From: Synechococcus sp. WH 7805
GTDB taxonomy: Bacteria; Cyanobacteriota; Cyanobacteriia; PCC-6307; Cyanobiaceae
Reading direction: 5' to 3'
Assembly (NCBI RefSeq): GCF_000153285.1
Contig: NZ_CH724168.1
Span: 1,207,008-1,271,007, forward strand
Length of the DNA stretch: 64,000 nt
The notes under the pieces were generated by a model, which was not told the origin of the DNA, ran no database searches, and worked only from the letters and a program-made list of their open reading frames with translations. Positions 1 through 64,000 of this stretch are shown here, piece after piece (within the stretch, counting starts at the first letter, position 1; every line of letters starts with the position of its first letter). Made by a program: the position numbers and the translations under genes.

Positions 1-3000
1 GAGTGTGAGCGCCTCGTTCCCAGCGGCAAGTCCGGAAGTGGTGGAGCAGAGCGTCACGGCCGTTCTCGAAAAACAGCTCAATGGTCTGGAAGGGCTTGAG
101 AGCATGACGTCCAGCAGCCGTCAAGGCGGTGCCAGCCTCAGCCTGCGCTTCGAATCGGGCGATCCCGAGCTGAACGCGATCAAGGTTCAGAACGAGGTGA
201 ACCTGGCAAGCAGGCGACTTCCTCAGGCTGTGACACGCCAAGGCCTGAACGTGAACCGTTCGACTGATGACCTCCTCCTGATTCTCGGATTCAGTGCTCC
301 TCCAGGCCTCTACGAACCGATCTTCATCGGCGGCTGGCTCGATCAAAACCTGCAGGAGGCACTGAAAGCAACACCTGGTGTCGGCGACATCCGCGTGTTC
401 GGCAGCAGCGAATTGGCCTTCCGACTCTGGCTTGATCCCAACCGTCTGGAGTTGTTCAACCTCTCCACCAACGACATCACCGCAGCACTGGCAGAGCAGA
501 ACGTGCTGGCCGCGGTAGGGAGTCTGGGCGCGGCTCCAGCGCCGGCCGGACAGCTGTTCAGCCTTCCCATCGACGCCGAAGGACGGCTCCGCAATCAAGC
601 GGACTTTGAAGCCATGGTGGTCAAGCGCACTGAGGCGGGAGGCCTTGTGCGCCTGAAGGATGTCGGACGAGTCGAACTGGGCCAGCGCGCTTACGGCAGC
701 AGCACCCTGAACCTTGAGGGGAACAGCTCTGTTGCGGTGGGCATTTTCCAGAGAGACGGTGCAAACGCCTTGCAGGTGAGCCGGGCTGTGATGGATGAGC
801 TGACGCGCCTGGAGAGAAGTTTTCCTCCAGGCCTAACCATGCAGGTGATTGTGGATGTGGCCGAAACCGTACAAGCCAACCTGGATCGCACCACCGCCAC
901 ACTTCGCGATGCGGTGGTGCTGGTGCTTGTGGTGCTTGTGCTGTTCCTTGGACGCTGGCGACTGGCGCTGATCCCTGGCATCGCGGTTCCCGTTGCCCTA
1001 ATTGGCAGTCTGATCGTGGTACGACTGAGCGGATCGAATCTCAACAGCCTGATCCTGTTCGGACTGGTGCTCGCCACTGGCATCGTGGTTGATGACGCCA
1101 TCGTGGTTAGCGAGGACATCGCAGGGCGGATCGAAGAGGGGGCTGAACCGCAGGGTGCAGCAGAGGATGCCATGGCCGAACTGGCAGGGGCAGTGGTCGC
1201 CACATCCCTCGTCCTGGCCGCTGTGTTCCTCCCGGTGTTGCTGATACCAGGATCCATCGGTCGCCTCTATCAACCGATTGCTCTGGCCATCAGCGGGGCC
1301 ATCTTGTTCTCCACATTCAACGCCCTCACCTTCACCCCCATGGCCTGTGCGCGGGCGCTTGGTTCAGGGAGCGGCCGCTTACCCGCGCCGATAAAACGCA
1401 TCAGCCAGATGCTTCGCCATGGGATGCATCGCCTGCAGAGCTGGTATGGCAAAGCCCTGGCTCTCTGGCTCCCTCGAGGACGCATCGTTCTGGGCCTGAT
1501 CCTGACGGGCTTGATGTTGACGGGTATCGGACTGGCAACGATTCCCACATCCTTCATCCCTAATGAAGATCAGGGTCAAGTGCGGGGTTATTTCACCCTG
1601 CCTGAAGGCGCCAGCCTTGAGCGCACCGAAGCGGTGATGGAACGCATCCGTCAGGTGATCGCAGAGGATCCATTGATCCGCAGCGGCAACTTCTATGCCG
1701 GCCGTTCGTTCGGCCAGAGCGGAGAAGACCGGGGTGCGTTTTATCTGCGCCTGGCCCCCCTGAAGGAACGACCGGGACGCGAGAACAGCAGCGAAGCCGT
1801 GAAGAAACGCCTGAACAAGGCCCTCAGGCAACAAATCACGGATGCGAGGGTGATTGTCACCACACCCCCCACGGTGCGGGGATTCAGTAGCGAATCAGGT
1901 CTGCAGTTGGAACTTCTAGACCGCAGTGGTGGCCAGCTCAGTCTTCAGGACTTCGAAGCCCAGGCCCAACGGTTCATTCGATCAGCACGGGAGTCTGGCC
2001 GCTTCCAGCGGGTGAGCACCCGGTTTGATGCCAGTTCACCGCGATGGCGCCTCGAGATTGACAGAAGCCAGATGGCAGCTCTCGACCTGCCGGTGGGGCC
2101 GACCCTTCGCGACATCGGAACGGCCATCGGCGGCCGCTATATCGATGACACGTTCGAAGGCGGGCAGATCCGCAATATCTACGTTCAGCTGGAGGGATCC
2201 GACCGAAGCACACCTGGTGACCTGACCAGCCTGATGGTGCGCAATCGCAGCGGCGAACTGGTATCGGTGGCCAACGTTGTGACGTTGAAACGGGATTCCG
2301 GCGCCAACAGCATCACCCATTACAACCAGAACCGCTCGATCAGCATCACCGCCGTGCCGATCGATGCTGTGAGCAGTGGACAGGCGATCGACTTACTCCA
2401 AGCCCTGAGCGATCGCACAGGCGGAACCAATCTGGCCCTCACCTTCACGGGACTGGCCAAAGAAGAGACACGGGCAGAAACCGTGACCTGGGTGCTGTTT
2501 GCCCTAGGCCTCTCGGTGGTTTACCTCCTGTTGGCCGGGCTGTACGAAAGTTTCCTCGACCCTCTGATCATCCTGCTCACTGTGCCCATGGCCTTGCTCG
2601 GGGCCTTGATCGGCTTGAAGCTGCGGGGCCTCACTCTGGATGTCTATGCCCAGATGGGACTGCTCGTTCTGGTGAGCCTGGCGGCCAAGAACGGAATTCT
2701 GATCGTGGAGTTCGCCAATCAACGCCTCGAGCAAGGCATCGCCCTACTGGAGGCGATCGAAGAAGCCGCCATCAATCGGATGCGGCCAATTCTCCTCACC
2801 GCAGTCACCTCGCTGGCAGGCTTCCTGCCCCTGCTTCTGGCCAGCGGAAGCGGATCAGCCAGCCGGATCAGCATTGGAACAGTGGTCTTCAGTGGGCTGC
2901 TGGTCTCCACGCTGCTGTCTCTGTTCGTGATTCCTGCGATCTATTTACAGCTCAAACGCTGGCGTGGCGTGGGGCCATCCATGCCGGAACTGGATGGTTA

Positions 3001-3001
3001 G
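1..3001 (+). CDS. RND-family efflux transporter (AcrB/HAE1-like), 5' end missing
   Basis: This is an inner-membrane proton-driven multidrug or solute exporter subunit, which in this family works with a periplasmic adaptor and an outer-membrane channel. The frame is open from the first base; the sequence starts inside the porter domain (SFPAASPEVVEQSVTAVLE), so the first membrane helix lies upstream and the GTG at 5 is not the true start. About 1000 residues remain. Hydrophobic helix clusters lie near residues 300-450 and 830-980, and TGIVVDDAIVV carries the acidic residues expected in TM4 for proton relay. The second half repeats the porter fold. The stop overlaps the convergent small gene by a few bases. 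Adaptor genes are not visible here. Substrate cannot be told. Confidence 0.93.
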   Translation, partial: SVSASFPAASPEVVEQSVTAVLEKQLNGLEGLESMTSSSRQGGASLSLRFESGDPELNAIKVQNEVNLASRRLPQAVTRQGLNVNRSTDDLLLILGFSAPPGLYEPIFIGGWLDQNLQEALKATPGVGDIRVFGSSELAFRLWLDPNRLELFNLSTNDITAALAEQNVLAAVGSLGAAPAPAGQLFSLPIDAEGRLRNQADFEAMVVKRTEAGGLVRLKDVGRVELGQRAYGSSTLNLEGNSSVAVGIFQRDGANALQVSRAVMDELTRLERSFPPGLTMQVIVDVAETVQANLDRTTATLRDAVVLVLVVLVLFLGRWRLALIPGIAVPVALIGSLIVVRLSGSNLNSLILFGLVLATGIVVDDAIVVSEDIAGRIEEGAEPQGAAEDAMAELAGAVVATSLVLAAVFLPVLLIPGSIGRLYQPIALAISGAILFSTFNALTFTPMACARALGSGSGRLPAPIKRISQMLRHGMHRLQSWYGKALALWLPRGRIVLGLILTGLMLTGIGLATIPTSFIPNEDQGQVRGYFTLPEGASLERTEAVMERIRQVIAEDPLIRSGNFYAGRSFGQSGEDRGAFYLRLAPLKERPGRENSSEAVKKRLNKALRQQITDARVIVTTPPTVRGFSSESGLQLELLDRSGGQLSLQDFEAQAQRFIRSARESGRFQRVSTRFDASSPRWRLEIDRSQMAALDLPVGPTLRDIGTAIGGRYIDDTFEGGQIRNIYVQLEGSDRSTPGDLTSLMVRNRSGELVSVANVVTLKRDSGANSITHYNQNRSISITAVPIDAVSSGQAIDLLQALSDRTGGTNLALTFTGLAKEETRAETVTWVLFALGLSVVYLLLAGLYESFLDPLIILLTVPMALLGALIGLKLRGLTLDVYAQMGLLVLVSLAAKNGILIVEFANQRLEQGIALLEAIEEAAINRMRPILLTAVTSLAGFLPLLLASGSGSASRISIGTVVFSGLLVSTLLSLFVIPAIYLQLKRWRGVGPSMPELDG

Positions 3002-3303
3002 CAGGGTTCAAACTGATCATTCAGGGCCGGACCACCCGTCGGCGGGACGGCACAGGTCCCCCTCCCATTTGCAACGGCCACGTCCATCACGACAACTGGT
3101 GCTGGTGTCCTGCTCATAGAGGCACGCAAGGCCGACGCAGAGTGAGTCGAGCGAGAAGCCTCCGAAGACTGAACGCGCTCCTGAATCTCCAGCTGCGCCA
3201 GATCAATGCGCTGGCTTGGCACGATCTGCATCATGACGTTGTAACCGGTCGCTGCAGCTGAGAGCAGAAGCACAAGTTCAAGACGGGGGGGGAGTGTTGG
3301 CAT
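2998..3303 (-). CDS. Small hypothetical protein with hydrophobic N-terminus
   Basis: A 101-residue frame starting at ATG 3303. Residues 5-20 (RLELVLLLSAAATGYN) could be a signal anchor; the rest is polar, with a Ser/Ala-rich middle and two Cys near the C-terminus. It converges on the RND gene and overlaps its stop by about 3 bp, as several other neighbouring gene pairs do in this window. I do not recognise the family. It could be a spurious frame, but it fills an otherwise empty 300-bp space. Confidence 0.45.
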   Translation of the reverse strand: MPTLPPRLELVLLLSAAATGYNVMMQIVPSQRIDLAQLEIQERVQSSEASRSTHSASALRASMSRTPAPVVVMDVAVANGRGTCAVPPTGGPALNDQFEPC

Positions 3304-3446
3304 GGTCTCGGCCCTGGGGAACGGAAGGGATGTATCAGTTCAGCGCCGGAAACCCGAATAAAGGTGACTAAGCCTCAACGAAAACATGACGCGGTGCATA
3401 CCAAAGCCAGATCGACCGGTCCGTAATGTGGAATTTCTCTTAATAC

Positions 3447-4388
3447 TTGAGTGATGAGCGCATGGTGAGCAGTGCGACCAAACGAGGCGCCTCATCGGAG
3501 CAAGCGCAATTTTTCTCATACGGAGAAGCGGCCGATCCGATTCGCAGCGGCCTGACAGAGCTGGTGCCCTATCGGTGCTTCTCGCCTGACTTCTTCCAGG
3601 AACCTGGCAGCGCGGTACTGCCACTGGATCTGAGTGACGCACTGGGCTGCTCGGGCCCAGCAACTGGCCCCTCCCTCTGCGCCAATTTCATTCGCCTGGA
3701 TCAAGGTGAATTACGAACCGCCGCAGTGGCCACCAGCCAGCTGTTCTTCGTGGCAGATGGCCGTGGTGAAACCACAGCATGCGGTCAACGCTTCGCTTGG
3801 AGCAAAGGCGACATGCTTGTGCTGCCTGCCGGTGGTGACGCCATTCACACCAGCTGTGATCGGGCTGCGATGTACTGGGTGCACGATGCCCCCCTGCTGA
3901 GACATCTGGGGGTCGCACCGAGCCAAGCTCGCTTCGAACCAACCTTCTACAGCCATCAGGACAGTCAGCAGAAGCTCGCTGAGATCGCTGGCAGCCCTAG
4001 TGGTGCGAGGGCCAACCGAGTGAGTGTGCTTCTCGGGAACAGCTCATTTCCCCAGTCACGCACGGTGAGCCACACCCTCTGGGCCATGCTCGGCATTCTT
4101 CCGGCGAACCAGGAGCAGATGCCCCACCGGCATCAGTCCATCGCCTTGGACTTCGCAGTGGCTTGTGAACCCGGCTGCTACACCCTGATTGGGACAAAGC
4201 TCGATGAACAGGGACGGATCATCAACCCGCATCGGGAGGACTGGGTCCCAGGTGCAGCCTTCGTCACTCCACCGGGCTACTGGCATTCCCATCACAACGA
4301 ATCCGGTGCGGACGCATACGTGCTGCCGATCCAGGATGCTGGACTGCATACCTATCTGCGCACGCTCGACATCCGTTTCAGCGGCTGA
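3447..4388 (+). CDS. Cupin-domain protein, gentisate dioxygenase-like
   Basis: A 313-residue soluble protein with two cupin-like halves. The first half has a typical cupin strand pattern (LFFVADGRGET, GDMLVLPAGG, then HTS). The second half carries metal-ligand-like histidines in MPHRHQSIALDF and GYWHSHHNE, resembling bicupin ring-cleavage dioxygenases of the gentisate type. The catalysed reaction is not established: no aromatic-degradation genes lie nearby. The frame opens with TTG at 3447 and has an ATG at 3462, so the start is uncertain by 5 codons. It is convergent with psaB, whose terminator begins 8 bp past this stop. Confidence 0.75.
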   Translation: MSDERMVSSATKRGASSEQAQFFSYGEAADPIRSGLTELVPYRCFSPDFFQEPGSAVLPLDLSDALGCSGPATGPSLCANFIRLDQGELRTAAVATSQLFFVADGRGETTACGQRFAWSKGDMLVLPAGGDAIHTSCDRAAMYWVHDAPLLRHLGVAPSQARFEPTFYSHQDSQQKLAEIAGSPSGARANRVSVLLGNSSFPQSRTVSHTLWAMLGILPANQEQMPHRHQSIALDFAVACEPGCYTLIGTKLDEQGRIINPHREDWVPGAAFVTPPGYWHSHHNESGADAYVLPIQDAGLHTYLRTLDIRFSG

Positions 4389-4395
4389 TTGCCAT

Positions 4396-4425
4396 AAAAA
4401 AATCCCGTCCGGAGAACCGGACGGG
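4396..4425 (-). terminator. Rho-independent terminator of psaA-psaB
   Basis: Read on the minus strand, a perfect 9-bp stem CCCGTCCGG/CCGGACGGG with a 4-nt loop is followed by A then seven T residues. It lies about 50 bp past the psaB stop. On the plus strand the hairpin is not followed by a T tract, so it mainly serves psaB. Confidence 0.92.
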
Positions 4426-4472
4426 AACGAACATGAGGAACGACTGCTGACTTCAGAAGCAGCTCTTTTGGA

Positions 4473-6689
4473 TCAACCGAACTTGCCAGAGGTCGAGGCG
4501 ATCAGGAATGCGGCATACGTGAGGATGTAGCCGATCGTGAAGTGGGCGAGACCCACAACACGGGCCTGAACGATGGAGAGCGCAACAGGCTTGTCACGCC
4601 AGCCAACAAGGTTGGCCAGAGGCGTGCGCTGGTGAGCCCAGACGATGGTCTCGATCAGCTCCTGCCAATAACCACGCCAGGAGATCAGGAACATGAAACC
4701 GGTGGCCCACACCAGGTGACCGAACAGGAACATCCAGGCCCAGACGGCAAGGTTGTTGCTGCCGAATGGGTTGTAACCGTTGATCAGCTGGGAGGAATTG
4801 AGCCAGAGGTAATCGCGGAACCAGCCCATCAGGTAGGTGCTGGATTCGTTGAACTGAGCCACGTTGCCCTGCCAGATGGCGAGGTGCTTCCAGTGCCAGT
4901 AGAAGGTGACCCAACCCACGGTGTTCAATGCCCAGAAGACAGCCAGATAGAAGGCGTCCCAGGCTGAGATGTCGCAGGTGCCTCCACGACCGGGGCCGTC
5001 GCAGGGGAAGGAATAGCCGAAGTCCTTCTTATCGGGCATCAGCTTGGACCCACGTGCATCCAGTGCACCCTTCACAAGGATCAGGGTGGTGGTGTGCAGT
5101 CCTAGAGCGATGGCGTGGTGAACAAGGAAGTCACCAGGGCCGATGGGCAGGAACAGATCATTGCTGCCGCGCACACCGTTAATGGCGTCCATCCAGCCAC
5201 CCATGTAGGCAGCATTGGCATTGGCTGCAACACCACCGGAATTGGCGAGCAGAACGTCGAAGCCATAGATCGCCTTACCGGACGCGGCTTGAACGAACTG
5301 AGCGAAGACGGGCTCCACCAGGATCTGCTTCTCGGGGGTACCGAAAGCCACGACCACATCGTTGTGAACGTACAGGCCGAGGGTGTGGAAACCGAGGAAG
5401 AGAGAGACCCAGCTCAGGTGGCTGATGATCGCTTCCTTGTGCTCGAGCATCCGAGCCAGGACGTTGTCCTTGTTGGCTTCGGGGTCATAGTCACGGATGA
5501 AGAAGATCGCACCGTGAGCAAAGGCACCGCACATCAAGAAGATGGCGATGTACTGGTGATGGGTGTACAGCGCGGCTTGGGTTGTGTAGTCCTTCGCGAT
5601 GAAGGCATACGACGGCATCGCATACATGTGCTGAGCCACCAGAGAGGTGACAACGCCAAGGGATGCGAGGGCCAGACCGAGCTGGAAGTGCAGGCTGTTG
5701 TTGATGGTGTCGTAAAGACCCTTATGGCCTGCGCCCAGATCTCCAGGGGTTCCCTGAGGGGGGTTGTGGGCTTCGAGGATCTCGCGGATGGAGTGACCGA
5801 TGCCGAAATTCGTCCGATACATGTGGCCAGCGATCACGAAGATCACGCCGATGGCCAGATGGTGATGGGCGATGTCGGTGAGCCAGAGAGCCTCGGTCTG
5901 AGGGTGGAAACCACCCAGGAAGGTGAGGATCGCGGTGCCGGATCCTTCTGAGGTTCCGAACACCTGGCCCATGGTGTCGGGATTCTGGGCATACACACCC
6001 CAGTTGCCGGTGAAGAAGGGTCCCAGACCGGCGGGGTGGGGCATCACGTTGAGGAAGTTGTCCCAACCAACGTGCTGACCGCGGGACTCAGGAATCGCCA
6101 CGTGAACCAGGTGACCGGTCCAGGCGATGGAGCTGAAGCCGAAGAGAACAGCCAGGTGGTGGTTCAGGCGGGATTCCGCGTTTTTGAACCAAGCCAGAGA
6201 GGGGCGGAACTTGGGCTGGAGGTGAAGCCAACCGGCGAACAGGGCCCAAGCTGACAGGATCATCATGAAGATGGAGCCCTGATACAGCTCGGCATTGGTG
6301 GTCATGCCGATTGTGTAGAACCAGTGATACAAGCCCGAGTAGGCGATGTTCACCGGGGAGGAAGCACCCGCTTGGGTGAAGGCGTCAATGGCACCTTGAC
6401 CGAAGTGGGGGTCCCAGATTGCGTGAGCGATGGGGCGCACGTGCAGAGGGTCGGCGACCCACTGCTCGAAGTTGCCCTGCCAGGCGATGTGGAACAGGTT
6501 GCCCGAAACCCACAGGCCGATGATCGCGAGATGGCCGAAATGGGTGGAGAAGAGCTTTTGGTAAAGCTTCTCCTCCGTCATTCCGTCATGGCTCTCGAAG
6601 TCGTGAGCCGTGGCGATCCCGTACCAGATGCGGCGGGTTGTCGGGTCCTGTGCCAGACCCTGGCTGAACGAAGGAAATTTCGTTGCCAT
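4473..6689 (-). CDS. psaB: Photosystem I P700 chlorophyll a apoprotein A2
   Basis: PsaB is half of the PSI reaction-centre heterodimer in the thylakoid membrane, binding P700, A0, A1 and, with PsaA, the 4Fe-4S cluster FX. The 738-residue length is that of the family. Visible hallmarks are the N-terminal [21 protein letters not shown], many membrane helices with conserved His (for example [10 protein letters not shown]), and the FX loop [13 protein letters not shown] near residue 560 with its two Cys. It starts at ATG 6689, 22 bp after psaA, so the two form one transcript ending at the hairpin at 4396-4425. Confidence 0.99.
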
Positions 6690-6711
6690 TAGAGGGAAAG
6701 GTCAGGAGAGG

Positions 6712-9015
6712 TCAGCCGACCACAAGGATGTGGGCGTGGAAGAAGGCCCATGTGGTCGCAATGCCGCCCAAGAGGTAATGAGCGACACCCACGGCACGGC
6801 CCTGGGTGATGGACAGCGCACGGGGCTGGATGGCCGGGGCCACCTTCAGCTTGTTGTGAGCCCAGACGATGGACTCGATCAGCTCCTGCCAGTAGCCGCG
6901 GCCGCTGAACAGGAACATGAGGCTGAAGGCCCAGACGAAGTGAGCACCAAGGAACATCAGGCCATAGGCGCTGGTGTTGGAGCCGTAGCTGTTGATCACC
7001 TGAGCGGCCTGAGCCCACAGGAAGTCACGCAGCCAGCCATTGATGGTGATGGCGCTGTTGGCGAAATTGCCGTTGGTGATGTGCTGCACGGAACCGTCAG
7101 CATTCACCGTTCCCCAGACATCGCTCTGCATCTTCCAAGAGAAGTGGAAGATCACGATGGACAGGGAGTTGTACATCCAGAACAGACCCAGGAACACGTG
7201 GTCCCATGCGGACACCTGGCAGGTGCCACCACGGCCGGGGCCGTCACAGGGGAAACGGAAGCCGAGGTTGGCCTTGTCAGGGATGAGGCGGGAGTTACGG
7301 GCGTAGAGCACACCCTTAAGCAGGATCAACACCGTCACGTGAATCGTGAAGGCGTGGATGTGGTGCACCATGAAATCGGCGGTGCCCAGGGGGATCGGCG
7401 CTGCGGCGACCTTGCCGCCAACGGCAACGACAGATCCATTGAACACCTCGCTCACACCCGCAAGGGCGTTGGGAGCGGTGGTGCCGGCAGCAGCGGCATG
7501 CAGACCCTGAATCCATTGTGCGAACACAGGCTTCAGCTGAATTGCTGAATCACTGAACATGTCCTGGGGACGCCCCAGAGCACGCATGGTGTCGTTGTGG
7601 ATGTAGAGGCCGAAGCTATGGAAGCCAAGCCAGATGCACACCCAGTTGAGGTGGCTGATCAAGGCATCGCGAGCTTTCAAAACCCTGTCCAGCACGTTGT
7701 CGACATGCTTGGCAGGGTCGTAATCGCGGATCATCGCGATAGCGGCGTGAGCTGCAGCACCGACGATCAGGAAGCCACCAATCCACATGTGATGGGTGAA
7801 CAAACCGATCTGAGTCGGATAGTCGATTGACATGTAGGCGTAGGGAGGCATCGCATACATGTGCTGAGCCACGATGATGCTCAGGGAGCCGAGCATGGCG
7901 AGGTTCACAGCCAGCTGGGCGTGCCAGCTCGTGGTCATGAACTCGAACAGACCGTCATGGCCCTTCGTGGCAGGGAACAGCAGGGGATCACCCTTCTGTC
8001 CTTCGAGAATCTCCTTGATGGAGTGACCGATGCCCCAGTTCGTGCGGTACATGTGACCGGCGACGATGAACAGCACCGCGATCGCAAGATGGTGATGAGC
8101 GATATCGCTCATCCACATGCTGCCGGTGACTGGGTTCAGACCACCCTTGAAGGTGAGAAAATCGCTGTAGGCAGCCCAGTTACCCGAGAAGAAAGCACCG
8201 ATACCGGCACCAAATCCTGGATACAGCTGCGCCAGCAGATCCTGATTGAAGAATTCATGCGGCAGGGGAATGTCCGCCACAGAAGCGATGGTCTTGCCAT
8301 TAAGCACCAGCGGCTGGCCGGCGTCGATGGCATCCATCAGCTTGGTGGTGGGCAGGGACACATGGAGAAGGTGACCTGTCCAGGACAGTGACCCGAGGCC
8401 GAGCAGTCCAGCGAGGTGGTGGTTGAGCATCGACTCAACGTTCTGGAACCACTCCAGCTTTGGAGCTGCTTTGTGATAGTGGAAAACGCCTGCATTGAGC
8501 ATCAGGCCAGCCATCACCAGAGCGCCGATGGCAAGAGACATCAGCTGCGTTTCGTTGGTGATGCCCCAGGCACGCCAAACATGGAAGAGACCTGAGGTGA
8601 TCTGGATGCCCTGGAAACCGGCACCCATATCGCCGTTGAGGATCTCCTGGCCGAACACCGGCCACACCACCTGAGCGCTGGGCTTCACGTGGGTGGGGTC
8701 GGCAAGCCAACCGGAGAAGTTGGAGAAGCGGGCTCCATGGAAGAAAGCGCCGCTCAGCCAGATGAAGATGACGGCCAGATGGCCGAAGTGAGCACTGAAG
8801 ATCTTCCGAGAGACCTCCTCAAGGTCACTCGTGTGGCTGTCGAAATCGTGAGCATTGGCGTGGAGGTTCCAAACCCAGGTGGTGGTTTTGGGACCTTTCG
8901 CGAGAGCACGGTCGAAGTGTCCGGGCTTGCCGAACAGCTCAAAGGTTGCTGGATTGTCAACCTTTTCGACCTGAGTCTTCGCGGTGCTCCCACGCTCTGG
9001 TGGGCTGATGGTCAT
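6712..9015 (-). CDS. psaA: Photosystem I P700 chlorophyll a apoprotein A1
   Basis: PsaA is the other core subunit of PSI, carrying half of P700 and the electron-transfer cofactors. At 767 residues it has normal length. It shows the same 11-helix plan as PsaB, a polar N-terminus ([20 protein letters not shown]), His-rich helices ([12 protein letters not shown]) and the FX motif [13 protein letters not shown] near residue 590. It is first in the psaAB operon and is preceded by 416 bp without a gene, in keeping with the long light-regulated leaders known for psaAB in cyanobacteria. Confidence 0.99.
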
Positions 9016-9431
9016 CGAGTCGTTCCTCGAGGGACGGGATCGAGGTGGTGGGCCACCCCTCCGATGAACAAATGTTCACCGGGGCCACGAACGCAGCTCC
9101 GCAGAGCGTCACCACGTCCGGGCGCCAATGGCGCCAGGGGCGCAAACCCCTGACGACCACTGGAGCGCTGGGCCCCAAAGAGGGGACCGCTGGCGGAAGC
9201 ATAGGAGCGCAGATGCACAGAAGACCCCATTGAGTTACAAAGGTTCAATCCGGCTGTGCGCCTGTCTGGGCCTGACATCTTCACGCAGCTCGCTATCAAC
9301 AGAAAGGTACAATTCACACTAAAAATTATTCACGCAAGGGCAAATAAATCCCACTAAATAACACAGACGACACCAAATCTCCCTGGTCCCGGCATGAGCA
9401 TTCAGAATGATCTGAACTCGGATATGCCCCC
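9016..9431 (-). promoter_or_regulatory. psaA upstream region with structured leader
   Basis: No convincing gene lies in these 416 bp. Near psaA there are two adjacent hairpins: GGCGCC-AAT-GGCGCC (9121-9135) and CAGGGG-CGCAAA-CCCCTG (9135-9152). An AT-rich tract at about 9300-9375 is the likely promoter zone. On the minus strand a weak candidate is TTGCCC (9343-9338), 16 bp, then TAGTGT (9321-9316), which would give a leader of roughly 290 nt. The divergent gene at 9432 must also take its promoter from here. Confidence 0.5.
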
Positions 9432-10712
9432 ATGACGGCTTCGGGCCGATTTCAATTCCGTCTCCGCTGGATCACTGCCCTCATTTGCATCCTGGTGCTG
9501 GTCACCAATGCAAAGCCTGCTTCGGCCTGGGGATGGGGACGGATAGGGGCCATGGACGCAGGGTCCGCGAGGGATCCCGTGAATCCCACTGCCCCAGCCG
9601 GGCGCCTACAGGAAGTGGCTCCTCCAGGCGGGGTACAGCAGCTACAAGCAGCACTCTCTGACCGTCACCCTCAGTTAAAACTGATCAGCCCGGCCGATGG
9701 CACGGTGCTCCAGCCCGGCCAACAAACCCTGGAGCTGCAGGTGAGCGACTGGCCATTAGCGAAAGATCCTGAGCTCGGCCTGGGAGCCCATGTGGCGCTG
9801 CAGATCGATGATCAGCCCCCGCTTCGATTCAGCGAAGCTGGAAACGGACGCCTACACATTCAATTTCCAGCGCTCACACCGGGCAGCCATCGTTTCACTG
9901 CCTATGCAGCCACGCCCTGGGGGGAAGCAGTGAAAGCCCCGGGAGCCAGCCTGCAATGGCGGTTTGATCAGCTTCAGGGGCTTGCAGACACTCAGCCAGC
10001 TCCGGATTCCCCCTGGCTTGCCATGGTCAGCCCGGCAGACCTTGGCAGCGGGGAACCGCTTCTTCTGGACTGGCTGATTTGGAACGCGCCGCTGCAGAAC
10101 CTGCGCGAAGGAGACGGTCGATGGAGGCTCCGGATCTCCGTCAACGGAGACAGTTTCCTGGTCGACCGACAGGATGCCCTCTGGATCAAGGGCAGCGGCA
10201 GCGGTCACGGACTCGTTCAGATGGAACTGCTGAATGGCCTGGGTGAGCCAATGAGCCCTGTGTTCAACAACCAACTCCGGGCGATTCCCCACAGCTCCGG
10301 ATCCAGTCCCATCTGGATGCAATCCCGGCTCAGCGACGAGCAGGTCTCCCGCCTGCTGGGAGACATTGTCATGAAGGAAGAATCGCCCACCCCTGAGCAG
10401 GCAGCACAAGCGGTGCTCTCTGATGAGCCGGAGCCGGAACCCGCAACAGAACCGCAGGTTGCTCAGGAACCAGTCGCGCTCGAGCCCATGGTCGAGCGCA
10501 TCAAGGAAGCGACCGTCCCGGAAGCCACCTCTGCAGAAAATCCAAGTTCAGAAGAGGCATACCCCGAAAAAGCCGCCCCCGAGGACGTACCCCCCATCGC
10601 CCAAAGCGCCCCTGAACCACCGCCGCAACAGGAAACACCGCAGGTAGCACCATCCAGCAGCCTGGGAGGATCAGCAAGGGAGCTGTTGAACGCTGATGGC
10701 ACCCAGCGCTGA
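9432..10712 (+). CDS. Secreted protein with Pro/Glu-rich tail, function unknown
   Basis: This 426-residue protein begins with a basic stretch and a hydrophobic segment ending in AKPASA, a good signal peptide with cleavage near residue 32, so it should be periplasmic or exported. Residues about 75-280 look like two beta-sandwich repeats (LKLISPADGTVLQPGQQTLELQ and LAMVSPADLGSGEPLLLDW). From about residue 315 the chain is disordered and rich in Pro, Glu and Ala, and may be a spacer reaching through the cell wall. It is divergent from psaA and directly upstream of cobJ in the same frame. I do not recognise a named family. Confidence 0.8.
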   Translation: MTASGRFQFRLRWITALICILVLVTNAKPASAWGWGRIGAMDAGSARDPVNPTAPAGRLQEVAPPGGVQQLQAALSDRHPQLKLISPADGTVLQPGQQTLELQVSDWPLAKDPELGLGAHVALQIDDQPPLRFSEAGNGRLHIQFPALTPGSHRFTAYAATPWGEAVKAPGASLQWRFDQLQGLADTQPAPDSPWLAMVSPADLGSGEPLLLDWLIWNAPLQNLREGDGRWRLRISVNGDSFLVDRQDALWIKGSGSGHGLVQMELLNGLGEPMSPVFNNQLRAIPHSSGSSPIWMQSRLSDEQVSRLLGDIVMKEESPTPEQAAQAVLSDEPEPEPATEPQVAQEPVALEPMVERIKEATVPEATSAENPSSEEAYPEKAAPEDVPPIAQSAPEPPPQQETPQVAPSSSLGGSARELLNADGTQR

Positions 10713-10730
10713 CCATCCGAGGCTGCAATT

Positions 10731-12581
10731 CTGAACGACACGTCTTTCCGATCAAGCTCTGGTGCTGCATCGCTGGCCATCGGACTCTCACGGAGCGCAT
10801 GGCCGCTGCTTCAGCGCCTTTCACACCAGGGCCTGAGCGATCGCGTCGCGCTGTCCCCCGGTGCCGCAGCATCACTCCCACACTGCCCAGATTCAGTTCT
10901 GGTGGCGACAGCCAGTGACCTTTTGCAGACCAACTGGATCGAGGGCAGACGGCTGATTGTGGTCGGAGCTCTGGGAGCCGTCACCCGACTGATAGCCCCT
11001 CTTCTCAAAGACAAGGAGAGTGATCCGGCCGTTCTGGTACTCGATGCCCAGGGTCTGCAGGTGGTCCCTCTGTTGGGAGGACATCGAGCCGGAGGGGAAC
11101 AACTGGCCAGGGATCTCGCAGCAGCGCTTGGAGGCACCGCTGTGATCACCGGTGATGCAGCCACTCAAGGGCGGCTTGCGCTGGACTCCTTCGGAGAGAT
11201 CTGGGGGTTTCGGCGCAGTGGCGATGCCGATGCCTGGCGCCGGTTGATGATCCACCAGGCCAAGGGACGTCCGATTGCGGTGAGGCAGCAAAGCGGCAGT
11301 GAACACTGGCGTGCTTGTGCCTCAGCCAGCACCTTGGCGTTCACCTCAGGGGCGGATGGCACGTCCGAGCTGGCGATTGGTCCTTGGATTGAAGCCGCAC
11401 CCTGTCGCTGGCATCCGGCCACCTTGTGGCTGGGCATCGGCTGCGAACGCAACACGAGCCATTGCCTGATCGAACGAGCCGTTCATCAAGCACTGGAGAA
11501 CGCAGGGCTGGCCGCCGAAGCTGTCGCTGGCTTCGGCAGCATTGACGCCAAAAGCGATGAGCCGGCGTTACTCACCCTGGCGCAGGAATTCGACTGGAGA
11601 TTTCGGCTGTTCAGCGCATCAGCCCTCGCGGAAGTGCCGGTGCCTACACCTTCGGCCGTGGTTGAAGCCGAGATGGGCACAGCATCCGTAGCGGAAGCCG
11701 CGGCTCTGCTGGCCGCTGGCGAGGATGCCCAGCTCTTGCAGACCAAACGCATCCTCCATGCAGGGCCTGAGGAACAGGGCGCTGTCACCGTGGCGATCGC
11801 CGAAGCAGCGCAGCCCTTTGCACCGCAACGGGGAGAACTGCATCTCATCGGCAGCGGCCCTGGGGATCTCAGCCTGCTCACCCCCGATGCCCGCCGCACG
11901 CTGAGCCGCTGCGCGGTCTGGGTGGGCTACGGGCTTTACCTAGATCTTCTCGAACCGCTTCGCCGCCAGGATCAGGTCCGCCTAGACGGTCAACTCACCC
12001 GCGAACGGGACCGTTGCCAGCAAGCTCTGTCCCTTGCTCAGCAGGGAGCCAAAGTGGCGCTGGTGTCATCTGGCGACAGTGGCATTTATGGCATGGCCGG
12101 GCTAGCCCTCGAGCTCTGGATGGAGCTGGCTGATTGCTCTCGTCCCTTATTCGAGGTGCATCCCGGGCTCTCCGCCCTTCAACTCGCGGCGGCCCGGGCG
12201 GGGGCTCCGCTGATGCATGACTTCTGCACCATCAGCCTCAGCGATCGCCTCACACCGTGGCCTGTGATTGAACAACGGTTGCACGCCGCAGCCACCGGCG
12301 ACTTCGTGGTGGCTCTGTATAACCCACGATCGAAAGGCCGCGACTGGCAGCTGCAACGGGCCCAGGAGATTCTTCTGGGCCATCGTCCCGATCACACCCC
12401 GGTGGTGATGGCGCGTCAACTGGGCCGCGCGGAAGAACAGGTGACCCTCCATTGCCTCAACGCTCTGCCCGTCAACAGCGTGGACATGCTCACGGTGCTG
12501 GTGATCGGCAACAGCAGCAGCACCATGGAAGGCGGGCGAATGGTGACACCAAGGGGGTACCCGGGAGCCGAACTCAGATGA
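10731..12581 (+). CDS. cobJ: CbiG-CobJ fusion (cobalamin biosynthesis)
   Basis: Precorrin-3B C17-methyltransferase contracts the corrin ring using S-adenosylmethionine; the fused CbiG part opens the delta-lactone in the same pathway. The C-terminal half has the tetrapyrrole methylase signatures GSGPGDLSLL and SSGDSGIYGMAG; the N-terminal half is CbiG-like (GCERNTSHCLIERAV, then a helix and SIDAK). The first ordinary start codon is GTG 10902, but the frame is open back to the previous gene's stop at 10712, and residues such as GLSRSAWPLLQRLSHQG upstream look like the CbiG N-terminus. I therefore favour CTG 10731 (or ATT 10728), 8 (5) nt after a GAGG. If the GTG is used, the protein is 559 residues. 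Confidence 0.9.
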   Translation: MNDTSFRSSSGAASLAIGLSRSAWPLLQRLSHQGLSDRVALSPGAAASLPHCPDSVLVATASDLLQTNWIEGRRLIVVGALGAVTRLIAPLLKDKESDPAVLVLDAQGLQVVPLLGGHRAGGEQLARDLAAALGGTAVITGDAATQGRLALDSFGEIWGFRRSGDADAWRRLMIHQAKGRPIAVRQQSGSEHWRACASASTLAFTSGADGTSELAIGPWIEAAPCRWHPATLWLGIGCERNTSHCLIERAVHQALENAGLAAEAVAGFGSIDAKSDEPALLTLAQEFDWRFRLFSASALAEVPVPTPSAVVEAEMGTASVAEAAALLAAGEDAQLLQTKRILHAGPEEQGAVTVAIAEAAQPFAPQRGELHLIGSGPGDLSLLTPDARRTLSRCAVWVGYGLYLDLLEPLRRQDQVRLDGQLTRERDRCQQALSLAQQGAKVALVSSGDSGIYGMAGLALELWMELADCSRPLFEVHPGLSALQLAAARAGAPLMHDFCTISLSDRLTPWPVIEQRLHAAATGDFVVALYNPRSKGRDWQLQRAQEILLGHRPDHTPVVMARQLGRAEEQVTLHCLNALPVNSVDMLTVLVIGNSSSTMEGGRMVTPRGYPGAELR

Positions 12582-12596
12582 TGGGATCGCGTGCAG

Positions 12597-12670
12597 TCGG
12601 GATGACAGGATTCGAACCTGCGGCCCCTTCGTCCCGAACGAAGTGCGCTACCAAGCTGCGCTACATCCCG
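12597..12670 (-). tRNA. tRNA-Pro (anticodon CGG)
   Basis: Read on the minus strand this is a complete 74-nt cloverleaf: acceptor CGGGATG/CATCCCG, D arm, anticodon stem CTTCG/CGAAG with loop TTCGGGA (anticodon CGG), and T arm with GGTTCGAATCC. Discriminator A is present; CCA is not encoded. It lies between the convergent side of cobJ and lipA, about 0.9 kb before the AT-rich island. Confidence 0.95.
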
Positions 12671-12688
12671 ATGAATCGACTGTAGAAG

Positions 12689-13567
12689 ATGACATCCGCC
12701 TTGAAACCCGAGTGGTTGCGCGTGAAAGCGCCGCAGCGGGAGCGCATCGGTGCTGTTGCCGATCTTCTGCTCGACCTGAAGCTGAACACGGTCTGCCAGG
12801 AGGCCAGCTGCCCCAACATCGGCGAGTGCTTCGCCGGCGGCACCGCCACCTTTCTGATCATGGGGCCAGGCTGCACCCGCGCCTGCCCTTACTGCGACAT
12901 CGACTTCGACAAGAGTGTCCGTGCGCTCGACCCCACCGAGCCGGAGCGGCTCGGGGTAGCGGTGGCGCGTTTGGGTCTGAAGCATGTGGTGATCACCTCG
13001 GTGAACCGCGACGACCTGCCGGATGGGGGAGCCTCCCAGTTCGTGGCCTGCATCGAACAAGTGAAGCAACGCTCTCCGCTCACCACGATCGAGCTGCTGA
13101 TTCCCGACTTCTGCGGCAACTGGGAGGCCCTGGCCACAGTGATGGCGGCAGCACCCCATGTGCTCAACCACAACATCGAAACCGTGCCACGGATGTACCG
13201 CCTGGCTCGCCCCCAGGGCATCTACGAGCGCTCCCTGGAGCTGCTGAAGCGGGTCCGCGACGACTGGCCCAGGGCTTACAGCAAATCAGGACTGATGGTG
13301 GGCCTGGGGGAGAGCGACGAGGAAGTGATCAGCACCCTGCGGGATCTGCGCGACCATCGGGTGGACATCGTCACCATCGGCCAATACCTCTCCCCAGGCC
13401 CCAAGCACCTGGCTGTGGAACGTTTCGTGACCCCTGAGCAGTTCGACACCTACCGCCGCATCGGCGAAGAGGAACTGGGCTTTCTGCAGGTGGTGAGCAC
13501 CCCCCTGACCCGCAGCAGCTATCACGCCGGCGAGGTGCAGCGGCTCATGCAACAACACGCTCGCTGA
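12689..13567 (+). CDS. lipA: Lipoyl synthase
   Basis: LipA is a radical SAM enzyme that inserts two sulfurs into octanoyl groups on the E2 subunits and GcvH. Its 292-residue length is typical. The auxiliary-cluster cysteines are in [13 protein letters not shown] and the radical SAM cluster motif is [10 protein letters not shown] (CxxxCxxC). The C-terminal [10 protein letters not shown] fits the conserved RSSY ending. Start ATG 12689 gives [15 protein letters not shown], a normal N-terminus. It is the last backbone gene before the AT-rich island. Confidence 0.98.
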
Positions 13568-13649
13568 GAATCTCTGATTTACAAAAAACGAACATGAGCA
13601 AACAATGAGCTCATGAGATAATTTGCTTACAAATGCAGCAACAAGAGAA

Positions 13650-16600
13650 ATGCGTTCTTTCAGCAGCCTGGAAGAAAATACTCTTTACGTTTTCAGGCCT
13701 GAAGGCAGCAAATCCCCCGAACTCATTGGTGTCACCAAAGGGGAAAACAATTCATCACTGTTTCAGCCTTTAACCGGCACAGAAGAAGACAGAAGAAAAC
13801 TTCTCACAAAACTCTCAACAGCAAACAAAGAACTCACAGATGACTATGACTTAGTCCAAGCACTGACATCCACACCCGAAGACGATTGCAGAATTTCAGT
13901 CAATGAATTAAAGGACTGGTCGATCGCAGGAACAGCAACCGCCGCCTTACAAATAAGCAACATTACAAAACCCAGAATAATCCATATAATCAAATCTTTT
14001 TCAATCGAAGTCAACGTCCCTAAAACGCTCATCCTGGAAGGCTATCTTGCCTGCCACCGCGGCCAAGGATCGCTGACAATCGCATACGAACAGGAAGGGA
14101 GAAAAAAAGAAGAGCTTATTAACTTCGACGCCAGGAAAAAGGGCGGCCAAGAAGTCAGGGGTTATTCACATTTTTCAATTCCGATCAAAGCCGATCAAGG
14201 CAAGATAACAATCAATGGCTACCTCAAACACCAGCGCGAGACCGAGAAGAACACCAAGGACTGCTTTTATTTTATAGGTGGGCTATCAATAAGACCCCAG
14301 GAACAGGATCAACAGACCTGCAAACCAAGGACCAATGGCCACCCTCCCGACAGCACAAATGCTCATTTATACAAAATAAAAGTCCCTAAATTCACGCACC
14401 AATCAGACGACTCTCTATATCTTGAATGGTCAGACGGAGAAAGAGAGAAGGCTTTTTCCCCTGTCAAGGAATCAGCCACTTTCCAGGCTAATTTTAATCA
14501 TACCGTCACAATCACCGCTGAGAAGGAAGACTCTTTAATGTGCTTATACGTCAACGAGAAGCTTGCCAAAATATTCAAGTTTTCAGGCCCGGAAATGCGA
14601 CTTTCTCTTCCGCCGAAGTTTTTGAAAGGCGAACCAGCCATTGCAAGCTTAACAGATGCGTGTGGGGCTCAAATTTACGATCAAATAGCAATCAGCCCGC
14701 CACGCTTGATGGTGGAAGAAGATTTTTTAATTGAAGAAGGCAGAAAAATCTTTCCCATGGATTTCAGCCTAAGGAATTCTTATCGACAAGAATCGATCAA
14801 AAACAACTTAATTTATGGCTCGAAAAAAGATTCAAATTCGCTGGTAACAGCAATTAAAACTCTTGACCTCAATCACAAGACACTAACACTTGAACCAATC
14901 ACTTTTCCAGAGCGCGCAGATCAGCCAGAAGCATCGATCATCATCCCCGCGCACAACAAAGTAGAAGTCACTTACTACTGCCTCTGCTCTCTCTTGTTAT
15001 CCGTCAACAAACACGACTTTGAGATCATTGTTATTGACGATGGCTCCAGCGACGAGACGTGTGAGCTGGAAAAAATCATCAAAGGAATCACTGTTCTTCA
15101 CAACAAAAAACCTCTACGATTTATAGAGTGCTGCAATGCAGGTGTTTCAATTGCCAAGTCTGATTATGTTGTGCTTCTGAACAATGACACAGAAGTGACA
15201 TCTGGCTGGCTTGACGCTCTCATCGATGGGTTCGAGCGCTTCGATCAGGTTGGCTTAGTGGGGTCAAGACTTCTCTATCCGGATGGAACCCTCCAAGATG
15301 CTGGAGGAATTGTCTGGAAGTCTGGTGATCCCTGGAATTATGGACATGGACAGAATCCTTGGGATCCAAGATTTAGTTACGCACGCCAAGTTGATTACCT
15401 ATCTGGCGCAGCAATGATGACCACTAAAAAAATCTGGGATGAAGTTGGAGGGTTCTCTGATTACTTGAAACCAATGTACTTTGAAGACACAGATTTTTCT
15501 TTCAAGATTCGAGAAGCAGGCTATAAAACATATTATATTCCTGAATCAACGATCTATCACTTCGAGGGCCTAACGAGCGGAACAGACACAAGTCAAGGTT
15601 ACAAGCGTTATCAAGAAGTCAATCGCCCGAAATTCAAAAAACGCTGGTCGCAAACCTTTTCAACACATAGCCCTATCGGCAATCAACCAGATCTTGAGAA
15701 AGACAGAAATATCGTAGGCCGAGTGCTGTTCATCGATCATCAAATGCCACGGGGAGATCGCGATGCAGGGTCCTATGCGGCACTTCAAGAGATTAAACTC
15801 TTTCAATCGCTTGGCTTCAAAGCAACGTTCATCCCTGAAAGCCTTCAAGATCTTGGTGGATACAAAAGTGCGCTTCAAAATGATGGCGTCGAGGTCATCA
15901 CAGCTCCATTTTATTTATCGACTGATTCGTTCCTCGAAGAAAGAGGCTCAGAATTTGACGTCATATACGTAACAAGATATACAATTTTGTCCTCTTGCGT
16001 CGAATCAATTAAGCGTCATTGTGGCAGCGCAAAAATCATACTATGCAATGCAGATTTGCATTTTTTACGTGAACTCAGGGCTGCAGCAAGAACAAGAAAC
16101 ATAGAGCTCATCAATCAAGCAAAGGAAACACAGGTCAATGAAATGTTGATGATGATGCAGGCTGACATCGTTATAAGCTATAACGAAATAGAGCATAGCG
16201 TTATTTTCAGCCATTCCGAGGGAAATATTCAACCATTAGCATGCCCTTGGGTGGTAGAAGCACCAAAGCGAATCATTGATCCAAGCATCAAAAGGCAAGG
16301 ACTTTCTTTCCTTGGAAGCTTCAACCATCCACCCAACAAGGAGGGAATTGAGTGGTTTATCAACACCGTATTTTGTCACCTTAGTACAAATATCAATCTT
16401 CACGTATATGGAAGCGGCATGTCAGCAACAGACAAGGAAGATTTAACCGCTGACCATGTTTATCCAGTCGGCTTTGTTGAAGATATCCATAATGCTTTTG
16501 ATCACCACAAAATTTTCATTGCACCATTACTCAGTGGAGCTGGGATTAAAGGAAAAGTCTTGAGCGCAGCAGCACATGGCATCCCAACGATTCTTTCACC

Positions 16601-16829
16601 AGTTGCGGCCGAAGGCACTGGTCTGCGCAATGGCGAAGAGTGCCTTGTTGCTGAGACAGTAGATGAATGGGAAGAGGCGATTCATCATTTATTAAATGAT
16701 GAGGAATTATGGCTTAAAATATCAGAAAAAGCACAAAAATTCGTCATTGATAATTACTCATTCAAAACAGGCAGGGAAAAGATGAGGAGAATACTGGAAT
16801 CAATTGACATCTACTCTTCTTTGCCTTAG
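13650..16829 (+). CDS. Two-domain glycosyltransferase (GT2 + GT4-like) with novel N-terminus
   Basis: A protein of about 1060 residues probably acting in envelope glycan assembly. Residues about 1-425 have no recognised domain and look like two beta-rich modules. Residues about 427-665 form a GT2 domain: ASIIIPAHNK, VIDDGSSDET, LLNNDTEVTSGWL (DxD-like), YLSGAAMMTTKKIWDEVGGF and YFEDTDFSFKIREAGY. Residues about 690-1055 form a GT-B domain like GT4: LGSFNHPPNKEGIEWF, VYPVGFVED and a sugar-nucleotide site around LSGAGIKGKVLSAAAHGIP. The start could also be TTG 13623. The sulfotransferase gene begins 4 bp after the stop, so the two are probably co-transcribed. Confidence 0.88.
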   Translation: MRSFSSLEENTLYVFRPEGSKSPELIGVTKGENNSSLFQPLTGTEEDRRKLLTKLSTANKELTDDYDLVQALTSTPEDDCRISVNELKDWSIAGTATAALQISNITKPRIIHIIKSFSIEVNVPKTLILEGYLACHRGQGSLTIAYEQEGRKKEELINFDARKKGGQEVRGYSHFSIPIKADQGKITINGYLKHQRETEKNTKDCFYFIGGLSIRPQEQDQQTCKPRTNGHPPDSTNAHLYKIKVPKFTHQSDDSLYLEWSDGEREKAFSPVKESATFQANFNHTVTITAEKEDSLMCLYVNEKLAKIFKFSGPEMRLSLPPKFLKGEPAIASLTDACGAQIYDQIAISPPRLMVEEDFLIEEGRKIFPMDFSLRNSYRQESIKNNLIYGSKKDSNSLVTAIKTLDLNHKTLTLEPITFPERADQPEASIIIPAHNKVEVTYYCLCSLLLSVNKHDFEIIVIDDGSSDETCELEKIIKGITVLHNKKPLRFIECCNAGVSIAKSDYVVLLNNDTEVTSGWLDALIDGFERFDQVGLVGSRLLYPDGTLQDAGGIVWKSGDPWNYGHGQNPWDPRFSYARQVDYLSGAAMMTTKKIWDEVGGFSDYLKPMYFEDTDFSFKIREAGYKTYYIPESTIYHFEGLTSGTDTSQGYKRYQEVNRPKFKKRWSQTFSTHSPIGNQPDLEKDRNIVGRVLFIDHQMPRGDRDAGSYAALQEIKLFQSLGFKATFIPESLQDLGGYKSALQNDGVEVITAPFYLSTDSFLEERGSEFDVIYVTRYTILSSCVESIKRHCGSAKIILCNADLHFLRELRAAARTRNIELINQAKETQVNEMLMMMQADIVISYNEIEHSVIFSHSEGNIQPLACPWVVEAPKRIIDPSIKRQGLSFLGSFNHPPNKEGIEWFINTVFCHLSTNINLHVYGSGMSATDKEDLTADHVYPVGFVEDIHNAFDHHKIFIAPLLSGAGIKGKVLSAAAHGIPTILSPVAAEGTGLRNGEECLVAETVDEWEEAIHHLLNDEELWLKISEKAQKFVIDNYSFKTGREKMRRILESIDIYSSLP

Positions 16830-16833
16830 CACA

Positions 16834-17577
16834 ATGCGTACAATCATTTTACACTACCATTTGTTCAAAAATGCGGGAACCTCCATTGATGAAATTTTAA
16901 AAAGCAATTTCAAACAGCAATGGATCACAAAAGAATTTAAGTCTGCCAAAGACAACTCGGATGATGTTAAAGCTTGGATTCTGGACAATCCTGAAGCCAT
17001 AGCATTCTCATCACACACGATGACTGGACCAATACCAAAAATCTTAAACACCAACATTATTTCGATTATTATGCTCAGGAATCCGATCCGTAGAATCATC
17101 TCTGCATATAAATTTGAACGTAATCAAAAGGTTGATAATTGGGGCGCCAACCTAGCAAAGAAGGTCAATTTTGAAGATTACGTTGTCACACGTCTTTTAA
17201 AAGATGGCGATACGCAATGCCGCAACTTTCAGAGTGAACGCTTAGCAACAATGACGCTCGCTCGAGCTCATCAAAAAGAGCGTGCTATCGCAGCACTTGA
17301 TAGTTTCTCAATGGTTGGAATTGTCGAAGAATTCGAAAAGTCCTTAACACTAATGGAATCAATGTTGCAAGATCAATTCTCAGACTTCAAGGTTCACTTG
17401 ACCCACACAAATCGATCGAATAATTTCGAAATAGAATTCAGCCCTTCTTTAAATCAACTGCTTCACGAATGCAATAAAAATGATAAGCAGGTATGGAAAG
17501 TCGGCCGAGAAAGACTGGCGGAATCGATGCGTCACTTCCTTAATACAAACGCGGCAACATCACATACCGAAGCCTAA
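16834..17577 (+). CDS. Sulfotransferase family protein
   Basis: Likely transfers sulfate from PAPS to a carbohydrate. The N-terminus HYHLFKNAGTSIDEIL matches the 5'-phosphosulfate loop (K-N-A-G-T-S), and IIMLRNPIRRIISAYKFER matches the 3'-phosphate-binding RxPxxRxxSxY motif of the Sulfotransfer_2 type found in carbohydrate sulfotransferases. ATG 16834 gives 247 residues and sits 4 bp after the glycosyltransferase stop; an upstream in-frame ATG at 16804 would overlap that gene by 26 bp. No signal or membrane segment is evident, so action on a cytoplasmic glycan intermediate is likely. Acceptor unknown. Confidence 0.85.
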   Translation: MRTIILHYHLFKNAGTSIDEILKSNFKQQWITKEFKSAKDNSDDVKAWILDNPEAIAFSSHTMTGPIPKILNTNIISIIMLRNPIRRIISAYKFERNQKVDNWGANLAKKVNFEDYVVTRLLKDGDTQCRNFQSERLATMTLARAHQKERAIAALDSFSMVGIVEEFEKSLTLMESMLQDQFSDFKVHLTHTNRSNNFEIEFSPSLNQLLHECNKNDKQVWKVGRERLAESMRHFLNTNAATSHTEA

Positions 17578-17816
17578 GCAAAGGCCAACTAAAGCTTCAA
17601 CCGCATTCATAAGAACAATCATTTGATTCACAACCAACAATCGATTGAACACTGTAAAAGGCTCCGATCTTCACTGCAGTTGCGTCGAATTTTTCTAACA
17701 TTTATGCAAGCCTATAATCCGTTTTAAACCAATAGCGCAGAAGAGCCAATCAAAGCCAGCTAAAATTATTTTATGTTTCACCGAGCCTCTTCTGGCATGG
17801 TAACATAGGCTTAAAT

Positions 17817-18815
17817 ATGGCATCAAAAGTGAATCCAAAGCGTGTTATTCTACATATTGGTCGACATAAATCAGGAACAAGTTCTATACAACATTGCCTG
17901 AACAGAAATGTTGATTTACTCTCAGCGGCAGGAATTTTATATCCAAAGCATGGTCGCGGCGGCAGGGTGGCTCATCATGATATTGCAAAAGCACTCAACC
18001 CCAAATTACAACAACTACAAATAAATCCAACACAAATTGCCGAAAAAATTCTAGTCGAAAGACAGAAAGAAGAACACACTATAATCATTTCAAGCGAAGC
18101 ATTTCAAAACATTTGCGATCTCGTAAATGTCAAGGAATTTCTAAAGGCACTCGGCCCTGAAAATATTACAATCATCTGCTATTTCCGCGAGCACCTTGAT
18201 TACGCCATTGCAGCGTACAGACAGTTTATTCACGCTCAGACGATATATCAACCATTCAGAGCTTACCTTTCTGGCAAATTTGAAAGCCAAAAAAATCTCA
18301 TTGATAACTGGAAAAATCATGGAGACATAAAACTAAAATGGTTTGACCATCAATCACTTGAGAACAACGATGTTGTGGTTGATTTTTTAAAAGCTGCTGA
18401 TTTAAACATCAAATTACCTTCTCTTCGAGTCAATCCCTCCATTGGAGGAGACCTTTTATTTTTAAAATTACTGCATAATTATCAAGGCAACGAATTACTT
18501 GATTACAATCAGCTCTCATCCATATCAACCATTGCCCCTGAATGGAGTAGTCCTTTTCAAGTAGACGATTGTACAGCGTCTGTAATCAGAAGTCGTTCTG
18601 AGTACAATTCAAGCGTTGCAGAGGCAATTGGTAGAGAGCCATACTTGAAAAGCTTTGCTGAATACGAACTGCCTCCCTCTCGGGATATAGATCATCAATT
18701 GTTGAGTTATTTAGAAGCCAATCATAACTTTTTATTAGACAAGCAATTAAAGCAGCAAATTTTATCGGGAGCATTCAACAACCTCATGGATTGCCAAGCG
18801 CTCTCAATTACTTAA
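17817..18815 (+). CDS. Second sulfotransferase-like protein
   Basis: A 332-residue protein starting with RVILHIGRHKSGTSSIQHCL, a PAPS-binding loop (H-K-S-G-T-S-S), followed by ISSEAF and ICYFREHLDYAIAAYRQ, which resembles the 3'-phosphate motif with Arg and a spaced Tyr. It belongs to a different sulfotransferase subfamily from the gene at 16834, sharing only the cofactor motifs. Codon use is strongly AT-biased. A 239-bp AT-rich spacer before it may hold its own promoter (AT-rich stretch at 17755-17815). Substrate unknown. Confidence 0.78.
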   Translation: MASKVNPKRVILHIGRHKSGTSSIQHCLNRNVDLLSAAGILYPKHGRGGRVAHHDIAKALNPKLQQLQINPTQIAEKILVERQKEEHTIIISSEAFQNICDLVNVKEFLKALGPENITIICYFREHLDYAIAAYRQFIHAQTIYQPFRAYLSGKFESQKNLIDNWKNHGDIKLKWFDHQSLENNDVVVDFLKAADLNIKLPSLRVNPSIGGDLLFLKLLHNYQGNELLDYNQLSSISTIAPEWSSPFQVDDCTASVIRSRSEYNSSVAEAIGREPYLKSFAEYELPPSRDIDHQLLSYLEANHNFLLDKQLKQQILSGAFNNLMDCQALSIT

Positions 18816-19062
18816 AGGGGGAAATTATTTTTAAGTTCATAATTTTTCATTATATAATTTTTCTTCAAGGTAATTAATTAAAGGTCCATGCTGATTTTCC
18901 CTTCCTTATGCTAACTACTAACAAGCAAGCTATAACAGCAAACACCTAATAAGCTACACGAGCAATTTTGACGTTGTCATAGCAAAAACCCGAGAATATC
19001 GACAATCTATAAATTCATGCCATCAATAGTGATTTGTTGCACAACATAGATCATATTAAGCA

Positions 19063-20397
19063 CTACATGCGTTCCCAGACAGGGATTTTAAATCTTTTAG
19101 ATTCCTCGCCTGAATAGCCTAATCTTGAAAAATAGCCTTGATCATATAAAGTTGAAAGCGCTTTCCTTTCATACAAAAAGTCATGATTAGCGATTCCAAT
19201 ATTTAGTATATAATGATCAGTCAAATCAAACCCAGCAAGATGTAAATGAATCTCAGGATAGTCTTGTTGCAAAAGCATAAATAATGTTGAACTTTGCCAG
19301 CCTTGTGATGGATATTTTAAGACCTCTTTGTTGTCCTTATTAAAGTAAGTGCTTCGAGAATAATTTAATTTAGTGGCACGAGATATAACCTTAGGGAACC
19401 AATAGACATTATTTTTTTCGCAAAATTTGTATGACAACTTAGAGACTTTCGAGCGTTCACTACCCCCTGAAAAGAGTAGCCATTGAAGTCCCAAAGAAGA
19501 AATAGGAGAATAATAATACTCACCTGTTTTAGGGGCAACCAAAAATTGTTGACGACATATTAATGCTTCACAAAAGTTTTGGGACCAGAGTTTTTGCAGT
19601 GTGCTCTTGATCCAAGGATTACCCTTATTCATGAAGACAAATAAGGGATTAGCAAAATGCTGGATCTTAGTTATATCAGCTGAGCTTAAGCGCAAAGATG
19701 GATTGTTGGCTATCAAAACAATATCCGTGTATTGTTGACACTTACTGAAAAATTGCTTCATTAATTTATCGGGTTTCAAAATCTTAGGCAATAAAGAGTC
19801 CGCATTTTCAATTACCGAAAGAGATTCCGACATTGCAAAAGAATATTCCCTAAGCAAATGGACGTCATTCAGAACTTTGATATTTCGGCAATTCGAAGGT
19901 AAATTAATTTGGCTGATTGTTTGATTGGCAGACTCCATGTCACCCAATAAAACATAGTTTTTGGCTATTTTATGTAAGATTAGTTGTTTTTTCAGGCCGT
20001 CTAAGTTATTATTTGAGAGGTGATCACGGTATATCCTATTAGCACTTCTCTCATCGCCTAGCATTTCGTGTAGCTCTGCAGAAGCAGGTGTACTTGCTAT
20101 AGCGTCTGGTATTTGATTCAGTATATCTAGAGCTTCATCAAACATCTTTAACACAAGCATTTCCCTAATTGCATTTTCATAGCCAAATATATCTAATGGA
20201 TTACATGCAATATACTGTTCACAGTAAAACAATGATGTACGACGCTGTCCTCTCAAGCGTGTAAGACGCAGAATTTCTTTAAATAACGGCAAAGAAAATT
20301 TTTTTTGTTCTAATTCACCTTTTATCAAGTCGGCTAGATTTTTGGAATTCACCCCGTGAGTTAAATGAAACAATAATCTTAGCAAGCGATCACTCAA
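19063..20397 (-). CDS. TPR-like helical protein with sialyltransferase (GT29)-like C-terminus
   Basis: A 444-residue protein on the opposite strand to the other island genes. Residues about 1-205 are alpha-helical with TPR-like spacing (FGYENAIREMLVLKMFDEALDIL, ILHKIAKNYVLLGDMESAN). From about 215 the pattern resembles GT29: IVLIANNPSLRLSSADI (like the sialylmotif L start), a nucleotide-side segment NPLFVFMNKG, then PSQGWQSSTLFMLLQ and LHLAGFDLTDHY (like motif S) and HDFLYERKAL (like the VS motif). If right, it would transfer a sialic-acid-like sugar. The start is a TTG; the true start is uncertain. Confidence 0.6.
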   Translation of the reverse strand: MSDRLLRLLFHLTHGVNSKNLADLIKGELEQKKFSLPLFKEILRLTRLRGQRRTSLFYCEQYIACNPLDIFGYENAIREMLVLKMFDEALDILNQIPDAIASTPASAELHEMLGDERSANRIYRDHLSNNNLDGLKKQLILHKIAKNYVLLGDMESANQTISQINLPSNCRNIKVLNDVHLLREYSFAMSESLSVIENADSLLPKILKPDKLMKQFFSKCQQYTDIVLIANNPSLRLSSADITKIQHFANPLFVFMNKGNPWIKSTLQKLWSQNFCEALICRQQFLVAPKTGEYYYSPISSLGLQWLLFSGGSERSKVSKLSYKFCEKNNVYWFPKVISRATKLNYSRSTYFNKDNKEVLKYPSQGWQSSTLFMLLQQDYPEIHLHLAGFDLTDHYILNIGIANHDFLYERKALSTLYDQGYFSRLGYSGEESKRFKIPVWERM

Positions 20398-20514
20398 TTA
20401 GCGCGCAAGGAAGCAAATAGCCGATCTGATTCGGCCCAAAGCACTAAGTTATTTATTTAAAGCGCTTCCTATAAAATTTTAACTTTACCGGTAGCCAATC
20501 TAAGATAGAGTATA

Positions 20515-21429
20515 ATGATCCAAATCATCAATGCTAAAGAGCCTGTTCAACAAAAGTATTGCAACACAGATTTATGTGTTATGAGAAAAATTTTTCTATT
20601 TGGTAACCACTCTAATTGCCACTGCGGATCTAAAGCTGTATGGCAAACTTTGAAGGATTATTTAGTAAAAAATAAATATTTTATCGTAGACAGCTTAGAT
20701 GAAGCCGACATGGTCATAATTAATGGCGAAGGCTCGATGCATCATAACAGCAGAGATTGCAGAATCAAACTAAATATGATTGAGACTGTGGCATCACTGG
20801 GAAAAAATATATCTTTAATTAATACCGTTTGGCAGGACAATTCTGCTTCCAATGTTGGCGATAAACTGAAATATATTTCGAAGATCGTTACAAGAGAGGT
20901 AATGTCTTGCAAAGACTTAGAGCAAAGTCACAATATCTATTCAACAGTAGCCCCAGATATTGCATGCTTTGCTCTCAATGATTTTGAGAAAAAAGAAATC
21001 TCTATCGCCAAGAAATCAAGTTTACATAAAAATGTCGCTATTACTGACCTCTATAGTCATGAATTCAAATGTTGGGTGCAACTGCAAGGACGATTCAAGC
21101 AACGATATAAAATGCACATATTGAATAATTATCAATGGTTCGAATTGATTAAATCCTTTGCTGCCTCAAAAGCAGTCATTACCGGTAGGCATCATGCTAT
21201 CTGCGCTTGTCTACTGGCAAAAACCCCTTTTGTTCCAATCAAAAGTAATAGTCATAAAATAGAAGGACTTCTCTTGTCGGCCAATGCTAATATTCCGATT
21301 GCAAGTACTGCCAATCAAATTGAAAACATACTTTCTGAAGTCCTAGAGGGAAAATACAATCACGAATACGAAAAATGCTATCAATGGCTAGATAGTTTTA
21401 CAATTAATGATGCTATTCCATTGCCATAA
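20515..21429 (+). CDS. Polysaccharide pyruvyl transferase family protein
   Basis: Members of this GT-B-like family add ketal-linked pyruvate to sugar residues of exopolysaccharides or cell-wall polymers. Motifs seen are FLFGNHSNCHCGSKAVW at the N-terminus, ADMVIINGEGSMHHN, and the C-terminal substrate region AVITGRHHAICACLLAKTPFVPIKSNSHKIEGLL, read here in pieces. The 304-residue frame starts at ATG 20515; an internal ATG at 20581 just before RKIFLFGNH gives a more usual N-terminus. It is the last gene of the island and is divergent from the TPR protein. Confidence 0.8.
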   Translation: MIQIINAKEPVQQKYCNTDLCVMRKIFLFGNHSNCHCGSKAVWQTLKDYLVKNKYFIVDSLDEADMVIINGEGSMHHNSRDCRIKLNMIETVASLGKNISLINTVWQDNSASNVGDKLKYISKIVTREVMSCKDLEQSHNIYSTVAPDIACFALNDFEKKEISIAKKSSLHKNVAITDLYSHEFKCWVQLQGRFKQRYKMHILNNYQWFELIKSFAASKAVITGRHHAICACLLAKTPFVPIKSNSHKIEGLLLSANANIPIASTANQIENILSEVLEGKYNHEYEKCYQWLDSFTINDAIPLP

Positions 21430-21802
21430 TTTTGTGCACTATATTGACCGCTCACAAGTCAAAATTTCGCGAAGACACGAAAAGGGCCACTTAATTCTAT
21501 TTCGTTAATCAAAAGCCCTTTTCAGCGAGACGCGTTATAACGATTAAACCAAATTATGCACCAAGGCTACTGCTGAATGGCGATAATAAAACGTCTTCTC
21601 CATATAATAAAGATCATTTAGTCTCGCCCGAAGCTCTCAAACCGCCGCAATCGGCAACCTTAAGGCGGCGGTGGTTAAGTAAATTCCTTTCTAGAATGTT
21701 GGGTGAATAACAGAACCACTAAAATCGGAATAATTGAATCTAATGCAGGTCAATTTTAAGCCGCTTGTAGAAGCCTATCGGCACGAATTCAGCAATTGGG
21801 TC
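21430..21802. repeat. Gene-free spacer with two inverted repeats at island edge
   Basis: No gene is visible in these 373 bp. Two hairpin-forming repeats occur: AAAAGGGC...GCCCTTTT at about 21481-21522 (8-bp arms, loop about 26 nt, T-rich 3' arm; possibly a weak terminator for the pyruvyltransferase gene) and ACCGCCGC (21641-21648) with GCGGCGGT (21665-21672), 16-nt loop, which may end the glsF-yciI transcript from the other side. Composition shifts from AT-rich to GC-rich near 21790, marking the island boundary. Confidence 0.45.
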
Positions 21803-22144
21803 TCAGCCGGGCCGGTCCGAAGCTGCAGACAAGATCGCCATCAACGGTGACCCGGCAACAGGCATCCACTGCTGAAGGGTCCAATCCACAAGGCCACGGG
21901 CAATCATCGGATCACCCCGCAACAACGCAAGAGCCTGCGCATAACTTTCGGCCTCGACCATTAAGAGACCACCCCCACCAGGTAGGCCCTTCCCGTCCAC
22001 CAGAAACCCCGTGGTGATGACAGTCCCAGACTCCAGCCGCTCCTCAACCCAGGCCCGGTGAGCCTCCAGGTGAGACCGCCTCTGCTCAACAGACAGGGCG
22101 GCCGTTTCAGGCGTGAAGGTTTCGTGTTTGACGAACCAGGGCAT
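21803..22144 (-). CDS. YciI-like protein
   Basis: A 113-residue protein of the YCII-related ferredoxin-like fold. It begins MPWFVKHETFT and has the family pattern of R...HL..H..WV followed by G...GG (RRSHLEAHRAWVEERLESG, GLPGGGGLLMVEAESYAQAL). Conserved His of the HL..H stretch are present. Biochemical role in most members is unknown. It follows glsF by 14 bp on the same strand and is probably co-transcribed with it. Confidence 0.85.
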   Translation of the reverse strand: MPWFVKHETFTPETAALSVEQRRSHLEAHRAWVEERLESGTVITTGFLVDGKGLPGGGGLLMVEAESYAQALALLRGDPMIARGLVDWTLQQWMPVAGSPLMAILSAASDRPG

Positions 22145-22158
22145 GGAAAACGCCCCGT

Positions 22159-25100
22159 TCAGGCTGCCACTGCTTGCTGATCGACAAGCCCCATCACGGC
22201 CCGTTCACTCGGCGGGATCAACACCTTGAAGCGTGTTTTCGCAGCAGCCCAGTCGGCCAACAACGCCGAAGCCTTGGCGCTGCCGGTAGCAGCCACGTGG
22301 GCTTCCAGCAGCTCTTTGAGCGTGGATTCCTGCTGCGCCGTGGTGAGACTGCACACCTCAACAATCTCAGGATTGACCCGAGGAAGGACGCGGTCGCCCT
22401 CATCCAGCAGGAAGGTGACTCCACCGGTCATACCAGCCCCAACGTTGCGGCCGGTGCCGCCCAGCACCACCACCACACCACCGGTCATGTACTCACAGCA
22501 ATGGTCGCCAGCTCCCTCAACCACGGTGCGTGCCCCGCTGTTACGCACCCCAAAGCGCTCACCAGCGCGACCAAGAGCAAACAGCTCACCGCCTGTGGCG
22601 CCATAGAGGCAGGTGTTGCCGAGAATCACCTGATCGCCAGGATTGGAGCAGCCGTCGGACGGCACCAGGCTGATGCGACCGCTGTTCATACCCTTGCCCA
22701 CATAGTCGTTGGCTTCCCCTTCCAGGCGCACGTTCATGCCTTTCACCAGGAAGGCACCGAAGCTCTGGCCGGCAGCGCCTTGGAAGGTGAGGTTGAGCTG
22801 GCCATCGAAGCCACGGTTGCCGTGGCGCTGGGCGATCTCACCGGCCAGACGTGCCCCGACACTGCGGTCGGTGTTGATGATCGTGATTGTGCGGCTCAGA
22901 GACTCGTGGCGTTCCACCGCCTCCATTAGCTCGGCATCAGCCAGCAGCTCATCTTCAAGGATCGGCCCATTGCCATGGGCTTCAGCGCTGTGGCGGAGCC
23001 AAGAGCGGTCTTCTGAACCCTGGATCGGTGCCAACAGGCTGGAGAGATCCACACCCCGAGTTTTGGCCAGATCCACCGCACGGGGTTGAAGCAGATCGCT
23101 GCGGCCGATCAAATCTTCGATTTTGGCCACACCGAGGATGCTCAGCAGCTGACGCACTTCTTCCGCCACATACCAGAAGAAATTCACCACGTGCTCGGGC
23201 ACACCGGTGAAACGCTTGCGCAGAGCCTCTTTCTGAGTGGCCACACCCACCGGGCAATTGTTGGTGTGGCAGACGCGGGCCATGATGCAGCCCTCGGCGA
23301 TCATCGCCACTGAGCCGAACCCATACTCTTCAGCGCCAAGCAGGGCTGCGATCACCACATCCCAGCCGGTCTTGAGGCCGCCATCCGCACGCAGCAGCAC
23401 CCGATCCCGCAGGCCGTTCTCGAGCAGGCTTCGGTGCACCTCGGTGAGGCCCAGTTCCCATGGGCTGCCGGCATGCTTGATCGAACTCAGCGGCGAGGCC
23501 CCGGTACCACCGTCGTGTCCAGAAATCTGAATCACATCGGCATTGGCCTTGGCCACCCCGGCGGCGATCGTGCCGATGCCGATCTCGGCCACCAGCTTCA
23601 CGCTCACAGGCGCTTTCGGGTGCACTTGGTGCAGATCGTGGATCAACTGCGCGAGATCCTCGATGGAATAGATGTCGTGGTGCGGCGGCGGTGAGATCAA
23701 CGCCACACCGGGTTTGCTGTTGCGCAGCCAGGCGATGTACTGATCCACCTTCGGGCCGGGCAGCTGACCGCCCTCACCGGGCTTGGCCCCCTGGGCCACT
23801 TTGATCTCCAGTTGCTTGCCGCTGCGCAGATACTCGGCCGTCACACCGAACCGTCCGGAGGCGATCTGCTTGATCGCCGAACAGGCGGTGTCGCCGTTCC
23901 GGAGGCCGCCGATGCTGGGGAAGGCTTGCGAACGTCCATCGGCGTCCACATCGTGAAGAATCTGGAAACGGGCCGGATCCTCACCACCCTCGCCGCTGTT
24001 GCTCTTGCCGCCGATGCGGTTCATCGCCACCGCCAGCACCTCGTGGGCTTCCCGCGACAACGCGCCGAGGCTCATGCCACCGGTGCAAAAACGCTTGCAG
24101 AGGCTTTCTGCGCTTTCCACCTGATCCAGAGGCAGCGGCGCTGGAGCCAACTTGAATTCCAGAAGATCCCGAAGCGCCGTGACCGGCCGGTTCTCAAGAA
24201 GGGTTTTGTAGGTGGAAAAATGGTCGTAACCAGGCCCGGTCTTGACCGCCGCATGCAGGGCCTTGGCCATGTCGGGACTGTTGAGGTGGTATTCACCGCC
24301 GGTGCGGTACTGCACAAAGCCCATGAACTCGAGCTTGCTGCGATTGAGCTCCGGGAAGGCCTTGGCATGGAGTGACAGCGTTTCATTGGCCAGCTCCGCC
24401 AGAGTCATTCCCGCCACACGGCTGGTCGTGCCGGTGAACGCAGTGTCGATCACATCGGCCCCGAGGCCGATCGCTTCAAAAATCTGGGCGCCGTGATAAC
24501 TGGCCAGGAGCGAAATGCCGATCTTGGAGAGGATCTTGCGCAGGCCGTTTTCCAACGACAGCCGCACATTCTCCTGCACCTTGTTGGCATCGAGGGCGGG
24601 CAGCTTGCCCTGCTCGATCCGCTTCTGCGTTTTGGGGTGGGCAAGCCAATGGCGGGTGGTCTCCCAGGTGAGCCAAGGGCAGACCGCACTGGCGCCGTAA
24701 CCGATCAGGCAGGCCATGTGGTGGGTGCTCCAGCACTGGGCGGTATCGATCACCAAGGAGCAGCGCAGACGCAGCTTCTGCCGCAGCAGGTGGTGATGCA
24801 CCGCCCCCACGGCCAGGAGGGCCGGCATCGCCACGCTGGTGGCGGTCAGCTGGGCAGCTGCACCGGAGCCATCAACACGATCGGAGAGCACCAACACCTG
24901 GGCACCGCCGCGCACAGCCTCCTCAGCCGCCTGACACAGCCCTTGAAGGGCCGATGACAAACCACCGGCGCAGGCCTCGACGGTCACCTGGGTCGACAGG
25001 GTTGCAACAGGCAGTCCCTGCTCGCCGATCGCCGCAAGCTCGGCTTCATTGAGAACCGGAGTGTCCAGGTGGATCACGGCGGCGGCCTCTGCCTGGGGCT

Positions 25101-26757
25101 TCAGCGCCGGCCGCCGCTCACCCAGATGCATTTCCAAGCTCATCACCAGCTTTTCCCGCAGGGGATCAATCGGCGGGTTGGTGACCTGGGCGAAGCGCTG
25201 TTTGAAGTAGTCGTAGAGGAGGTGGGGTTTGTCCGACAACACCGCCAGGGGAATGTCGTCTCCCATGCAATAGGTGGGCTCCTTTCCAAGTCCCGCCATG
25301 TCCTCGATTACCAAATCGAAGTCTTCGGCGGTGAAACCCATGGCGGTCTGAAGCCGCAGCAGATCAAGCTCGCCGATCTGACGCTCCTGGGTCCAGGGTT
25401 GGGCCGCCACACTGCGTCGATGCTGCTGCAGCCAGTCGCCATAGGGGAAGCGTCCAGCCGCGTCTTCCTTCACGGTCCAGTTGTCGAGCAGCTGGCCGTT
25501 CTCCAGATCCACAGCCACCATCTGGCCGGGGCCGAGACGGCCTTTCTGAACAACCGTCTTACCTCTGAGATCCACCACACCGGTCTCCGATCCCATGATC
25601 ACGAAACCGTCGGCGGTGGTGCACCAGCGCGCTGGTCGCAACCCGTTGCGATCAAGCGTGGCTCCCACCCGTTTACCATCCGCGAACACCAGCAGGGCTG
25701 GACCGTCCCAGGGCTCCTGGATGCCGGCATTGAATTCGTACATAGCCGTCACCTCCGGACGATCCTCCAGATCCGGCTGGTTGCGGAAAGCCTCGGGCAC
25801 CAGAGTGATCAAGCTGTCGGTGATCGAGCGACCACTGCGCACCATGAGTTCCAGGGTGGCGTCGAGGTTGGCCGAATCACTGAACGCAGGGTTAACCACG
25901 GGATTCAGATCATCCGCGGCTTCACCCCATACGTCTGCAAGGCTGGCCTCTGAGGCCTTCGCCCAGTTGAGATTCCCCAACAGCGTATTGATTTCACCGT
26001 TGTGGCCCAGCAGCCTCATCGGCTGAGCCAGGGGCCAGCGGGGCAGGGTGTTGGTGCTGAAGCGGCGGTGATACACCGCAAAGCTCACTTCAAAGCGGGG
26101 ATCGCGCAGATCGGCGTAGTACTGCGCCAGCACTTCGGAACGCACCATCCCCTTGTACACAACGGTGCGGCTGCTCAGGGACGCCACATACAAGTCACGG
26201 GATCCCTCAAACCCCCAGGCCTTGCGGGAGCGGGCGCCGATCCGACGACGCAGTCGCAATAACAACGCCTCAAAAGCATCACCGTCGGGACCGCCCGCGA
26301 GGCTCCACTGCTCGATCACCGGGGCGGTGTCCCTTGCCATGGGGCCCAGCACGGATGGATCTACCGGTACAGCCCGCCAGCCGGCGGATATCAGTCCGAG
26401 GGCCTCGGCTTCCTCATTGCAGAACCGGCGCGCCAGTTCCCGCCTCTCGGGGTCCTGGGGCATGAACATCATTCCGAGCCCACGGGCCGACGTCGCCTCG
26501 GGCCAAACCGCTTTCAGATACGTCCACGGGATCTGGCAGAGCACGCCGGCACCATCGCCTGAATCACCGTCTCCCCCACAGCCACCGCGGTGCTCCATAC
26601 AACCGAGACCGCGCAGGGCCTGCTGCAGTACCCAGTGGCTGGTCTCACCTGACAGCTGCGCCAGGAAACCAACGCCGCAGGCATCCTTCTCACCGGCCAC
26701 CGCCTCAGGCGCAGCACTGTCGCTGTAGGGCCAGAGGGATCCGGTGGGATGAGACAT
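22159..26757 (-). CDS. glsF: Ferredoxin-dependent glutamate synthase
   Basis: Fd-GOGAT makes two glutamates from glutamine and 2-oxoglutarate with electrons from reduced ferredoxin, the main ammonium-assimilation route in cyanobacteria. About 1532 residues, the family length. Domains in order: class II amidotransferase with catalytic Cys27 (EKDACGVGFLAQL, so a 26-residue propeptide is removed), a central domain, the FMN synthase domain (HDGGTGASPLSSIKHAG), the 3Fe-4S ligands C-x5-C-x4-C in CIMARVCHTNNCPVG, and a C-terminal beta-helix with GxGxG repeats. No separate small subunit is nearby, agreeing with the ferredoxin type. ATG 26757 fits the family N-terminus better than the upstream TTG 26778. 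Confidence 0.97.
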   Translation of the reverse strand: MSHPTGSLWPYSDSAAPEAVAGEKDACGVGFLAQLSGETSHWVLQQALRGLGCMEHRGGCGGDGDSGDGAGVLCQIPWTYLKAVWPEATSARGLGMMFMPQDPERRELARRFCNEEAEALGLISAGWRAVPVDPSVLGPMARDTAPVIEQWSLAGGPDGDAFEALLLRLRRRIGARSRKAWGFEGSRDLYVASLSSRTVVYKGMVRSEVLAQYYADLRDPRFEVSFAVYHRRFSTNTLPRWPLAQPMRLLGHNGEINTLLGNLNWAKASEASLADVWGEAADDLNPVVNPAFSDSANLDATLELMVRSGRSITDSLITLVPEAFRNQPDLEDRPEVTAMYEFNAGIQEPWDGPALLVFADGKRVGATLDRNGLRPARWCTTADGFVIMGSETGVVDLRGKTVVQKGRLGPGQMVAVDLENGQLLDNWTVKEDAAGRFPYGDWLQQHRRSVAAQPWTQERQIGELDLLRLQTAMGFTAEDFDLVIEDMAGLGKEPTYCMGDDIPLAVLSDKPHLLYDYFKQRFAQVTNPPIDPLREKLVMSLEMHLGERRPALKPQAEAAAVIHLDTPVLNEAELAAIGEQGLPVATLSTQVTVEACAGGLSSALQGLCQAAEEAVRGGAQVLVLSDRVDGSGAAAQLTATSVAMPALLAVGAVHHHLLRQKLRLRCSLVIDTAQCWSTHHMACLIGYGASAVCPWLTWETTRHWLAHPKTQKRIEQGKLPALDANKVQENVRLSLENGLRKILSKIGISLLASYHGAQIFEAIGLGADVIDTAFTGTTSRVAGMTLAELANETLSLHAKAFPELNRSKLEFMGFVQYRTGGEYHLNSPDMAKALHAAVKTGPGYDHFSTYKTLLENRPVTALRDLLEFKLAPAPLPLDQVESAESLCKRFCTGGMSLGALSREAHEVLAVAMNRIGGKSNSGEGGEDPARFQILHDVDADGRSQAFPSIGGLRNGDTACSAIKQIASGRFGVTAEYLRSGKQLEIKVAQGAKPGEGGQLPGPKVDQYIAWLRNSKPGVALISPPPHHDIYSIEDLAQLIHDLHQVHPKAPVSVKLVAEIGIGTIAAGVAKANADVIQISGHDGGTGASPLSSIKHAGSPWELGLTEVHRSLLENGLRDRVLLRADGGLKTGWDVVIAALLGAEEYGFGSVAMIAEGCIMARVCHTNNCPVGVATQKEALRKRFTGVPEHVVNFFWYVAEEVRQLLSILGVAKIEDLIGRSDLLQPRAVDLAKTRGVDLSSLLAPIQGSEDRSWLRHSAEAHGNGPILEDELLADAELMEAVERHESLSRTITIINTDRSVGARLAGEIAQRHGNRGFDGQLNLTFQGAAGQSFGAFLVKGMNVRLEGEANDYVGKGMNSGRISLVPSDGCSNPGDQVILGNTCLYGATGGELFALGRAGERFGVRNSGARTVVEGAGDHCCEYMTGGVVVVLGGTGRNVGAGMTGGVTFLLDEGDRVLPRVNPEIVEVCSLTTAQQESTLKELLEAHVAATGSAKASALLADWAAAKTRFKVLIPPSERAVMGLVDQQAVAA

Positions 26758-26829
26758 GACCTTCTTGAATTCGGACAATCACCCCCGTGGAATCGGCATC
26801 CAAGGCGGGATAATCTCAGATCCTAAGGA

Positions 26830-28554
26830 TTGATCACCCCGGCTAGCGTCCGGTTCATGCCCATACCGTTTCCTCCGCCACCTCCTGTCGCCGAAGTGCG
26901 ACAAGTGGATCAGAGCATCGGCAGCAGAATCAAGATTGGAGAGATTTCCCAGAAAAGCGCCTGGTTGTGGATTGGGAGAGACGGAATGTCTCCCAAACAA
27001 CTCTGGCTGCCCTTAGACGTCCTGACCGGCCGCCTTGGATTCCGCAGAACAACAACGGCTTCAGGCGAGCAACTCGAATGGTTCGGACGTGATCAACTCC
27101 TGAATGATCTCGAGACCCGCACCCTCGAGGACGAGGTGGCGGTGGATGCTTGGCCCTGGTTCCGCGCCATCGGCGTCTCAGTGCAACGACGGGACACCAC
27201 CCTCGACCTCTCTCTGGAATCACCGAGGATCATGGCGATCCGTCAAGGCCGTGGAAGTACAGCTGGCCGCGTGGTACTTGACCTTTCAGCTCCGGCACTG
27301 ATCCAGCGCGATGAGCAGGGACTGGTTGTGAGTGTGAAGAGCAACCGATCCCAAACCAATCTTTTACGCCAGCTGGGCCTGTCCCCGCAGAGGTTTCAAG
27401 AGGCCCTACGACTGAAGCACCGGGATGGAGATCTCGACTTTTTCACGCTCAAAGCCCCCTGGCGCATCGTCATGGACGGGACCCAGCGCCGATCGGTTTC
27501 CAAGGGGGGAACGCGCGCCTCGCCTTTTGTGGCAGCGCGTTTCACCCCCGAGATCCAGACCGCAATCCGCAAGGGTCTGATCCTGGACATGCGGGTCGTG
27601 CAGGTCGGGGTCAAGCCCCTGCGGATCTATCGCGCAGGATTGCCTCTGGGCAACGAAAGCCTCCTGCTGCGTCCACTGGCCCCACTCAAGGCTCAGACCG
27701 GGCTTCGATTCCTCAACCAACTCGCCCAGCCAGTGAACTCACTCGCCGCCATCAACGGCGGCTTCTTCAACAGAGTGCGTCAACTGCCTTTAGGAGCTGT
27801 ACGCCTCGATGGGGTCTGGCTTTCAGGTCCGATTCTCAACCGTGGAGCCGTGGGCTGGGATGGACCAGGCCCGCTTCTGTTTGACCGGCTTCGCCTCGAT
27901 CAAGAGATGCGCGTGAACGGTGGACGTCGCTGGGGACTTGGATTTCTGAACAGCGGCTACGTGCAGCGGGGCTTAAGCCGGTACACCCGGGCTTGGGGCC
28001 CTATCTATCGCTCTTTGAGTGGAGAGGAACTAGCGATCCTGATCCGCGACGGGCGGGTCACTGATCAGTTTTCTAAGACTGAACTCGCTCGCGGAGTCCC
28101 ACTTCCAGAGGGTGCATCCCTCGTCGTGGCCCGTGCCAGAGCGCCCCTGCCGGCCAAGCCCGGAGACGAGGTTGCAATTCGTCTAAAGGTGTCGAGCCCA
28201 GTGGGAGAACGCCGTCAGGTCATGGCTGGCGGCCCTCTGCTGCTGAAGGAAGGACAGGTGGTGTTAAGAGGTCGACAGGAAGGATTCAGCTCCGGGTTTC
28301 TCGGGCAAGCCGCGCCACGGACCGTGGTGGGGCAAGACCCCAAGCATCGCTGGATGCTGACTCTCGAAGGACTAAGCGGCAGCGATCCAACCTTGCTCGA
28401 AACCACGCTGGCCCTGCAGCAACTGGGCCTGAGCGACGCTCTCAATCTCGATGGTGGAAGCTCCACCACCATGCTGATCGCCAACAGAACCGTGATGACA
28501 GGACGAGGAGTACCGCCGAGGATTCAGAACGGTTTGGGGTGGATCAAACCCTGA
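26830..28554 (+). CDS. Phosphodiester glycosidase (NAGPA-like) family protein
   Basis: A 574-residue protein whose C-terminal half matches the NAGPA/phosphodiester glycosidase fold: SLAAINGGFFNR near residue 315, VMAGGPLLLKEG, RTVVGQDPKHRWML, and the metal-site-like ALNLDGGSSTTML near the end. In other bacteria this fold acts on phosphate-linked sugars in cell envelopes. The N-terminal 200 residues resemble an AMIN-like beta domain with basic loops (VAIRQGRGSTAGRVVLDLS pattern). No clear signal peptide is seen with TTG 26830 or ATG 26857, which is unusual for a periplasmic enzyme; the start is uncertain. Divergent from glsF. Confidence 0.78.
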   Translation: MITPASVRFMPIPFPPPPPVAEVRQVDQSIGSRIKIGEISQKSAWLWIGRDGMSPKQLWLPLDVLTGRLGFRRTTTASGEQLEWFGRDQLLNDLETRTLEDEVAVDAWPWFRAIGVSVQRRDTTLDLSLESPRIMAIRQGRGSTAGRVVLDLSAPALIQRDEQGLVVSVKSNRSQTNLLRQLGLSPQRFQEALRLKHRDGDLDFFTLKAPWRIVMDGTQRRSVSKGGTRASPFVAARFTPEIQTAIRKGLILDMRVVQVGVKPLRIYRAGLPLGNESLLLRPLAPLKAQTGLRFLNQLAQPVNSLAAINGGFFNRVRQLPLGAVRLDGVWLSGPILNRGAVGWDGPGPLLFDRLRLDQEMRVNGGRRWGLGFLNSGYVQRGLSRYTRAWGPIYRSLSGEELAILIRDGRVTDQFSKTELARGVPLPEGASLVVARARAPLPAKPGDEVAIRLKVSSPVGERRQVMAGGPLLLKEGQVVLRGRQEGFSSGFLGQAAPRTVVGQDPKHRWMLTLEGLSGSDPTLLETTLALQQLGLSDALNLDGGSSTTMLIANRTVMTGRGVPPRIQNGLGWIKP

Positions 28555-28597
28555 CTTGAGAAGCTGCGACACTGAATTCACTTTTAAACACACGACG

Positions 28598-28924
28598 GTG
28601 GGCGCAATCCTTCAGATCACCGCAGCTGCCGCTGCCGAACTCGGTCGCCAGGCTGCGGTGGCGGGGACGCCAGGACTGATGCACCTCGATCTTCAGAGTG
28701 GACATTGCGAACGGCACGTCATCCGGTTGCGACCGGGGAACCTCTCAGGAACACCGATCGCCAGGGCTGACGGAGTCACCGTCCATGCGCCTGAACCCCA
28801 GATCGAGCTGCTTGAAGGACTGACCCTCGACTACCGAAGTGACATCAGCGGCGGTGGATTCCTGATTCTCAGCACTGATCAGGTGCGGTGTTGCGCCTGT
28901 GGAAGCGCTTTCAGTCGCAGTTGA
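28598..28924 (+). CDS. HesB/IscA-like iron-sulfur protein
   Basis: A small A-type Fe-S carrier candidate. The three cysteines of the family are retained: QSGHCERH (usually GGCSG) and CCACGSAF (usually TCGCGxSF), with the typical LDYRSDISGGGFLI between them. GTG 28598 gives 108 residues, the usual size; a TTG at 28556 overlapping the previous gene's end would add 14 residues without family resemblance. The sequence around the first Cys is divergent, so it may be a specialised paralogue. It precedes the str operon by 75 bp. Confidence 0.75.
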   Translation: MGAILQITAAAAAELGRQAAVAGTPGLMHLDLQSGHCERHVIRLRPGNLSGTPIARADGVTVHAPEPQIELLEGLTLDYRSDISGGGFLILSTDQVRCCACGSAFSRS

Positions 28925-28999
28925 CTAATCGGGAAGTCGACCCGGTAATGTGGTGGATTGTCGAACCAGGTCGGATCCCCGGCCGCATACCGACCGTCG

Positions 29000-29374
29000 A
29001 TGCCAACCATCCAGCAACTGATCCGCACCGAGCGCCAAAGCTCTAAAGCGAAGACCAAATCACCCGCGCTCAAATCCTGTCCTGAGCGTCGCGGAGTCTG
29101 CACCCGTGTGTATACCTCCACCCCAAAGAAGCCGAATTCTGCACTTCGCAAAGTGGCGCGTGTTCGCCTCACATCTGGCTTTGAAGTAACGGCCTACATC
29201 GGAGGCATCGGTCACAACCTTCAGGAGCACTCGGTTGTGTTGATCCGCGGAGGCCGCGTCAAAGACCTGCCAGGAGTTCGCTACCACATCATCCGTGGAA
29301 CGCTCGACACTGCCGGCGTGAAGGATCGCCGTCAGTCCAGGTCCAAATACGGCGCCAAGACGCCTAAGGAGTGA
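29000..29374 (+). CDS. rpsL: 30S ribosomal protein S12
   Basis: S12 sits at the decoding centre of the small subunit. The 124-residue sequence starts [13 protein letters not shown] and carries the conserved loops [15 protein letters not shown] and [14 protein letters not shown], the sites of streptomycin-resistance changes in other bacteria; here both hold the wild-type lysines. ATG 29000 is the family start although an in-frame ATG exists at 28958. First gene of the str operon. Confidence 0.99.
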
Positions 29375-29454
29375 TGCCAAGCGATCCACTCATCGGATCG
29401 CCAGCACACGTCCCCATCCCACCACCCTTCATCGTTCCCTCCCACTGACAGTCC

Positions 29455-29925
29455 ATGTCACGCCGTAATGCCGCCGTCAAGCGTCCGGTTCTGCCGGATC
29501 CCCAGTTCAACAACCGCCTGGCAACAATGCTCGTGGCCAGGCTCATGAAGCACGGCAAGAAGTCCACGGCGCAACGCATTCTTTCCGATGCCTTCGGCCT
29601 GATCGGAGAGCGCACTGGTGGTGATCCCATTGAACTGTTCGAAACAGCCGTCAAAAACGCCACCCCCCTTGTGGAGGTGAGAGCACGACGCGTGGGCGGT
29701 GCCACGTACCAGGTACCGATGGAGGTGCGTCAAGAACGGGGGACAGCCATGGCCCTTCGCTGGCTGGTGAGTTTTTCCCGTGCGCGCAACGGTCGCAGCA
29801 TGGCCCAGAAGCTGGCTGGTGAATTGATGGATGCGGCCAATGAGGCAGGCAGCGCCGTGCGCAAGCGCGAAGAGACTCACAAAATGGCCGAAGCCAACAA
29901 GGCCTTCGCCCACTACCGCTACTGA
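29455..29925 (+). CDS. rpsG: 30S ribosomal protein S7
   Basis: S7 is a primary 16S rRNA-binding protein that nucleates assembly of the 30S head. It has 156 residues, with [16 protein letters not shown] at the N-terminus and the usual KKSTAQRIL and [15 protein letters not shown] segments. It lies 80 bp after rpsL and 86 bp before fusA in the standard str order. Confidence 0.99.
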
Positions 29926-30011
29926 TCAGCAGTCGCCCTGACGGCCTCATTGGCCGGGGGCTGACCTGTAGAGTCTCACCCGCCTTTTAACGCCCCACCC
30001 CGGAGTTTCCT

Positions 30012-32087
30012 GTGGCTCGCGCCTTTCCCCTGGAACGCGTCAGAAATATCGGTATTGCCGCTCACATTGATGCTGGCAAAACCACTACCACCGAACGGAT
30101 CCTGTTTTATTCAGGTGTGGTCCACAAGATCGGTGAGGTGCACGATGGCGCCGCAGTAACCGACTGGATGGCCCAAGAACGGGAACGTGGTATCACGATC
30201 ACTGCAGCTGCGATTTCCACGAGCTGGAACGATCACCGCATCAATATCATCGACACCCCTGGGCACGTCGACTTCACCATTGAAGTGGAGCGCTCCATGC
30301 GCGTGCTGGATGGTGTGATTGCAGTGTTCTGTGCTGTAGGAGGCGTCCAGCCTCAATCGGAAACCGTATGGCGCCAAGCCGATCGCTATTCCGTTCCCAG
30401 GATGGTGTTCGTGAACAAGATGGACCGCACTGGTGCGGACTTCCTCAAGGTTCATGCTCAGATCAAGGATCGACTTAAAGCCAATGCAGCCCCAATCCAA
30501 CTCCCTATTGGTGCTGAGGGTGATCTGAGCGGAATTATCGACCTAGTCGAGAACAAGGCCCACATCTACAAGGACGATCTGGGTCAGAACATCGAGATCA
30601 CGGATGTTCCCGACGACATGAAGGATCAGGTCGCCGAGTGGCGCAACTATCTGATGGAGGCCGTCGCCGAGACCGACGAAGCGCTGATCGAGAAGTTCCT
30701 CGAAACAGGCGAACTCAGCGTCGAGGAACTCAAAGCTGGCATCCGTAAGGGCGTGCTCAAGCATGGCTTGGTGCCGGTTCTGTGTGGCTCAGCCTTTAAG
30801 AACAAGGGTGTGCAGTTGGTGCTCGATGCTGTTGTCGACTACCTTCCGGCTCCGATTGATGTACCGCCGATTCAGGGTGTACTTCCCAACGGAGAAGAAG
30901 CGGTTCGTCCTTCCGATGACAAGGCACCCTTTAGTGCACTTGCCTTCAAGGTGATGGCTGACCCTTACGGCAAGCTCACCTTCGTTCGGATGTATTCCGG
31001 TGTGCTGCAAAAGGGCAGCTACGTCATGAACTCCACGAAAGATTCCAAGGAGCGAATTTCCCGTCTGGTGGTGTTGAAAGCAGACGACCGTGAAGAGGTC
31101 GACGAGCTGCGCGCCGGCGACCTTGGTGCTGTGCTTGGCCTCAAGGCCACCACCACTGGAGACACCCTTTGCTCTGCTGAAGATCCGATTGTCCTTGAGA
31201 CCCTGTTCGTTCCTGAACCGGTGATTTCCGTGGCCGTGGAGCCCAAGACCAAGGGCGACATGGAGAAACTCTCCAAGGCACTGGTTTCTCTAGCCGAGGA
31301 AGACCCCACCTTCCGCGTAAACACTGACCAAGAAACCGGTCAGACCGTGATTGCCGGCATGGGAGAGCTTCACCTAGAGATCTTGGTGGACCGGATGCTC
31401 CGTGAATTCAAGGTCGAAGCGAACATCGGTGCACCTCAGGTGTCCTACCGGGAAACCATCCGCGCGTCCTCACGAGGCGAAGGCAAGTTCTCCAGGCAGA
31501 CTGGAGGTAAAGGTCAGTACGGTCATGTGGTGATCGAGATGGAACCCGGTGAGCCGGAATCCGGATTCGAATTCGTCAACAAGATCGTCGGTGGTGTTGT
31601 TCCCAAGGAATACATCAAGCCCTCCGAAATGGGCATGAAAGAGACCTGCGAATCAGGCGTGATTGCCGGGTATCCGCTGATCGACGTGAAAGTCACGATG
31701 GTCGACGGTTCATATCACGATGTGGACTCGTCCGAAATGGCCTTCAAGATCGCAGGATCCATGGCCTTCAAAGATGCAGTCAAGAAGTGCAACCCTGTAC
31801 TTCTTGAACCGATGATGAAGGTCGAGGTCGAGGTTCCCGAGGATTTCCTTGGCTCGATCATCGGCGACCTGTCCTCCCGTCGAGGACAGGTTGAAGGTCA
31901 GGCAATTGACGATGGAACGTCGAAAGTCTCGGCCAAGGTGCCCCTGGCCGAGATGTTCGGCTACGCCACCGAGCTCCGATCCATGACCCAGGGTCGGGGT
32001 ATTTTCTCGATGGAATTCAGCCACTATGAGGATGTTCCTCGCAACGTGGCAGAGGCCATCATCTCCAAGAATCAGGGCAATTCCTGA
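30012..32087 (+). CDS. fusA: Elongation factor G
   Basis: EF-G is the GTPase that drives ribosomal translocation and, with RRF, ribosome recycling. The 691 residues contain the G1 motif [14 protein letters not shown], switch [11 protein letters not shown], the NKMD motif ([13 protein letters not shown]), domain II, and domains III-V including the [16 protein letters not shown] segment of domain IV. The start is GTG 30012, which matches the family N-terminus ([17 protein letters not shown]). Confidence 0.99.
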
Positions 32088-32129
32088 TCTCTAAACTCCC
32101 CTAATCCACTCCCTCGATTCTTTACAAAA

Positions 32130-33329
32130 ATGGCACGCGAGAAGTTTGAAAGGAACAAGCCTCACGTCAACATCGGCACCATCGGCCACGTTGACCACGG
32201 CAAAACCACACTCACCGCCGCGATCACCAACGTGCTGGCCAAGAAAGGCCAGGCCCAGATTCAGAATTACGCTGACATCGATGGCGCCCCTGAGGAAAGG
32301 GAGCGTGGCATCACGATCAATACTGCACACGTCGAATACGAAACTGACAGCCGTCACTACGCCCACGTCGACTGCCCCGGTCACGCGGACTATGTGAAGA
32401 ACATGATCACCGGTGCCGCCCAGATGGACGGTGCGATCCTGGTGTGTGCCGCCACCGACGGCCCCATGGCCCAGACCAAGGAGCACATCCTCCTGGCCAA
32501 GCAGGTGGGCGTTCCGGCTCTGGTGGTTGCTCTGAACAAGTGCGACATGGTCGATGACGAAGAGATCATCGAACTGGTGGAGATGGAGATCCGCGAACTG
32601 CTCTCCAGCTATGACTTCCCCGGCGACGACATCCCCGTGGTTCAGGTCTCTGGCCTGAAGGCCATCGAAGGCGAAGCCGAGTGGGAAGCCAAGATCGACG
32701 AGCTGATGGCAGCTGTGGATGCCAACATCCCCGAGCCAGAGCGGGAAGTTGACAAGCCCTTCCTGATGGCGATTGAGGATGTCTTCTCGATCACGGGTCG
32801 TGGCACTGTGGCCACCGGCCGTATCGAGCGTGGCATCGTCAAAGTCGGCGAAGAAATCGAGATCGTCGGCATTAGAGACACCCGCAAAACCACCGTTACC
32901 GGTGTTGAGATGTTCCGCAAGCTGCTCGATGAGGGCATGGCCGGAGACAACGTCGGCCTGCTGCTGCGCGGCATCCAGAAGGAGGACATCGAGCGCGGCA
33001 TGGTGCTTGTGAAGCCAGGCTCCATCACCCCCCACACCAAGTTTGAGGGTGAGGTGTACGTGCTGAAGAAAGAAGAGGGCGGTCGCCACACTCCTTTCTT
33101 CGCTGGCTATCGCCCGCAGTTCTACATCCGCACGACGGATGTGACCGGCCAGATCACCGCCTTCACTGCCGATGACGGTAGCGATGTGGAAATGGTGATG
33201 CCTGGTGACCGCATCAAGATGACCGGCGAGCTGATCTGCCCGGTGGCCATCGAGCAGGGAATGCGTTTCGCCATCCGTGAAGGCGGCCGCACCATTGGTG
33301 CAGGCGTGGTCTCCAAGATCATCGAGTGA
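32130..33329 (+). CDS. tuf: Elongation factor Tu
   Basis: EF-Tu delivers aminoacyl-tRNA to the ribosome as a GTP complex. The 399 residues show [14 protein letters not shown] (P loop), [12 protein letters not shown] (switch II), NKCDMV (base recognition) and the C-terminal beta-barrels with RTTDVTGQI. It lies 42 bp after fusA. A strong hairpin follows at 33346-33389, so at least part of the transcript should end before rpsJ. Codon use is the most biased in the window, in keeping with high expression. Confidence 0.99.
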
Positions 33330-33331
33330 TC

Positions 33332-33389
33332 TAATCCCCTCCTCGTTAGGGGATGAACCGACTGAGGTCGGGTCATCCCCTAATCTTTT
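33332..33389 (+). terminator. Terminator/possible attenuator between tuf and rpsJ
   Basis: The main hairpin pairs TTAGGGGATGA (33346-33356) with TCATCCCCTAA (33373-33383), continued by CCGAC/GTCGG inside and a 4-nt loop, followed by TCTTTT. An upstream segment ATCCCCT (33334-33340) can instead pair with AGGGGAT (33348-33354), giving a mutually exclusive hairpin. The layout is that of a terminator with an optional competing stem. rpsJ starts about 90 bp downstream. Confidence 0.75.
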
Positions 33390-33477
33390 AAAAGGAGTCA
33401 GCTGTGTTCCTAATCAGCTGAACCGCACCTCGACAATCCACCTTTCGTGATCTCCTTAGGAGATTCCAAACTGCTTC

Positions 33478-33798
33478 ATGTCAACTGCCATTGCTCAGCA
33501 GAAGATCCGCATCCGTCTCAAGGCGTTTGATCGCCGCATGTTGGATCTCTCTTGCGACAAAATTATTGAAACGGCCGACAACACGGCAGCGACTGCCATC
33601 GGCCCAATCCCCCTGCCCACCAAACGCAAGATTTACTGCGTGCTGCGTTCCCCTCACGTGGACAAGGATTCCCGTGAACACTTCGAGACCCGCACGCATC
33701 GACGCATCATCGATATTTATAGCCCTTCGGCAAAGACCATTGACGCGTTGATGAAGCTGGATCTTCCCAGTGGCGTTGATATTGAAGTGAAGCTCTGA
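33478..33798 (+). CDS. rpsJ: 30S ribosomal protein S10
   Basis: S10 is a small-subunit head protein and, as NusE, a partner of NusB in antitermination. The 106-residue sequence includes the conserved [13 protein letters not shown] start, the long loop region [20 protein letters not shown] and [20 protein letters not shown]. In cyanobacteria it follows tuf rather than leading the S10 operon, as seen here. Confidence 0.98.
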
Positions 33799-33854
33799 AG
33801 ACAGCTCGTTGAACCGGTCAGCTTCCTAGGATCAAAAACCCGATTGATGCATGC

Positions 33855-34517
33855 GTGGCTGACCTGTCCGTCAGAGAACTTCCTCTTTTCCCTCTGCCGG
33901 ACATCGTGCTCTTCCCGAGCGATGTTCTCCCCTTACACATCTTCGAGTCCCGCTATCGGATGATGCTGCAGAGCGTCTTAGAGACCGACAGGCGTTTCGG
34001 CGTCGTCCGGTGGGACCCACACACCCAGAGCATGGCCTCGATCGGCTGCTGTGCCGAAGTGATCCAGCATCAAACCGGTGAAGATGGTCGAAGCAATATC
34101 GTCACGCTTGGGCAGCAACGCTTCCGGGTTCTGAACGTGACCCGTGAGACGCCCTTCCGCACAGCCATGGTCAGTTGGATCGAAGACGATCCAGTTGAGG
34201 ACATGAATTCGCTCCACTCCCTGACCGAGTCTGTTGCATCGGCTTTAAAAGACGTTGTCGAACTCACCGGCAAACTCACCGACTCACCGACTGCGCTCCC
34301 CGAAGATTTGCCTGATCTCCCCAGAGAACTCTCCTTCTGGATCGGTGCTCACCTGGGAGGCCCCGTTGCCGATCAGCAACAGGAACTTCTAGAGCTCACT
34401 AGCACCCGCAGCAGACTGGAACAAGAGTTCAGCATGCTCGACGAGACCCGCCGTCAACTGGCAGCTCGCACCGTGCTGCGTGACACCCTGTCGTCCTCCA
34501 ATACGGACAACGGCTGA
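33855..34517 (+). CDS. LON N-terminal (substrate-binding) domain protein
   Basis: A 220-residue stand-alone LON-N domain protein without ATPase or protease parts. The family motif ELPLFPLPDIVLFPSDVLPLHIFESRYRMM (read in pieces) opens the protein, GRSNIVTLGQQRFRV is the central beta strand region, and the C-terminal 80 residues are helical. The GTG start at 33855 places it directly at the conserved N-terminus. Function in cyanobacteria is not known; it may recognise damaged or unfolded proteins. Its TGA overlaps the next gene's ATG (TGATG), showing translational coupling. Confidence 0.9.
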   Translation: MADLSVRELPLFPLPDIVLFPSDVLPLHIFESRYRMMLQSVLETDRRFGVVRWDPHTQSMASIGCCAEVIQHQTGEDGRSNIVTLGQQRFRVLNVTRETPFRTAMVSWIEDDPVEDMNSLHSLTESVASALKDVVELTGKLTDSPTALPEDLPDLPRELSFWIGAHLGGPVADQQQELLELTSTRSRLEQEFSMLDETRRQLAARTVLRDTLSSSNTDNG

Positions 34518-35482
34518 TGCCACTGCCTGCTTTTCTCGGACCAGCGGCGATCGGTGTGGCGGCTGCCGCGGGTGCCTATGTGCTTTGGTCTCGGCGCAAT
34601 CGCGCTTACCTCTCCAGCGAGAGTGTTGCTTCGGCATACGACGCTTGGACGGAGGACAGGCTTCTAGAAACTCTCTGGGGCGATCATGTTCATCTCGGTC
34701 ACTACGGAGCTCCCCCCCGCAACAAGGATTTCCGTCGTGCCAAAGCCGATTTCGTCCATGAATTGGTTCGCTGGAGTGGCCTAGACCAGCTGCCACCTGG
34801 AGCGAAAGTGCTGGATGTGGGTTGCGGCATCGGCGGCAGCGCCAGGATTCTGGCCAGGGATTATGGGTTTGACGTTCTTGGAGTCAGCATCAGCCCAGCC
34901 CAGATCCGCCGGGCCACCGAGCTCACCCCGGAGGGGATGACCTGCAGGTTCGCCGTTATGGATGCCCTCGATCTAGAGCTGAACGATGGAGAGTTTGATG
35001 CGGTTTGGAGTGTGGAAGCCGGTCCGCACATGCCGGACAAGCAGCGTTATGCCGATGAATTGTTGCGCATGATCCGTCCTGGTGGAATGCTGGCCATCGC
35101 GGATTGGAATCGTCGCGACCCGCTGGATGGACCTTTAAATCGCCAAGAGCGCTGGGTCATGCATCAGCTGCTCACCCAGTGGGCGCACCCTGAATTCGCC
35201 AGCATCCGTGGGCTGCAGCACAACCTGGAAACCAGCGTTTATTCGAAAGGTCCGATTGCAGTGGCCAATTGGAATCAGCAGACATTGCCCTCCTGGAACG
35301 ATTCGATCCTTGAAGGATTAAGACGGCCCTCAGCCGTTCTGCGACTTGGCCCCTCAGCCATCGTTCAGGGTTTGCGCGAAACACCGACACTGCTGTTGAT
35401 GCGCTGGGCCTTCGCCCGGGGAATGATGCAGTTTGGTGTGTTTCGCCTGAATGGAGATCAGGAGAGATCTGAACTCGGATAA
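34517..35482 (+). CDS. MPBQ/MSBQ methyltransferase (tocopherol, plastoquinone pathway)
   Basis: This SAM-dependent methyltransferase resembles Synechocystis Sll0418, which methylates 2-methyl-6-phytyl- and solanesyl-benzoquinol. Matching segments recalled from that protein include SVASAYDAWTED, WGDHVHLGHYG, LDVGCGIGGSARILARDYGF (SAM motif I), SPAQIRRATELTP and VWSVEAGPHMPDK. An N-terminal hydrophobic segment (residues 5-24) suggests membrane association, as does the C-terminal part. 321 residues, normal for the family. Its 3' end overlaps the convergent pheA gene by 25 bp. Confidence 0.88.
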   Translation: MPLPAFLGPAAIGVAAAAGAYVLWSRRNRAYLSSESVASAYDAWTEDRLLETLWGDHVHLGHYGAPPRNKDFRRAKADFVHELVRWSGLDQLPPGAKVLDVGCGIGGSARILARDYGFDVLGVSISPAQIRRATELTPEGMTCRFAVMDALDLELNDGEFDAVWSVEAGPHMPDKQRYADELLRMIRPGGMLAIADWNRRDPLDGPLNRQERWVMHQLLTQWAHPEFASIRGLQHNLETSVYSKGPIAVANWNQQTLPSWNDSILEGLRRPSAVLRLGPSAIVQGLRETPTLLLMRWAFARGMMQFGVFRLNGDQERSELG

Positions 35483-36297
35483 GCCCCGAACTGAGCCAGA
35501 TGTTCACAGAGGGGGTGAAGCTGGTCCTCCAATGCATCGAGAACGCCTTCAACGTTCGCGCTCGGGAGCTCCACATCCACAAAGAACACGTATTCGCCGA
35601 GCTCCCGTTTAGAGGGACGGGATTCGATCCGACTCATGTTCAGTCCCAGCCCAGCGATGGCCTGGAGCGCCTCAATCAGCGCCCCAGGTGCATTGCGATT
35701 CAAGGAAAAGGCCAGGCTGGCAACATCTCCCTCCCGCAGCCGTTCACCCCGTTTCAAGAAAAGAAAACGGGTGCAGTTCCCTGCCACGTCATTCACAGGA
35801 AAGGCAAGCTGTTGCAACTCCATGCGTTCCCCAACGGAACGATCAGCAATCGCCGCACGGAAGCGACTGCCTCGCACCATGCGAGCGGCTTCTGCCGTCG
35901 AGCTGGTGGGAAGCTGCAAGGCCCCGGGAAGATTGGTGGAGAGCCATCCGCTGCATTGCGCCAAGGCCTGGGGATGCGACAGAACCTCCGTGATGTCTGC
36001 CATTGATCCGCTGCTGAGCAGGGCATGGCGAATCGGGAGCACCACGGCTCTCCGAACGCAGAGATCCCGATGGGACCAGAGGGCATCCAGGCTTGCGGTA
36101 ACCCCGCCCTCCACAGAATTCTCCACGGGAACCACGGCACCATCGCAGCGGCCATCCGCCACATGGTCCACAACCGCGCGCAATCCGGAGCACGCCACCA
36201 ACTCTCCGTCGGGGATGCCTTCAAGCGTGAGCATCTCCCTCGCTGCCCGTTCTCCGTAGGTTCCCTTGGGCCCTAGAAAGGCCAACCGCATCGGCAT
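35458..36297 (-). CDS. pheA: Prephenate dehydratase
   Basis: Converts prephenate to phenylpyruvate in phenylalanine synthesis. The stand-alone enzyme (279 residues, no chorismate mutase part) has FLGPKGTYGERAA at the N-terminus, VPVENSVEGGV at the catalytic lobe, and a C-terminal ACT regulatory domain with the phenylalanine-binding motifs GALIEALQ and NMSRIESRPSK (ESRP). The Thr-Arg-Phe catalytic triplet is seen in NCTRFLFL. Convergent with and overlapping the methyltransferase by 25 bp. Confidence 0.96.
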   Translation of the reverse strand: MPMRLAFLGPKGTYGERAAREMLTLEGIPDGELVACSGLRAVVDHVADGRCDGAVVPVENSVEGGVTASLDALWSHRDLCVRRAVVLPIRHALLSSGSMADITEVLSHPQALAQCSGWLSTNLPGALQLPTSSTAEAARMVRGSRFRAAIADRSVGERMELQQLAFPVNDVAGNCTRFLFLKRGERLREGDVASLAFSLNRNAPGALIEALQAIAGLGLNMSRIESRPSKRELGEYVFFVDVELPSANVEGVLDALEDQLHPLCEHLAQFGAYPSSDLS

Positions 36298-36348
36298 GAA
36301 TGACCGTCCCTTGCATCGATAGGATCATGCCGCGTCAGCAGAAGGTCC

Positions 36349-36921
36349 ATGGCTCTGGCCTTCCACGCCAGTCAAAAGCTCGATCTGCCGGTCGTGGCCC
36401 AAAGCACGCTCCTAGAGGCTTACCTGCAGGAAAAGGATCGCGTCATCAAAGCCCTACTCGATCCCCGTCAGCTCTCCAAAACAGGCGAAGGAACTTACAC
36501 CTACACAGTCACCACACTCCAGGTGTTTCAACTGCAGGTGCGACCCGTCGTTTCCCTGGCCGTCAGCCTCAGTGAAGGTGTCCTCTGCATCCAGGCGACG
36601 GAGGCGACCCTCGACGGACTGGGCCTCGTTGATGATTTCCAACTCAGCCTCGAGGCCCTGTTGGAAGCCACAGATCGTGGCCTGCAAGGTGAAGCAAACC
36701 TCGCTGTCAACGTCAGCCAACCCCCGCTGCTTCGATTGATTCCGAAGCGTGTTCTGGAAAGCACCGGAGAATCCATCCTCAACGGCATCCTGATCACGAT
36801 CAAAGGCAGGGTCGGCCGCCAGCTGGTCAACGATTTTCAAGACTGGTGCGTGCGTTCCAGTGATGGAGCCCAAAACACTCCGTCAGCTTTGGGCTCCATC
36901 ACTGGGAAACAACCGGGTTAA
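36349..36921 (+). CDS. DUF1997 family protein
   Basis: A 190-residue protein of a family confined mainly to cyanobacteria and plastids. It has the alternating strand and helix plan of a lipid-binding-like fold ([35 protein letters not shown]) and the terminal QLVNDFQDW typical of the family. Function is unknown. The last 13 codons overlap the convergent rnhB gene, and an 18-bp inverted repeat sits in the overlap, so the C-terminal SSDGAQ is mirrored in the other protein's ending. Confidence 0.88.
36857..36905. repeat. 18-bp perfect inverted repeat at convergent gene ends
   Basis: CCAGTGATGGAGCCCAAA at 36857-36874 and its exact complement at 36888-36905, with a 13-nt loop. A G-T and a T-A pair extend the stem to 20. 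No T tract follows on either strand, so it is not a standard terminator. The repeat covers the 3' end of DUF1997 coding and the 3' end of rnhB coding. Confidence 0.9.
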
Positions 36922-37467
36922 AAATGAACGCCGATGCATGGACGTCGGACCTGCAGCGAGCAAGGACTGCCGGTGCAGAACCGTGCCATAGCCGGCATGG
37001 CGTTCCAGGCCATAACCAGGGAACCGTTCTGCAAGCCGTTGCATCAACCCATCACGAGTCACTTTCGCCAGAACACTGGCTGCAGCAATCGAGGCCTCTT
37101 TGCTGTCACCGCGCACTATTGAGCGCTGATCACCGGCCCAGAGGCGCAAGGGAAGCACGCCATCGACAAGCACAAGCTCAGGGTGTTTCGGAAGCTTCTG
37201 CAGGGCCCTGAGCATGGCCAATTCCGTGGCCACCCTGATGCCATGCGCATCGATTTCCCTTGCTGATCCCTGACCAAGAGCCCAGGCCGAAGCCTTGGCT
37301 TGGATCTGGGGAACCAGGTCTACCCGCCGTCTGGCGGACAGAGCCTTGCTATCAGTAAGCCCCAGCGCCGTGAGCTCCGCAGCGGCCGATTCAGTAAGAC
37401 TCACCGCAGCAGCAAAAACAGGCCCGAACAGACAACCGCGGCCGACCTCATCGACACCGACGATCAC
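36883..37467 (-). CDS. rnhB: Ribonuclease HII
   Basis: RNase HII removes ribonucleotides from RNA-DNA hybrids. The 194-residue sequence begins with [16 protein letters not shown], giving the catalytic Asp-Glu pair, followed by VLVDGVL (second Asp) and [14 protein letters not shown] (family motif). The start is GTG 37467, and its GTGA overlaps the TGA of rne, a coupling arrangement. It ends inside the inverted repeat at 36857-36905. Confidence 0.97.
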
Positions 37468-39407
37468 CCGTCGGTTGCGGAGGAGCGTCGACGACGGCGA
37501 CCAAGCCGGGTCTCCTCCCCATTGCTGTTGGTGTCCTGTGGTGCTTCATCCTCCGAGGTCTCAACATTGGGAAGGGAGATGGAAACAGCCGCTTCTGGCA
37601 CTGGAGCCATCTCAAGGGGAGTGATCTCCACTAGGAGCGGAGGTTCAGGTTCCGGCGTCAACGAGTCCTGCACCTGCTGCTCAGACGTCTGAGGGGCCAT
37701 TGTGGATCCACCCGTGCTCCTGCCACCGCCTCTCCCCCCACGGACACCACGGCGACGGCGACGACCAGATGAAGCGGCCAGCTGCTCGCGGGCTTCGTCC
37801 AAAACAGCTTCAGCGTCCTGCCCCGGACGAACCACACGCACGAGGAGATTCTCCTGGTCGGGCGGAGGATCAAGAAGCAACACAGGATTCAGCCCAAGCC
37901 AGCCGTAGACCCTTTCCTGTTCTTCGTCCATGGGAACAGCCACCAGTTCAGGATCTTGACGCCGTGTCGCCGGTGCGGGCTCTGTGGCTTCACTCGAAGA
38001 CTCACCTGATGCGGCGGGCGCCAAACTGTCATCCAGGACTGAAGCATCCGTCGTGGTCTGAGAGCGCCCACGACCACTGCGTCGCCGCCTGCCGTTGGTG
38101 GACTCTGAGGACAAAGACACCTCCGCTCGAGCCGATGAGGCCGAACGGACGAGCCCCGTGGCAGTGGCTAACGGCTGGAGAAGATCCTTACCGGGCAGAA
38201 CAGCAACATGGCCGAGACCGCCACAGCTGGCACAAGCTCGACCAAACAATTCATAGATGTTCTGACCTTGACGCTTACGAGTCAGCTCCACCAGGCCTAG
38301 CTCGGTGAGCTGAGCAATCTGAGGACGAGCCGAATCGTCACGAATCGCCGTCGTGAAATGCTCCAGAAGCTGAAGCTGATCGCGACGCGAATCCATGTCG
38401 ATGAAATCGATGATGATCACGCCGCCGATATTGCGCAGTTTCAGTTGCCTTGCGATCTCAACTGCCGCCTCACAGTTAGTCCAGAGCACCGTTTCCCTGG
38501 CATTCGCGGAGCGGGTGAAGGACCCCGAGTTCACATCGATGACCGTGAGCGCCTCGGTGGGTTCGATGATCACGTACCCGCCAGAAGGTAGATCCACTCT
38601 GGGCTTCAGGGCATCGCGGATCGCCGCATTGACCTTGAAATGCTCCAGAAGCTCGTCAGGCTCGCCGTGAGCTTCCACACTGAAATGGGTCGCCTCTTCA
38701 CCGAGAAATCCGGTCACTCTCTCAACAGCTGCCGGATCATCGACAACCACACGACTGAGCTCTGGAGCGATGTGATCTCGGAGGATGCGGTGAATGAAAT
38801 CCTCATCACGGTTGAGAAGCACCGGCGGTGACGCGGTCTCAGCAGCCTTCTGGATCGCTTCCCACTGCCGCATCAGTGACTCCAGATCATCGATCAGGAG
38901 TTCTTCGCTCACCTCGTCTGCTTCGGTACGAATCAGCAAACCCGCGCCCGGTGGTTTCACAAGAACCCCCAGGGCCCGGAGGCGGTTGCGCTCACCTTCG
39001 GAGCTGATTCTCTTGGAAATATTCACCCCCTGGCCACTGGGTTGAAGCACGAGGTAGCGCCCTGGGAGAGCCAGATTTCCTGTGAGCCTTGGCCCTTTGG
39101 TGCCGGTTGGCTCTTTCATGACCTGCACCAGCACCTTCTGGCGAGGTTCAAGCAATTCGGTGATCCCTGCGGAACCTTTCTTGAGGCGCAGAGGACCGAG
39201 ATCAGTTACGTGGATAAACCCGTTCTTCTCGCTTTCGCCGATATTGACGAATGCTGCATCAATTCCCGGAAGCACATTTTCAACTGTGCCGAGATAAACA
39301 TCACCAATCTGATAGCGGCCTTGGGCCACAATCAGCTCATCAACACGGTCATCGGTCAGAACCGCTGCGATGCGCAGCTGTTCAGCGATGACAATTTGCT
39401 GGGGCAT
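37464..39407 (-). CDS. rne: Ribonuclease E/G
   Basis: The main single-strand endoribonuclease for mRNA decay and RNA processing. 647 residues: S1-like domain with [17 protein letters not shown] at residues 28-50 (read in part), RNase H-like and 5'-sensor regions, catalytic segment [11 protein letters not shown] near residue 290, and the Zn-link [10 protein letters not shown] near residue 400. The C-terminal 200 residues are low-complexity, with several Arg tracts ending [12 protein letters not shown], as in cyanobacterial RNase E. It begins at ATG 39407 and is followed by rnhB with a 4-bp overlap. Confidence 0.96.
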
Positions 39408-39655
39408 AAACAGAACTGACGACGCCCGTCAGGACAGAAGCCGGTTGATGGGCTTAACAGCTCATCGAACGGAAGGAAATTGATCGAGATGCCCGAAGGC
39501 AGAAATGATTTGGAGTGAATTACTCCTTTCAAAACAATCAACGTAAAAACGAAGATCGATGAAGACGCGATGGGCCTTTCTTTCCAACGAATCTGGACAA
39601 GAAGACCGGGACAGATCTGTGGCGTAAGCCCTTGATGTGATGTCCTGAACGAAAC
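39408..39655 (-). promoter_or_regulatory. rne leader region
   Basis: A 248-bp gene-free interval upstream of rne on its strand. It is more AT- and U-rich than the neighbours, with a T-rich stretch at about 39515-39560 (minus strand TTTTTACG, GATTGTTTTG) next to a small hairpin GGAGT-AATTC-ACTCC (39526-39512). Long leaders that are cut by RNase E itself are known as an autoregulatory device in other bacteria; the U-rich single-stranded tract would fit this, but only as inference. Confidence 0.4.
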
Positions 39656-42310
39656 CTAGCACTGCAGGAGTCCCAACTCCATGCGCCGTACCTGGGAGAG
39701 CGTCAGCTCATCATCCAGTCGCTCAGACAGCCAGTGGCAGAGCTGGGCAGGTTTGAGACTGCGCCCCTGTTCATCCACAGCTGCTATCAACTCCAATTGA
39801 GCTGATGACGATGAATCAGCAGCATCAATGGAGACCAAGCGCAGCGTCTTCAGCAGGACCCTGACATCACGCCGACGAGGCCGCCCCTTCTTGTCGGTGT
39901 CCTCCCAGATCAGTTCATCTTCGCGGAGCATCTCCGCAATCGCGCCCTCCCAATCAGCTTTGGAAGAATGCTCTTTGGCGGAGTGAGCACTCAGGGTGAA
40001 ACGCCAGCGACTAAACACAATCCTTTGGGAGAGGCTCGGAGAGGACACAGGAACCTCTTCTGCGGACAGAAGGCTCAACCCAGGAGGCAAGCAAGCCTGC
40101 CAGGACTCTTGAGCGACTTGTGGATCAACAGGTTCAGTGAATTCCAGATCCATCCACTCGCCCTCGGCCTCGACACCGAGAGGAAGCGCCAGTGCCAGCT
40201 GCAGGCGGGGAAGAGGATGGAATCCTCCTGTGAAGCTCACCGGCAGGCCCGATCGCCGCAGTGCTCTCTCAAACAGACGCACAAGGTCGAGATGACTCAG
40301 CAGTGCCATGGCTCCGGTTTTACTGAAGCGGAAGCGGAGCCTGCAGACACGCTCACTGGCCGGAGACCGTTGAGGCCGGGTCTCTGGGACCGCTGGAGGC
40401 CGCACCACAACGTTGTGACCCAGGTCAGGGCCACAGACACCGCAGCTGCTGCAACCATCAAAGGAGCAGTCAGGAACGACTGTGGCGGCAAGCGCATGCT
40501 GGAGATCATCAGCAAGCCACTGCTTCTCGATGCCGCTGTCGATGTGATCCCAGGGGAGTGGCTGACGGCAGAACGCCTGCAGATCGCGCCGCTCAAGCGC
40601 AGCCACAGCACTCCAGCTCCCAAGTTCCATGGCTCGATAGCGCCCCTCCAGGCCGGCTGCAGCGATGGCCCCGGTCCAGGCCTCATAGGTGCGATCAAGA
40701 GCCTCAAACCAGGCATCCATCCCTGCCCCTGCACGCCAGGCCGATTCGATCACCGGTGCCAAGCGACGGTCTCCACGGCCAACGAAATCCTCCATGGCCG
40801 AAAGGCGGACATCCGTGAAATTGAAACGCACCCCGCGCAGCCTTCTCCCTGCCTCCCGAAGCAACTGCTGACGACGCAGGAACTCCTCCGTGGAGACGCT
40901 GTGCCACTGGAATGGCGTGTGCGGTTTGGGCGTGAAGTTGCTGATCGTGATGTTGAGACTGAGGCGTCCAAGATCTCGGCAACGCTCCTGAAGCATCCGA
41001 CAGGTTTCGGCGATACCGAGCACATCCGCATCGGTCTCGCCTGGCAGCCCGATCATGAAATAGAGCTTCACTTTGCGATAACCGTTCTGCATAGCCGTGC
41101 GGATGCCCTGCAGCAGGTCTTCATCCGTAAGCCCCTTGTTCACGATGTCCCGCAGCCGCTGGGTCCCGGCCTCAGGAGCGAAGGTGAGACCGGCCTGCCT
41201 TGCACCGCCGAGGATATGAGCGATGTCCTCGTCGAAGCGGTCCACCCGCTGGCTGGGTAGCTGGAGTGTGACGTTGCGGTCGGCCAAGCGGTTGCGCAGC
41301 TCCACCCCCACCGCCGGTAGAGCGAGGTAATCGCTGCAGCTGAGAGACAGCAGCGAAAAATCGCTGTATCCGGTGCGTTCCATGCCGGTTTCAACGGCCT
41401 CAATCACAGCCTCCGGCTCAACATCCCGGGCAGGGCGCGTGAGCATCCCCGGTTGACAGAAACGGCAGCCGCGGGTGCAGCCGCGCCGAATTTCCACGGT
41501 GAGGCGGTCATGGACCGTCTCCACGTGGGGAACTAGCCCCATGGCGTAATGGGGCATCGGTGTGGCCACCCGACGCAGGACACGTGGGGGCAGCTCGGGA
41601 TCAACCGGCTGCAGGGTGACGCCGTCCTCTCCCGCCTCGTACAGGGACGGCACATAGATCCCAGGCACCTGAGCCAGATCCCGAAGCAGCTGTGAGCGGG
41701 TCAGGCCATCGGCCTTCGCCTCAGCCACCACCAGTCCGATCTCGGGGAGCAACTCCTCACCATCACCAAGGGCGATGAAATCAAAGAAAGGGGCATAGGG
41801 CTCAGGATTGCTGGTGGCTGTTGGGCCTCCCGCGAAAATCAGCGGCGGAGCTCCTGGGGCATCCAGGGGAAGATCCCCGCGGTCGCCCGCACGGATCGGC
41901 ACGCGACACAAGGCCAGCATCTCCAGGATGTTGGTGGCACCGAGCTCGTAGCTGAGACTGAATCCCAGGATGTCGAAGGCATTCAGAGGCCAGCGGCTCT
42001 CCACCCCGAACAACGCTTGCTCCTTCTCTCTTAAACGTTGCGCCAAATCGGATGCCGGCAAATAGGCCCGGTCACAGACCTGGCCTGGAACGGCATTGAG
42101 AATCGAATAGAGAATGATGTGGCCGAGATTGCTGGCTCCGACCTCATAGACCTCGGGGTAGGTGAGTGCCCAGCGGACCCGCGCTCCAGCCCAGTCTCGG
42201 GGGACAACACCCAGTTCATGGCCGATGTAGCGGGCGGGCCGGTTGATGCCCGCATCCACGAGCTCATCGAACGGGACCGTCTGGAGCGTTGTATTCAGGG
42301 AGACGGTCAA
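39656..42310 (-). CDS. B12-binding-type radical SAM protein fused to DUF2344
   Basis: An 884-residue protein matching the TIGR03960 (radical SAM) plus TIGR03936 (DUF2344) pair in one chain. The radical SAM cluster motif is [14 protein letters not shown] near residue 280, with [17 protein letters not shown] and [10 protein letters not shown] following. A second Cys group, [14 protein letters not shown] near residue 625, could bind another metal or cluster. The DUF2344 part starts near residue 650 ([23 protein letters not shown]). In Firmicutes the two are separate genes next to rng; here the fusion lies directly upstream of rne. The substrate is not known. Start is TTG 42310. Confidence 0.9.
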
Positions 42311-42372
42311 GACGTCCCGACCCGGCTCACTGCATCGTATGTAGCAGGATGCCCCCAGAAATCGGTTTCCCT

Positions 42373-43599
42373 GTGGTTCAGGTCAACGGCAATTACCTCA
42401 AACTCAAAGCTGGATATCTTTTCCCAGAAATTGGCCGCCGTGTGAAGGCCTTCAGTGCAGCCCATCCCGATGCCGCCCTGATCCGCCTCGGTATTGGTGA
42501 TGTGACAGAACCCCTGCCCCAGGCCTGCCGAGAAGCGATGAAAACCGCCATCGATGCGATGGGAACGACCGAAGGCTTCCATGGCTATGGACCTGAACAG
42601 GGCTACGGCTGGCTGCGTGAGGCGATCGCGACCCACGATTTCAAGGCCCGCGGCTGCGACATCAGCGCTGAAGAGATCTTCATTTCTGACGGTTCCAAAT
42701 GCGACAGCAGCAACATCCTCGACATCCTGGGCGAAGGCAACCGTGTAGCCGTCACGGATCCCGTGTATCCGGTGTATGTCGACAGCAACGTCATGGCCGG
42801 CCGCACCGGTGAAGCCGGCGATGAAGGCCGCTACGCCGGACTGACCTATTTACCAATCAGCGCCGACAACGGTTTCGCTGCTCAGATCCCCACGAATCCA
42901 GTGGATCTGATCTATTTATGCTTTCCCAACAATCCCACCGGGGCCGTTGCCACCAAAGAACAATTGAAGGCCTGGGTGGATTACGCCCGCGCCAACGAGG
43001 CTCTGATCCTGTTCGATGCGGCCTATGAGGCCTTCATTCAGGATCCAAGCCTGCCCCATTCGATCTTTGAAATCGAGGGAGCCCGTGATTGCGCGATCGA
43101 ATTCCGCTCCTTTTCCAAGAATGCCGGATTCACCGGCACCCGCTGCGCCTTCACCGTCGTGCCAAAGGGGCTGAAGGGCAAGGCAGCCAACGGTGATGCC
43201 GTGGAGCTCTGGAACCTGTGGAACCGCCGTCAAAGCACCAAGTTCAACGGCGTGAGTTACATCATTCAACGCGGTGCCGAAGCGGTGTATTCCGAAGCCG
43301 GCCAGGCCGAGGTGAAGGCTCTCGTGAGCTTCTACATGGAGAACGCCGCCATCATCCGCCGCGAGCTCAGTGCGGCGGGCCTCACGATTTATGGGGGTGA
43401 GCACGCGCCCTACGTGTGGATCAAGACTCCAGATGGCATGGACTCATGGGGCTTCTTCGACCACTTGCTCCACAAAGCCAATGTGGTGGGCACACCCGGC
43501 AGTGGCTTCGGTGCCGCGGGCGAGGGCTACTTCCGACTCTCTGCGTTCAACAGCCGGGACAACGTCGACACTGCTATGGCCAGAATCCAGGCACTCTGA
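42373..43599 (+). CDS. dapL: LL-diaminopimelate aminotransferase
   Basis: Makes LL-diaminopimelate directly from tetrahydrodipicolinate and glutamate, the lysine and peptidoglycan shortcut used by cyanobacteria and plants. 408 residues from GTG 42373 ([19 protein letters not shown], the family N-terminus); ATG 42349 with AGCAGG just before it would add 8 residues. PLP lysine lies in [13 protein letters not shown]; other fold-type I marks are [15 protein letters not shown] and [11 protein letters not shown]. The substrate-selective [11 protein letters not shown] is present. Divergent from the radical SAM gene; followed by clpS after 6 bp. Confidence 0.97.
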
Positions 43600-43605
43600 C
43601 CAGGC

Positions 43606-43965
43606 ATGTTCGGATTCGCTTTAGATTTGAGACAGCCGAGCTCGAAGGTCATGGCCGTGGAGACCCCCAGCCTCACCCCCGGAGGAGCAGCAGTCCTAGA
43701 CAAAGCCCCTGAGCGCGTGCGCAAGCAGTCGCCTCGCTACAAAGTGCTGCTCCACAATGATCCTGTGAACTCCATGGAATACGTGGTGTCCACGCTCAGG
43801 CAGGTAGTACCGCAGCTCAGTGAGCAGGACGCGATGGCGGTGATGCTCGAAGCGCACAACACCGGCGTGGGTCTTGTAATCGTGTGTGATCTCGAGCCGG
43901 CAGAGTTCTATTGCGAAACCCTGAAAGGCAAGGGGCTCACCAGTACCCTTGAACCAGACACCTGA
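43606..43965 (+). CDS. clpS: ATP-dependent Clp protease adaptor ClpS
   Basis: ClpS delivers N-degron substrates to ClpAP/ClpCP. The core YKVLLHNDPVNSMEYVVSTL carries the HND-x-x-N/S-x-M-E-Y signature of the N-end pocket, followed by a helix with MLEAHNTGVGLVIVCDLEPAE. ATG 43606 gives 119 residues with an extended N-terminal tail; ATG 43651 (MAVETPSLTP) would give 104. It follows dapL by 6 bp, so co-transcription is likely. Confidence 0.94.
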   Translation: MFGFALDLRQPSSKVMAVETPSLTPGGAAVLDKAPERVRKQSPRYKVLLHNDPVNSMEYVVSTLRQVVPQLSEQDAMAVMLEAHNTGVGLVIVCDLEPAEFYCETLKGKGLTSTLEPDT

Positions 43966-44030
43966 TCTTCAAATCCATCGTCGCGCTATGGAACGCCCTG
44001 CTTAGGGCACGACCACGTTGGGTTGCCACG

Positions 44031-44828
44031 ATGGTTTTAATCCCAGCTCTCTATGGGCTTGGATGGGTTGCTGTGCAGCCTTTGGGTCTTCTGCTCGCTG
44101 ATGACCCCACATCGTCGCGACTGTCCCTGATTGGCACTCTCGCAAGTCTGTTGCTGTTTGTGCTGGTGCTGCCGAGCTGGGTGAGGAATCGCTGGAAACA
44201 GCCTCATCCCTGGCTAACCCTTGGTCTTCGCAGTCACAGGCATGCCCCCTCGTCCGGTCGATGCCTGATCGCAGGCCTGCTGCAGTCGCTTGCACTTCTC
44301 ACCTTGATCAGCCTGTCGCTGGTGCTCGGATCCTGGGGACGCTGGCTGGGCGAACTCAACGCTGCAGATGCACTCAATGCCCTGGCACTGTGTTTCGGCG
44401 TCGGACTCGCAGAAGAACTGCTATTTCGCGGATGGCTTTTGGGTGAACTCTCTCAATTCACAGGGCCTCGCACCGCCGTCGTGTCACAGGCACTGATCTT
44501 CAGTTTGGTGCACACCCGGTTCAATCTGGGTGTTCTTCCCATGCTCGGTCTGCTGATTGGACTGACGTTGCTCGGCCTGGTCCTAGCCATTCAGAGACGA
44601 CTGAATAAAGGCTCTCTCTGGGGATGCATCGGCTTACACGGCGGACTCGTTGGCGGATGGTTCGCTCTGCAGGGAGGCTTGCTGCAGATCTCACCAAGCG
44701 CACCGCAGTGGCTCATCGGACCTGGAGGCGCCCATCCCAATCCCATTGGAGGGCTGGTGGGAATCGCAGCTCTCACCGTGCTGCTCAGTCGTCAGCTGAC
44801 GGCCTTAGCAAGAGCGCCGCGCCCCTGA
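44031..44828 (+). CDS. CPBP family intramembrane metalloprotease
   Basis: A multi-pass membrane protein (265 residues, about 7 hydrophobic segments) with the three CPBP/Abi motifs: GLAEELLFRGWLLG (EE-x3-R), SLVHTRFNLG (FxxxH-like; His present) and GLHGGLVGGW (H-x3-N/B-like position). The family includes Rce1-like proteases and bacteriocin-immunity proteins; the target here is not known. Its 3' end overlaps the convergent radical SAM gene by 37 bp. Confidence 0.85.
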   Translation: MVLIPALYGLGWVAVQPLGLLLADDPTSSRLSLIGTLASLLLFVLVLPSWVRNRWKQPHPWLTLGLRSHRHAPSSGRCLIAGLLQSLALLTLISLSLVLGSWGRWLGELNAADALNALALCFGVGLAEELLFRGWLLGELSQFTGPRTAVVSQALIFSLVHTRFNLGVLPMLGLLIGLTLLGLVLAIQRRLNKGSLWGCIGLHGGLVGGWFALQGGLLQISPSAPQWLIGPGGAHPNPIGGLVGIAALTVLLSRQLTALARAPRP

Positions 44829-46408
44829 ACCGGAGCCCGCAGGGCTTCATTGAGGCTTGAAGTGCCGTAATCGCGCTCAAGAAGATCCATCACGGTTCGT
44901 CCGAAATCCGATGGATTTAAGTCGAAGGCTTCCAAACACACCCGTCCAAAGGTGCTGCCCATGGGCTCTGGGTTCCAGAGAAGCTTTCTGGCCGTCCAGG
45001 GCATCATGCTCATCGGGTTGTAACCAGGCTTGATCAGTCCTTGATCAAATCCGTACTGCTCGAGGTGGGTGTGGGGTTGCAAGCCGATGAAGAAGATCGC
45101 AGGCTCGACTCGATCAGGGCCGAAGATGGCCTCGAGCTCACGGTGGTAAGCCACGGTCTGACGGATCGTCTCGGGACGCTCATCGATCACGTTGAACGAG
45201 TAGTTCACGGACACGTGATCCTTGAATCCCGCTTTCGCGAGCATCCTGCAACTATCGAGAACAGTGCGGAGGTTGTAGCCCATGCGCATTTTGCGCACGA
45301 GCTCCTGGGAGCCTGATGTGATGCCGATTTCGAAATAGCTCATGCCCGTGTCCACCATCAGCTGAGCCAACTCGGGGTCAAGGTTGTCGGCACGGATGTA
45401 AGCAGCCCAGCGAATGCCAGTGAGACCTTCGGCCTTGATCGCCCGCAGCAGTTCCTTGGCATCTTCGATGTAACGCCGTGCCGGAATGAATTGAGCGTCG
45501 GTAAACCAAAAACCTCGCACTCCGCGGTCGTAAAGCTGGCGCATTTCCTTCACCACTTCGTCCACCGGATTGAGGCGCACCTGCTTGCCCTCCACCACCG
45601 TGTAAACGCAGTAGCAGCAGTTGTGGGGACAGCCGCGCTTGGTTTGAACCCCGACGTAGAAGTCACCGCCTTCGAGGTACCAGTCGAGCTGTGGCCAGAT
45701 CGAGGCGATGTAGTCGTAATCGCAGGCTGTTTTCGGGCGGCTTTCCGGTTGTTCGTGAATCAGACCGGCACGCGGCGGAGCTCCCACAACGAAGCAGCGT
45801 TCGCCTTCGAGACTCTGGCCCTTCAGAAGTTTCTCAAGCAGGGGTTCACCCTCTCCAATGGAGACGATGGTTCCCTTTGGCAGGGAGCGACCAAGTTGCT
45901 CATAAAACACACTCACGGCTCCACCGCCAAGGACGGCTCTGGCTTGAGGCTGATAACGACGCGCACGATGCAGCCCCTGTTTCACAAGCAACTGATTGCG
46001 ACGCAGCTCGCCGTAGTGACTGGTCATCAAACGCAGACCACCAAGAGCACCATGGAGGCGTTTCACGGGATTCCGCGAATAGAACACCTCGAAGGAGTTC
46101 TGAAGGGGATTTCCCCCTCGGCCATCCACCGGCGCGTAGATCTGAATGTCTCGCCAGGAGAACACCAGAAGAGTGGGCTGAAACTGATCAATCGTGATCC
46201 GAAGAACACGATGAACGTCCAAAACCGGCAAGGCGGCCAGGTCGAGAATGCGTTGAGGCAATCCTGGAAAACATTTATGGAGATGGTCTGCCAGGTAGAT
46301 CGGACCGATCGGGAAGATCGGGTTGCAAGGAAGTCGCACCAACAACACCCGCTCTCCCGCGGCGAGGCCCGAGGCTGAGAGCGGTGACGGCTGCGAGAAA
46401 TCGTCCAT
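44792..46408 (-). CDS. B12-binding radical SAM protein opposite psbA
   Basis: A protein of about 538 residues from ATG 46408 (GTG 46429 would add 7). The N-terminal third is a cobalamin-binding-like Rossmann domain (ERVLLVRLPCNPIFPIGPIYLA, RAVLGGGAVSVF, IVSIGEGEPLLEKLL). The radical SAM motif is TKRGCPHNCCYCVY (CxxxCxxC), followed by GFWFTDAQFIPARRYI and EIGITSGSQELVRKMRMGY. The classic His for B12 ligation (DxHxxG) is not evident. Reaction unknown; a tailoring step on lipid or pigment is possible. It is divergent from psbA across 174 bp. Confidence 0.85.
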   Translation of the reverse strand: MDDFSQPSPLSASGLAAGERVLLVRLPCNPIFPIGPIYLADHLHKCFPGLPQRILDLAALPVLDVHRVLRITIDQFQPTLLVFSWRDIQIYAPVDGRGGNPLQNSFEVFYSRNPVKRLHGALGGLRLMTSHYGELRRNQLLVKQGLHRARRYQPQARAVLGGGAVSVFYEQLGRSLPKGTIVSIGEGEPLLEKLLKGQSLEGERCFVVGAPPRAGLIHEQPESRPKTACDYDYIASIWPQLDWYLEGGDFYVGVQTKRGCPHNCCYCVYTVVEGKQVRLNPVDEVVKEMRQLYDRGVRGFWFTDAQFIPARRYIEDAKELLRAIKAEGLTGIRWAAYIRADNLDPELAQLMVDTGMSYFEIGITSGSQELVRKMRMGYNLRTVLDSCRMLAKAGFKDHVSVNYSFNVIDERPETIRQTVAYHRELEAIFGPDRVEPAIFFIGLQPHTHLEQYGFDQGLIKPGYNPMSMMPWTARKLLWNPEPMGSTFGRVCLEAFDLNPSDFGRTVMDLLERDYGTSSLNEALRAPVQGRGALAKAVS

Positions 46409-46429
46409 GGATCGGACGCTAACAAGCAC

Positions 46430-46582
46430 TCCCCAGATGGCGGGACGGGCTGGAGCTCAACGCTTCTTCACAACGACTTCATAAAGCAATGGATATTTTT
46501 CGCAATGTTGCTTTACACTCCGGGCTGGCAGGGCATTCCTGCCCTTCCGTAACCGCTCTTCGGAGCCTTCTTTTCCGTACTC
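46430..46582 (+). promoter_or_regulatory. psbA promoter and leader region
   Basis: The intergenic stretch before psbA contains an AT-rich part (46482-46520) with a possible -10 TACACT at 46514-46519 and no clear -35. The leader has a small stem GGCAGG/CCTGCC (46527-46543). Light-responsive psbA promoters with short leaders are usual; the exact transcription start cannot be fixed from sequence alone. Confidence 0.4.
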
Positions 46583-47662
46583 ATGACCACCACCATTCAG
46601 CAGCGCTCCGGCGCCAATGGCTGGCAGTCCTTCTGCGAGTGGGTCACCTCCACCAACAACCGCCTGTATGTGGGCTGGTTCGGTGTGCTGATGATCCCCA
46701 CCCTGCTGGCTGCCACCACCTGCTTCATCGTTGCCTTCATCGCAGCGCCCCCCGTCGACATCGACGGCATCCGTGAGCCCGTCGCCGGCTCCCTGATCTA
46801 CGGAAACAACATCATCTCTGGTGCTGTTGTTCCTTCCTCGAACGCCATCGGCCTGCACTTCTATCCCATCTGGGAAGCTGCTTCTCTCGATGAGTGGCTG
46901 TACAACGGCGGTCCTTACCAGCTGGTTGTCTTCCACTTCCTGATCGGCATCTTCTGCTACATGGGTCGCGAGTGGGAACTTTCCTACCGCCTCGGCATGC
47001 GCCCCTGGATCTGCGTTGCTTACAGCGCACCTGTGGCTGCTGCCTCCGCCGTGTTCCTGGTGTACCCCTTCGGTCAGGGTTCCTTCTCTGACGGCATGCC
47101 CCTCGGCATCTCCGGCACCTTCAACTTCATGCTGGTGTTCCAGGCAGAGCACAACATCCTGATGCACCCCTTCCACATGATGGGCGTCGCAGGTGTGTTC
47201 GGTGGCTCCCTGTTCTCCGCCATGCACGGTTCACTGGTGACCTCCTCCCTGGTGCGTGAAACCACCGAGAGCGAGTCCCAGAACTACGGCTACAAGTTCG
47301 GCCAAGAGGAAGAGACCTACAACATCGTGGCTGCCCACGGTTACTTCGGTCGCCTGATCTTCCAATACGCCTCCTTCAACAACAGCCGCAGCCTTCACTT
47401 CTTCCTGGCTGCCTGGCCTGTGGTCGGCATCTGGTTCACTGCCCTGGGCGTCAGCACCATGGCGTTCAACCTGAACGGTTTCAACTTCAACCAGTCCATC
47501 CTTGATGGTCAGGGCCGCGTCCTGAACACCTGGGCTGATGTGCTGAACCGCGCCAACCTCGGCATGGAAGTGATGCACGAGCGCAACGCTCACAACTTCC
47601 CCCTCGACCTGGCTGCTGCTGAGTCCACTCCTGTGGCTCTGCAAGCTCCCGCCATCGGCTGA
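46583..47662 (+). CDS. psbA: Photosystem II D1 protein, Glu130 (D1:2) form
   Basis: D1 binds P680, pheophytin, QB and most Mn-cluster ligands in the thylakoid membrane. 359 residues, five membrane helices. Residue 130 counts as Glu ([12 protein letters not shown]), the form called D1:2 in Synechococcus, which is linked with high-light or stress expression; low-light D1:1 has Gln here. The C-terminal extension [15 protein letters not shown] after Ala344 is the part removed by CtpA. A strong terminator follows at 47709-47740. Further psbA copies are expected elsewhere in such genomes. Confidence 0.99.
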
Positions 47663-47708
47663 GGCTGAAGTCTCTTAACCCAAAGATTCAGCGTCAGTTG
47701 AATCGGAA

Positions 47709-47740
47709 AGCCCTCACCTCACGGTGGGGGCTTTTTGTTT
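47709..47740 (+). terminator. Terminator of psbA
   Basis: A 10-bp stem AGCCCTCACC/GGTGGGGGCT (one G-T pair) with a 4-nt loop, followed by TTTTGTTTT. It lies 47 bp past the psbA stop, so the monocistronic psbA mRNA ends here. Confidence 0.92.
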
Positions 47741-47798
47741 TGGGCTGAAATCCATTCACTTAACCTGCTTCACCTTTCACACTTCGCGTCCATCGACC

Positions 47799-48674
47799 TT
47801 GATCGAACTCATTCTTTCGGTCGGCCTGGCTTTCATCATGCTGAGCCTCGGTCTATCCCTTCAACCGGCGGATTTCAGCAGGGCTCTTGGCCAGCCGCGC
47901 GCCCTAATGGGAGGAGCATTAGCTCAGCTCATTCTTCTGCCTCTTGTGGCCTTCGGTCTACTGAGCTTGTCAGGACTGGATGGCGACCTTGCCCTGGGGA
48001 TCATGATCCTGAGCTGCTGTCCGGGAGGAATCACCTCCAATGTGATGACGAGGCTCTCCCGCGGAGATGTGGCACTGTCCATCTCTTACACAGCCCTGGC
48101 CAGTCTGGTGACAGCGTTCACCTTGCCGGTGGTTCTCAGTCTCACAGCACCGTTTTTGCTTCCGAGCCAAACACTCGAGCTGTCTATCCTTCCTCTCAGT
48201 CTCAAGGTGTTTTCCATCTCCACCGTGCCGGTGGTGATCGGGGTATGGACCGCTCAGCAGGCACCTGGCTTCTGCGAACGCAATAGACAAAAGGCGGAAC
48301 GGCTCGCCAATCTGTTGTTCGTTCTGATCGTGGCTGGCACGCTGATCAGCCAATGGTCCGTGTTTACGAGCAACCTGAAGTCGATTGGCCCAACTCTTTT
48401 GGCCCTGAATTTGTTGATGCTGGCCATTGGACTGAGCCTCGGCAAACTGCTGCAGATGTCGACTGAACAGACCACAAGCTTGTCCATTGAAGCGGGATTT
48501 CAAAACGGCACCGTGGGCATCGTCGTGGGATCGTTGCTCGGGCCAGACCTGATGCAAAGCCAGCTCAACAGCTTCAGCCTTCCGTCTGCTGTTTACGGCG
48601 TTCTGATGACAGTCACCATTCTTCCCTTCATTGCGTGGAGACGAAGCATCAAGCCCATGACAACACAACCCTGA
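47799..48674 (+). CDS. Bile acid:sodium symporter (BASS/SBF) family transporter
   Basis: A membrane carrier with about 9-10 hydrophobic segments. Family marks are IMILSCCPGGITSNVMTRLS (the crossover motif with CPGG-x-x-SN) and EAGFQNGTVGIVVGSLL (second motif). Members in cyanobacteria and plastids carry pyruvate, glycolate or other organic anions with sodium; the substrate here is not known. TTG 47799 (IELILSVGLAFIMLSLGL) is preferred, because a GTG at 47724 lies inside the psbA terminator. About 291 residues. Confidence 0.85.
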   Translation: MIELILSVGLAFIMLSLGLSLQPADFSRALGQPRALMGGALAQLILLPLVAFGLLSLSGLDGDLALGIMILSCCPGGITSNVMTRLSRGDVALSISYTALASLVTAFTLPVVLSLTAPFLLPSQTLELSILPLSLKVFSISTVPVVIGVWTAQQAPGFCERNRQKAERLANLLFVLIVAGTLISQWSVFTSNLKSIGPTLLALNLLMLAIGLSLGKLLQMSTEQTTSLSIEAGFQNGTVGIVVGSLLGPDLMQSQLNSFSLPSAVYGVLMTVTILPFIAWRRSIKPMTTQP

Positions 48675-48683
48675 GGCTGGATA

Positions 48684-49652
48684 TCACCCAGTGGCGATCT
48701 GCCCTGTGGTCCAGTAGCGAACGCGTGCGGGATGGGTGTCGAGGTATTCGTCGACAGCGATCTCAGCTGACCGGTCATTGGCCTTAAGCAGCAGGTCTGA
48801 CATCTCCTGATCCGGGAGATGGAAACGGGTCAAGAAGTCGGCGAGATCGGGAGCATCCAAATCAAGACTGGGCCGACCCAGCGCGTGAATCCGCTCAATG
48901 CCACCAAAAACACGCTTCGGGTCTTCGAGAAAGCGCAACTTGTAGCGGGCGAACATCCAATGCGGCATCCAGCTGGTGACAATCACCCATTGCTCTCGGC
49001 GAATGGCCTGGTCAAGCACCGCCGTCATCGCCGCACTGCTCGACGCCACCAAGTCCAGGTCATTGAGTTGGTAGCTCTTGAGCGCCTCTGCAGACGCCTG
49101 ATTCAACCCTGAACCGGGATCGATCCCCTGCACGCGGTTCTGAAAACGAGCGGCCAGAGCAGGGTCCCGCAACTGCTGGATCGACGAGAGCTCAGCCTTC
49201 GGGATGTAGTCGGGAACCACCCAACCCAGACGGCCGGAATACATCGACCCGAAATCGAGCACGCGGTCGCGCACCCGTTGCCAGTAGTCACGATGGGTCA
49301 GTGGCAACCAGGCCATCAGCATCATGTCGAGATCGCCGCGAGCAACTGAGGCGTATTGAATGCCGATGTCGGCGAGAACTCTCTCCACCTCGATGTTGTA
49401 GGCCTGCTGAATCACCTTCTGAGCGATCAGGCTGATGACCTCGGCATCAGCCCAGGGAGACCAACCCAGTCGTAGAGGAGATCCAGTTAATGCCGAGGTG
49501 GGTTGCGGTGTACGTCCAGTCTCCGGACCTGCCACCTGGGACGTCCGAGCAGAAGGTTGACTGAGATTGACCAAGCTGGCCATCGAAGCCCCAGCAAGCC
49601 CCAGGCCTCCAAGCAACACCGCGCGTCGACGGATGCGGTTGTTATCACTCAT
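48684..49652 (-). CDS. proX: Glycine betaine/proline ABC transporter substrate-binding protein
   Basis: A periplasmic binding protein of the OpuAC type. ATG 49652 starts MSDNNRIRRRAVLLGGLGLAGAS, a twin-arginine-like or Sec signal with a hydrophobic core. The mature part has LRLGWSPWADAEVISLIAQ and DIGIQYASVARGDLDMMLMAWLPLTH, where Trp and Tyr residues normally form the aromatic cage for quaternary amines. Its ATGA overlaps the permease stop. Last gene of proVWX. Confidence 0.92.
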   Translation of the reverse strand: MSDNNRIRRRAVLLGGLGLAGASMASLVNLSQPSARTSQVAGPETGRTPQPTSALTGSPLRLGWSPWADAEVISLIAQKVIQQAYNIEVERVLADIGIQYASVARGDLDMMLMAWLPLTHRDYWQRVRDRVLDFGSMYSGRLGWVVPDYIPKAELSSIQQLRDPALAARFQNRVQGIDPGSGLNQASAEALKSYQLNDLDLVASSSAAMTAVLDQAIRREQWVIVTSWMPHWMFARYKLRFLEDPKRVFGGIERIHALGRPSLDLDAPDLADFLTRFHLPDQEMSDLLLKANDRSAEIAVDEYLDTHPARVRYWTTGQIATG

Positions 49653-50545
49653 GACGACCTCCAGGGAGACATCCACGCGCGCCAGCGCTGACGAAGGGGT
49701 TGCACTTCGCGGGCTGTGAAGCTCTGACTGAGACGGTCAAGGATCACGGCAAGGATCACTACAGCAATTCCACCCTCGAAACCCAGACCCACGTCGAGCT
49801 GCTGAATGCCACGCAACACCACATCGCCTAAACCGCCTCCGCCAATCATGGAAGCGATCACCACCATGGACAGAGCCAGCATGATCGTCTGATTGACGCC
49901 CGTCATCACCGTGGGTAGTGCACTCGGCATCTGAACTTTCCAGAGAAGCTGGCGTTCACTGCATCCGAAGGAGCGTCCTGCTTCGATCAGATCAGCAGGG
50001 ACCTGTGACAATCCGAGCTGCGTCAATCGGACGACAGGAGGCATGGAAAAGATCAGGGTGGCCAGGATCGAAGGCACCGCACCGGTGCTGAACAGCATCA
50101 CAGCAGGAATCAGATAAACAAAGGCCGGCATGGTCTGCATCAAGTCGAGGCAGGGCCTCACCAGACGCCAAACCGAGCGGTATCGGGCCGAGAGGATTCC
50201 CAAGGGCAAGCCGATCACGAGGGCCAATAGCGAGGCCGTGATCACCAGAGCCAGAGTGGCGATCATCTCGTTCCAGAGCTGGAGGGAAAGCACAAGGTTG
50301 AGGCCGAGAAGCACGAAGAGCGCGAAGCCTCCACTCACTCTCCAGAGACCGATCGCGGCCACGCTCCAGGCGAGCAACCAAGCCGGAGGACTGTCTAGAA
50401 GCATCTCGGTGAAGGAAACCACGGCGAGAACCGAGACCTTGATCACATCAAAAGCACCCTGAGCATTGGCGAGCAGCCAGGCAACGATGACGTCGACACC
50501 TTGACCCAGCCATCCAGCCTGATGTGCCGCTGCGAGGAGAGTCAT
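49649..50545 (-). CDS. proW: Glycine betaine/proline ABC transporter permease
   Basis: An inner-membrane permease of 298 residues with about 6-7 hydrophobic segments. The EAA coupling loop is seen in EAGRSFGCSERQLLWKVQMPSA (read in part), which contacts the ATPase. GGGGLGDVVLRGIQQLD fits the family C-terminal part. It overlaps proV and proX by 4 bp on each side (ATGA), so the three are translated as a coupled unit. Confidence 0.95.
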   Translation of the reverse strand: MTLLAAAHQAGWLGQGVDVIVAWLLANAQGAFDVIKVSVLAVVSFTEMLLDSPPAWLLAWSVAAIGLWRVSGGFALFVLLGLNLVLSLQLWNEMIATLALVITASLLALVIGLPLGILSARYRSVWRLVRPCLDLMQTMPAFVYLIPAVMLFSTGAVPSILATLIFSMPPVVRLTQLGLSQVPADLIEAGRSFGCSERQLLWKVQMPSALPTVMTGVNQTIMLALSMVVIASMIGGGGLGDVVLRGIQQLDVGLGFEGGIAVVILAVILDRLSQSFTAREVQPLRQRWRAWMSPWRSS

Positions 50546-51678
50546 GAACCCAATCCCTCCATCGATCTGAGCAGTTGATGGGCGCTGATCACACCAATGA
50601 ATTGCTGCCCAGAATCCAGCACAGGCACTGGATCAGAGCACAGAGCCACCGATTGGATTGCATCCTTGACGCGAGTTCCCGACCGCAAGACGGTGGTTTC
50701 TGAAGCGTCAAGCCAACCCCTTTGCGCGGTGACCATCCCCAAGAACCGACGCTGTGAGTCCATGACATAAAGCGTGTCCTGAGATCGCTCAGGACGGGGG
50801 TCGCCGTCCTGAAGCACAAGCTCACGGTTGGTAGGCATCGCCACACGGTCGACGGTCAGCACCGATGCCACATCCACATCCCTGAAGAAACGCCGGACCT
50901 CCTCGCTAGCGGGTTGATGCAGGAGGGTTTGGGCCGTATCGCACTGGAGCAGTCGCCCTCCCTGCATCAGAGCGATCCGGTCACCGATCCGAATGGCTTC
51001 ATCAAGGTCATGGGTGATGAAAACAACCGTGCGGCGCTGCTCCGCCTGGAGATCGAGAAGCAGATCCTGCATATCGACACGAATCAGAGGGTCGAGGGCT
51101 GAAAAGGCCTCATCCATGAGCAGGATCGGGGGATCGAGCGCCAGCGCTCGCGCCAGGCCCACGCGCTGTTGCATCCCTCCTGAGAGTTGCGCGGGTCGCT
51201 TGCGCAACTCCTGTCCCAGTCCCACCCGCTCCAACGCCTCGATGGCTCGGGATTGCCGAACTCTGCGTGGAACGCCAGCCACCTCAAGGCCGAAGGCCGC
51301 GTTGTCTAGAACGCTCCGATGAGGGAACAGCGCAAACGATTGAAAAACCATCGCCATCTGATGCCGGCGCAAGTCAGCCAGCTCGGAGGGCGTCAACGCA
51401 GCGAGCGAACGCCCCTGCACCAAGACATCACCAGCAGAGGGTCGAATCAGTCCGTTGAGCAGTCGCAGCAATGTGGACTTACCCGAGCCGGACAGGCCCA
51501 TCACAACAAAGATCTCGCCAGCGCAGATATCGAGGCAGACATCTTGCACAGCAGCGCGAGCACCCAGTTGCTGATGGAGCTGATCGGGGTCTGCGCCGTT
51601 GCGCAATTGATGAACCACCTCAGAGGAAGAGCCACCGAATACTTTCCACGCCGACCTTATGGAGATCTCTGACTGCAC
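50542..51678 (-). CDS. proV: Glycine betaine/proline ABC transporter ATP-binding protein
   Basis: 378 residues. Walker A is VMGLSGSGKSTLLRL, the ABC signature is QLSGGMQQRVGLARAL, and Walker B is ILLMDEAFSALDP. A C-terminal CBS-type region (about residues 275-375, VKDAIQSVALCSDPVPVLDSG) resembles the osmosensing module of OpuA-type ATPases. The start is GTG 51678. It heads the operon and faces the betaine synthesis genes across a 314-bp divergent promoter region. Confidence 0.96.
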   Translation of the reverse strand: MQSEISIRSAWKVFGGSSSEVVHQLRNGADPDQLHQQLGARAAVQDVCLDICAGEIFVVMGLSGSGKSTLLRLLNGLIRPSAGDVLVQGRSLAALTPSELADLRRHQMAMVFQSFALFPHRSVLDNAAFGLEVAGVPRRVRQSRAIEALERVGLGQELRKRPAQLSGGMQQRVGLARALALDPPILLMDEAFSALDPLIRVDMQDLLLDLQAEQRRTVVFITHDLDEAIRIGDRIALMQGGRLLQCDTAQTLLHQPASEEVRRFFRDVDVASVLTVDRVAMPTNRELVLQDGDPRPERSQDTLYVMDSQRRFLGMVTAQRGWLDASETTVLRSGTRVKDAIQSVALCSDPVPVLDSGQQFIGVISAHQLLRSMEGLGS

Positions 51679-51992
51679 TTCAGAGCCCTCCGAGAACCTT
51701 TAAGGCTTATAGCAAAAACAAGAAGAGGCATGAGGAATATCAACCCAAAGACCTTGAATGAGCACAGATTTAAATTCATGAGACCAACTGCAGCACAAGG
51801 CTTCTCGCGAATATGCGTATAAATCTAAAGCGATTAATTTCACCGGAAAGCTGACAGCTATCCAGTTCATGGTTAGCTTGCAGAGGGAGCGTGAATCTTG
51901 TTCATCGTTCACATCAATGGTGTTGCGTGCACTGCAGTCAAAGGGTCTGCGGCATCGCTGCCATTTCCAGTGCAGTCAAGAGCGAATTCGGC
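51679..51992. promoter_or_regulatory. Divergent control region between proVWX and betaine synthesis genes
   Basis: These 314 bp hold no convincing gene. The part near proV is AT-rich (51700-51850), suited to promoters on both strands. The decamer TGCAGTCAAR occurs twice as a direct repeat (TGCAGTCAAA at 51933-51942 and TGCAGTCAAG at 51971-51980, 38 bp apart), and a related TGCAGTCAGA lies in inverse orientation over the proV start (51677-51668). They may be operator-like, but the third lies in coding sequence and chance is possible. Confidence 0.4.
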
Positions 51993-52835
51993 ATGACCTC
52001 AACCAAGAGCCACCCTTCAGCGGAGTCCGGTGATGCTCAGCGGTTCGGCGAGACCCCCGAAAGCGTGAGGGAAACGGACCACTACCAGCAGGAGTACATC
52101 GAGCAATTCGCTGACCGGTGGGATCGTCTCATCGATTGGCAAGCACGGGAAGAAGCGGAGGGGGATTTCTTCGTGAAGCTGCTTCGAGAGCACGGAGCCA
52201 AGTCCATTCTGGATGTGGCCACGGGGACCGGATTTCATTCCGTGCGGCTACTTCGCGAAGGCTTCGAAGTGGTGAGCGTGGATGGGAGCCCGAACATGCT
52301 GGCCCGGGCTTTCAAGAATGCTCGCAGTCGTGACCTGCTGATGCGGACGGTTCACGCCGACTGGCGTTTTCTGAACCGCGACATCCATGGCGAATACGAC
52401 GCCGTGATCTGCCTGGGCAACTCCTTCACCCATTTGTTCCGGGAACGGGATCGGCGCAAGGCCCTAGCGGAGTACTACGCCGTTCTTAAGCACAACGGCA
52501 TCCTCATTCTCGACCATCGCAACTACGACAGACTCCTCGAAGGAACCTCAACCAGCGGCAAAAGCAATGTCTATTGCGGCAAGGATGTGGAGGTTGGTCC
52601 TGAGCATGTGGACGACGGACTCGCGCGGTTCCGCTACGCCTTCAGCGATGGGAGCACTTACCACCTCAACATGTTCCCCTTGCGTCATGGCTACGTGAGG
52701 AGGTTGATGCGCGAGGTGGGCTTCCAGCGCATCACCACCTACGGCGACTACCAACGCGGCCACGACGACCCTGATTTCTACGTGCACGTTGCCGAAAAGG
52801 AATACCTCTTCGACACCGATGTGACCGCGATCTAA
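51993..52835 (+). CDS. gsmT: Glycine/sarcosine N-methyltransferase (betaine synthesis, first steps)
   Basis: Methylates glycine to sarcosine and then dimethylglycine with SAM. 280 residues from ATG 51993; upstream in-frame codons lack family resemblance. SAM motif I is SILDVATGTGFHSVRL; the GSMT-specific regions WDRLIDWQAREEAEGDFF, VHADWRFLNRDIHGEYD, LGNSFTHLF and LDHRNYDRLL are present. The next gene 5 bp downstream encodes the enzyme for the final methylation, matching the pair known in halophiles and marine Synechococcus. Confidence 0.95.
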   Translation: MTSTKSHPSAESGDAQRFGETPESVRETDHYQQEYIEQFADRWDRLIDWQAREEAEGDFFVKLLREHGAKSILDVATGTGFHSVRLLREGFEVVSVDGSPNMLARAFKNARSRDLLMRTVHADWRFLNRDIHGEYDAVICLGNSFTHLFRERDRRKALAEYYAVLKHNGILILDHRNYDRLLEGTSTSGKSNVYCGKDVEVGPEHVDDGLARFRYAFSDGSTYHLNMFPLRHGYVRRLMREVGFQRITTYGDYQRGHDDPDFYVHVAEKEYLFDTDVTAI

Positions 52836-52840
52836 ACCCC

Positions 52841-53701
52841 ATGACGCAAAGCACCTACTCCGATGCCGCGGCCACGGCTGCCAGCTACTACGACAGCACC
52901 GATGCCGACCACTTCTATGCCGACATCTGGGGAGGCGAGGACATTCACATCGGCTTGTATGCCGAACCCGATGAAGCCATCGCCGCGGCCAGCCGGCGCA
53001 CAGTCGACACCCTGATCGACTTGATTGGCAGTGAGGGGCTAGGCGATGGACAAGCTGAGCGCCTTGTGGTGGATTTTGGCTCTGGCTACGGGGGTGCCGC
53101 TCGCCGTCTCTGCCAACGGCCCAACGTGCGGGTCGAAGCCATCAATATTTCCGCCGTTGAGAATGATCGTCATCGGCTTCTCAACCGCGAAGCCGGTGTC
53201 GACCAGACCATCACCGTTCACAACGCTTCCTTTGAGTCGGTTCCTCTGGACGATGGCTGTGCTGATGTGATCTGGAGCCAAGACGCAATCTTGCACTCAG
53301 GTGACCGTCAGAAAGTGATGCATGAGGCGTCGCGCCTACTGAAGCCTGGCGGTGTGATGGTAATGACCGACCCCATGGCCGCCGATGGCGTTCCAGCCGA
53401 GTCGCTCTCAGCGATCCTGGAGCGGATCCACCTCCAAGACCTCGGCTCCCCGGAGCGCTACAGAACCTGGGCTGACGTGGCTGGGCTTGAACGAACACAT
53501 TGGGACGATCGAACTCCCATGCTGGTCAAGCACTACAGCCGCGTGCGTGAAGAGCTCAAGCAGCGCCGTGAGCTGCTGACCCGCACCATCAGTACCGACT
53601 ACCTCGAGCGCATGGATGCTGGCCTCGGCCACTGGGTGGAAGGAGGTGAAGCCGGCCGACTGTGTTGGGGCCTGATGCGCTTCCGCAAACCACTGCACTG
53701 A
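52841..53701 (+). CDS. sdmT: Sarcosine/dimethylglycine N-methyltransferase (betaine synthesis, last step)
   Basis: Converts sarcosine and dimethylglycine to glycine betaine. 286 residues with YYDSTDADHFYADIWGGEDIHIGLY near the N-terminus (read in part; family hallmark), SAM motif LVVDFGSGYGGAARRL, and IWSQDAILHSGDR. The Gln-Asp-Ala and His pattern in the latter is that of the SDMT/cyclopropane synthase-like superfamily. Co-transcribed with gsmT and overlapping the next ATG by one base (TGATG). Confidence 0.95.
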   Translation: MTQSTYSDAAATAASYYDSTDADHFYADIWGGEDIHIGLYAEPDEAIAAASRRTVDTLIDLIGSEGLGDGQAERLVVDFGSGYGGAARRLCQRPNVRVEAINISAVENDRHRLLNREAGVDQTITVHNASFESVPLDDGCADVIWSQDAILHSGDRQKVMHEASRLLKPGGVMVMTDPMAADGVPAESLSAILERIHLQDLGSPERYRTWADVAGLERTHWDDRTPMLVKHYSRVREELKQRRELLTRTISTDYLERMDAGLGHWVEGGEAGRLCWGLMRFRKPLH

Positions 53702-54204
53702 TGGACACACCTGACAACCAAGCGCAATCTTCCGACCACACCCCCCGCGAAGTGGTTGAGCAGCTCATCCAAGACTGGAATCTGCATCCCCATCCCGAGG
53801 GTGGCTGGTACAGGGAAATGCACCGCAGCCCGGAACAGGTCACCCGCAGCGACGGTGCGCAGCGCAGCAGCATCACCGCCATCCTCTTTCTCCTGGATGC
53901 CGAATCCAAAAGTTGCTGGCATGCCGTGCACGGTGCCGACGAAATCTGGATCCATCTGCAGGGCTCACCTCTGAGCCTCTGGACGCTGGAGCCGAATGGC
54001 AGCGAAGCTTTCCAACACGTTCTGTCACTTCACCAGCCTCTGCACGCCGTTCGGGCAGGTCACTGGCAGGCAGCCCGCACGGAAGGGCAGTACAGCCTGG
54101 TGAGCTGCTGCGTCGGCCCAGGGTTTCAGTTCGAGGATTTCGAGATGCTGAGATCTCGACCCGCTGAGCAGCATCCACCGGGGGCGCTGCCTGACCTGCT
54201 CTGA
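53701..54204 (+). CDS. Cupin_5 (DUF985) family protein
   Basis: A 167-residue protein with the DUF985 marks VVEQLIQDWNLHPHPEGGWYREMHRS (read in part), TAILFLLDAESKSCWHAV, DEIWIHLQGSPLSL and SCCVGPGFQFEDFEM. It is a single cupin barrel. Members are often annotated as unknown or as sugar- or nucleotide-binding. ATG 53701 overlaps the sdmT stop, so it may be translated along with the betaine genes, but a link in function is not proven. Confidence 0.9.
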   Translation: MDTPDNQAQSSDHTPREVVEQLIQDWNLHPHPEGGWYREMHRSPEQVTRSDGAQRSSITAILFLLDAESKSCWHAVHGADEIWIHLQGSPLSLWTLEPNGSEAFQHVLSLHQPLHAVRAGHWQAARTEGQYSLVSCCVGPGFQFEDFEMLRSRPAEQHPPGALPDLL

Positions 54205-54234
54205 CATCTACGCTTTGGCGATCGATGGCATTCC

Positions 54235-55323
54235 ATGGGCAGCAGTTTCGGCACCCTGTTCCGCATCAGCACCTTCGGCGAGTCCCATGGCGGCGGCGTG
54301 GGGGTGATCCTTGAAGGATGCCCGCCAAGACTGGAACTGGACCTGGTGGCCATTCAGGCTGAACTCGATCGGAGACGCCCTGGGCAAAGCAAGATCACCA
54401 CACCCCGAAAGGAAGCCGACCAGGTGGAGATCCTCAGCGGTGTGATGGATGGGATCACCCTTGGCACACCGATCGCCATGGTGGTGCGCAACAAAGATCA
54501 ACGTCCGCAGGATTACAAGGAAGTGGAGGTCGCCTTCCGCCCCTCCCATGCCGACGCCACTTATCAGGCGAAGTATGGGATTCAGGCCCGCAGCGGTGGA
54601 GGGAGAGCCTCGGCCCGGGAAACCATCGGACGAGTGGCGGCTGGAGCCATTGCCCGGCAGATACTGCAGCGATCCCATGGCACAGAGGTTGTGGCCTGGG
54701 TGAAACGCATCCACGATCTGGAGGCCGAGGTGGACGCCAGTGCCGTGACGCGTGAAGCCGTGGAGGCCAACATCGTGCGTTGCCCGGACGCGACGATGGC
54801 TGAACGGATGATCGAACGGATCGAAGCGATCGGACAGGAAGGTGACTCCTGCGGTGGCTTGATCGAATGTGTCGTGAGAAGGCCGCCCGTTGGCCTCGGA
54901 ATGCCAGTGTTCGACAAGCTGGAAGCGGATCTGGCCAAAGCCGTGATGTCCCTGCCCGCCACCAAAGGCTTCGAAATCGGCTCAGGCTTCGCCGGCACCC
55001 TGCTTAAAGGAAGCCAGCACAATGACGCTTTTCTTCCCAGTGACGACGGAAGGCTGCGCACGGCCTCCAACAATTCCGGGGGAATCCAAGGAGGCATCAG
55101 CAACGGTGAGCCGATCGTGATCCGCGTGGCCTTCAAACCAACTGCAACGATTCGCAAGGAACAGCAGACCATCAACGACCGTGGCGAAGCCACCACCCTT
55201 GCCGCCAAAGGGAGGCACGACCCTTGCGTCCTGCCGAGGGCCGTTCCGATGGTGGAAGCGATGGTGAATCTCGTTCTGGCCGATCATCTACTGAGACAGC
55301 AGGGCCAATGCAGTTTGTGGTGA
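54235..55323 (+). CDS. aroC: Chorismate synthase
   Basis: Last step of the shikimate pathway, EPSP to chorismate, needing reduced FMN. 362 residues, normal. Conserved segments are [50 protein letters not shown] and GFEIGSGF; the third holds the family signature with Arg residues near the FMN phosphate. Starts at ATG 54235, 30 bp after the DUF985 gene. Confidence 0.98.
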
Positions 55324-55339
55324 AGGAGTCCAGCCGCGA

Positions 55340-55939
55340 TTAGCTGCGGGCAGGCGAATCGATTCCATTGACGCTGACCAGCTGCGCTGCTGCTTTCGCC
55401 ATCCGCCCCGCCACAGTGCCGGAAGCGGCCGACGATTGAGTGCGCTTGCGAGCCCTCTTGGCAGGTCGGGGTTTGGCAGCGGTCCCTGTAGACGCTTTGG
55501 CAGCAGGCTTCGGAACAGCCTGCTTTTTGACAGCTGATGGCTTGGCTGACGAGGGTTTGGCCGTTGATTTCGACGCTGCTTTAAAAGGCCTAGCGGACGT
55601 GGCTTTCTTGGATGCAGTCGCAGGTTTCTTGCGGGCTGGTCTTGTCGACGCAGCTCGGTTGCGATGGCTCAGCACCATCACCCACTCCTCGTCCGTCAAA
55701 GATGCAGGCTTGCTGCCATGGGCGTTGGCAAGCTTGGCCGCTTTTTCGATGTCTTTAATCAGATTCACCCAAGAGGTCGCGAATCGCTTGTCGGACTGCG
55801 AACGGGCACCGCTTTCAACCAGCGTTTCCACAACCCCTGCGGCCGTGACCTTCTTACGGCGACGGTTGAAGATCTCTTTCTGAAGCTGAGCGACGAGAGC
55901 ATCGGCTTTGTCGCTCAGCTTGATGGATAACTGAGACAT
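55340..55939 (-). CDS. Histone H1-like basic protein
   Basis: About 199 residues from ATG 55939. The first 100 residues form a helical domain (LSIKLSDKADALVAQLQKEIFNRRRKK, then TSWVNLIKDIEKAAKLANA and SLTDEEWVMVLSHRNRA). The rest is a Lys/Ala/Pro/Ser tail with repeats such as KKPATASKK, SKSTAKPSSAKPS and KPAAKASTG, resembling eukaryotic H1 or bacterial H1-like tails. A DNA- or RNA-binding role is likely but unproven. Convergent with aroC across 16 bp. Confidence 0.8.
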   Translation of the reverse strand: MSQLSIKLSDKADALVAQLQKEIFNRRRKKVTAAGVVETLVESGARSQSDKRFATSWVNLIKDIEKAAKLANAHGSKPASLTDEEWVMVLSHRNRAASTRPARKKPATASKKATSARPFKAASKSTAKPSSAKPSAVKKQAVPKPAAKASTGTAAKPRPAKRARKRTQSSAASGTVAGRMAKAAAQLVSVNGIDSPARS

Positions 55940-55983
55940 CGGCACAGAAACATCTCTCTCATCTGTAGCAGATGAGTCTCAAC

Positions 55984-56640
55984 TCATCCACCGAGCCACG
56001 GCTTCATCCCAGGATCCAGGGCATCGTCGACGAACACGGTCCGGCCCAGAGCGACGGCGTTGTAGCCGGCAGCCAACCAAGGAATCAGATCGGTGCATCG
56101 CAGTCCACCGGCAGCAATCATGAACGGGAGATCACCCATGGGAGCCGAGATCTGACGCCGATAGTCGACGCCGAGTACCGAAGCCGGGAAGAGCTTCACC
56201 AAGCTGCAGCCAAGCGCTTGGGCTGATCGAATCTCAGAGGGCGTCATGACTCCAGGAACCAGAACACAGCACAAATCTCTCGCCTTGGACTGCAACTCGG
56301 GATCCAGAAGTGGAGACATGGCATAACCAAGACCCAGGTTGGCGACCTGTTGCAGAGCCGGCAGTGTGGACACGGATGCCGCACCCAGCCTGACTTCTGG
56401 GTAACGCGCCCTGATCGCGTCAACGAGCGTGGGCCAACGGGGATGAACCGCCCAGGCCAGCTCAACATGCAAAACACCCGCCCCTACCAGCTGATCCAAC
56501 TGATGGCAGAGGCGGGTGCTCTCAAAGGTGTTTTGGTAGTCGTTGGATCCTGGTCGCAGAACGACTAGCAGGGGCTGATCGGTTAATGAGCTGATCAGCC
56601 ACTCCGAAGGATCAGACGTATTCGGCAACCCGGACGTCAC
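55984..56640 (-). CDS. eda: KDPG/KHG aldolase family protein
   Basis: A 218-residue class I aldolase of the Entner-Doudoroff type. The Schiff-base Lys is in CSLVKLFPAS, and GAASV, AMSP and IAAGGLRCTDL match the canonical GAGTV, ISPG and TGGI segments. The usual E-V-T-L-R segment reads VLHVELAWA, so the Glu/Arg positions differ from the well-studied enzymes. The GTG start (56640) overlaps ftsH by 29 bp; TTG 56628 is also possible. It follows ftsH on the same strand. Confidence 0.82.
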   Translation of the reverse strand: MTSGLPNTSDPSEWLISSLTDQPLLVVLRPGSNDYQNTFESTRLCHQLDQLVGAGVLHVELAWAVHPRWPTLVDAIRARYPEVRLGAASVSTLPALQQVANLGLGYAMSPLLDPELQSKARDLCCVLVPGVMTPSEIRSAQALGCSLVKLFPASVLGVDYRRQISAPMGDLPFMIAAGGLRCTDLIPWLAAGYNAVALGRTVFVDDALDPGMKPWLGG

Positions 56641-58462
56641 TGCGGATCAGAAGCTCTTGCAATTCTTCTGCATCAACAGTTTCCTGCTCCACAAGCATCT
56701 CTGCGATCTCGTCGAGAACACTCCGATTGCTGACGAGCACCTTGGTCGCGCGCTTGTAAGCGACATCGACCAGATCAGACACCTCTTCATCGATCGTGGC
56801 AGCAGTGTCCTCAGAAAAATCACGCTCAGCGGCGATGTCCCGACCCAGGAACATCCCACCCTGGGATCGGCCCAGAGCGACCGGACCGAGTTTGTCACTC
56901 ATGCCGAAACGGGTCACCATTTGGCGGGCAACCTGAGCCACCTGCTGGAGGTCGTTGGAGGCTCCAGTTGTGACCTCGTCCTCCCCATAGACGATTTCCT
57001 CGGCCACCCGACCACCGAGTGCCACGGCCATCTGATTTTGGAGGTAGGTGCGTGAATACAGACCTGACTCCATCCTTTCCTCGCTGGGGGTGAAGAACGT
57101 CAGTCCACCAGCATTGCCTCGGGGAATGATCGAAATCTTCTGAACAGGGTCGTAATCGGGCATCAGCGCTCCAACCAGGGCGTGACCAGCTTCGTGGTAA
57201 GCCACCAGACGCTTGCGACGTTCGCTCATTACACGGTCTTTTTTCTCAGGACCGGCCATCACCCGTTCAATGGCATCGCTGATTTCATCGTTACTCACCT
57301 CACTGAGATCGCGGCGGGCCGCAAGAATTGCAGCCTCATTCAGAAGATTGGAAAGATCAGCACCGGTGTAGCCAGGGGTGCGGCGCGCCACTTTGTCGAG
57401 ATCGACGTCCTTCGAGAGGGTCTTACCTCGGGCATGCACGTTGAGAATCTGCAGACGACCGGCGTAGTCAGGACGGTCCACGACAACCTGCCGGTCGAAA
57501 CGGCCTGGACGCATCAGTGCTGCGTCCAGCACATCGGGACGGTTCGTGGCAGCGACGATGATGATCCCCGTGTTGCCCTCGAAACCATCCATTTCGGTGA
57601 GCAGCTGATTCAGCGTCTGTTCGCGCTCATCGTTACCTCCACCGAGACCAGCGCCACGCTGGCGGCCAACCGCATCGATTTCATCAATGAAGACGATGCA
57701 AGGGGCATTTTTCTTGGCCTGCTCGAACAGATCACGAACGCGGCTGGCACCGACACCCACAAACATTTCCACAAACTCCGAACCGGAGATGGAGAAGAAC
57801 GGAACGCCAGCTTCACCAGCCACAGCCTTGGCGAGCAGCGTTTTGCCAGTTCCGGGAGGGCCAACGAGCAGGACACCCTTCGGAATCTTGGCGCCAACCG
57901 CAGTAAAGCGATCAGGGTTCTTGAGGAAATCCACCACCTCAGTCAATTCAAGCTTGGCTCCCTCGATTCCAGCCACATCTCCAAACGTGATCTGAGTGGA
58001 GGGTTCCATTTGAACTCGGGCCTTGCTTTTGCCGAAATTCATGGCCGGGTTCCCACCGCCACCACCGGATTGAGCGCGGCGGAAGAGAAAGAAAAGACCT
58101 CCAAGCAGAAGAACCGGAAAGATCAAGCTCGAAGCAGCCTGTTGCCAGGCTCCCGGTTGCCTGGACGGCTGAACAGCGATGTCCACGTTGTGATCCGTGA
58201 GCATCTTGAGCAGATCCTTGTCTGGAGCCAGATTCACTTCAGATCGACGGCCATCAGTTGCCACAACCTGTGCTGTTCCGCGATCGGGAGAGAGCAGAAC
58301 TCGACTGACCTGATCCTCCTGAACCTGCTCAACGAAATCGCTGTAACGGAGGTTTTGAGCCGTCGCCGCGGGATCTGGACGGTCAAGGAAAGCCGTTCCG
58401 ACCACGATCACCACGACTACTAACAGGACATAAAGCCCTACGTTGCGCCATCGCTTGTTCAA
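56612..58462 (-). CDS. ftsH: ATP-dependent zinc metalloprotease FtsH
   Basis: A membrane AAA+ protease. 616 residues: two transmembrane segments (about residues 8-25 and 110-128), AAA domain with Walker [17 protein letters not shown] near 205, Walker [11 protein letters not shown], the pore motif FVGVG, SRH near TNRPDVLD, and the zinc site HEAGHAL near 425. It resembles the Synechocystis FtsH2 (Slr0228) type, which removes damaged D1 during PSII repair. The start is TTG 58462, giving the usual [14 protein letters not shown]. Confidence 0.97.
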
Positions 58463-58508
58463 GGTTTTCTCGCCTGAGATGAAGGAATGTTAATGGGATC
58501 CTGAGGGG

Positions 58509-59678
58509 TCAGGAGGCTCGCAGAACCTCGACCACGCTACGGAACGCGAACCATTCCGGAATCTCCTCACCACTGCGAAGCATCTTGCGGAACTGCGTGC
58601 CGCTGAGTTTCCTCACGTGCAGACCACGGGCTTCGGCGTGTTCGGCCGTCACGTAACCCTCTTCCTCTGTGTAGACCAAGTTGAGGGATGGAACCGTCTC
58701 CATCGTGAGTTCCGGCGCACATTCCTTAGCGAAGTTCTGTGCGTCATACGCGCCATAGAAGTCATCTCCGGTCAGTGATGACTTGCAACCAGCCATATCG
58801 CGCCCAATGATGAAGTGAGTGCAGCCGTAGTTGCGGCGGATAATCATGTGCTGCAGGGCTTCACGAGGTCCTGCCATGTGCATGGCATAGGGGAGATAGG
58901 CCCAACGAATGCGCGGATTGTCCACCTCAGCAGCAAGACGTTCATAGGTCTGGAACCGAACCGCACCGGGGATGTCGTCCTGCTGGGTGGGACCGCATGT
59001 GGGATGAACCAGCACCACGGCCTTCTCACTCACATTGCTGGCATCCAAAGCTCGCGTGAACAGTTCGTAGTGAGCACGGTGGATGGGATTGCGGCACTGG
59101 AAGGCGACCACGTCTTCACCAGCAGGCAACCCGGCACGCACTTCCGCAGGGGTCTTGCAGGGAAACACCCGCTTCGGGAGCTCAAGCCCCTGAATCACCC
59201 CTCCGAGATAGAAGCGGCGGCGTTCCGTAGCAATCATCCGAACTGCGGGATGCTCGAGGGATGTGGTGCCATAGCAGCCTTTTGCCTCCACAACCTTGTC
59301 GGGCTCCCACTTGTCCTCAACCGTGAGAACGGCAAGATCCTGACCCTTGTAGGTGAGCAGCACCTTGTCTCCGACCGTCACATCGTCTCGATCGGTGTCC
59401 ATGACGATTGGCAGGCCGAACAGATGACCTGAGGTCGTGCGATGACCTTCCACAACAGCGGCATAGTCCGCCTGATGCATGAATCCGCGCTCAGGAGAGA
59501 AGCCACCGACGATGAGGAGCTCCACGTCGCAGGCGTTGCGGTCGGAGCATTCGACACTTGTGGTTGCTGAAGCTTTCACAGAAGCCCGATCGGACTCAGG
59601 CACCATCAGATCAACCAGGGTCCCTCCATAGGGGGCAATCACGCCTGAGGACTGTGTTGAGGTGGTGCTGGCAGTCAT
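58509..59678 (-). CDS. sat: Sulfate adenylyltransferase (ATP sulfurylase)
   Basis: Activates sulfate to adenosine 5'-phosphosulfate, the entry point for cysteine synthesis and for the PAPS that sulfotransferases use. 389 residues, monofunctional. Active-site motifs are AFQCRNPIHRAHYELF (QxRN and HxxH) and HPTCGPTQQDDIP, with GRDMAGCKSSLTGDDFYG in the C-terminal part. ATG 59678. Lies between ftsH and the psbO terminator. Confidence 0.97.
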   Translation of the reverse strand: MTASTTSTQSSGVIAPYGGTLVDLMVPESDRASVKASATTSVECSDRNACDVELLIVGGFSPERGFMHQADYAAVVEGHRTTSGHLFGLPIVMDTDRDDVTVGDKVLLTYKGQDLAVLTVEDKWEPDKVVEAKGCYGTTSLEHPAVRMIATERRRFYLGGVIQGLELPKRVFPCKTPAEVRAGLPAGEDVVAFQCRNPIHRAHYELFTRALDASNVSEKAVVLVHPTCGPTQQDDIPGAVRFQTYERLAAEVDNPRIRWAYLPYAMHMAGPREALQHMIIRRNYGCTHFIIGRDMAGCKSSLTGDDFYGAYDAQNFAKECAPELTMETVPSLNLVYTEEEGYVTAEHAEARGLHVRKLSGTQFRKMLRSGEEIPEWFAFRSVVEVLRAS

Positions 59679-59727
59679 GACAGGCCTTCATCGAAACGGG
59701 AAGCTCGAGAATTGTCCCAGATTGCAC

Positions 59728-59752
59728 AAAAAAAGGGGAGCGCATGCTCCCC
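59728..59752 (-). terminator. Terminator of psbO
   Basis: On the minus strand a 7-bp stem GGGGAGC/GCTCCCC with loop ATGC is followed by seven T residues. It lies about 35 bp past the psbO stop and about 50 bp before sat, separating the two transcripts. Confidence 0.92.
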
Positions 59753-59787
59753 CTTCGGTCGGGTTGGCGAGGAAGAAGCGACGAAGC

Positions 59788-60609
59788 TCAGGCTTCCTCG
59801 AGTCGACCGTAGAGCTCACCATTGATCTTCACATCAACGATTTCACGGCCACCCATATCGGAGTCTGAAGGCTGAATGGCTGAGAAGACTCCGGCGAATT
59901 CTCCGGTTTCAGGATCAACTTTGGTGATGGACATACTCATGACACCTTGACCATCGATGTAACGCTTGACGTTCTCGGTCTCCAGCTCCTTGTAGTCGCC
60001 ACCCAGGCCAATCAGTCCTTGTGGGTAGTCCACACCAGTTGTGAGAGCGCGGCCCTTGGGATCAATGAAGTTGCTCGTGCGGTAGCTGGGGGTCCGATAT
60101 GTTCCGTCGAAATCAGTGCTGGTTGTAATCGCGGCACCGTTGGCCGAGGCACTCAGACTCTTACTGGAGAACGTGAAGGGAAACTCTTCACCTCCGGGAA
60201 TCAGCACAGTGATCGGCTGAAAATCAATGCCACCTTCTTCCGTGAAGGTCAGGCTGTCTTCTCCGACTTCAAGTGTGCCGTAAACCTCATCGAGACTGGA
60301 GGTGTAGCGCGTGAGGATTTTGCCTTCGACAAATTGTGCTTCTTGTCGTTTGTTGGCAGGCTCACCCTTAACGAAGACTTGCGTGGGGTGCATGCAGATC
60401 CCTCTGAGCTCGTAATCAGCACCAGGGGTCAGCGCAATGGAACCGCGAGCCGAGTCTGAAAGGGTTGGGCAGTCGTTGGCCTTACCCGTATTGCGGATGT
60501 CGTCGTAAGTGACATTGGAACGTTCAACGGCCTGTGCACCGCCGCTGCAGGCGGTGACAACCGTGAGACAGAAGGCCAGCACCAGGGCCAGCAGAGGACG
60601 GAAGCGCAT
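59788..60609 (-). CDS. psbO: Photosystem II manganese-stabilizing protein PsbO
   Basis: PsbO caps the oxygen-evolving complex on the lumen side. From ATG 60609 it has 273 residues; the upstream open frame is not part of it. Residues 1-25 are a signal peptide (MRFRPLLALVLAFCLTVVTAC). The mature part has LTYDD-like NVTYDDIRNTGKANDC, with the second Cys in RGICMHP forming the usual disulfide, and SLDEVYGTLEV and VDYPQGLIGLGGDY. The signal ends in VTAC, a possible lipobox. Followed by a strong terminator. Confidence 0.97.
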   Translation of the reverse strand: MRFRPLLALVLAFCLTVVTACSGGAQAVERSNVTYDDIRNTGKANDCPTLSDSARGSIALTPGADYELRGICMHPTQVFVKGEPANKRQEAQFVEGKILTRYTSSLDEVYGTLEVGEDSLTFTEEGGIDFQPITVLIPGGEEFPFTFSSKSLSASANGAAITTSTDFDGTYRTPSYRTSNFIDPKGRALTTGVDYPQGLIGLGGDYKELETENVKRYIDGQGVMSMSITKVDPETGEFAGVFSAIQPSDSDMGGREIVDVKINGELYGRLEEA

Positions 60610-60726
60610 GGGAGAGTTGCCGAATGGCCGGGTGGTGACAATGTCCACCGATGAGGCGGATCCTACAGAAGCTGATCGGCCACTCCCGCTAGGTTCGCAA
60701 CCTCTCAACAACGTGAAGCGATCGGC

Positions 60727-61032
60727 GTGCAGCGCAACGATGAATCCATGATCCAGGCTCAGCTTCAGCCAATGCTTGAGCAGCTTCGGGCGCTTGCCGA
60801 CGACCAACGCGATAAGCCTGAGGCACTTCTCCTCTTCCTTAGAGAGCTTGAAGCCCTTCACCGCGACGTTCAAGAGGGAGCGTTTCGCAACAGCCTTCCG
60901 GAAGATCGCCAGCAGCTCTTTAGCTTTCTTCAGACCCTTGAGCGCAGCGGTGGCTGGCCCTATATCCCTCGGCTGCAACTCAAAACCTTCATCGCACTGC
61001 TCGATCAGGGACCTGCTGATATGGCGGCCTAA
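60727..61032 (+). CDS. Small helical protein, function unknown
   Basis: A 101-residue, mainly alpha-helical, charged protein (MIQAQLQPMLEQLRALADDQRDKP, LLFLRELEALHRDVQEG). GTG 60727 or ATG 60748 may be the start. Its final bases overlap the convergent coaBC stop by 4 bp. Codon use is like the neighbours, so it is probably real, but I do not recognise the family. Confidence 0.65.
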   Translation: MQRNDESMIQAQLQPMLEQLRALADDQRDKPEALLLFLRELEALHRDVQEGAFRNSLPEDRQQLFSFLQTLERSGGWPYIPRLQLKTFIALLDQGPADMAA

Positions 61033-62285
61033 TCGCCAAGCTGGCTGAGCCGATCCAGCAGATCGTGTGCCAGAGCGAACTTGTGCATGGCAGGCATTTC
61101 CTCCTGGCGTTCACCGGGGCCGATGAGCCAGCCACCGTTCAGGTCGCAGTCAAGACCCTGATTCGGGCGATCGATCGGATTGACCATCAACAGGTCACAC
61201 CCTTTGGCCTGATACTTCTCATAACCGCGCTGGAGCAAGGTTTTATCGTCTCCAGCTAATGCAGCAAAACCCAGCAGGCGCTGCCGGGAAGGACGTCTTG
61301 ACCGCAGCAACTGAAGCAGGTCCGGCACCTGCTCCCAGCCCTCAGCAATCGTCTTCATGAGCTCGCCTTTGGGAAGTTTGGATGAATCCTCCAAGCACTT
61401 GCGCCGCAAATCCGCAACGGCTGCGCACATCAACACGGCATCGGCGCGTGGTTGATGCTCCAACAGGCAGAGCTCCATTGCGGCGCTGCTGAAAGCCGGC
61501 AGACAGTTCAGACCCTCCAGCCAGGCCTCTGGAACCTTCAGCGGACCATGCACCAAATCAACGTAAGCACCACGGAAGCGTGCCGCTTGCGCGAGCAGAA
61601 CGCCCATGCGGCCGCTGCTGCGGTTACTCATCAGGCGCACAGAATCCAGCGGTTCCTGCGTGGGCCCAGCACTGATCAGCACACGCTTGCCGCGCCAATC
61701 GCAACGCAGCCTCCCCTGCTTGTCAGCCTGCAAAAACATGCTGGCGGCAGCCAGCACGACGCACTCCGGAGCAGCCATCCGTCCGGTCCCGACGCGGTCA
61801 CACGCCAGCAATCCGGCCTCCGGAGCCAGGGGCAGCACCCGAGGATCTCCATGGAGCGTGAGCCAGTTGCGCTGAACCGCCGGGTGTTGCCACATGGCGG
61901 TGTTCATGGCTCCTGCAGCCAGAACCGGGCACTCACAGGCCAACAGAAGACTGGCAAGCAGTCCTTCGCCCTCACCGTGCACCCATCGAGAGAGGCTACT
62001 GGCGCTCAGCGGTGCCACGATCACCAAATCGGCCCATTCCGCGAGCTCGATGTGCAGAGGTCGCGAGCGGGACGGATCCCATTGATCAGCGTCCTGAAGA
62101 CAGGAATGACGACTGAGACAAGCCAGAGCGACAGGACTGACAAGCTGGGCACCACTGCTGGTCACTAAGCAACGGACCTGCGCACCCTCCTTAACAAGAG
62201 CACTCACCAGCAGTGGTGTCTTCACAGCGGCGATGCTTCCGCAGGCCGCAACAACCACTCGCCGTCCCTGCAGCAGCCCGTCCAT
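61029..62285 (-). CDS. coaBC: Bifunctional phosphopantothenoylcysteine decarboxylase/ligase
   Basis: Two steps of coenzyme A synthesis. N-terminal CoaC: flavoprotein fold with VVVAACGSIAAVKTPLLVSAL and GAMNTAMWQHPAVQ (the flavin/substrate-clamp Asn motif). C-terminal CoaB from about residue 200: KRVLISAGPTQEPLDSVRLMSN, SSGRMGVLLAQAA, and KLPKGELMKTI (active-site K-L-K-K-like). 418 residues, normal. Its start lies 3 bp after the small DUF2555 gene's end on the same strand. Confidence 0.95.
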   Translation of the reverse strand: MDGLLQGRRVVVAACGSIAAVKTPLLVSALVKEGAQVRCLVTSSGAQLVSPVALACLSRHSCLQDADQWDPSRSRPLHIELAEWADLVIVAPLSASSLSRWVHGEGEGLLASLLLACECPVLAAGAMNTAMWQHPAVQRNWLTLHGDPRVLPLAPEAGLLACDRVGTGRMAAPECVVLAAASMFLQADKQGRLRCDWRGKRVLISAGPTQEPLDSVRLMSNRSSGRMGVLLAQAARFRGAYVDLVHGPLKVPEAWLEGLNCLPAFSSAAMELCLLEHQPRADAVLMCAAVADLRRKCLEDSSKLPKGELMKTIAEGWEQVPDLLQLLRSRRPSRQRLLGFAALAGDDKTLLQRGYEKYQAKGCDLLMVNPIDRPNQGLDCDLNGGWLIGPGERQEEMPAMHKFALAHDLLDRLSQLGD

Positions 62286-62288
62286 CGG

Positions 62289-62516
62289 TCAGTCCTCGTC
62301 GAAGGGTTCCTGATCGATCAGGTGCACATAGGGACGCGTGAGCTCAGGGCGATGAATCGCCAGAGCACGAAGCAGGTGCCAGTCGCTAAGGCCCTCAAAC
62401 GGGGTTGGGTAGTCGTCGTCTTCAAGACGACGGGCCAGGGAGGCCACCGAGGCTTCATCGAAGGAAGCCAGACGCTCCGGCGTGATCGTCATGCAGAGCG
62501 TGGACGCTTCCTTCAT
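62289..62516 (-). CDS. DUF2555 family protein
   Basis: A small cyanobacterial protein of about 75 residues. The family core is LARRLEDDDYPTPFEGLSDWHLLRALA, read in two parts, followed by RPELTRPYVHLIDQEPFDED. ATG 62516 is preferred over TTG 62534; ATG 62492 is also possible. Function unknown. Just upstream of coaBC on the same strand and likely co-transcribed. Confidence 0.88.
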   Translation of the reverse strand: MKEASTLCMTITPERLASFDEASVASLARRLEDDDYPTPFEGLSDWHLLRALAIHRPELTRPYVHLIDQEPFDED

Positions 62517-62562
62517 TGTGCCTGGCGTCTTCAACGAAAGACAGACGCTAGGTTTCGGTTAA

Positions 62563-62635
62563 GGGGGGTTAGCTCAGCTGGTAGAGCGCTGCGATCGCAC
62601 CGCAGAGGTCAGGGGTTCGAATCCCCTATCCTCCA
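62563..62635 (+). tRNA. tRNA-Ala (anticodon CGC)
   Basis: A 73-nt cloverleaf: acceptor GGGGGGT/ATCCTCC with two G-T pairs, D arm GCTCAGCTGGTAGAGC, anticodon stem CTGCG/CGCAG with loop ATCGCAC (anticodon CGC, read as alanine GCG), T arm AGGGGTTCGAATCCCCT and discriminator A. CCA is not encoded. The following small gene begins 15 bp later. Confidence 0.93.
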
Positions 62636-62649
62636 TGAGTCATTCTAGA

Positions 62650-62823
62650 ATGGACGTTATGAATTGGACGTCCGACGCCGAAGAAGCGCTTCGCGAAGTT
62701 CCCTTCTTTGTTCGTCCAGCGGTCCGTCGCAGGATCGAATCAATAGCAATTGAGCAGAAGCGTGATCTGATCGACAGCACGTTCTACGGAGAGGCGAGAT
62801 CCCAGTTCGCCCGCCGTTCGTGA
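62650..62823 (+). CDS. PCP_red-type small domain protein
   Basis: About 57 residues matching the short domain found at the C-terminus of the light-independent protochlorophyllide reductase subunit ChlB: W-x-x-DAEEALREVPFFVRPAVRRRIE, then IDSTFYGEARSQF, here as a separate protein. ATG 62650 or 62659 is possible. Such stand-alone copies have no settled role. The stop TGA overlaps the next small gene's ATG. Confidence 0.75.
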   Translation: MDVMNWTSDAEEALREVPFFVRPAVRRRIESIAIEQKRDLIDSTFYGEARSQFARRS

Positions 62824-62972
62824 TGAATCTTCGGATGGTCACACGCCGAAGCTTTCGACCGCTTCTCATGACCGTTCTGGGATGTGCCGTGTTCGCTTCA
62901 ATTCCGGTGCGCCCGTCCGCACTGCTGACTTACCTGCTGATTCTCATGGCCGGCGGCCTGGCCCGCCGCTGA
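62823..62972 (+). CDS. 49-residue membrane protein, unknown
   Basis: A very short gene starting at ATG 62823, overlapping the previous stop (TGATG), ending TGA 62970-62972. The protein has a basic N-terminus (MNLRMVTRRSFRP), one hydrophobic segment LLMTVLGCAVFASI, a short polar turn with Pro, a second hydrophobic segment LLTYLLILMAGGLA, and an Arg-Arg end: a hairpin of two membrane helices. Translational coupling to the PCP_red gene suggests it is real. No known family recognised. Confidence 0.55.
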   Translation: MNLRMVTRRSFRPLLMTVLGCAVFASIPVRPSALLTYLLILMAGGLARR

Positions 62973-63038
62973 AGACACCCCAAGAATGCAGTGCTGCGGG
63001 GTCATGCGGTAAAAGAGACGTTGAGAAGATCTCGGTAA

Positions 63039-63239
63039 ATGTCTCAGTCAAAACGCGAACAGGTGGTGAGTCATCTGCGTTATATCCGTCAGGAATTGCG
63101 CGAAATGCACCAAGGCGTCATGGAAGACGGCCTCCTACCAGAAGCCGGCGAAGTGCGTGGTGTGATGGCGCAGATGGAAGCCCTGCTTGAACTGCTCGAA
63201 GGCAAGAGCTCTCGCAAGGCCAAAGCTGAATCCGACTGA
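63039..63239 (+). CDS. Small conserved-looking helical protein, unknown
   Basis: A 66-residue protein (MSQSKREQVVSHLRYIRQEL, then EDGLLPEAGEVRGVMAQMEALLELLE and a basic tail). It looks wholly alpha-helical and amphipathic. ATG 63039. A strong terminator lies 64 bp after the stop. The family is not recognised with certainty. Confidence 0.7.
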   Translation: MSQSKREQVVSHLRYIRQELREMHQGVMEDGLLPEAGEVRGVMAQMEALLELLEGKSSRKAKAESD

Positions 63240-63302
63240 TTTCGACGGCCCTCTTGCCAAATTGCGAGGAACAAGCTTTCCTTCGCCAGTCCCCATCATC
63301 CG

Positions 63303-63326
63303 ACCCAGGCCGTGCCTGGGTTTTTT
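63303..63326 (+). terminator. Rho-independent terminator
   Basis: A perfect 8-bp stem ACCCAGGC/GCCTGGGT with a 3-nt loop CGT, the 3' arm merging into TTTTTTATTTT. It ends the transcript of the small genes at 62650-63239. Confidence 0.93.
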
Positions 63327-63461
63327 ATTTTCAGTCCAAGATGTAGCGCTTGATAAAGGCAAAAGCACTAGGAATGGTGTAAACATCGTTCGGCAGGGTC
63401 TGGGTCGGGTGATGGGGATCACCAGTGCACCTCCCTGCCTCTTCTCTGAGCGGCTTCCCTC

Positions 63462-63803
63462 ATGACCGCCCGTCTTCAGTCAACCCAGCTTCAACAAAGC
63501 CTTGGAGAAGCCTCGACTCGGCTCGACCGTTGGGCGAAGAATCCCTGGCGTCGTGCCTCCCTCCTCCTGATCGCCCTGACGGGAAGCTTCATGCTCGGAA
63601 ACGGTATTCCTGCCATTTCCGGTTCCCTCAATCTGATGGATCCGCTGGCATCCATGTTGAGCGTTGGGGTTCTAGAGGTGATGGTGCGCGTGAGGCGTCA
63701 CTGGGCCAGGGATCACAACAATCATCTGGGCCGTCAGCTTCTGGACATGATCCGTATCGGTCTGTTGTATGGGCTCCTGCTGGAGGGTTTCAAGCTTCTC
63801 TGA
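63462..63803 (+). CDS. DUF565 / Ycf20-like membrane protein
   Basis: A 113-residue protein with two or three hydrophobic segments (RASLLLIALTGSFMLGNGIP, MLSVGVLEVMV, RIGLLYGLLLEGFKLL). This arrangement and the final GLLYGLLLEGFKLL match the Ycf20/DUF565 family shared by cyanobacteria and plastids; a plant homologue affects non-photochemical quenching. ATG 63462. Followed by a flavoprotein dehydrogenase-like gene. Confidence 0.8.
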   Translation: MTARLQSTQLQQSLGEASTRLDRWAKNPWRRASLLLIALTGSFMLGNGIPAISGSLNLMDPLASMLSVGVLEVMVRVRRHWARDHNNHLGRQLLDMIRIGLLYGLLLEGFKLL

Positions 63804-63883
63804 CGCTCCTGACTGCACTGCAGAGCACGGACAAAACTTCTGTCGATTCATACCCTACGGACAGACCTGCTGAAGTTCTGGCC

Positions 63884-64000
63884 ATGGCTGGTGAGCGTTT
63901 CTACCTCGAGCTTGAGCCCCCAGAGGAACGCCTTCGTCATGCCCCCCACGTGGTGATCGTTGGCGGTGGATTCGCTGGTGTCAGAGCCTGCAAAGCCTTG
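63884..64000 (+). CDS. Type 2 NADH dehydrogenase-like flavoprotein, 3' end missing
   Basis: Only the first 39 residues are in the window: MAGERFYLELEPPEER, then HVVIVGGGFAGVRACKAL, a dinucleotide-binding GxGxxG motif as in NDH-2-type NAD(P)H dehydrogenases and related FAD enzymes. ATG 63884. The family call rests on this motif and on its place after a Ycf20-like gene; other pyridine nucleotide-disulfide oxidoreductases are possible. Confidence 0.6.
   Translation, partial: MAGERFYLELEPPEERLRHAPHVVIVGGGFAGVRACKAL

Follow-up and report, generated by a model that had tools for sequence, protein, structure and literature searches.

Sulfated, partly pyruvylated capsules of marine bacteria have been published. 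According to the available text of PMC11641403, the capsule of Vibrio sp. KMM 8419 contains sulfated rhamnose and is associated with Kps-type export and PAPS genes; the full locus spans 95 kb, and a 1106-aa GT4 gene (ORF_387) is numbered between a sulfotransferase gene (ORF_386) and rmlA (ORF_388). For Cobetia marina KMM 1449, the available text of PMC11766843 gives a capsule with rhamnose 2-sulfate and minor pyruvate signals and a set of ~70 genes including rml, kps, and PAPS genes; one region combines a sulfotransferase, a pyruvyltransferase, and “P-loop NTPases.” The synechan (xss) cluster of Synechocystis 6803, as presented in the available part of PMC8205485, is a plasmid-borne, complete Wzx/Wzy cluster; it encodes many glycosyltransferases as well as two sulfotransferases belonging to distinct subfamilies. 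The same text states that only cyanobacteria make sulfated polysaccharides, a claim that the Vibrio and Cobetia capsules, as so described, contradict. Finally, the accessible portion of PMC2441476 describes marine Synechococcus genomic islands with deviant tetranucleotide use, core-gene flanks, and glycosyltransferase-rich regions.

The locus described here comprises only five genes, located between lipA and yciI-glsF in the window (the whole 64,000-nt stretch of Synechococcus sp. WH 7805 DNA that was analyzed). They encode a glycosyltransferase (GT), a sulfotransferase (ST1), a predicted sulfotransferase (ST2), an orphan protein (TPR-like), and a polysaccharide pyruvyl transferase (PYR). The KMM 8419 and KMM 1449 type of locus likewise has sulfotransferase, glycosyltransferase, and pyruvyltransferase genes together, but none of the five island genes is a kps export or dTDP-rhamnose gene of that type. 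All of these likenesses are by description: ORF_387 and its neighbor resemble GT and ST1 as described in print, and the Cobetia region and the synechan sulfotransferases were matched in the same manner. Unlike the island, the synechan cluster is not mentioned in the available text as having a GT2+GT4-ST1-ST2 trio, and in the accessible portion of PMC2441476 the word “sulfotransferase” is absent and neither the module nor the lipA-glsF site is mentioned. An initial annotation had suggested an undescribed glycan system. As regards sulfated marine capsules in general, that suggestion is too broad, given what the available texts of PMC11641403 and PMC11766843 report; it may hold for the GT-ST1-ST2 module and its lipA-glsF landing site, for which our searches of an open-access library found no report.

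Results

The island lies between the ends of two convergent core genes, lipA (12689..13567, + strand; Pfam Radical_SAM and LIAS_N) and the 113-aa yciI (21803..22144, − strand; Pfam YCII), so that Pfam agrees with the flanks originally named. Beyond yciI is a glsF-type glutamate synthase gene (22159..26778, − strand), called here from its open reading frame and its conservation in relatives and bearing the name given in the initial annotation; lipA is a conserved neighbor of yciI and glsF in relatives. GC content per kilobase was 0.35 to 0.44 within the island (14001 to 22000), compared to 0.58 to 0.64 in the flanks (10 kb on the left and 5 kb on the right), with one mixed kilobase (13001 to 14000) at 0.54. 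In 2-kb steps inside the island, tetranucleotide distance exceeded that of the rest of the window by 12.7 to 22.7 SD, and the highest step without island overlap reached 2.9 SD. These values (in round figures, 35 to 44% versus ~60% GC and a deviation of 13 to 23 SD) bear out the earlier description of an AT-rich island in a GC-rich backbone. GC3 values were 0.42, 0.40, 0.32, 0.33, and 0.33 for GT, ST1, ST2, the TPR-like gene, and PYR, respectively, and 0.68 to 0.82 for cobJ, lipA, yciI, and glsF. With its deviant composition, accessory genes, core-gene borders, and variability among relatives, the locus qualifies as a picocyanobacterial genomic island. A tRNA-linked element was considered but found no support: tRNA-Pro (cgg; 12596..12670, − strand; ARAGORN) is separated from the island by lipA and is thus off the border. 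No integrase was recognized among the five genes, and no direct or inverted repeats of at least 9 bp joining the two island ends were found.

The first module gene, GT (13623..16829, + strand), encodes 1068 aa, with homologues at 40 to 50% and a possible alternative in-frame start (ATG 13650). Pfam matched both domains of the dual glycosyltransferase proposed earlier (GT2, E 5e-22; Glyco_trans_1_4, E 7e-19). ST1 (16834..17577, + strand) is open from 16804, and its homologues suggest a start at ATG 16834, only 4 nt after the GT stop, giving the arrangement that defines the module, in which GT immediately precedes ST1 on one strand. ST1 matched Sulfotransfer_2 (E 3e-9; 37.7 bits versus a curated cutoff of 22), and its conserved motifs were read from the homologue alignment. 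Neither Pfam nor NCBIfam placed ST2 (17817..18815, + strand) in a sulfotransferase family; the only hit was HTH_30, below cutoff (E 0.11). In VIA-align, its AF2 model (pLDDT 82) matched heparan-sulfate sulfotransferases and a single bacterial sulfotransferase at Z scores of 9.9 to 12.1, and all three Foldseek matches at an E value of ≤0.001 were sulfotransferases (TM 0.30 to 0.53). By its predicted fold, then, ST2 is sulfotransferase-like. Conserved motifs are retained in both proteins. The two sulfotransferases of different kinds noted at the outset are recovered, one by profile and one by modeled fold.

The TPR-like gene (19063..20397, − strand; 444 aa) has no family in Pfam or NCBIfam; the name is that of the initial annotation, and no TPR family was matched. 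It gave no Pfam match at an E value of ≤10, PF00777 included, and no relevant PDB sequence match. Its AF2 model from the single sequence had a pLDDT of 40. One relative was found among 300 family genomes (G229), covering the C-terminal half only; a scan of the TPR-like alignment against a collection of genome contigs found none, and matches among 240 loci were confined to its own genome, G229, and, weakly, G085. The C-terminal part shares with the G229 relative the motifs PSxG, GFDL, and HDFxYE, which we take to be reminiscent of sialyltransferase motifs. A GT29 sialyltransferase and a sialic-acid-like sugar had both been suggested for the locus; neither is supported by the Pfam and PDB results above. 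For PF02348, the one family used to look for CMP-sialic acid synthesis, the matches in the assembly were limited to KdsB (CMP-Kdo) and a protein that we interpret as GlmU. A PF00777 search of the genome was also silent, as were its controls, and adds nothing.

PYR (20515..21429, + strand) matched PF04230 (PS_pyruv_trans; E 1e-17; 65.5 bits versus a curated cutoff of 25.3), as expected for the pyruvyltransferase proposed initially, and in the 240 loci it matched its own genome only. Plasmids searched with PYR and the TPR-like gene gave no match. The check on PAPS synthesis was positive: ATP sulfurylase (sat; 58509..59678, − strand; Pfam E 1e-71; NCBIfam TIGR00339 over cutoff), the first step to PAPS, is encoded in the window outside the island, and an APS kinase gene is located elsewhere in the genome. 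Phage carriage was not borne out by searches with ST1, the TPR-like gene, and GT: no ST1 or TPR-like relative was confirmed in viral contigs, phage records held no TPR-like match, and none of the 16 phage record matches to GT extended over 80% of it.

Beyond this genome, counts rest on 80 ST1 loci retained after scanning a genome collection. A GT homologue was found ≤300 bp upstream of ST1 in 50/80 loci and within 2.5 kb in 11 more; 13 loci had no GT. ST2 directly followed ST1 in five, one of them fused as a single 643-aa frame. Judged by homology and gene order, GT, ST1, and ST2 are a module common to several phyla. Many ST1 loci lie among capsule-type genes, with clusters for ManC (16 loci), rml (14), an ABC exporter (12), and WcbI (12) nearby; cluster names derive from one Pfam-scanned representative each, RmlD and RmlC being our own reading, and one frequent neighbor cluster (14 loci) had no Pfam match. 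Three Rhodobacterales plasmids (Marinibacterium pLA6_007, Tropicibacter unnamed3, and Sulfitobacter W027 unnamed4) carry GT and ST1 homologues as the island does, but with more sugar genes around them and in GC-rich hosts. On pLA6_007, ST2 follows ST1 as in the island, whereas GT comes after the ST1-ST2 pair. An ST2 relative next to ST1 on a public plasmid is annotated as a “hypothetical protein.”

Among 28 same-genus genomes, lipA adjoins yciI in 23, an OEP-HlyD-FUSC efflux operon occupies the site in 4, and the island occupies it in 1. The island genes are therefore not a general feature of this locus in close relatives, being missing at the site in all 27 other genomes in which yciI was found. 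The island probably replaced the efflux operon, because yciI is extended and is partly overlapped by a stretch (21763..21831, + strand) that may be left over from the OEP gene's 3′ end: yciI encodes 113 aa here and in G022, versus 101 to 102 aa in 17 of the 23 operon-free loci (those measured). This stretch scored 48, versus 17 to 27 for the four controls. Taken by itself, the portion beyond yciI was not significant (15 to 17 of 300 shuffles scored as high) and matched best in another frame.

Two other genera (G101 and G071) also carry a GT-ST1 pair at the lipA-glsF junction. The G101 pair has the same order, orientation, and place as that of the island; GT is 48%, ST1 58%, and lipA 92% identical. 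The G071 pair is inverted; its ST1 shows an identity of just 27% and misses the Pfam cutoff. In the GT tree, for which 24 of 69 rows (long, redundant, or odd) were dropped beforehand, the island and G101 GTs were sisters (99/98) nested in an alphaproteobacterial group, and a quick tree of all 69 rows agreed on this pairing. A clade of alphaproteobacterial GTs alone was rejected (p-AU 0.004) in a test set up after the tree had been seen. Grouping the five module GTs in one clade was not rejected (AU p 0.13), so that one import with later transfer between cyanobacteria may also account for them. The ST1 tree, from which G071 was left out, also paired the island with G101 (99). The GC content of the island differs from that of the GT genes of its kin (median 0.56). 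On these trees, we propose that the GT-ST1 pair reached picocyanobacteria from Alphaproteobacteria of the Rhodobacteraceae kind. A MAG labelled Verrucomicrobia (L175) fell among Rhodobacteraceae in the quick tree. Stray flank pieces (lipA or glsF scraps) were seen in G021 and G029.

Discussion

We think it probable, with some reservation, that the island was acquired horizontally and is a capsule-sulfation cassette with the core GT, ST1, and ST2, in that order. From the gene families, gene order, predicted ST2 fold, and PAPS genes, we infer its reactions and substrate as follows. The GT2+GT4 protein would add sugars to a capsular or exopolysaccharide chain, ST1 and ST2 would place sulfate from PAPS on the polymer, and the host's own system would export it. 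L-Rhamnose would be the likeliest candidate for a sugar that carries sulfate, given that some of the ST1 loci have rml genes nearby and that the Vibrio sulfated-rhamnose capsule, as described in the available text of PMC11641403, comes with a 1106-aa GT gene (likened by description). PYR would add a pyruvate acetal, extending the module together with the orphan TPR-like protein. The GT-ST1 pair would have come from Rhodobacteraceae-like Alphaproteobacteria and settled between the lipA and yciI ends, probably in place of the OEP-HlyD-FUSC operon. The presence of GT-ST1 at one junction in two other genera fits exchange of such cassettes by recombination in shared core flanks, and the stray flank pieces in G021 and G029 also count in favor of this reading.

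Three other explanations were weighed against this one. The module might instead glycosylate and sulfate a lipid or a protein, the latter at the surface or secreted, which we consider unlikely. No polymerase, export, or sugar-nucleotide gene is among the five, GT-ST1 on the Tropicibacter plasmid lies near a calcium-binding protein and a metallopeptidase-type protein, and 34/80 ST1 loci have none of the nine glycan clusters counted; these points favor such a target. However, clusters for ManC, rml, an ABC exporter, or WcbI turn up repeatedly near the module, and the nearest folds to the ST2 model act on polysaccharides. It is very unlikely that the five genes are a decaying or silent set of unrelated glycan genes with no joint product, as might be read from the wide intergenic spaces flanking ST2 and the TPR-like gene (the latter on the opposite strand), the incompleteness of any pathway in the island, and the absence of PYR and the TPR-like gene from the 80 ST1 loci at an E value of ≤1e-5. 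All five frames are nevertheless open over their full length, the ST1 and ST2 motifs are kept, and close GT-ST1 spacing or overlap recurs in other loci.

The remaining alternative concerns history: the island could be an old, ancestral occupant of the junction that most relatives have lost, as opposed to a repeated import. The matching arrangement in G101 and the sister positions of its GT and ST1 speak for this, but the absence from 27/27 same-genus genomes, the gap between GT or ST1 identity and lipA identity in G101, the former efflux operon indicated by yciI, and the inversion in G071 make it quite unlikely. More tentatively, and with considerable doubt, we suggest that the lipA-glsF junction of picocyanobacteria may be a recurrent exchange site, at which two- to three-gene sulfation cassettes of roseobacter origin would be swapped via core-flank recombination, sometimes carrying lipA or glsF scraps to other islands; the sulfate pattern of the coat would then switch as a unit, like serotypes, altering recognition by phages or grazers.

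The spread of the module suggests that traffic may have run from proteobacteria to cyanobacteria, and ST2 would represent a sulfotransferase family overlooked by the profile libraries scanned (Pfam and NCBIfam). The sugar coat is where picocyanobacteria meet phages and grazers, and sulfate puts a strong charge there. A compact sulfation unit shared with roseobacters would, if confirmed, provide a genetic handle for testing this coat.

Results

Between lipA (12689-13567, plus strand) and yciI-glsF (21803-26778, minus strand), the window, which lies on contig C2 of a 2.63-Mb genome, carries five open frames encoding a GT2+GT4 glycosyltransferase (GT), two sulfotransferases (ST1 and ST2), an orphan TPR-like protein, and a pyruvyltransferase (PYR). 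The initial annotation described this stretch as an AT-rich surface-glycan island in a GC-rich backbone, and its composition bears that out: the DNA is 35 to 44% GC, compared with ~60% in the surroundings, and its tetranucleotide use is 13 to 23 standard deviations off that of the remainder of the window. GC content is 43% for GT, 40% for ST1, and 38% for ST2; the last two genes are slightly more AT-rich (36% and 35%). GT and ST1 are separated by 4 nt, provided that ST1 starts at the ATG at 16834.

ST1 belongs to the Pfam family Sulfotransfer_2, and PYR was assigned by Pfam as a pyruvyl transferase, as annotated initially. ST2 matched no sulfotransferase profile in Pfam or NCBIfam. An AlphaFold2 model of ST2 built from 8 sequences (pLDDT 82) yielded three Foldseek matches at E <= 0.001, all of them sulfotransferases with modest TM-scores (0.30 to 0.53); VIA-align placed heparan-sulfate 3-O-, N-, and 2-O-sulfotransferases and one bacterial sulfotransferase at the top (Z of 9.9 to 12.1), followed by other sulfotransferases from Z of 8.6 downward. 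The proposal of two sulfotransferases of different subfamilies thus holds, ST2 being sulfotransferase-like by predicted fold. The C-terminal half of the TPR-like protein has one relative among 300 genomes of the family, in an AT-rich patch at a different site in G229, and its N-terminal part has a weak match in G085. Because genes for ATP sulfurylase (within the window) and APS kinase (elsewhere in the genome) are present, the host can, judging from its gene content, make the sulfate donor PAPS. A sialic-acid-like sugar had also been suggested; the genome's PF02348 matches are KdsB and a protein interpreted as GlmU, and thus no sialic-acid donor is apparent. The same genome has a Sulfotransfer_1 gene (G000:C2:1485840-1486442, L001; E of 3e-14) and a weak ST2-like match (G000:C2:1624382-1625008; E of 3e-4). 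Elsewhere in the window, 51891-53701 encodes a glycine betaine pair, a glycine/sarcosine N-methyltransferase (above the NCBIfam cutoff) and a sarcosine/dimethylglycine methyltransferase-like protein (below it).

We located yciI in 28 of 31 same-genus genomes, counting the window's own, and among these 28 the island occupies the lipA-glsF interval only in the window. lipA directly follows yciI in 23 of them. In four others (G022, G018, G003, and G019), ~4 kb of normal GC separates the two genes; in G022 this DNA codes for OEP, HlyD-like, and FUSC-like proteins, and in G018, G003, and G019 for relatives of OEP and FUSC. The closest genome to the window by yciI is G022 (83%); by the glsF end, G022, G002, and G010 are roughly equal (93% each). 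The yciI product of the window is 113 amino acids long, as in G022, compared with 101 to 102 in the 17 measured of the 23 operon-free loci, and its alignment extends to residue 112 in the genomes with the efflux operon but no farther than residue 106 in the rest. The OEP tail can still be aligned with a frame antisense to the end of yciI (score of 48, versus 17 to 27 in four operon-free genomes); the bases strictly outside yciI gave no significant OEP-tail alignment on their own. The length of yciI and the OEP-tail alignment suggest that the island most likely took the place of the efflux operon.

A GT search of the 300 family genomes gave matches in 55 at E <= 1e-60. Beyond the window, four stand apart at E <= 1e-228 (next best, 2e-187): Cyanobium sp. 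ATX 6A2 (G191), G085, G101, and G071. A sulfotransferase gene adjoins GT in all four, with a Sulfotransfer_2 score above the cutoff in G101 and G085, at it in G191, and below it in G071. In G101, from another genus, GT and ST1 alone fill the lipA-yciI gap in the order and orientation of the window (GC of 0.48; 48% identity for GT and 58% for ST1). In G071, from a third genus, the lipA-glsF gap (GC of 0.50) contains an ST2-like gene plus inverted GT and ST1-like genes, the latter encoding a protein of 27% identity. Two other genera thus carry a module of this kind at the junction. The G085 pair is situated away from the junction; that of G191 is on a short contig (C22, 10,710 bp, which includes all of L190) without lipA or glsF, and an ST2-like gene adjoins glsF on a different G191 contig. 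Of 65 family loci inspected, a sample that was not blind, 63 had glsF and 58 had both flanks; in the latter, the gap was <= 660 bp in 52, held GT-ST1 in two, and held 1.7 to 8.1 kb of other DNA (GC of 0.59 to 0.68) in four. In G177, an ST2-like gene near glsF lies between two frames of the same N-terminal sequence, as if duplicated (L082 13030-18348).

Pieces of the flanks occur elsewhere. In G029, the efflux genes (L048 10042-14363) are located apart from the lipA-yciI site and border AT-rich DNA; at the FUSC tail there is a stray lipA 3'-end piece that is 82% identical to lipA of G022 and 78% identical to G029's own. The neighboring AT-rich DNA in L048 holds two ABC-exporter-like frames, identified by eye. 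G021 has an AT-rich region that carries GT2-GT4, WcbI, Sulfotransfer_2, and ST2-like genes and contains three stray glsF-end pieces (L045 7235-8026, which includes part of yciI, 9241-9462, and 15997-16049), nearer to the window/G022 type than to glsF of G021 itself; the longest piece shares 77% identity with the window or G022 versus 72% with G021's own locus. A glsF-end search matched 277 of the 300 family genomes, four times in G021 and once or twice in each of the others. These stray pieces indicate that cargo or flanks of the junction have moved.

An ST1 alignment scanned against a genome collection yielded 130 confirmed relatives, and the 80 best were retained; the ST1 tree contained 49 alpha-, 19 gamma-, and 7 betaproteobacterial rows. 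Of these 80 loci, 50 have a GT homologue on the same strand whose end is within 300 bp upstream of ST1, and 11 more have one within 2.5 kb; in 6 the homologue is elsewhere, and none was seen in 13, two of which have <100 bp of upstream DNA. ST2 immediately follows ST1 in 5 and occurs anywhere in the locus in 13, and L169 encodes an ST1-ST2 fusion in a single 643-amino-acid frame (7956-9887). Recurrent neighbors, identified by clustering frames and scanning one representative per cluster with Pfam (RmlD was named by eye), were ManC (16 loci), rml genes (14), ABC exporter parts (12), and WcbI (12); 46 of the 80 had at least one of nine recurrent clusters, among them ST2-family sulfotransferases and other sulfotransferases. 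We conclude that GT-ST1-ST2 is a module and not a random gene set. At E <= 1e-20, an ST1 search retrieved four plasmids from PLSDB, and the three examined were all from Rhodobacterales and carried GT and ST1; on one, GT is annotated as a rhamnosyltransferase and ST1 is followed by ST2, annotated as a hypothetical protein. Roseobacters have biofilm plasmids with a rhamnose operon. On a Sulfitobacter W027 plasmid (L240), GT-ST1 occurs together with rfbABCD and replication initiator protein A.

A careful GT tree of 45 proteins pairs the window with G101 as sisters (99/98). Together with G191, G085, and four alphaproteobacteria they form a clade (100/99) nested in an otherwise alphaproteobacterial group. 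A constraint making the 23 alphaproteobacteria one clade without the cyanobacterial GTs was rejected (p-AU of 0.004) in a post hoc test, with the tree already seen. GT of G071 has a long branch at another position in the same large group, and five further GT2-GT4 proteins of cyanobacteria cluster separately. In a quick ST1 tree, the window pairs with G101 (99) and G191 with Roseicyclus and kin (99). GC of GT among its kin has a median of 0.56 (range, 0.36 to 0.72); since the AT-rich composition of the window is unlike that of most of them, the cassette may have passed time in AT-rich accessory DNA.

Discussion

Searches of the open-access literature combining sulfotransferase, Roseobacter or Rhodobacteraceae, and capsule terms gave no paper, and no report of the GT-ST1-ST2 module or the lipA-glsF site was found there. 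Two published capsule loci can be likened to the island by their descriptions. According to excerpts of the Vibrio study, a gene for a 1,106-amino-acid GT (ORF_387) is numbered between a sulfotransferase gene (ORF_386) and rmlA (ORF_388), and the capsule carries sulfated rhamnose (PMC11641403). The Cobetia capsule, as excerpted, contains rhamnose 2-sulfate with minor pyruvate signals, and its cluster includes genes for a sulfotransferase, a pyruvyltransferase, and "P-loop NTPases" (PMC11766843). Sulfate and pyruvate on one marine polymer are therefore already known, and by analogy rhamnose would be a reasonable guess for the sulfate acceptor. We infer the chemistry of the island and its route of exchange; the foreign island is real, and its core is a sulfation module that it shares with marine proteobacteria.
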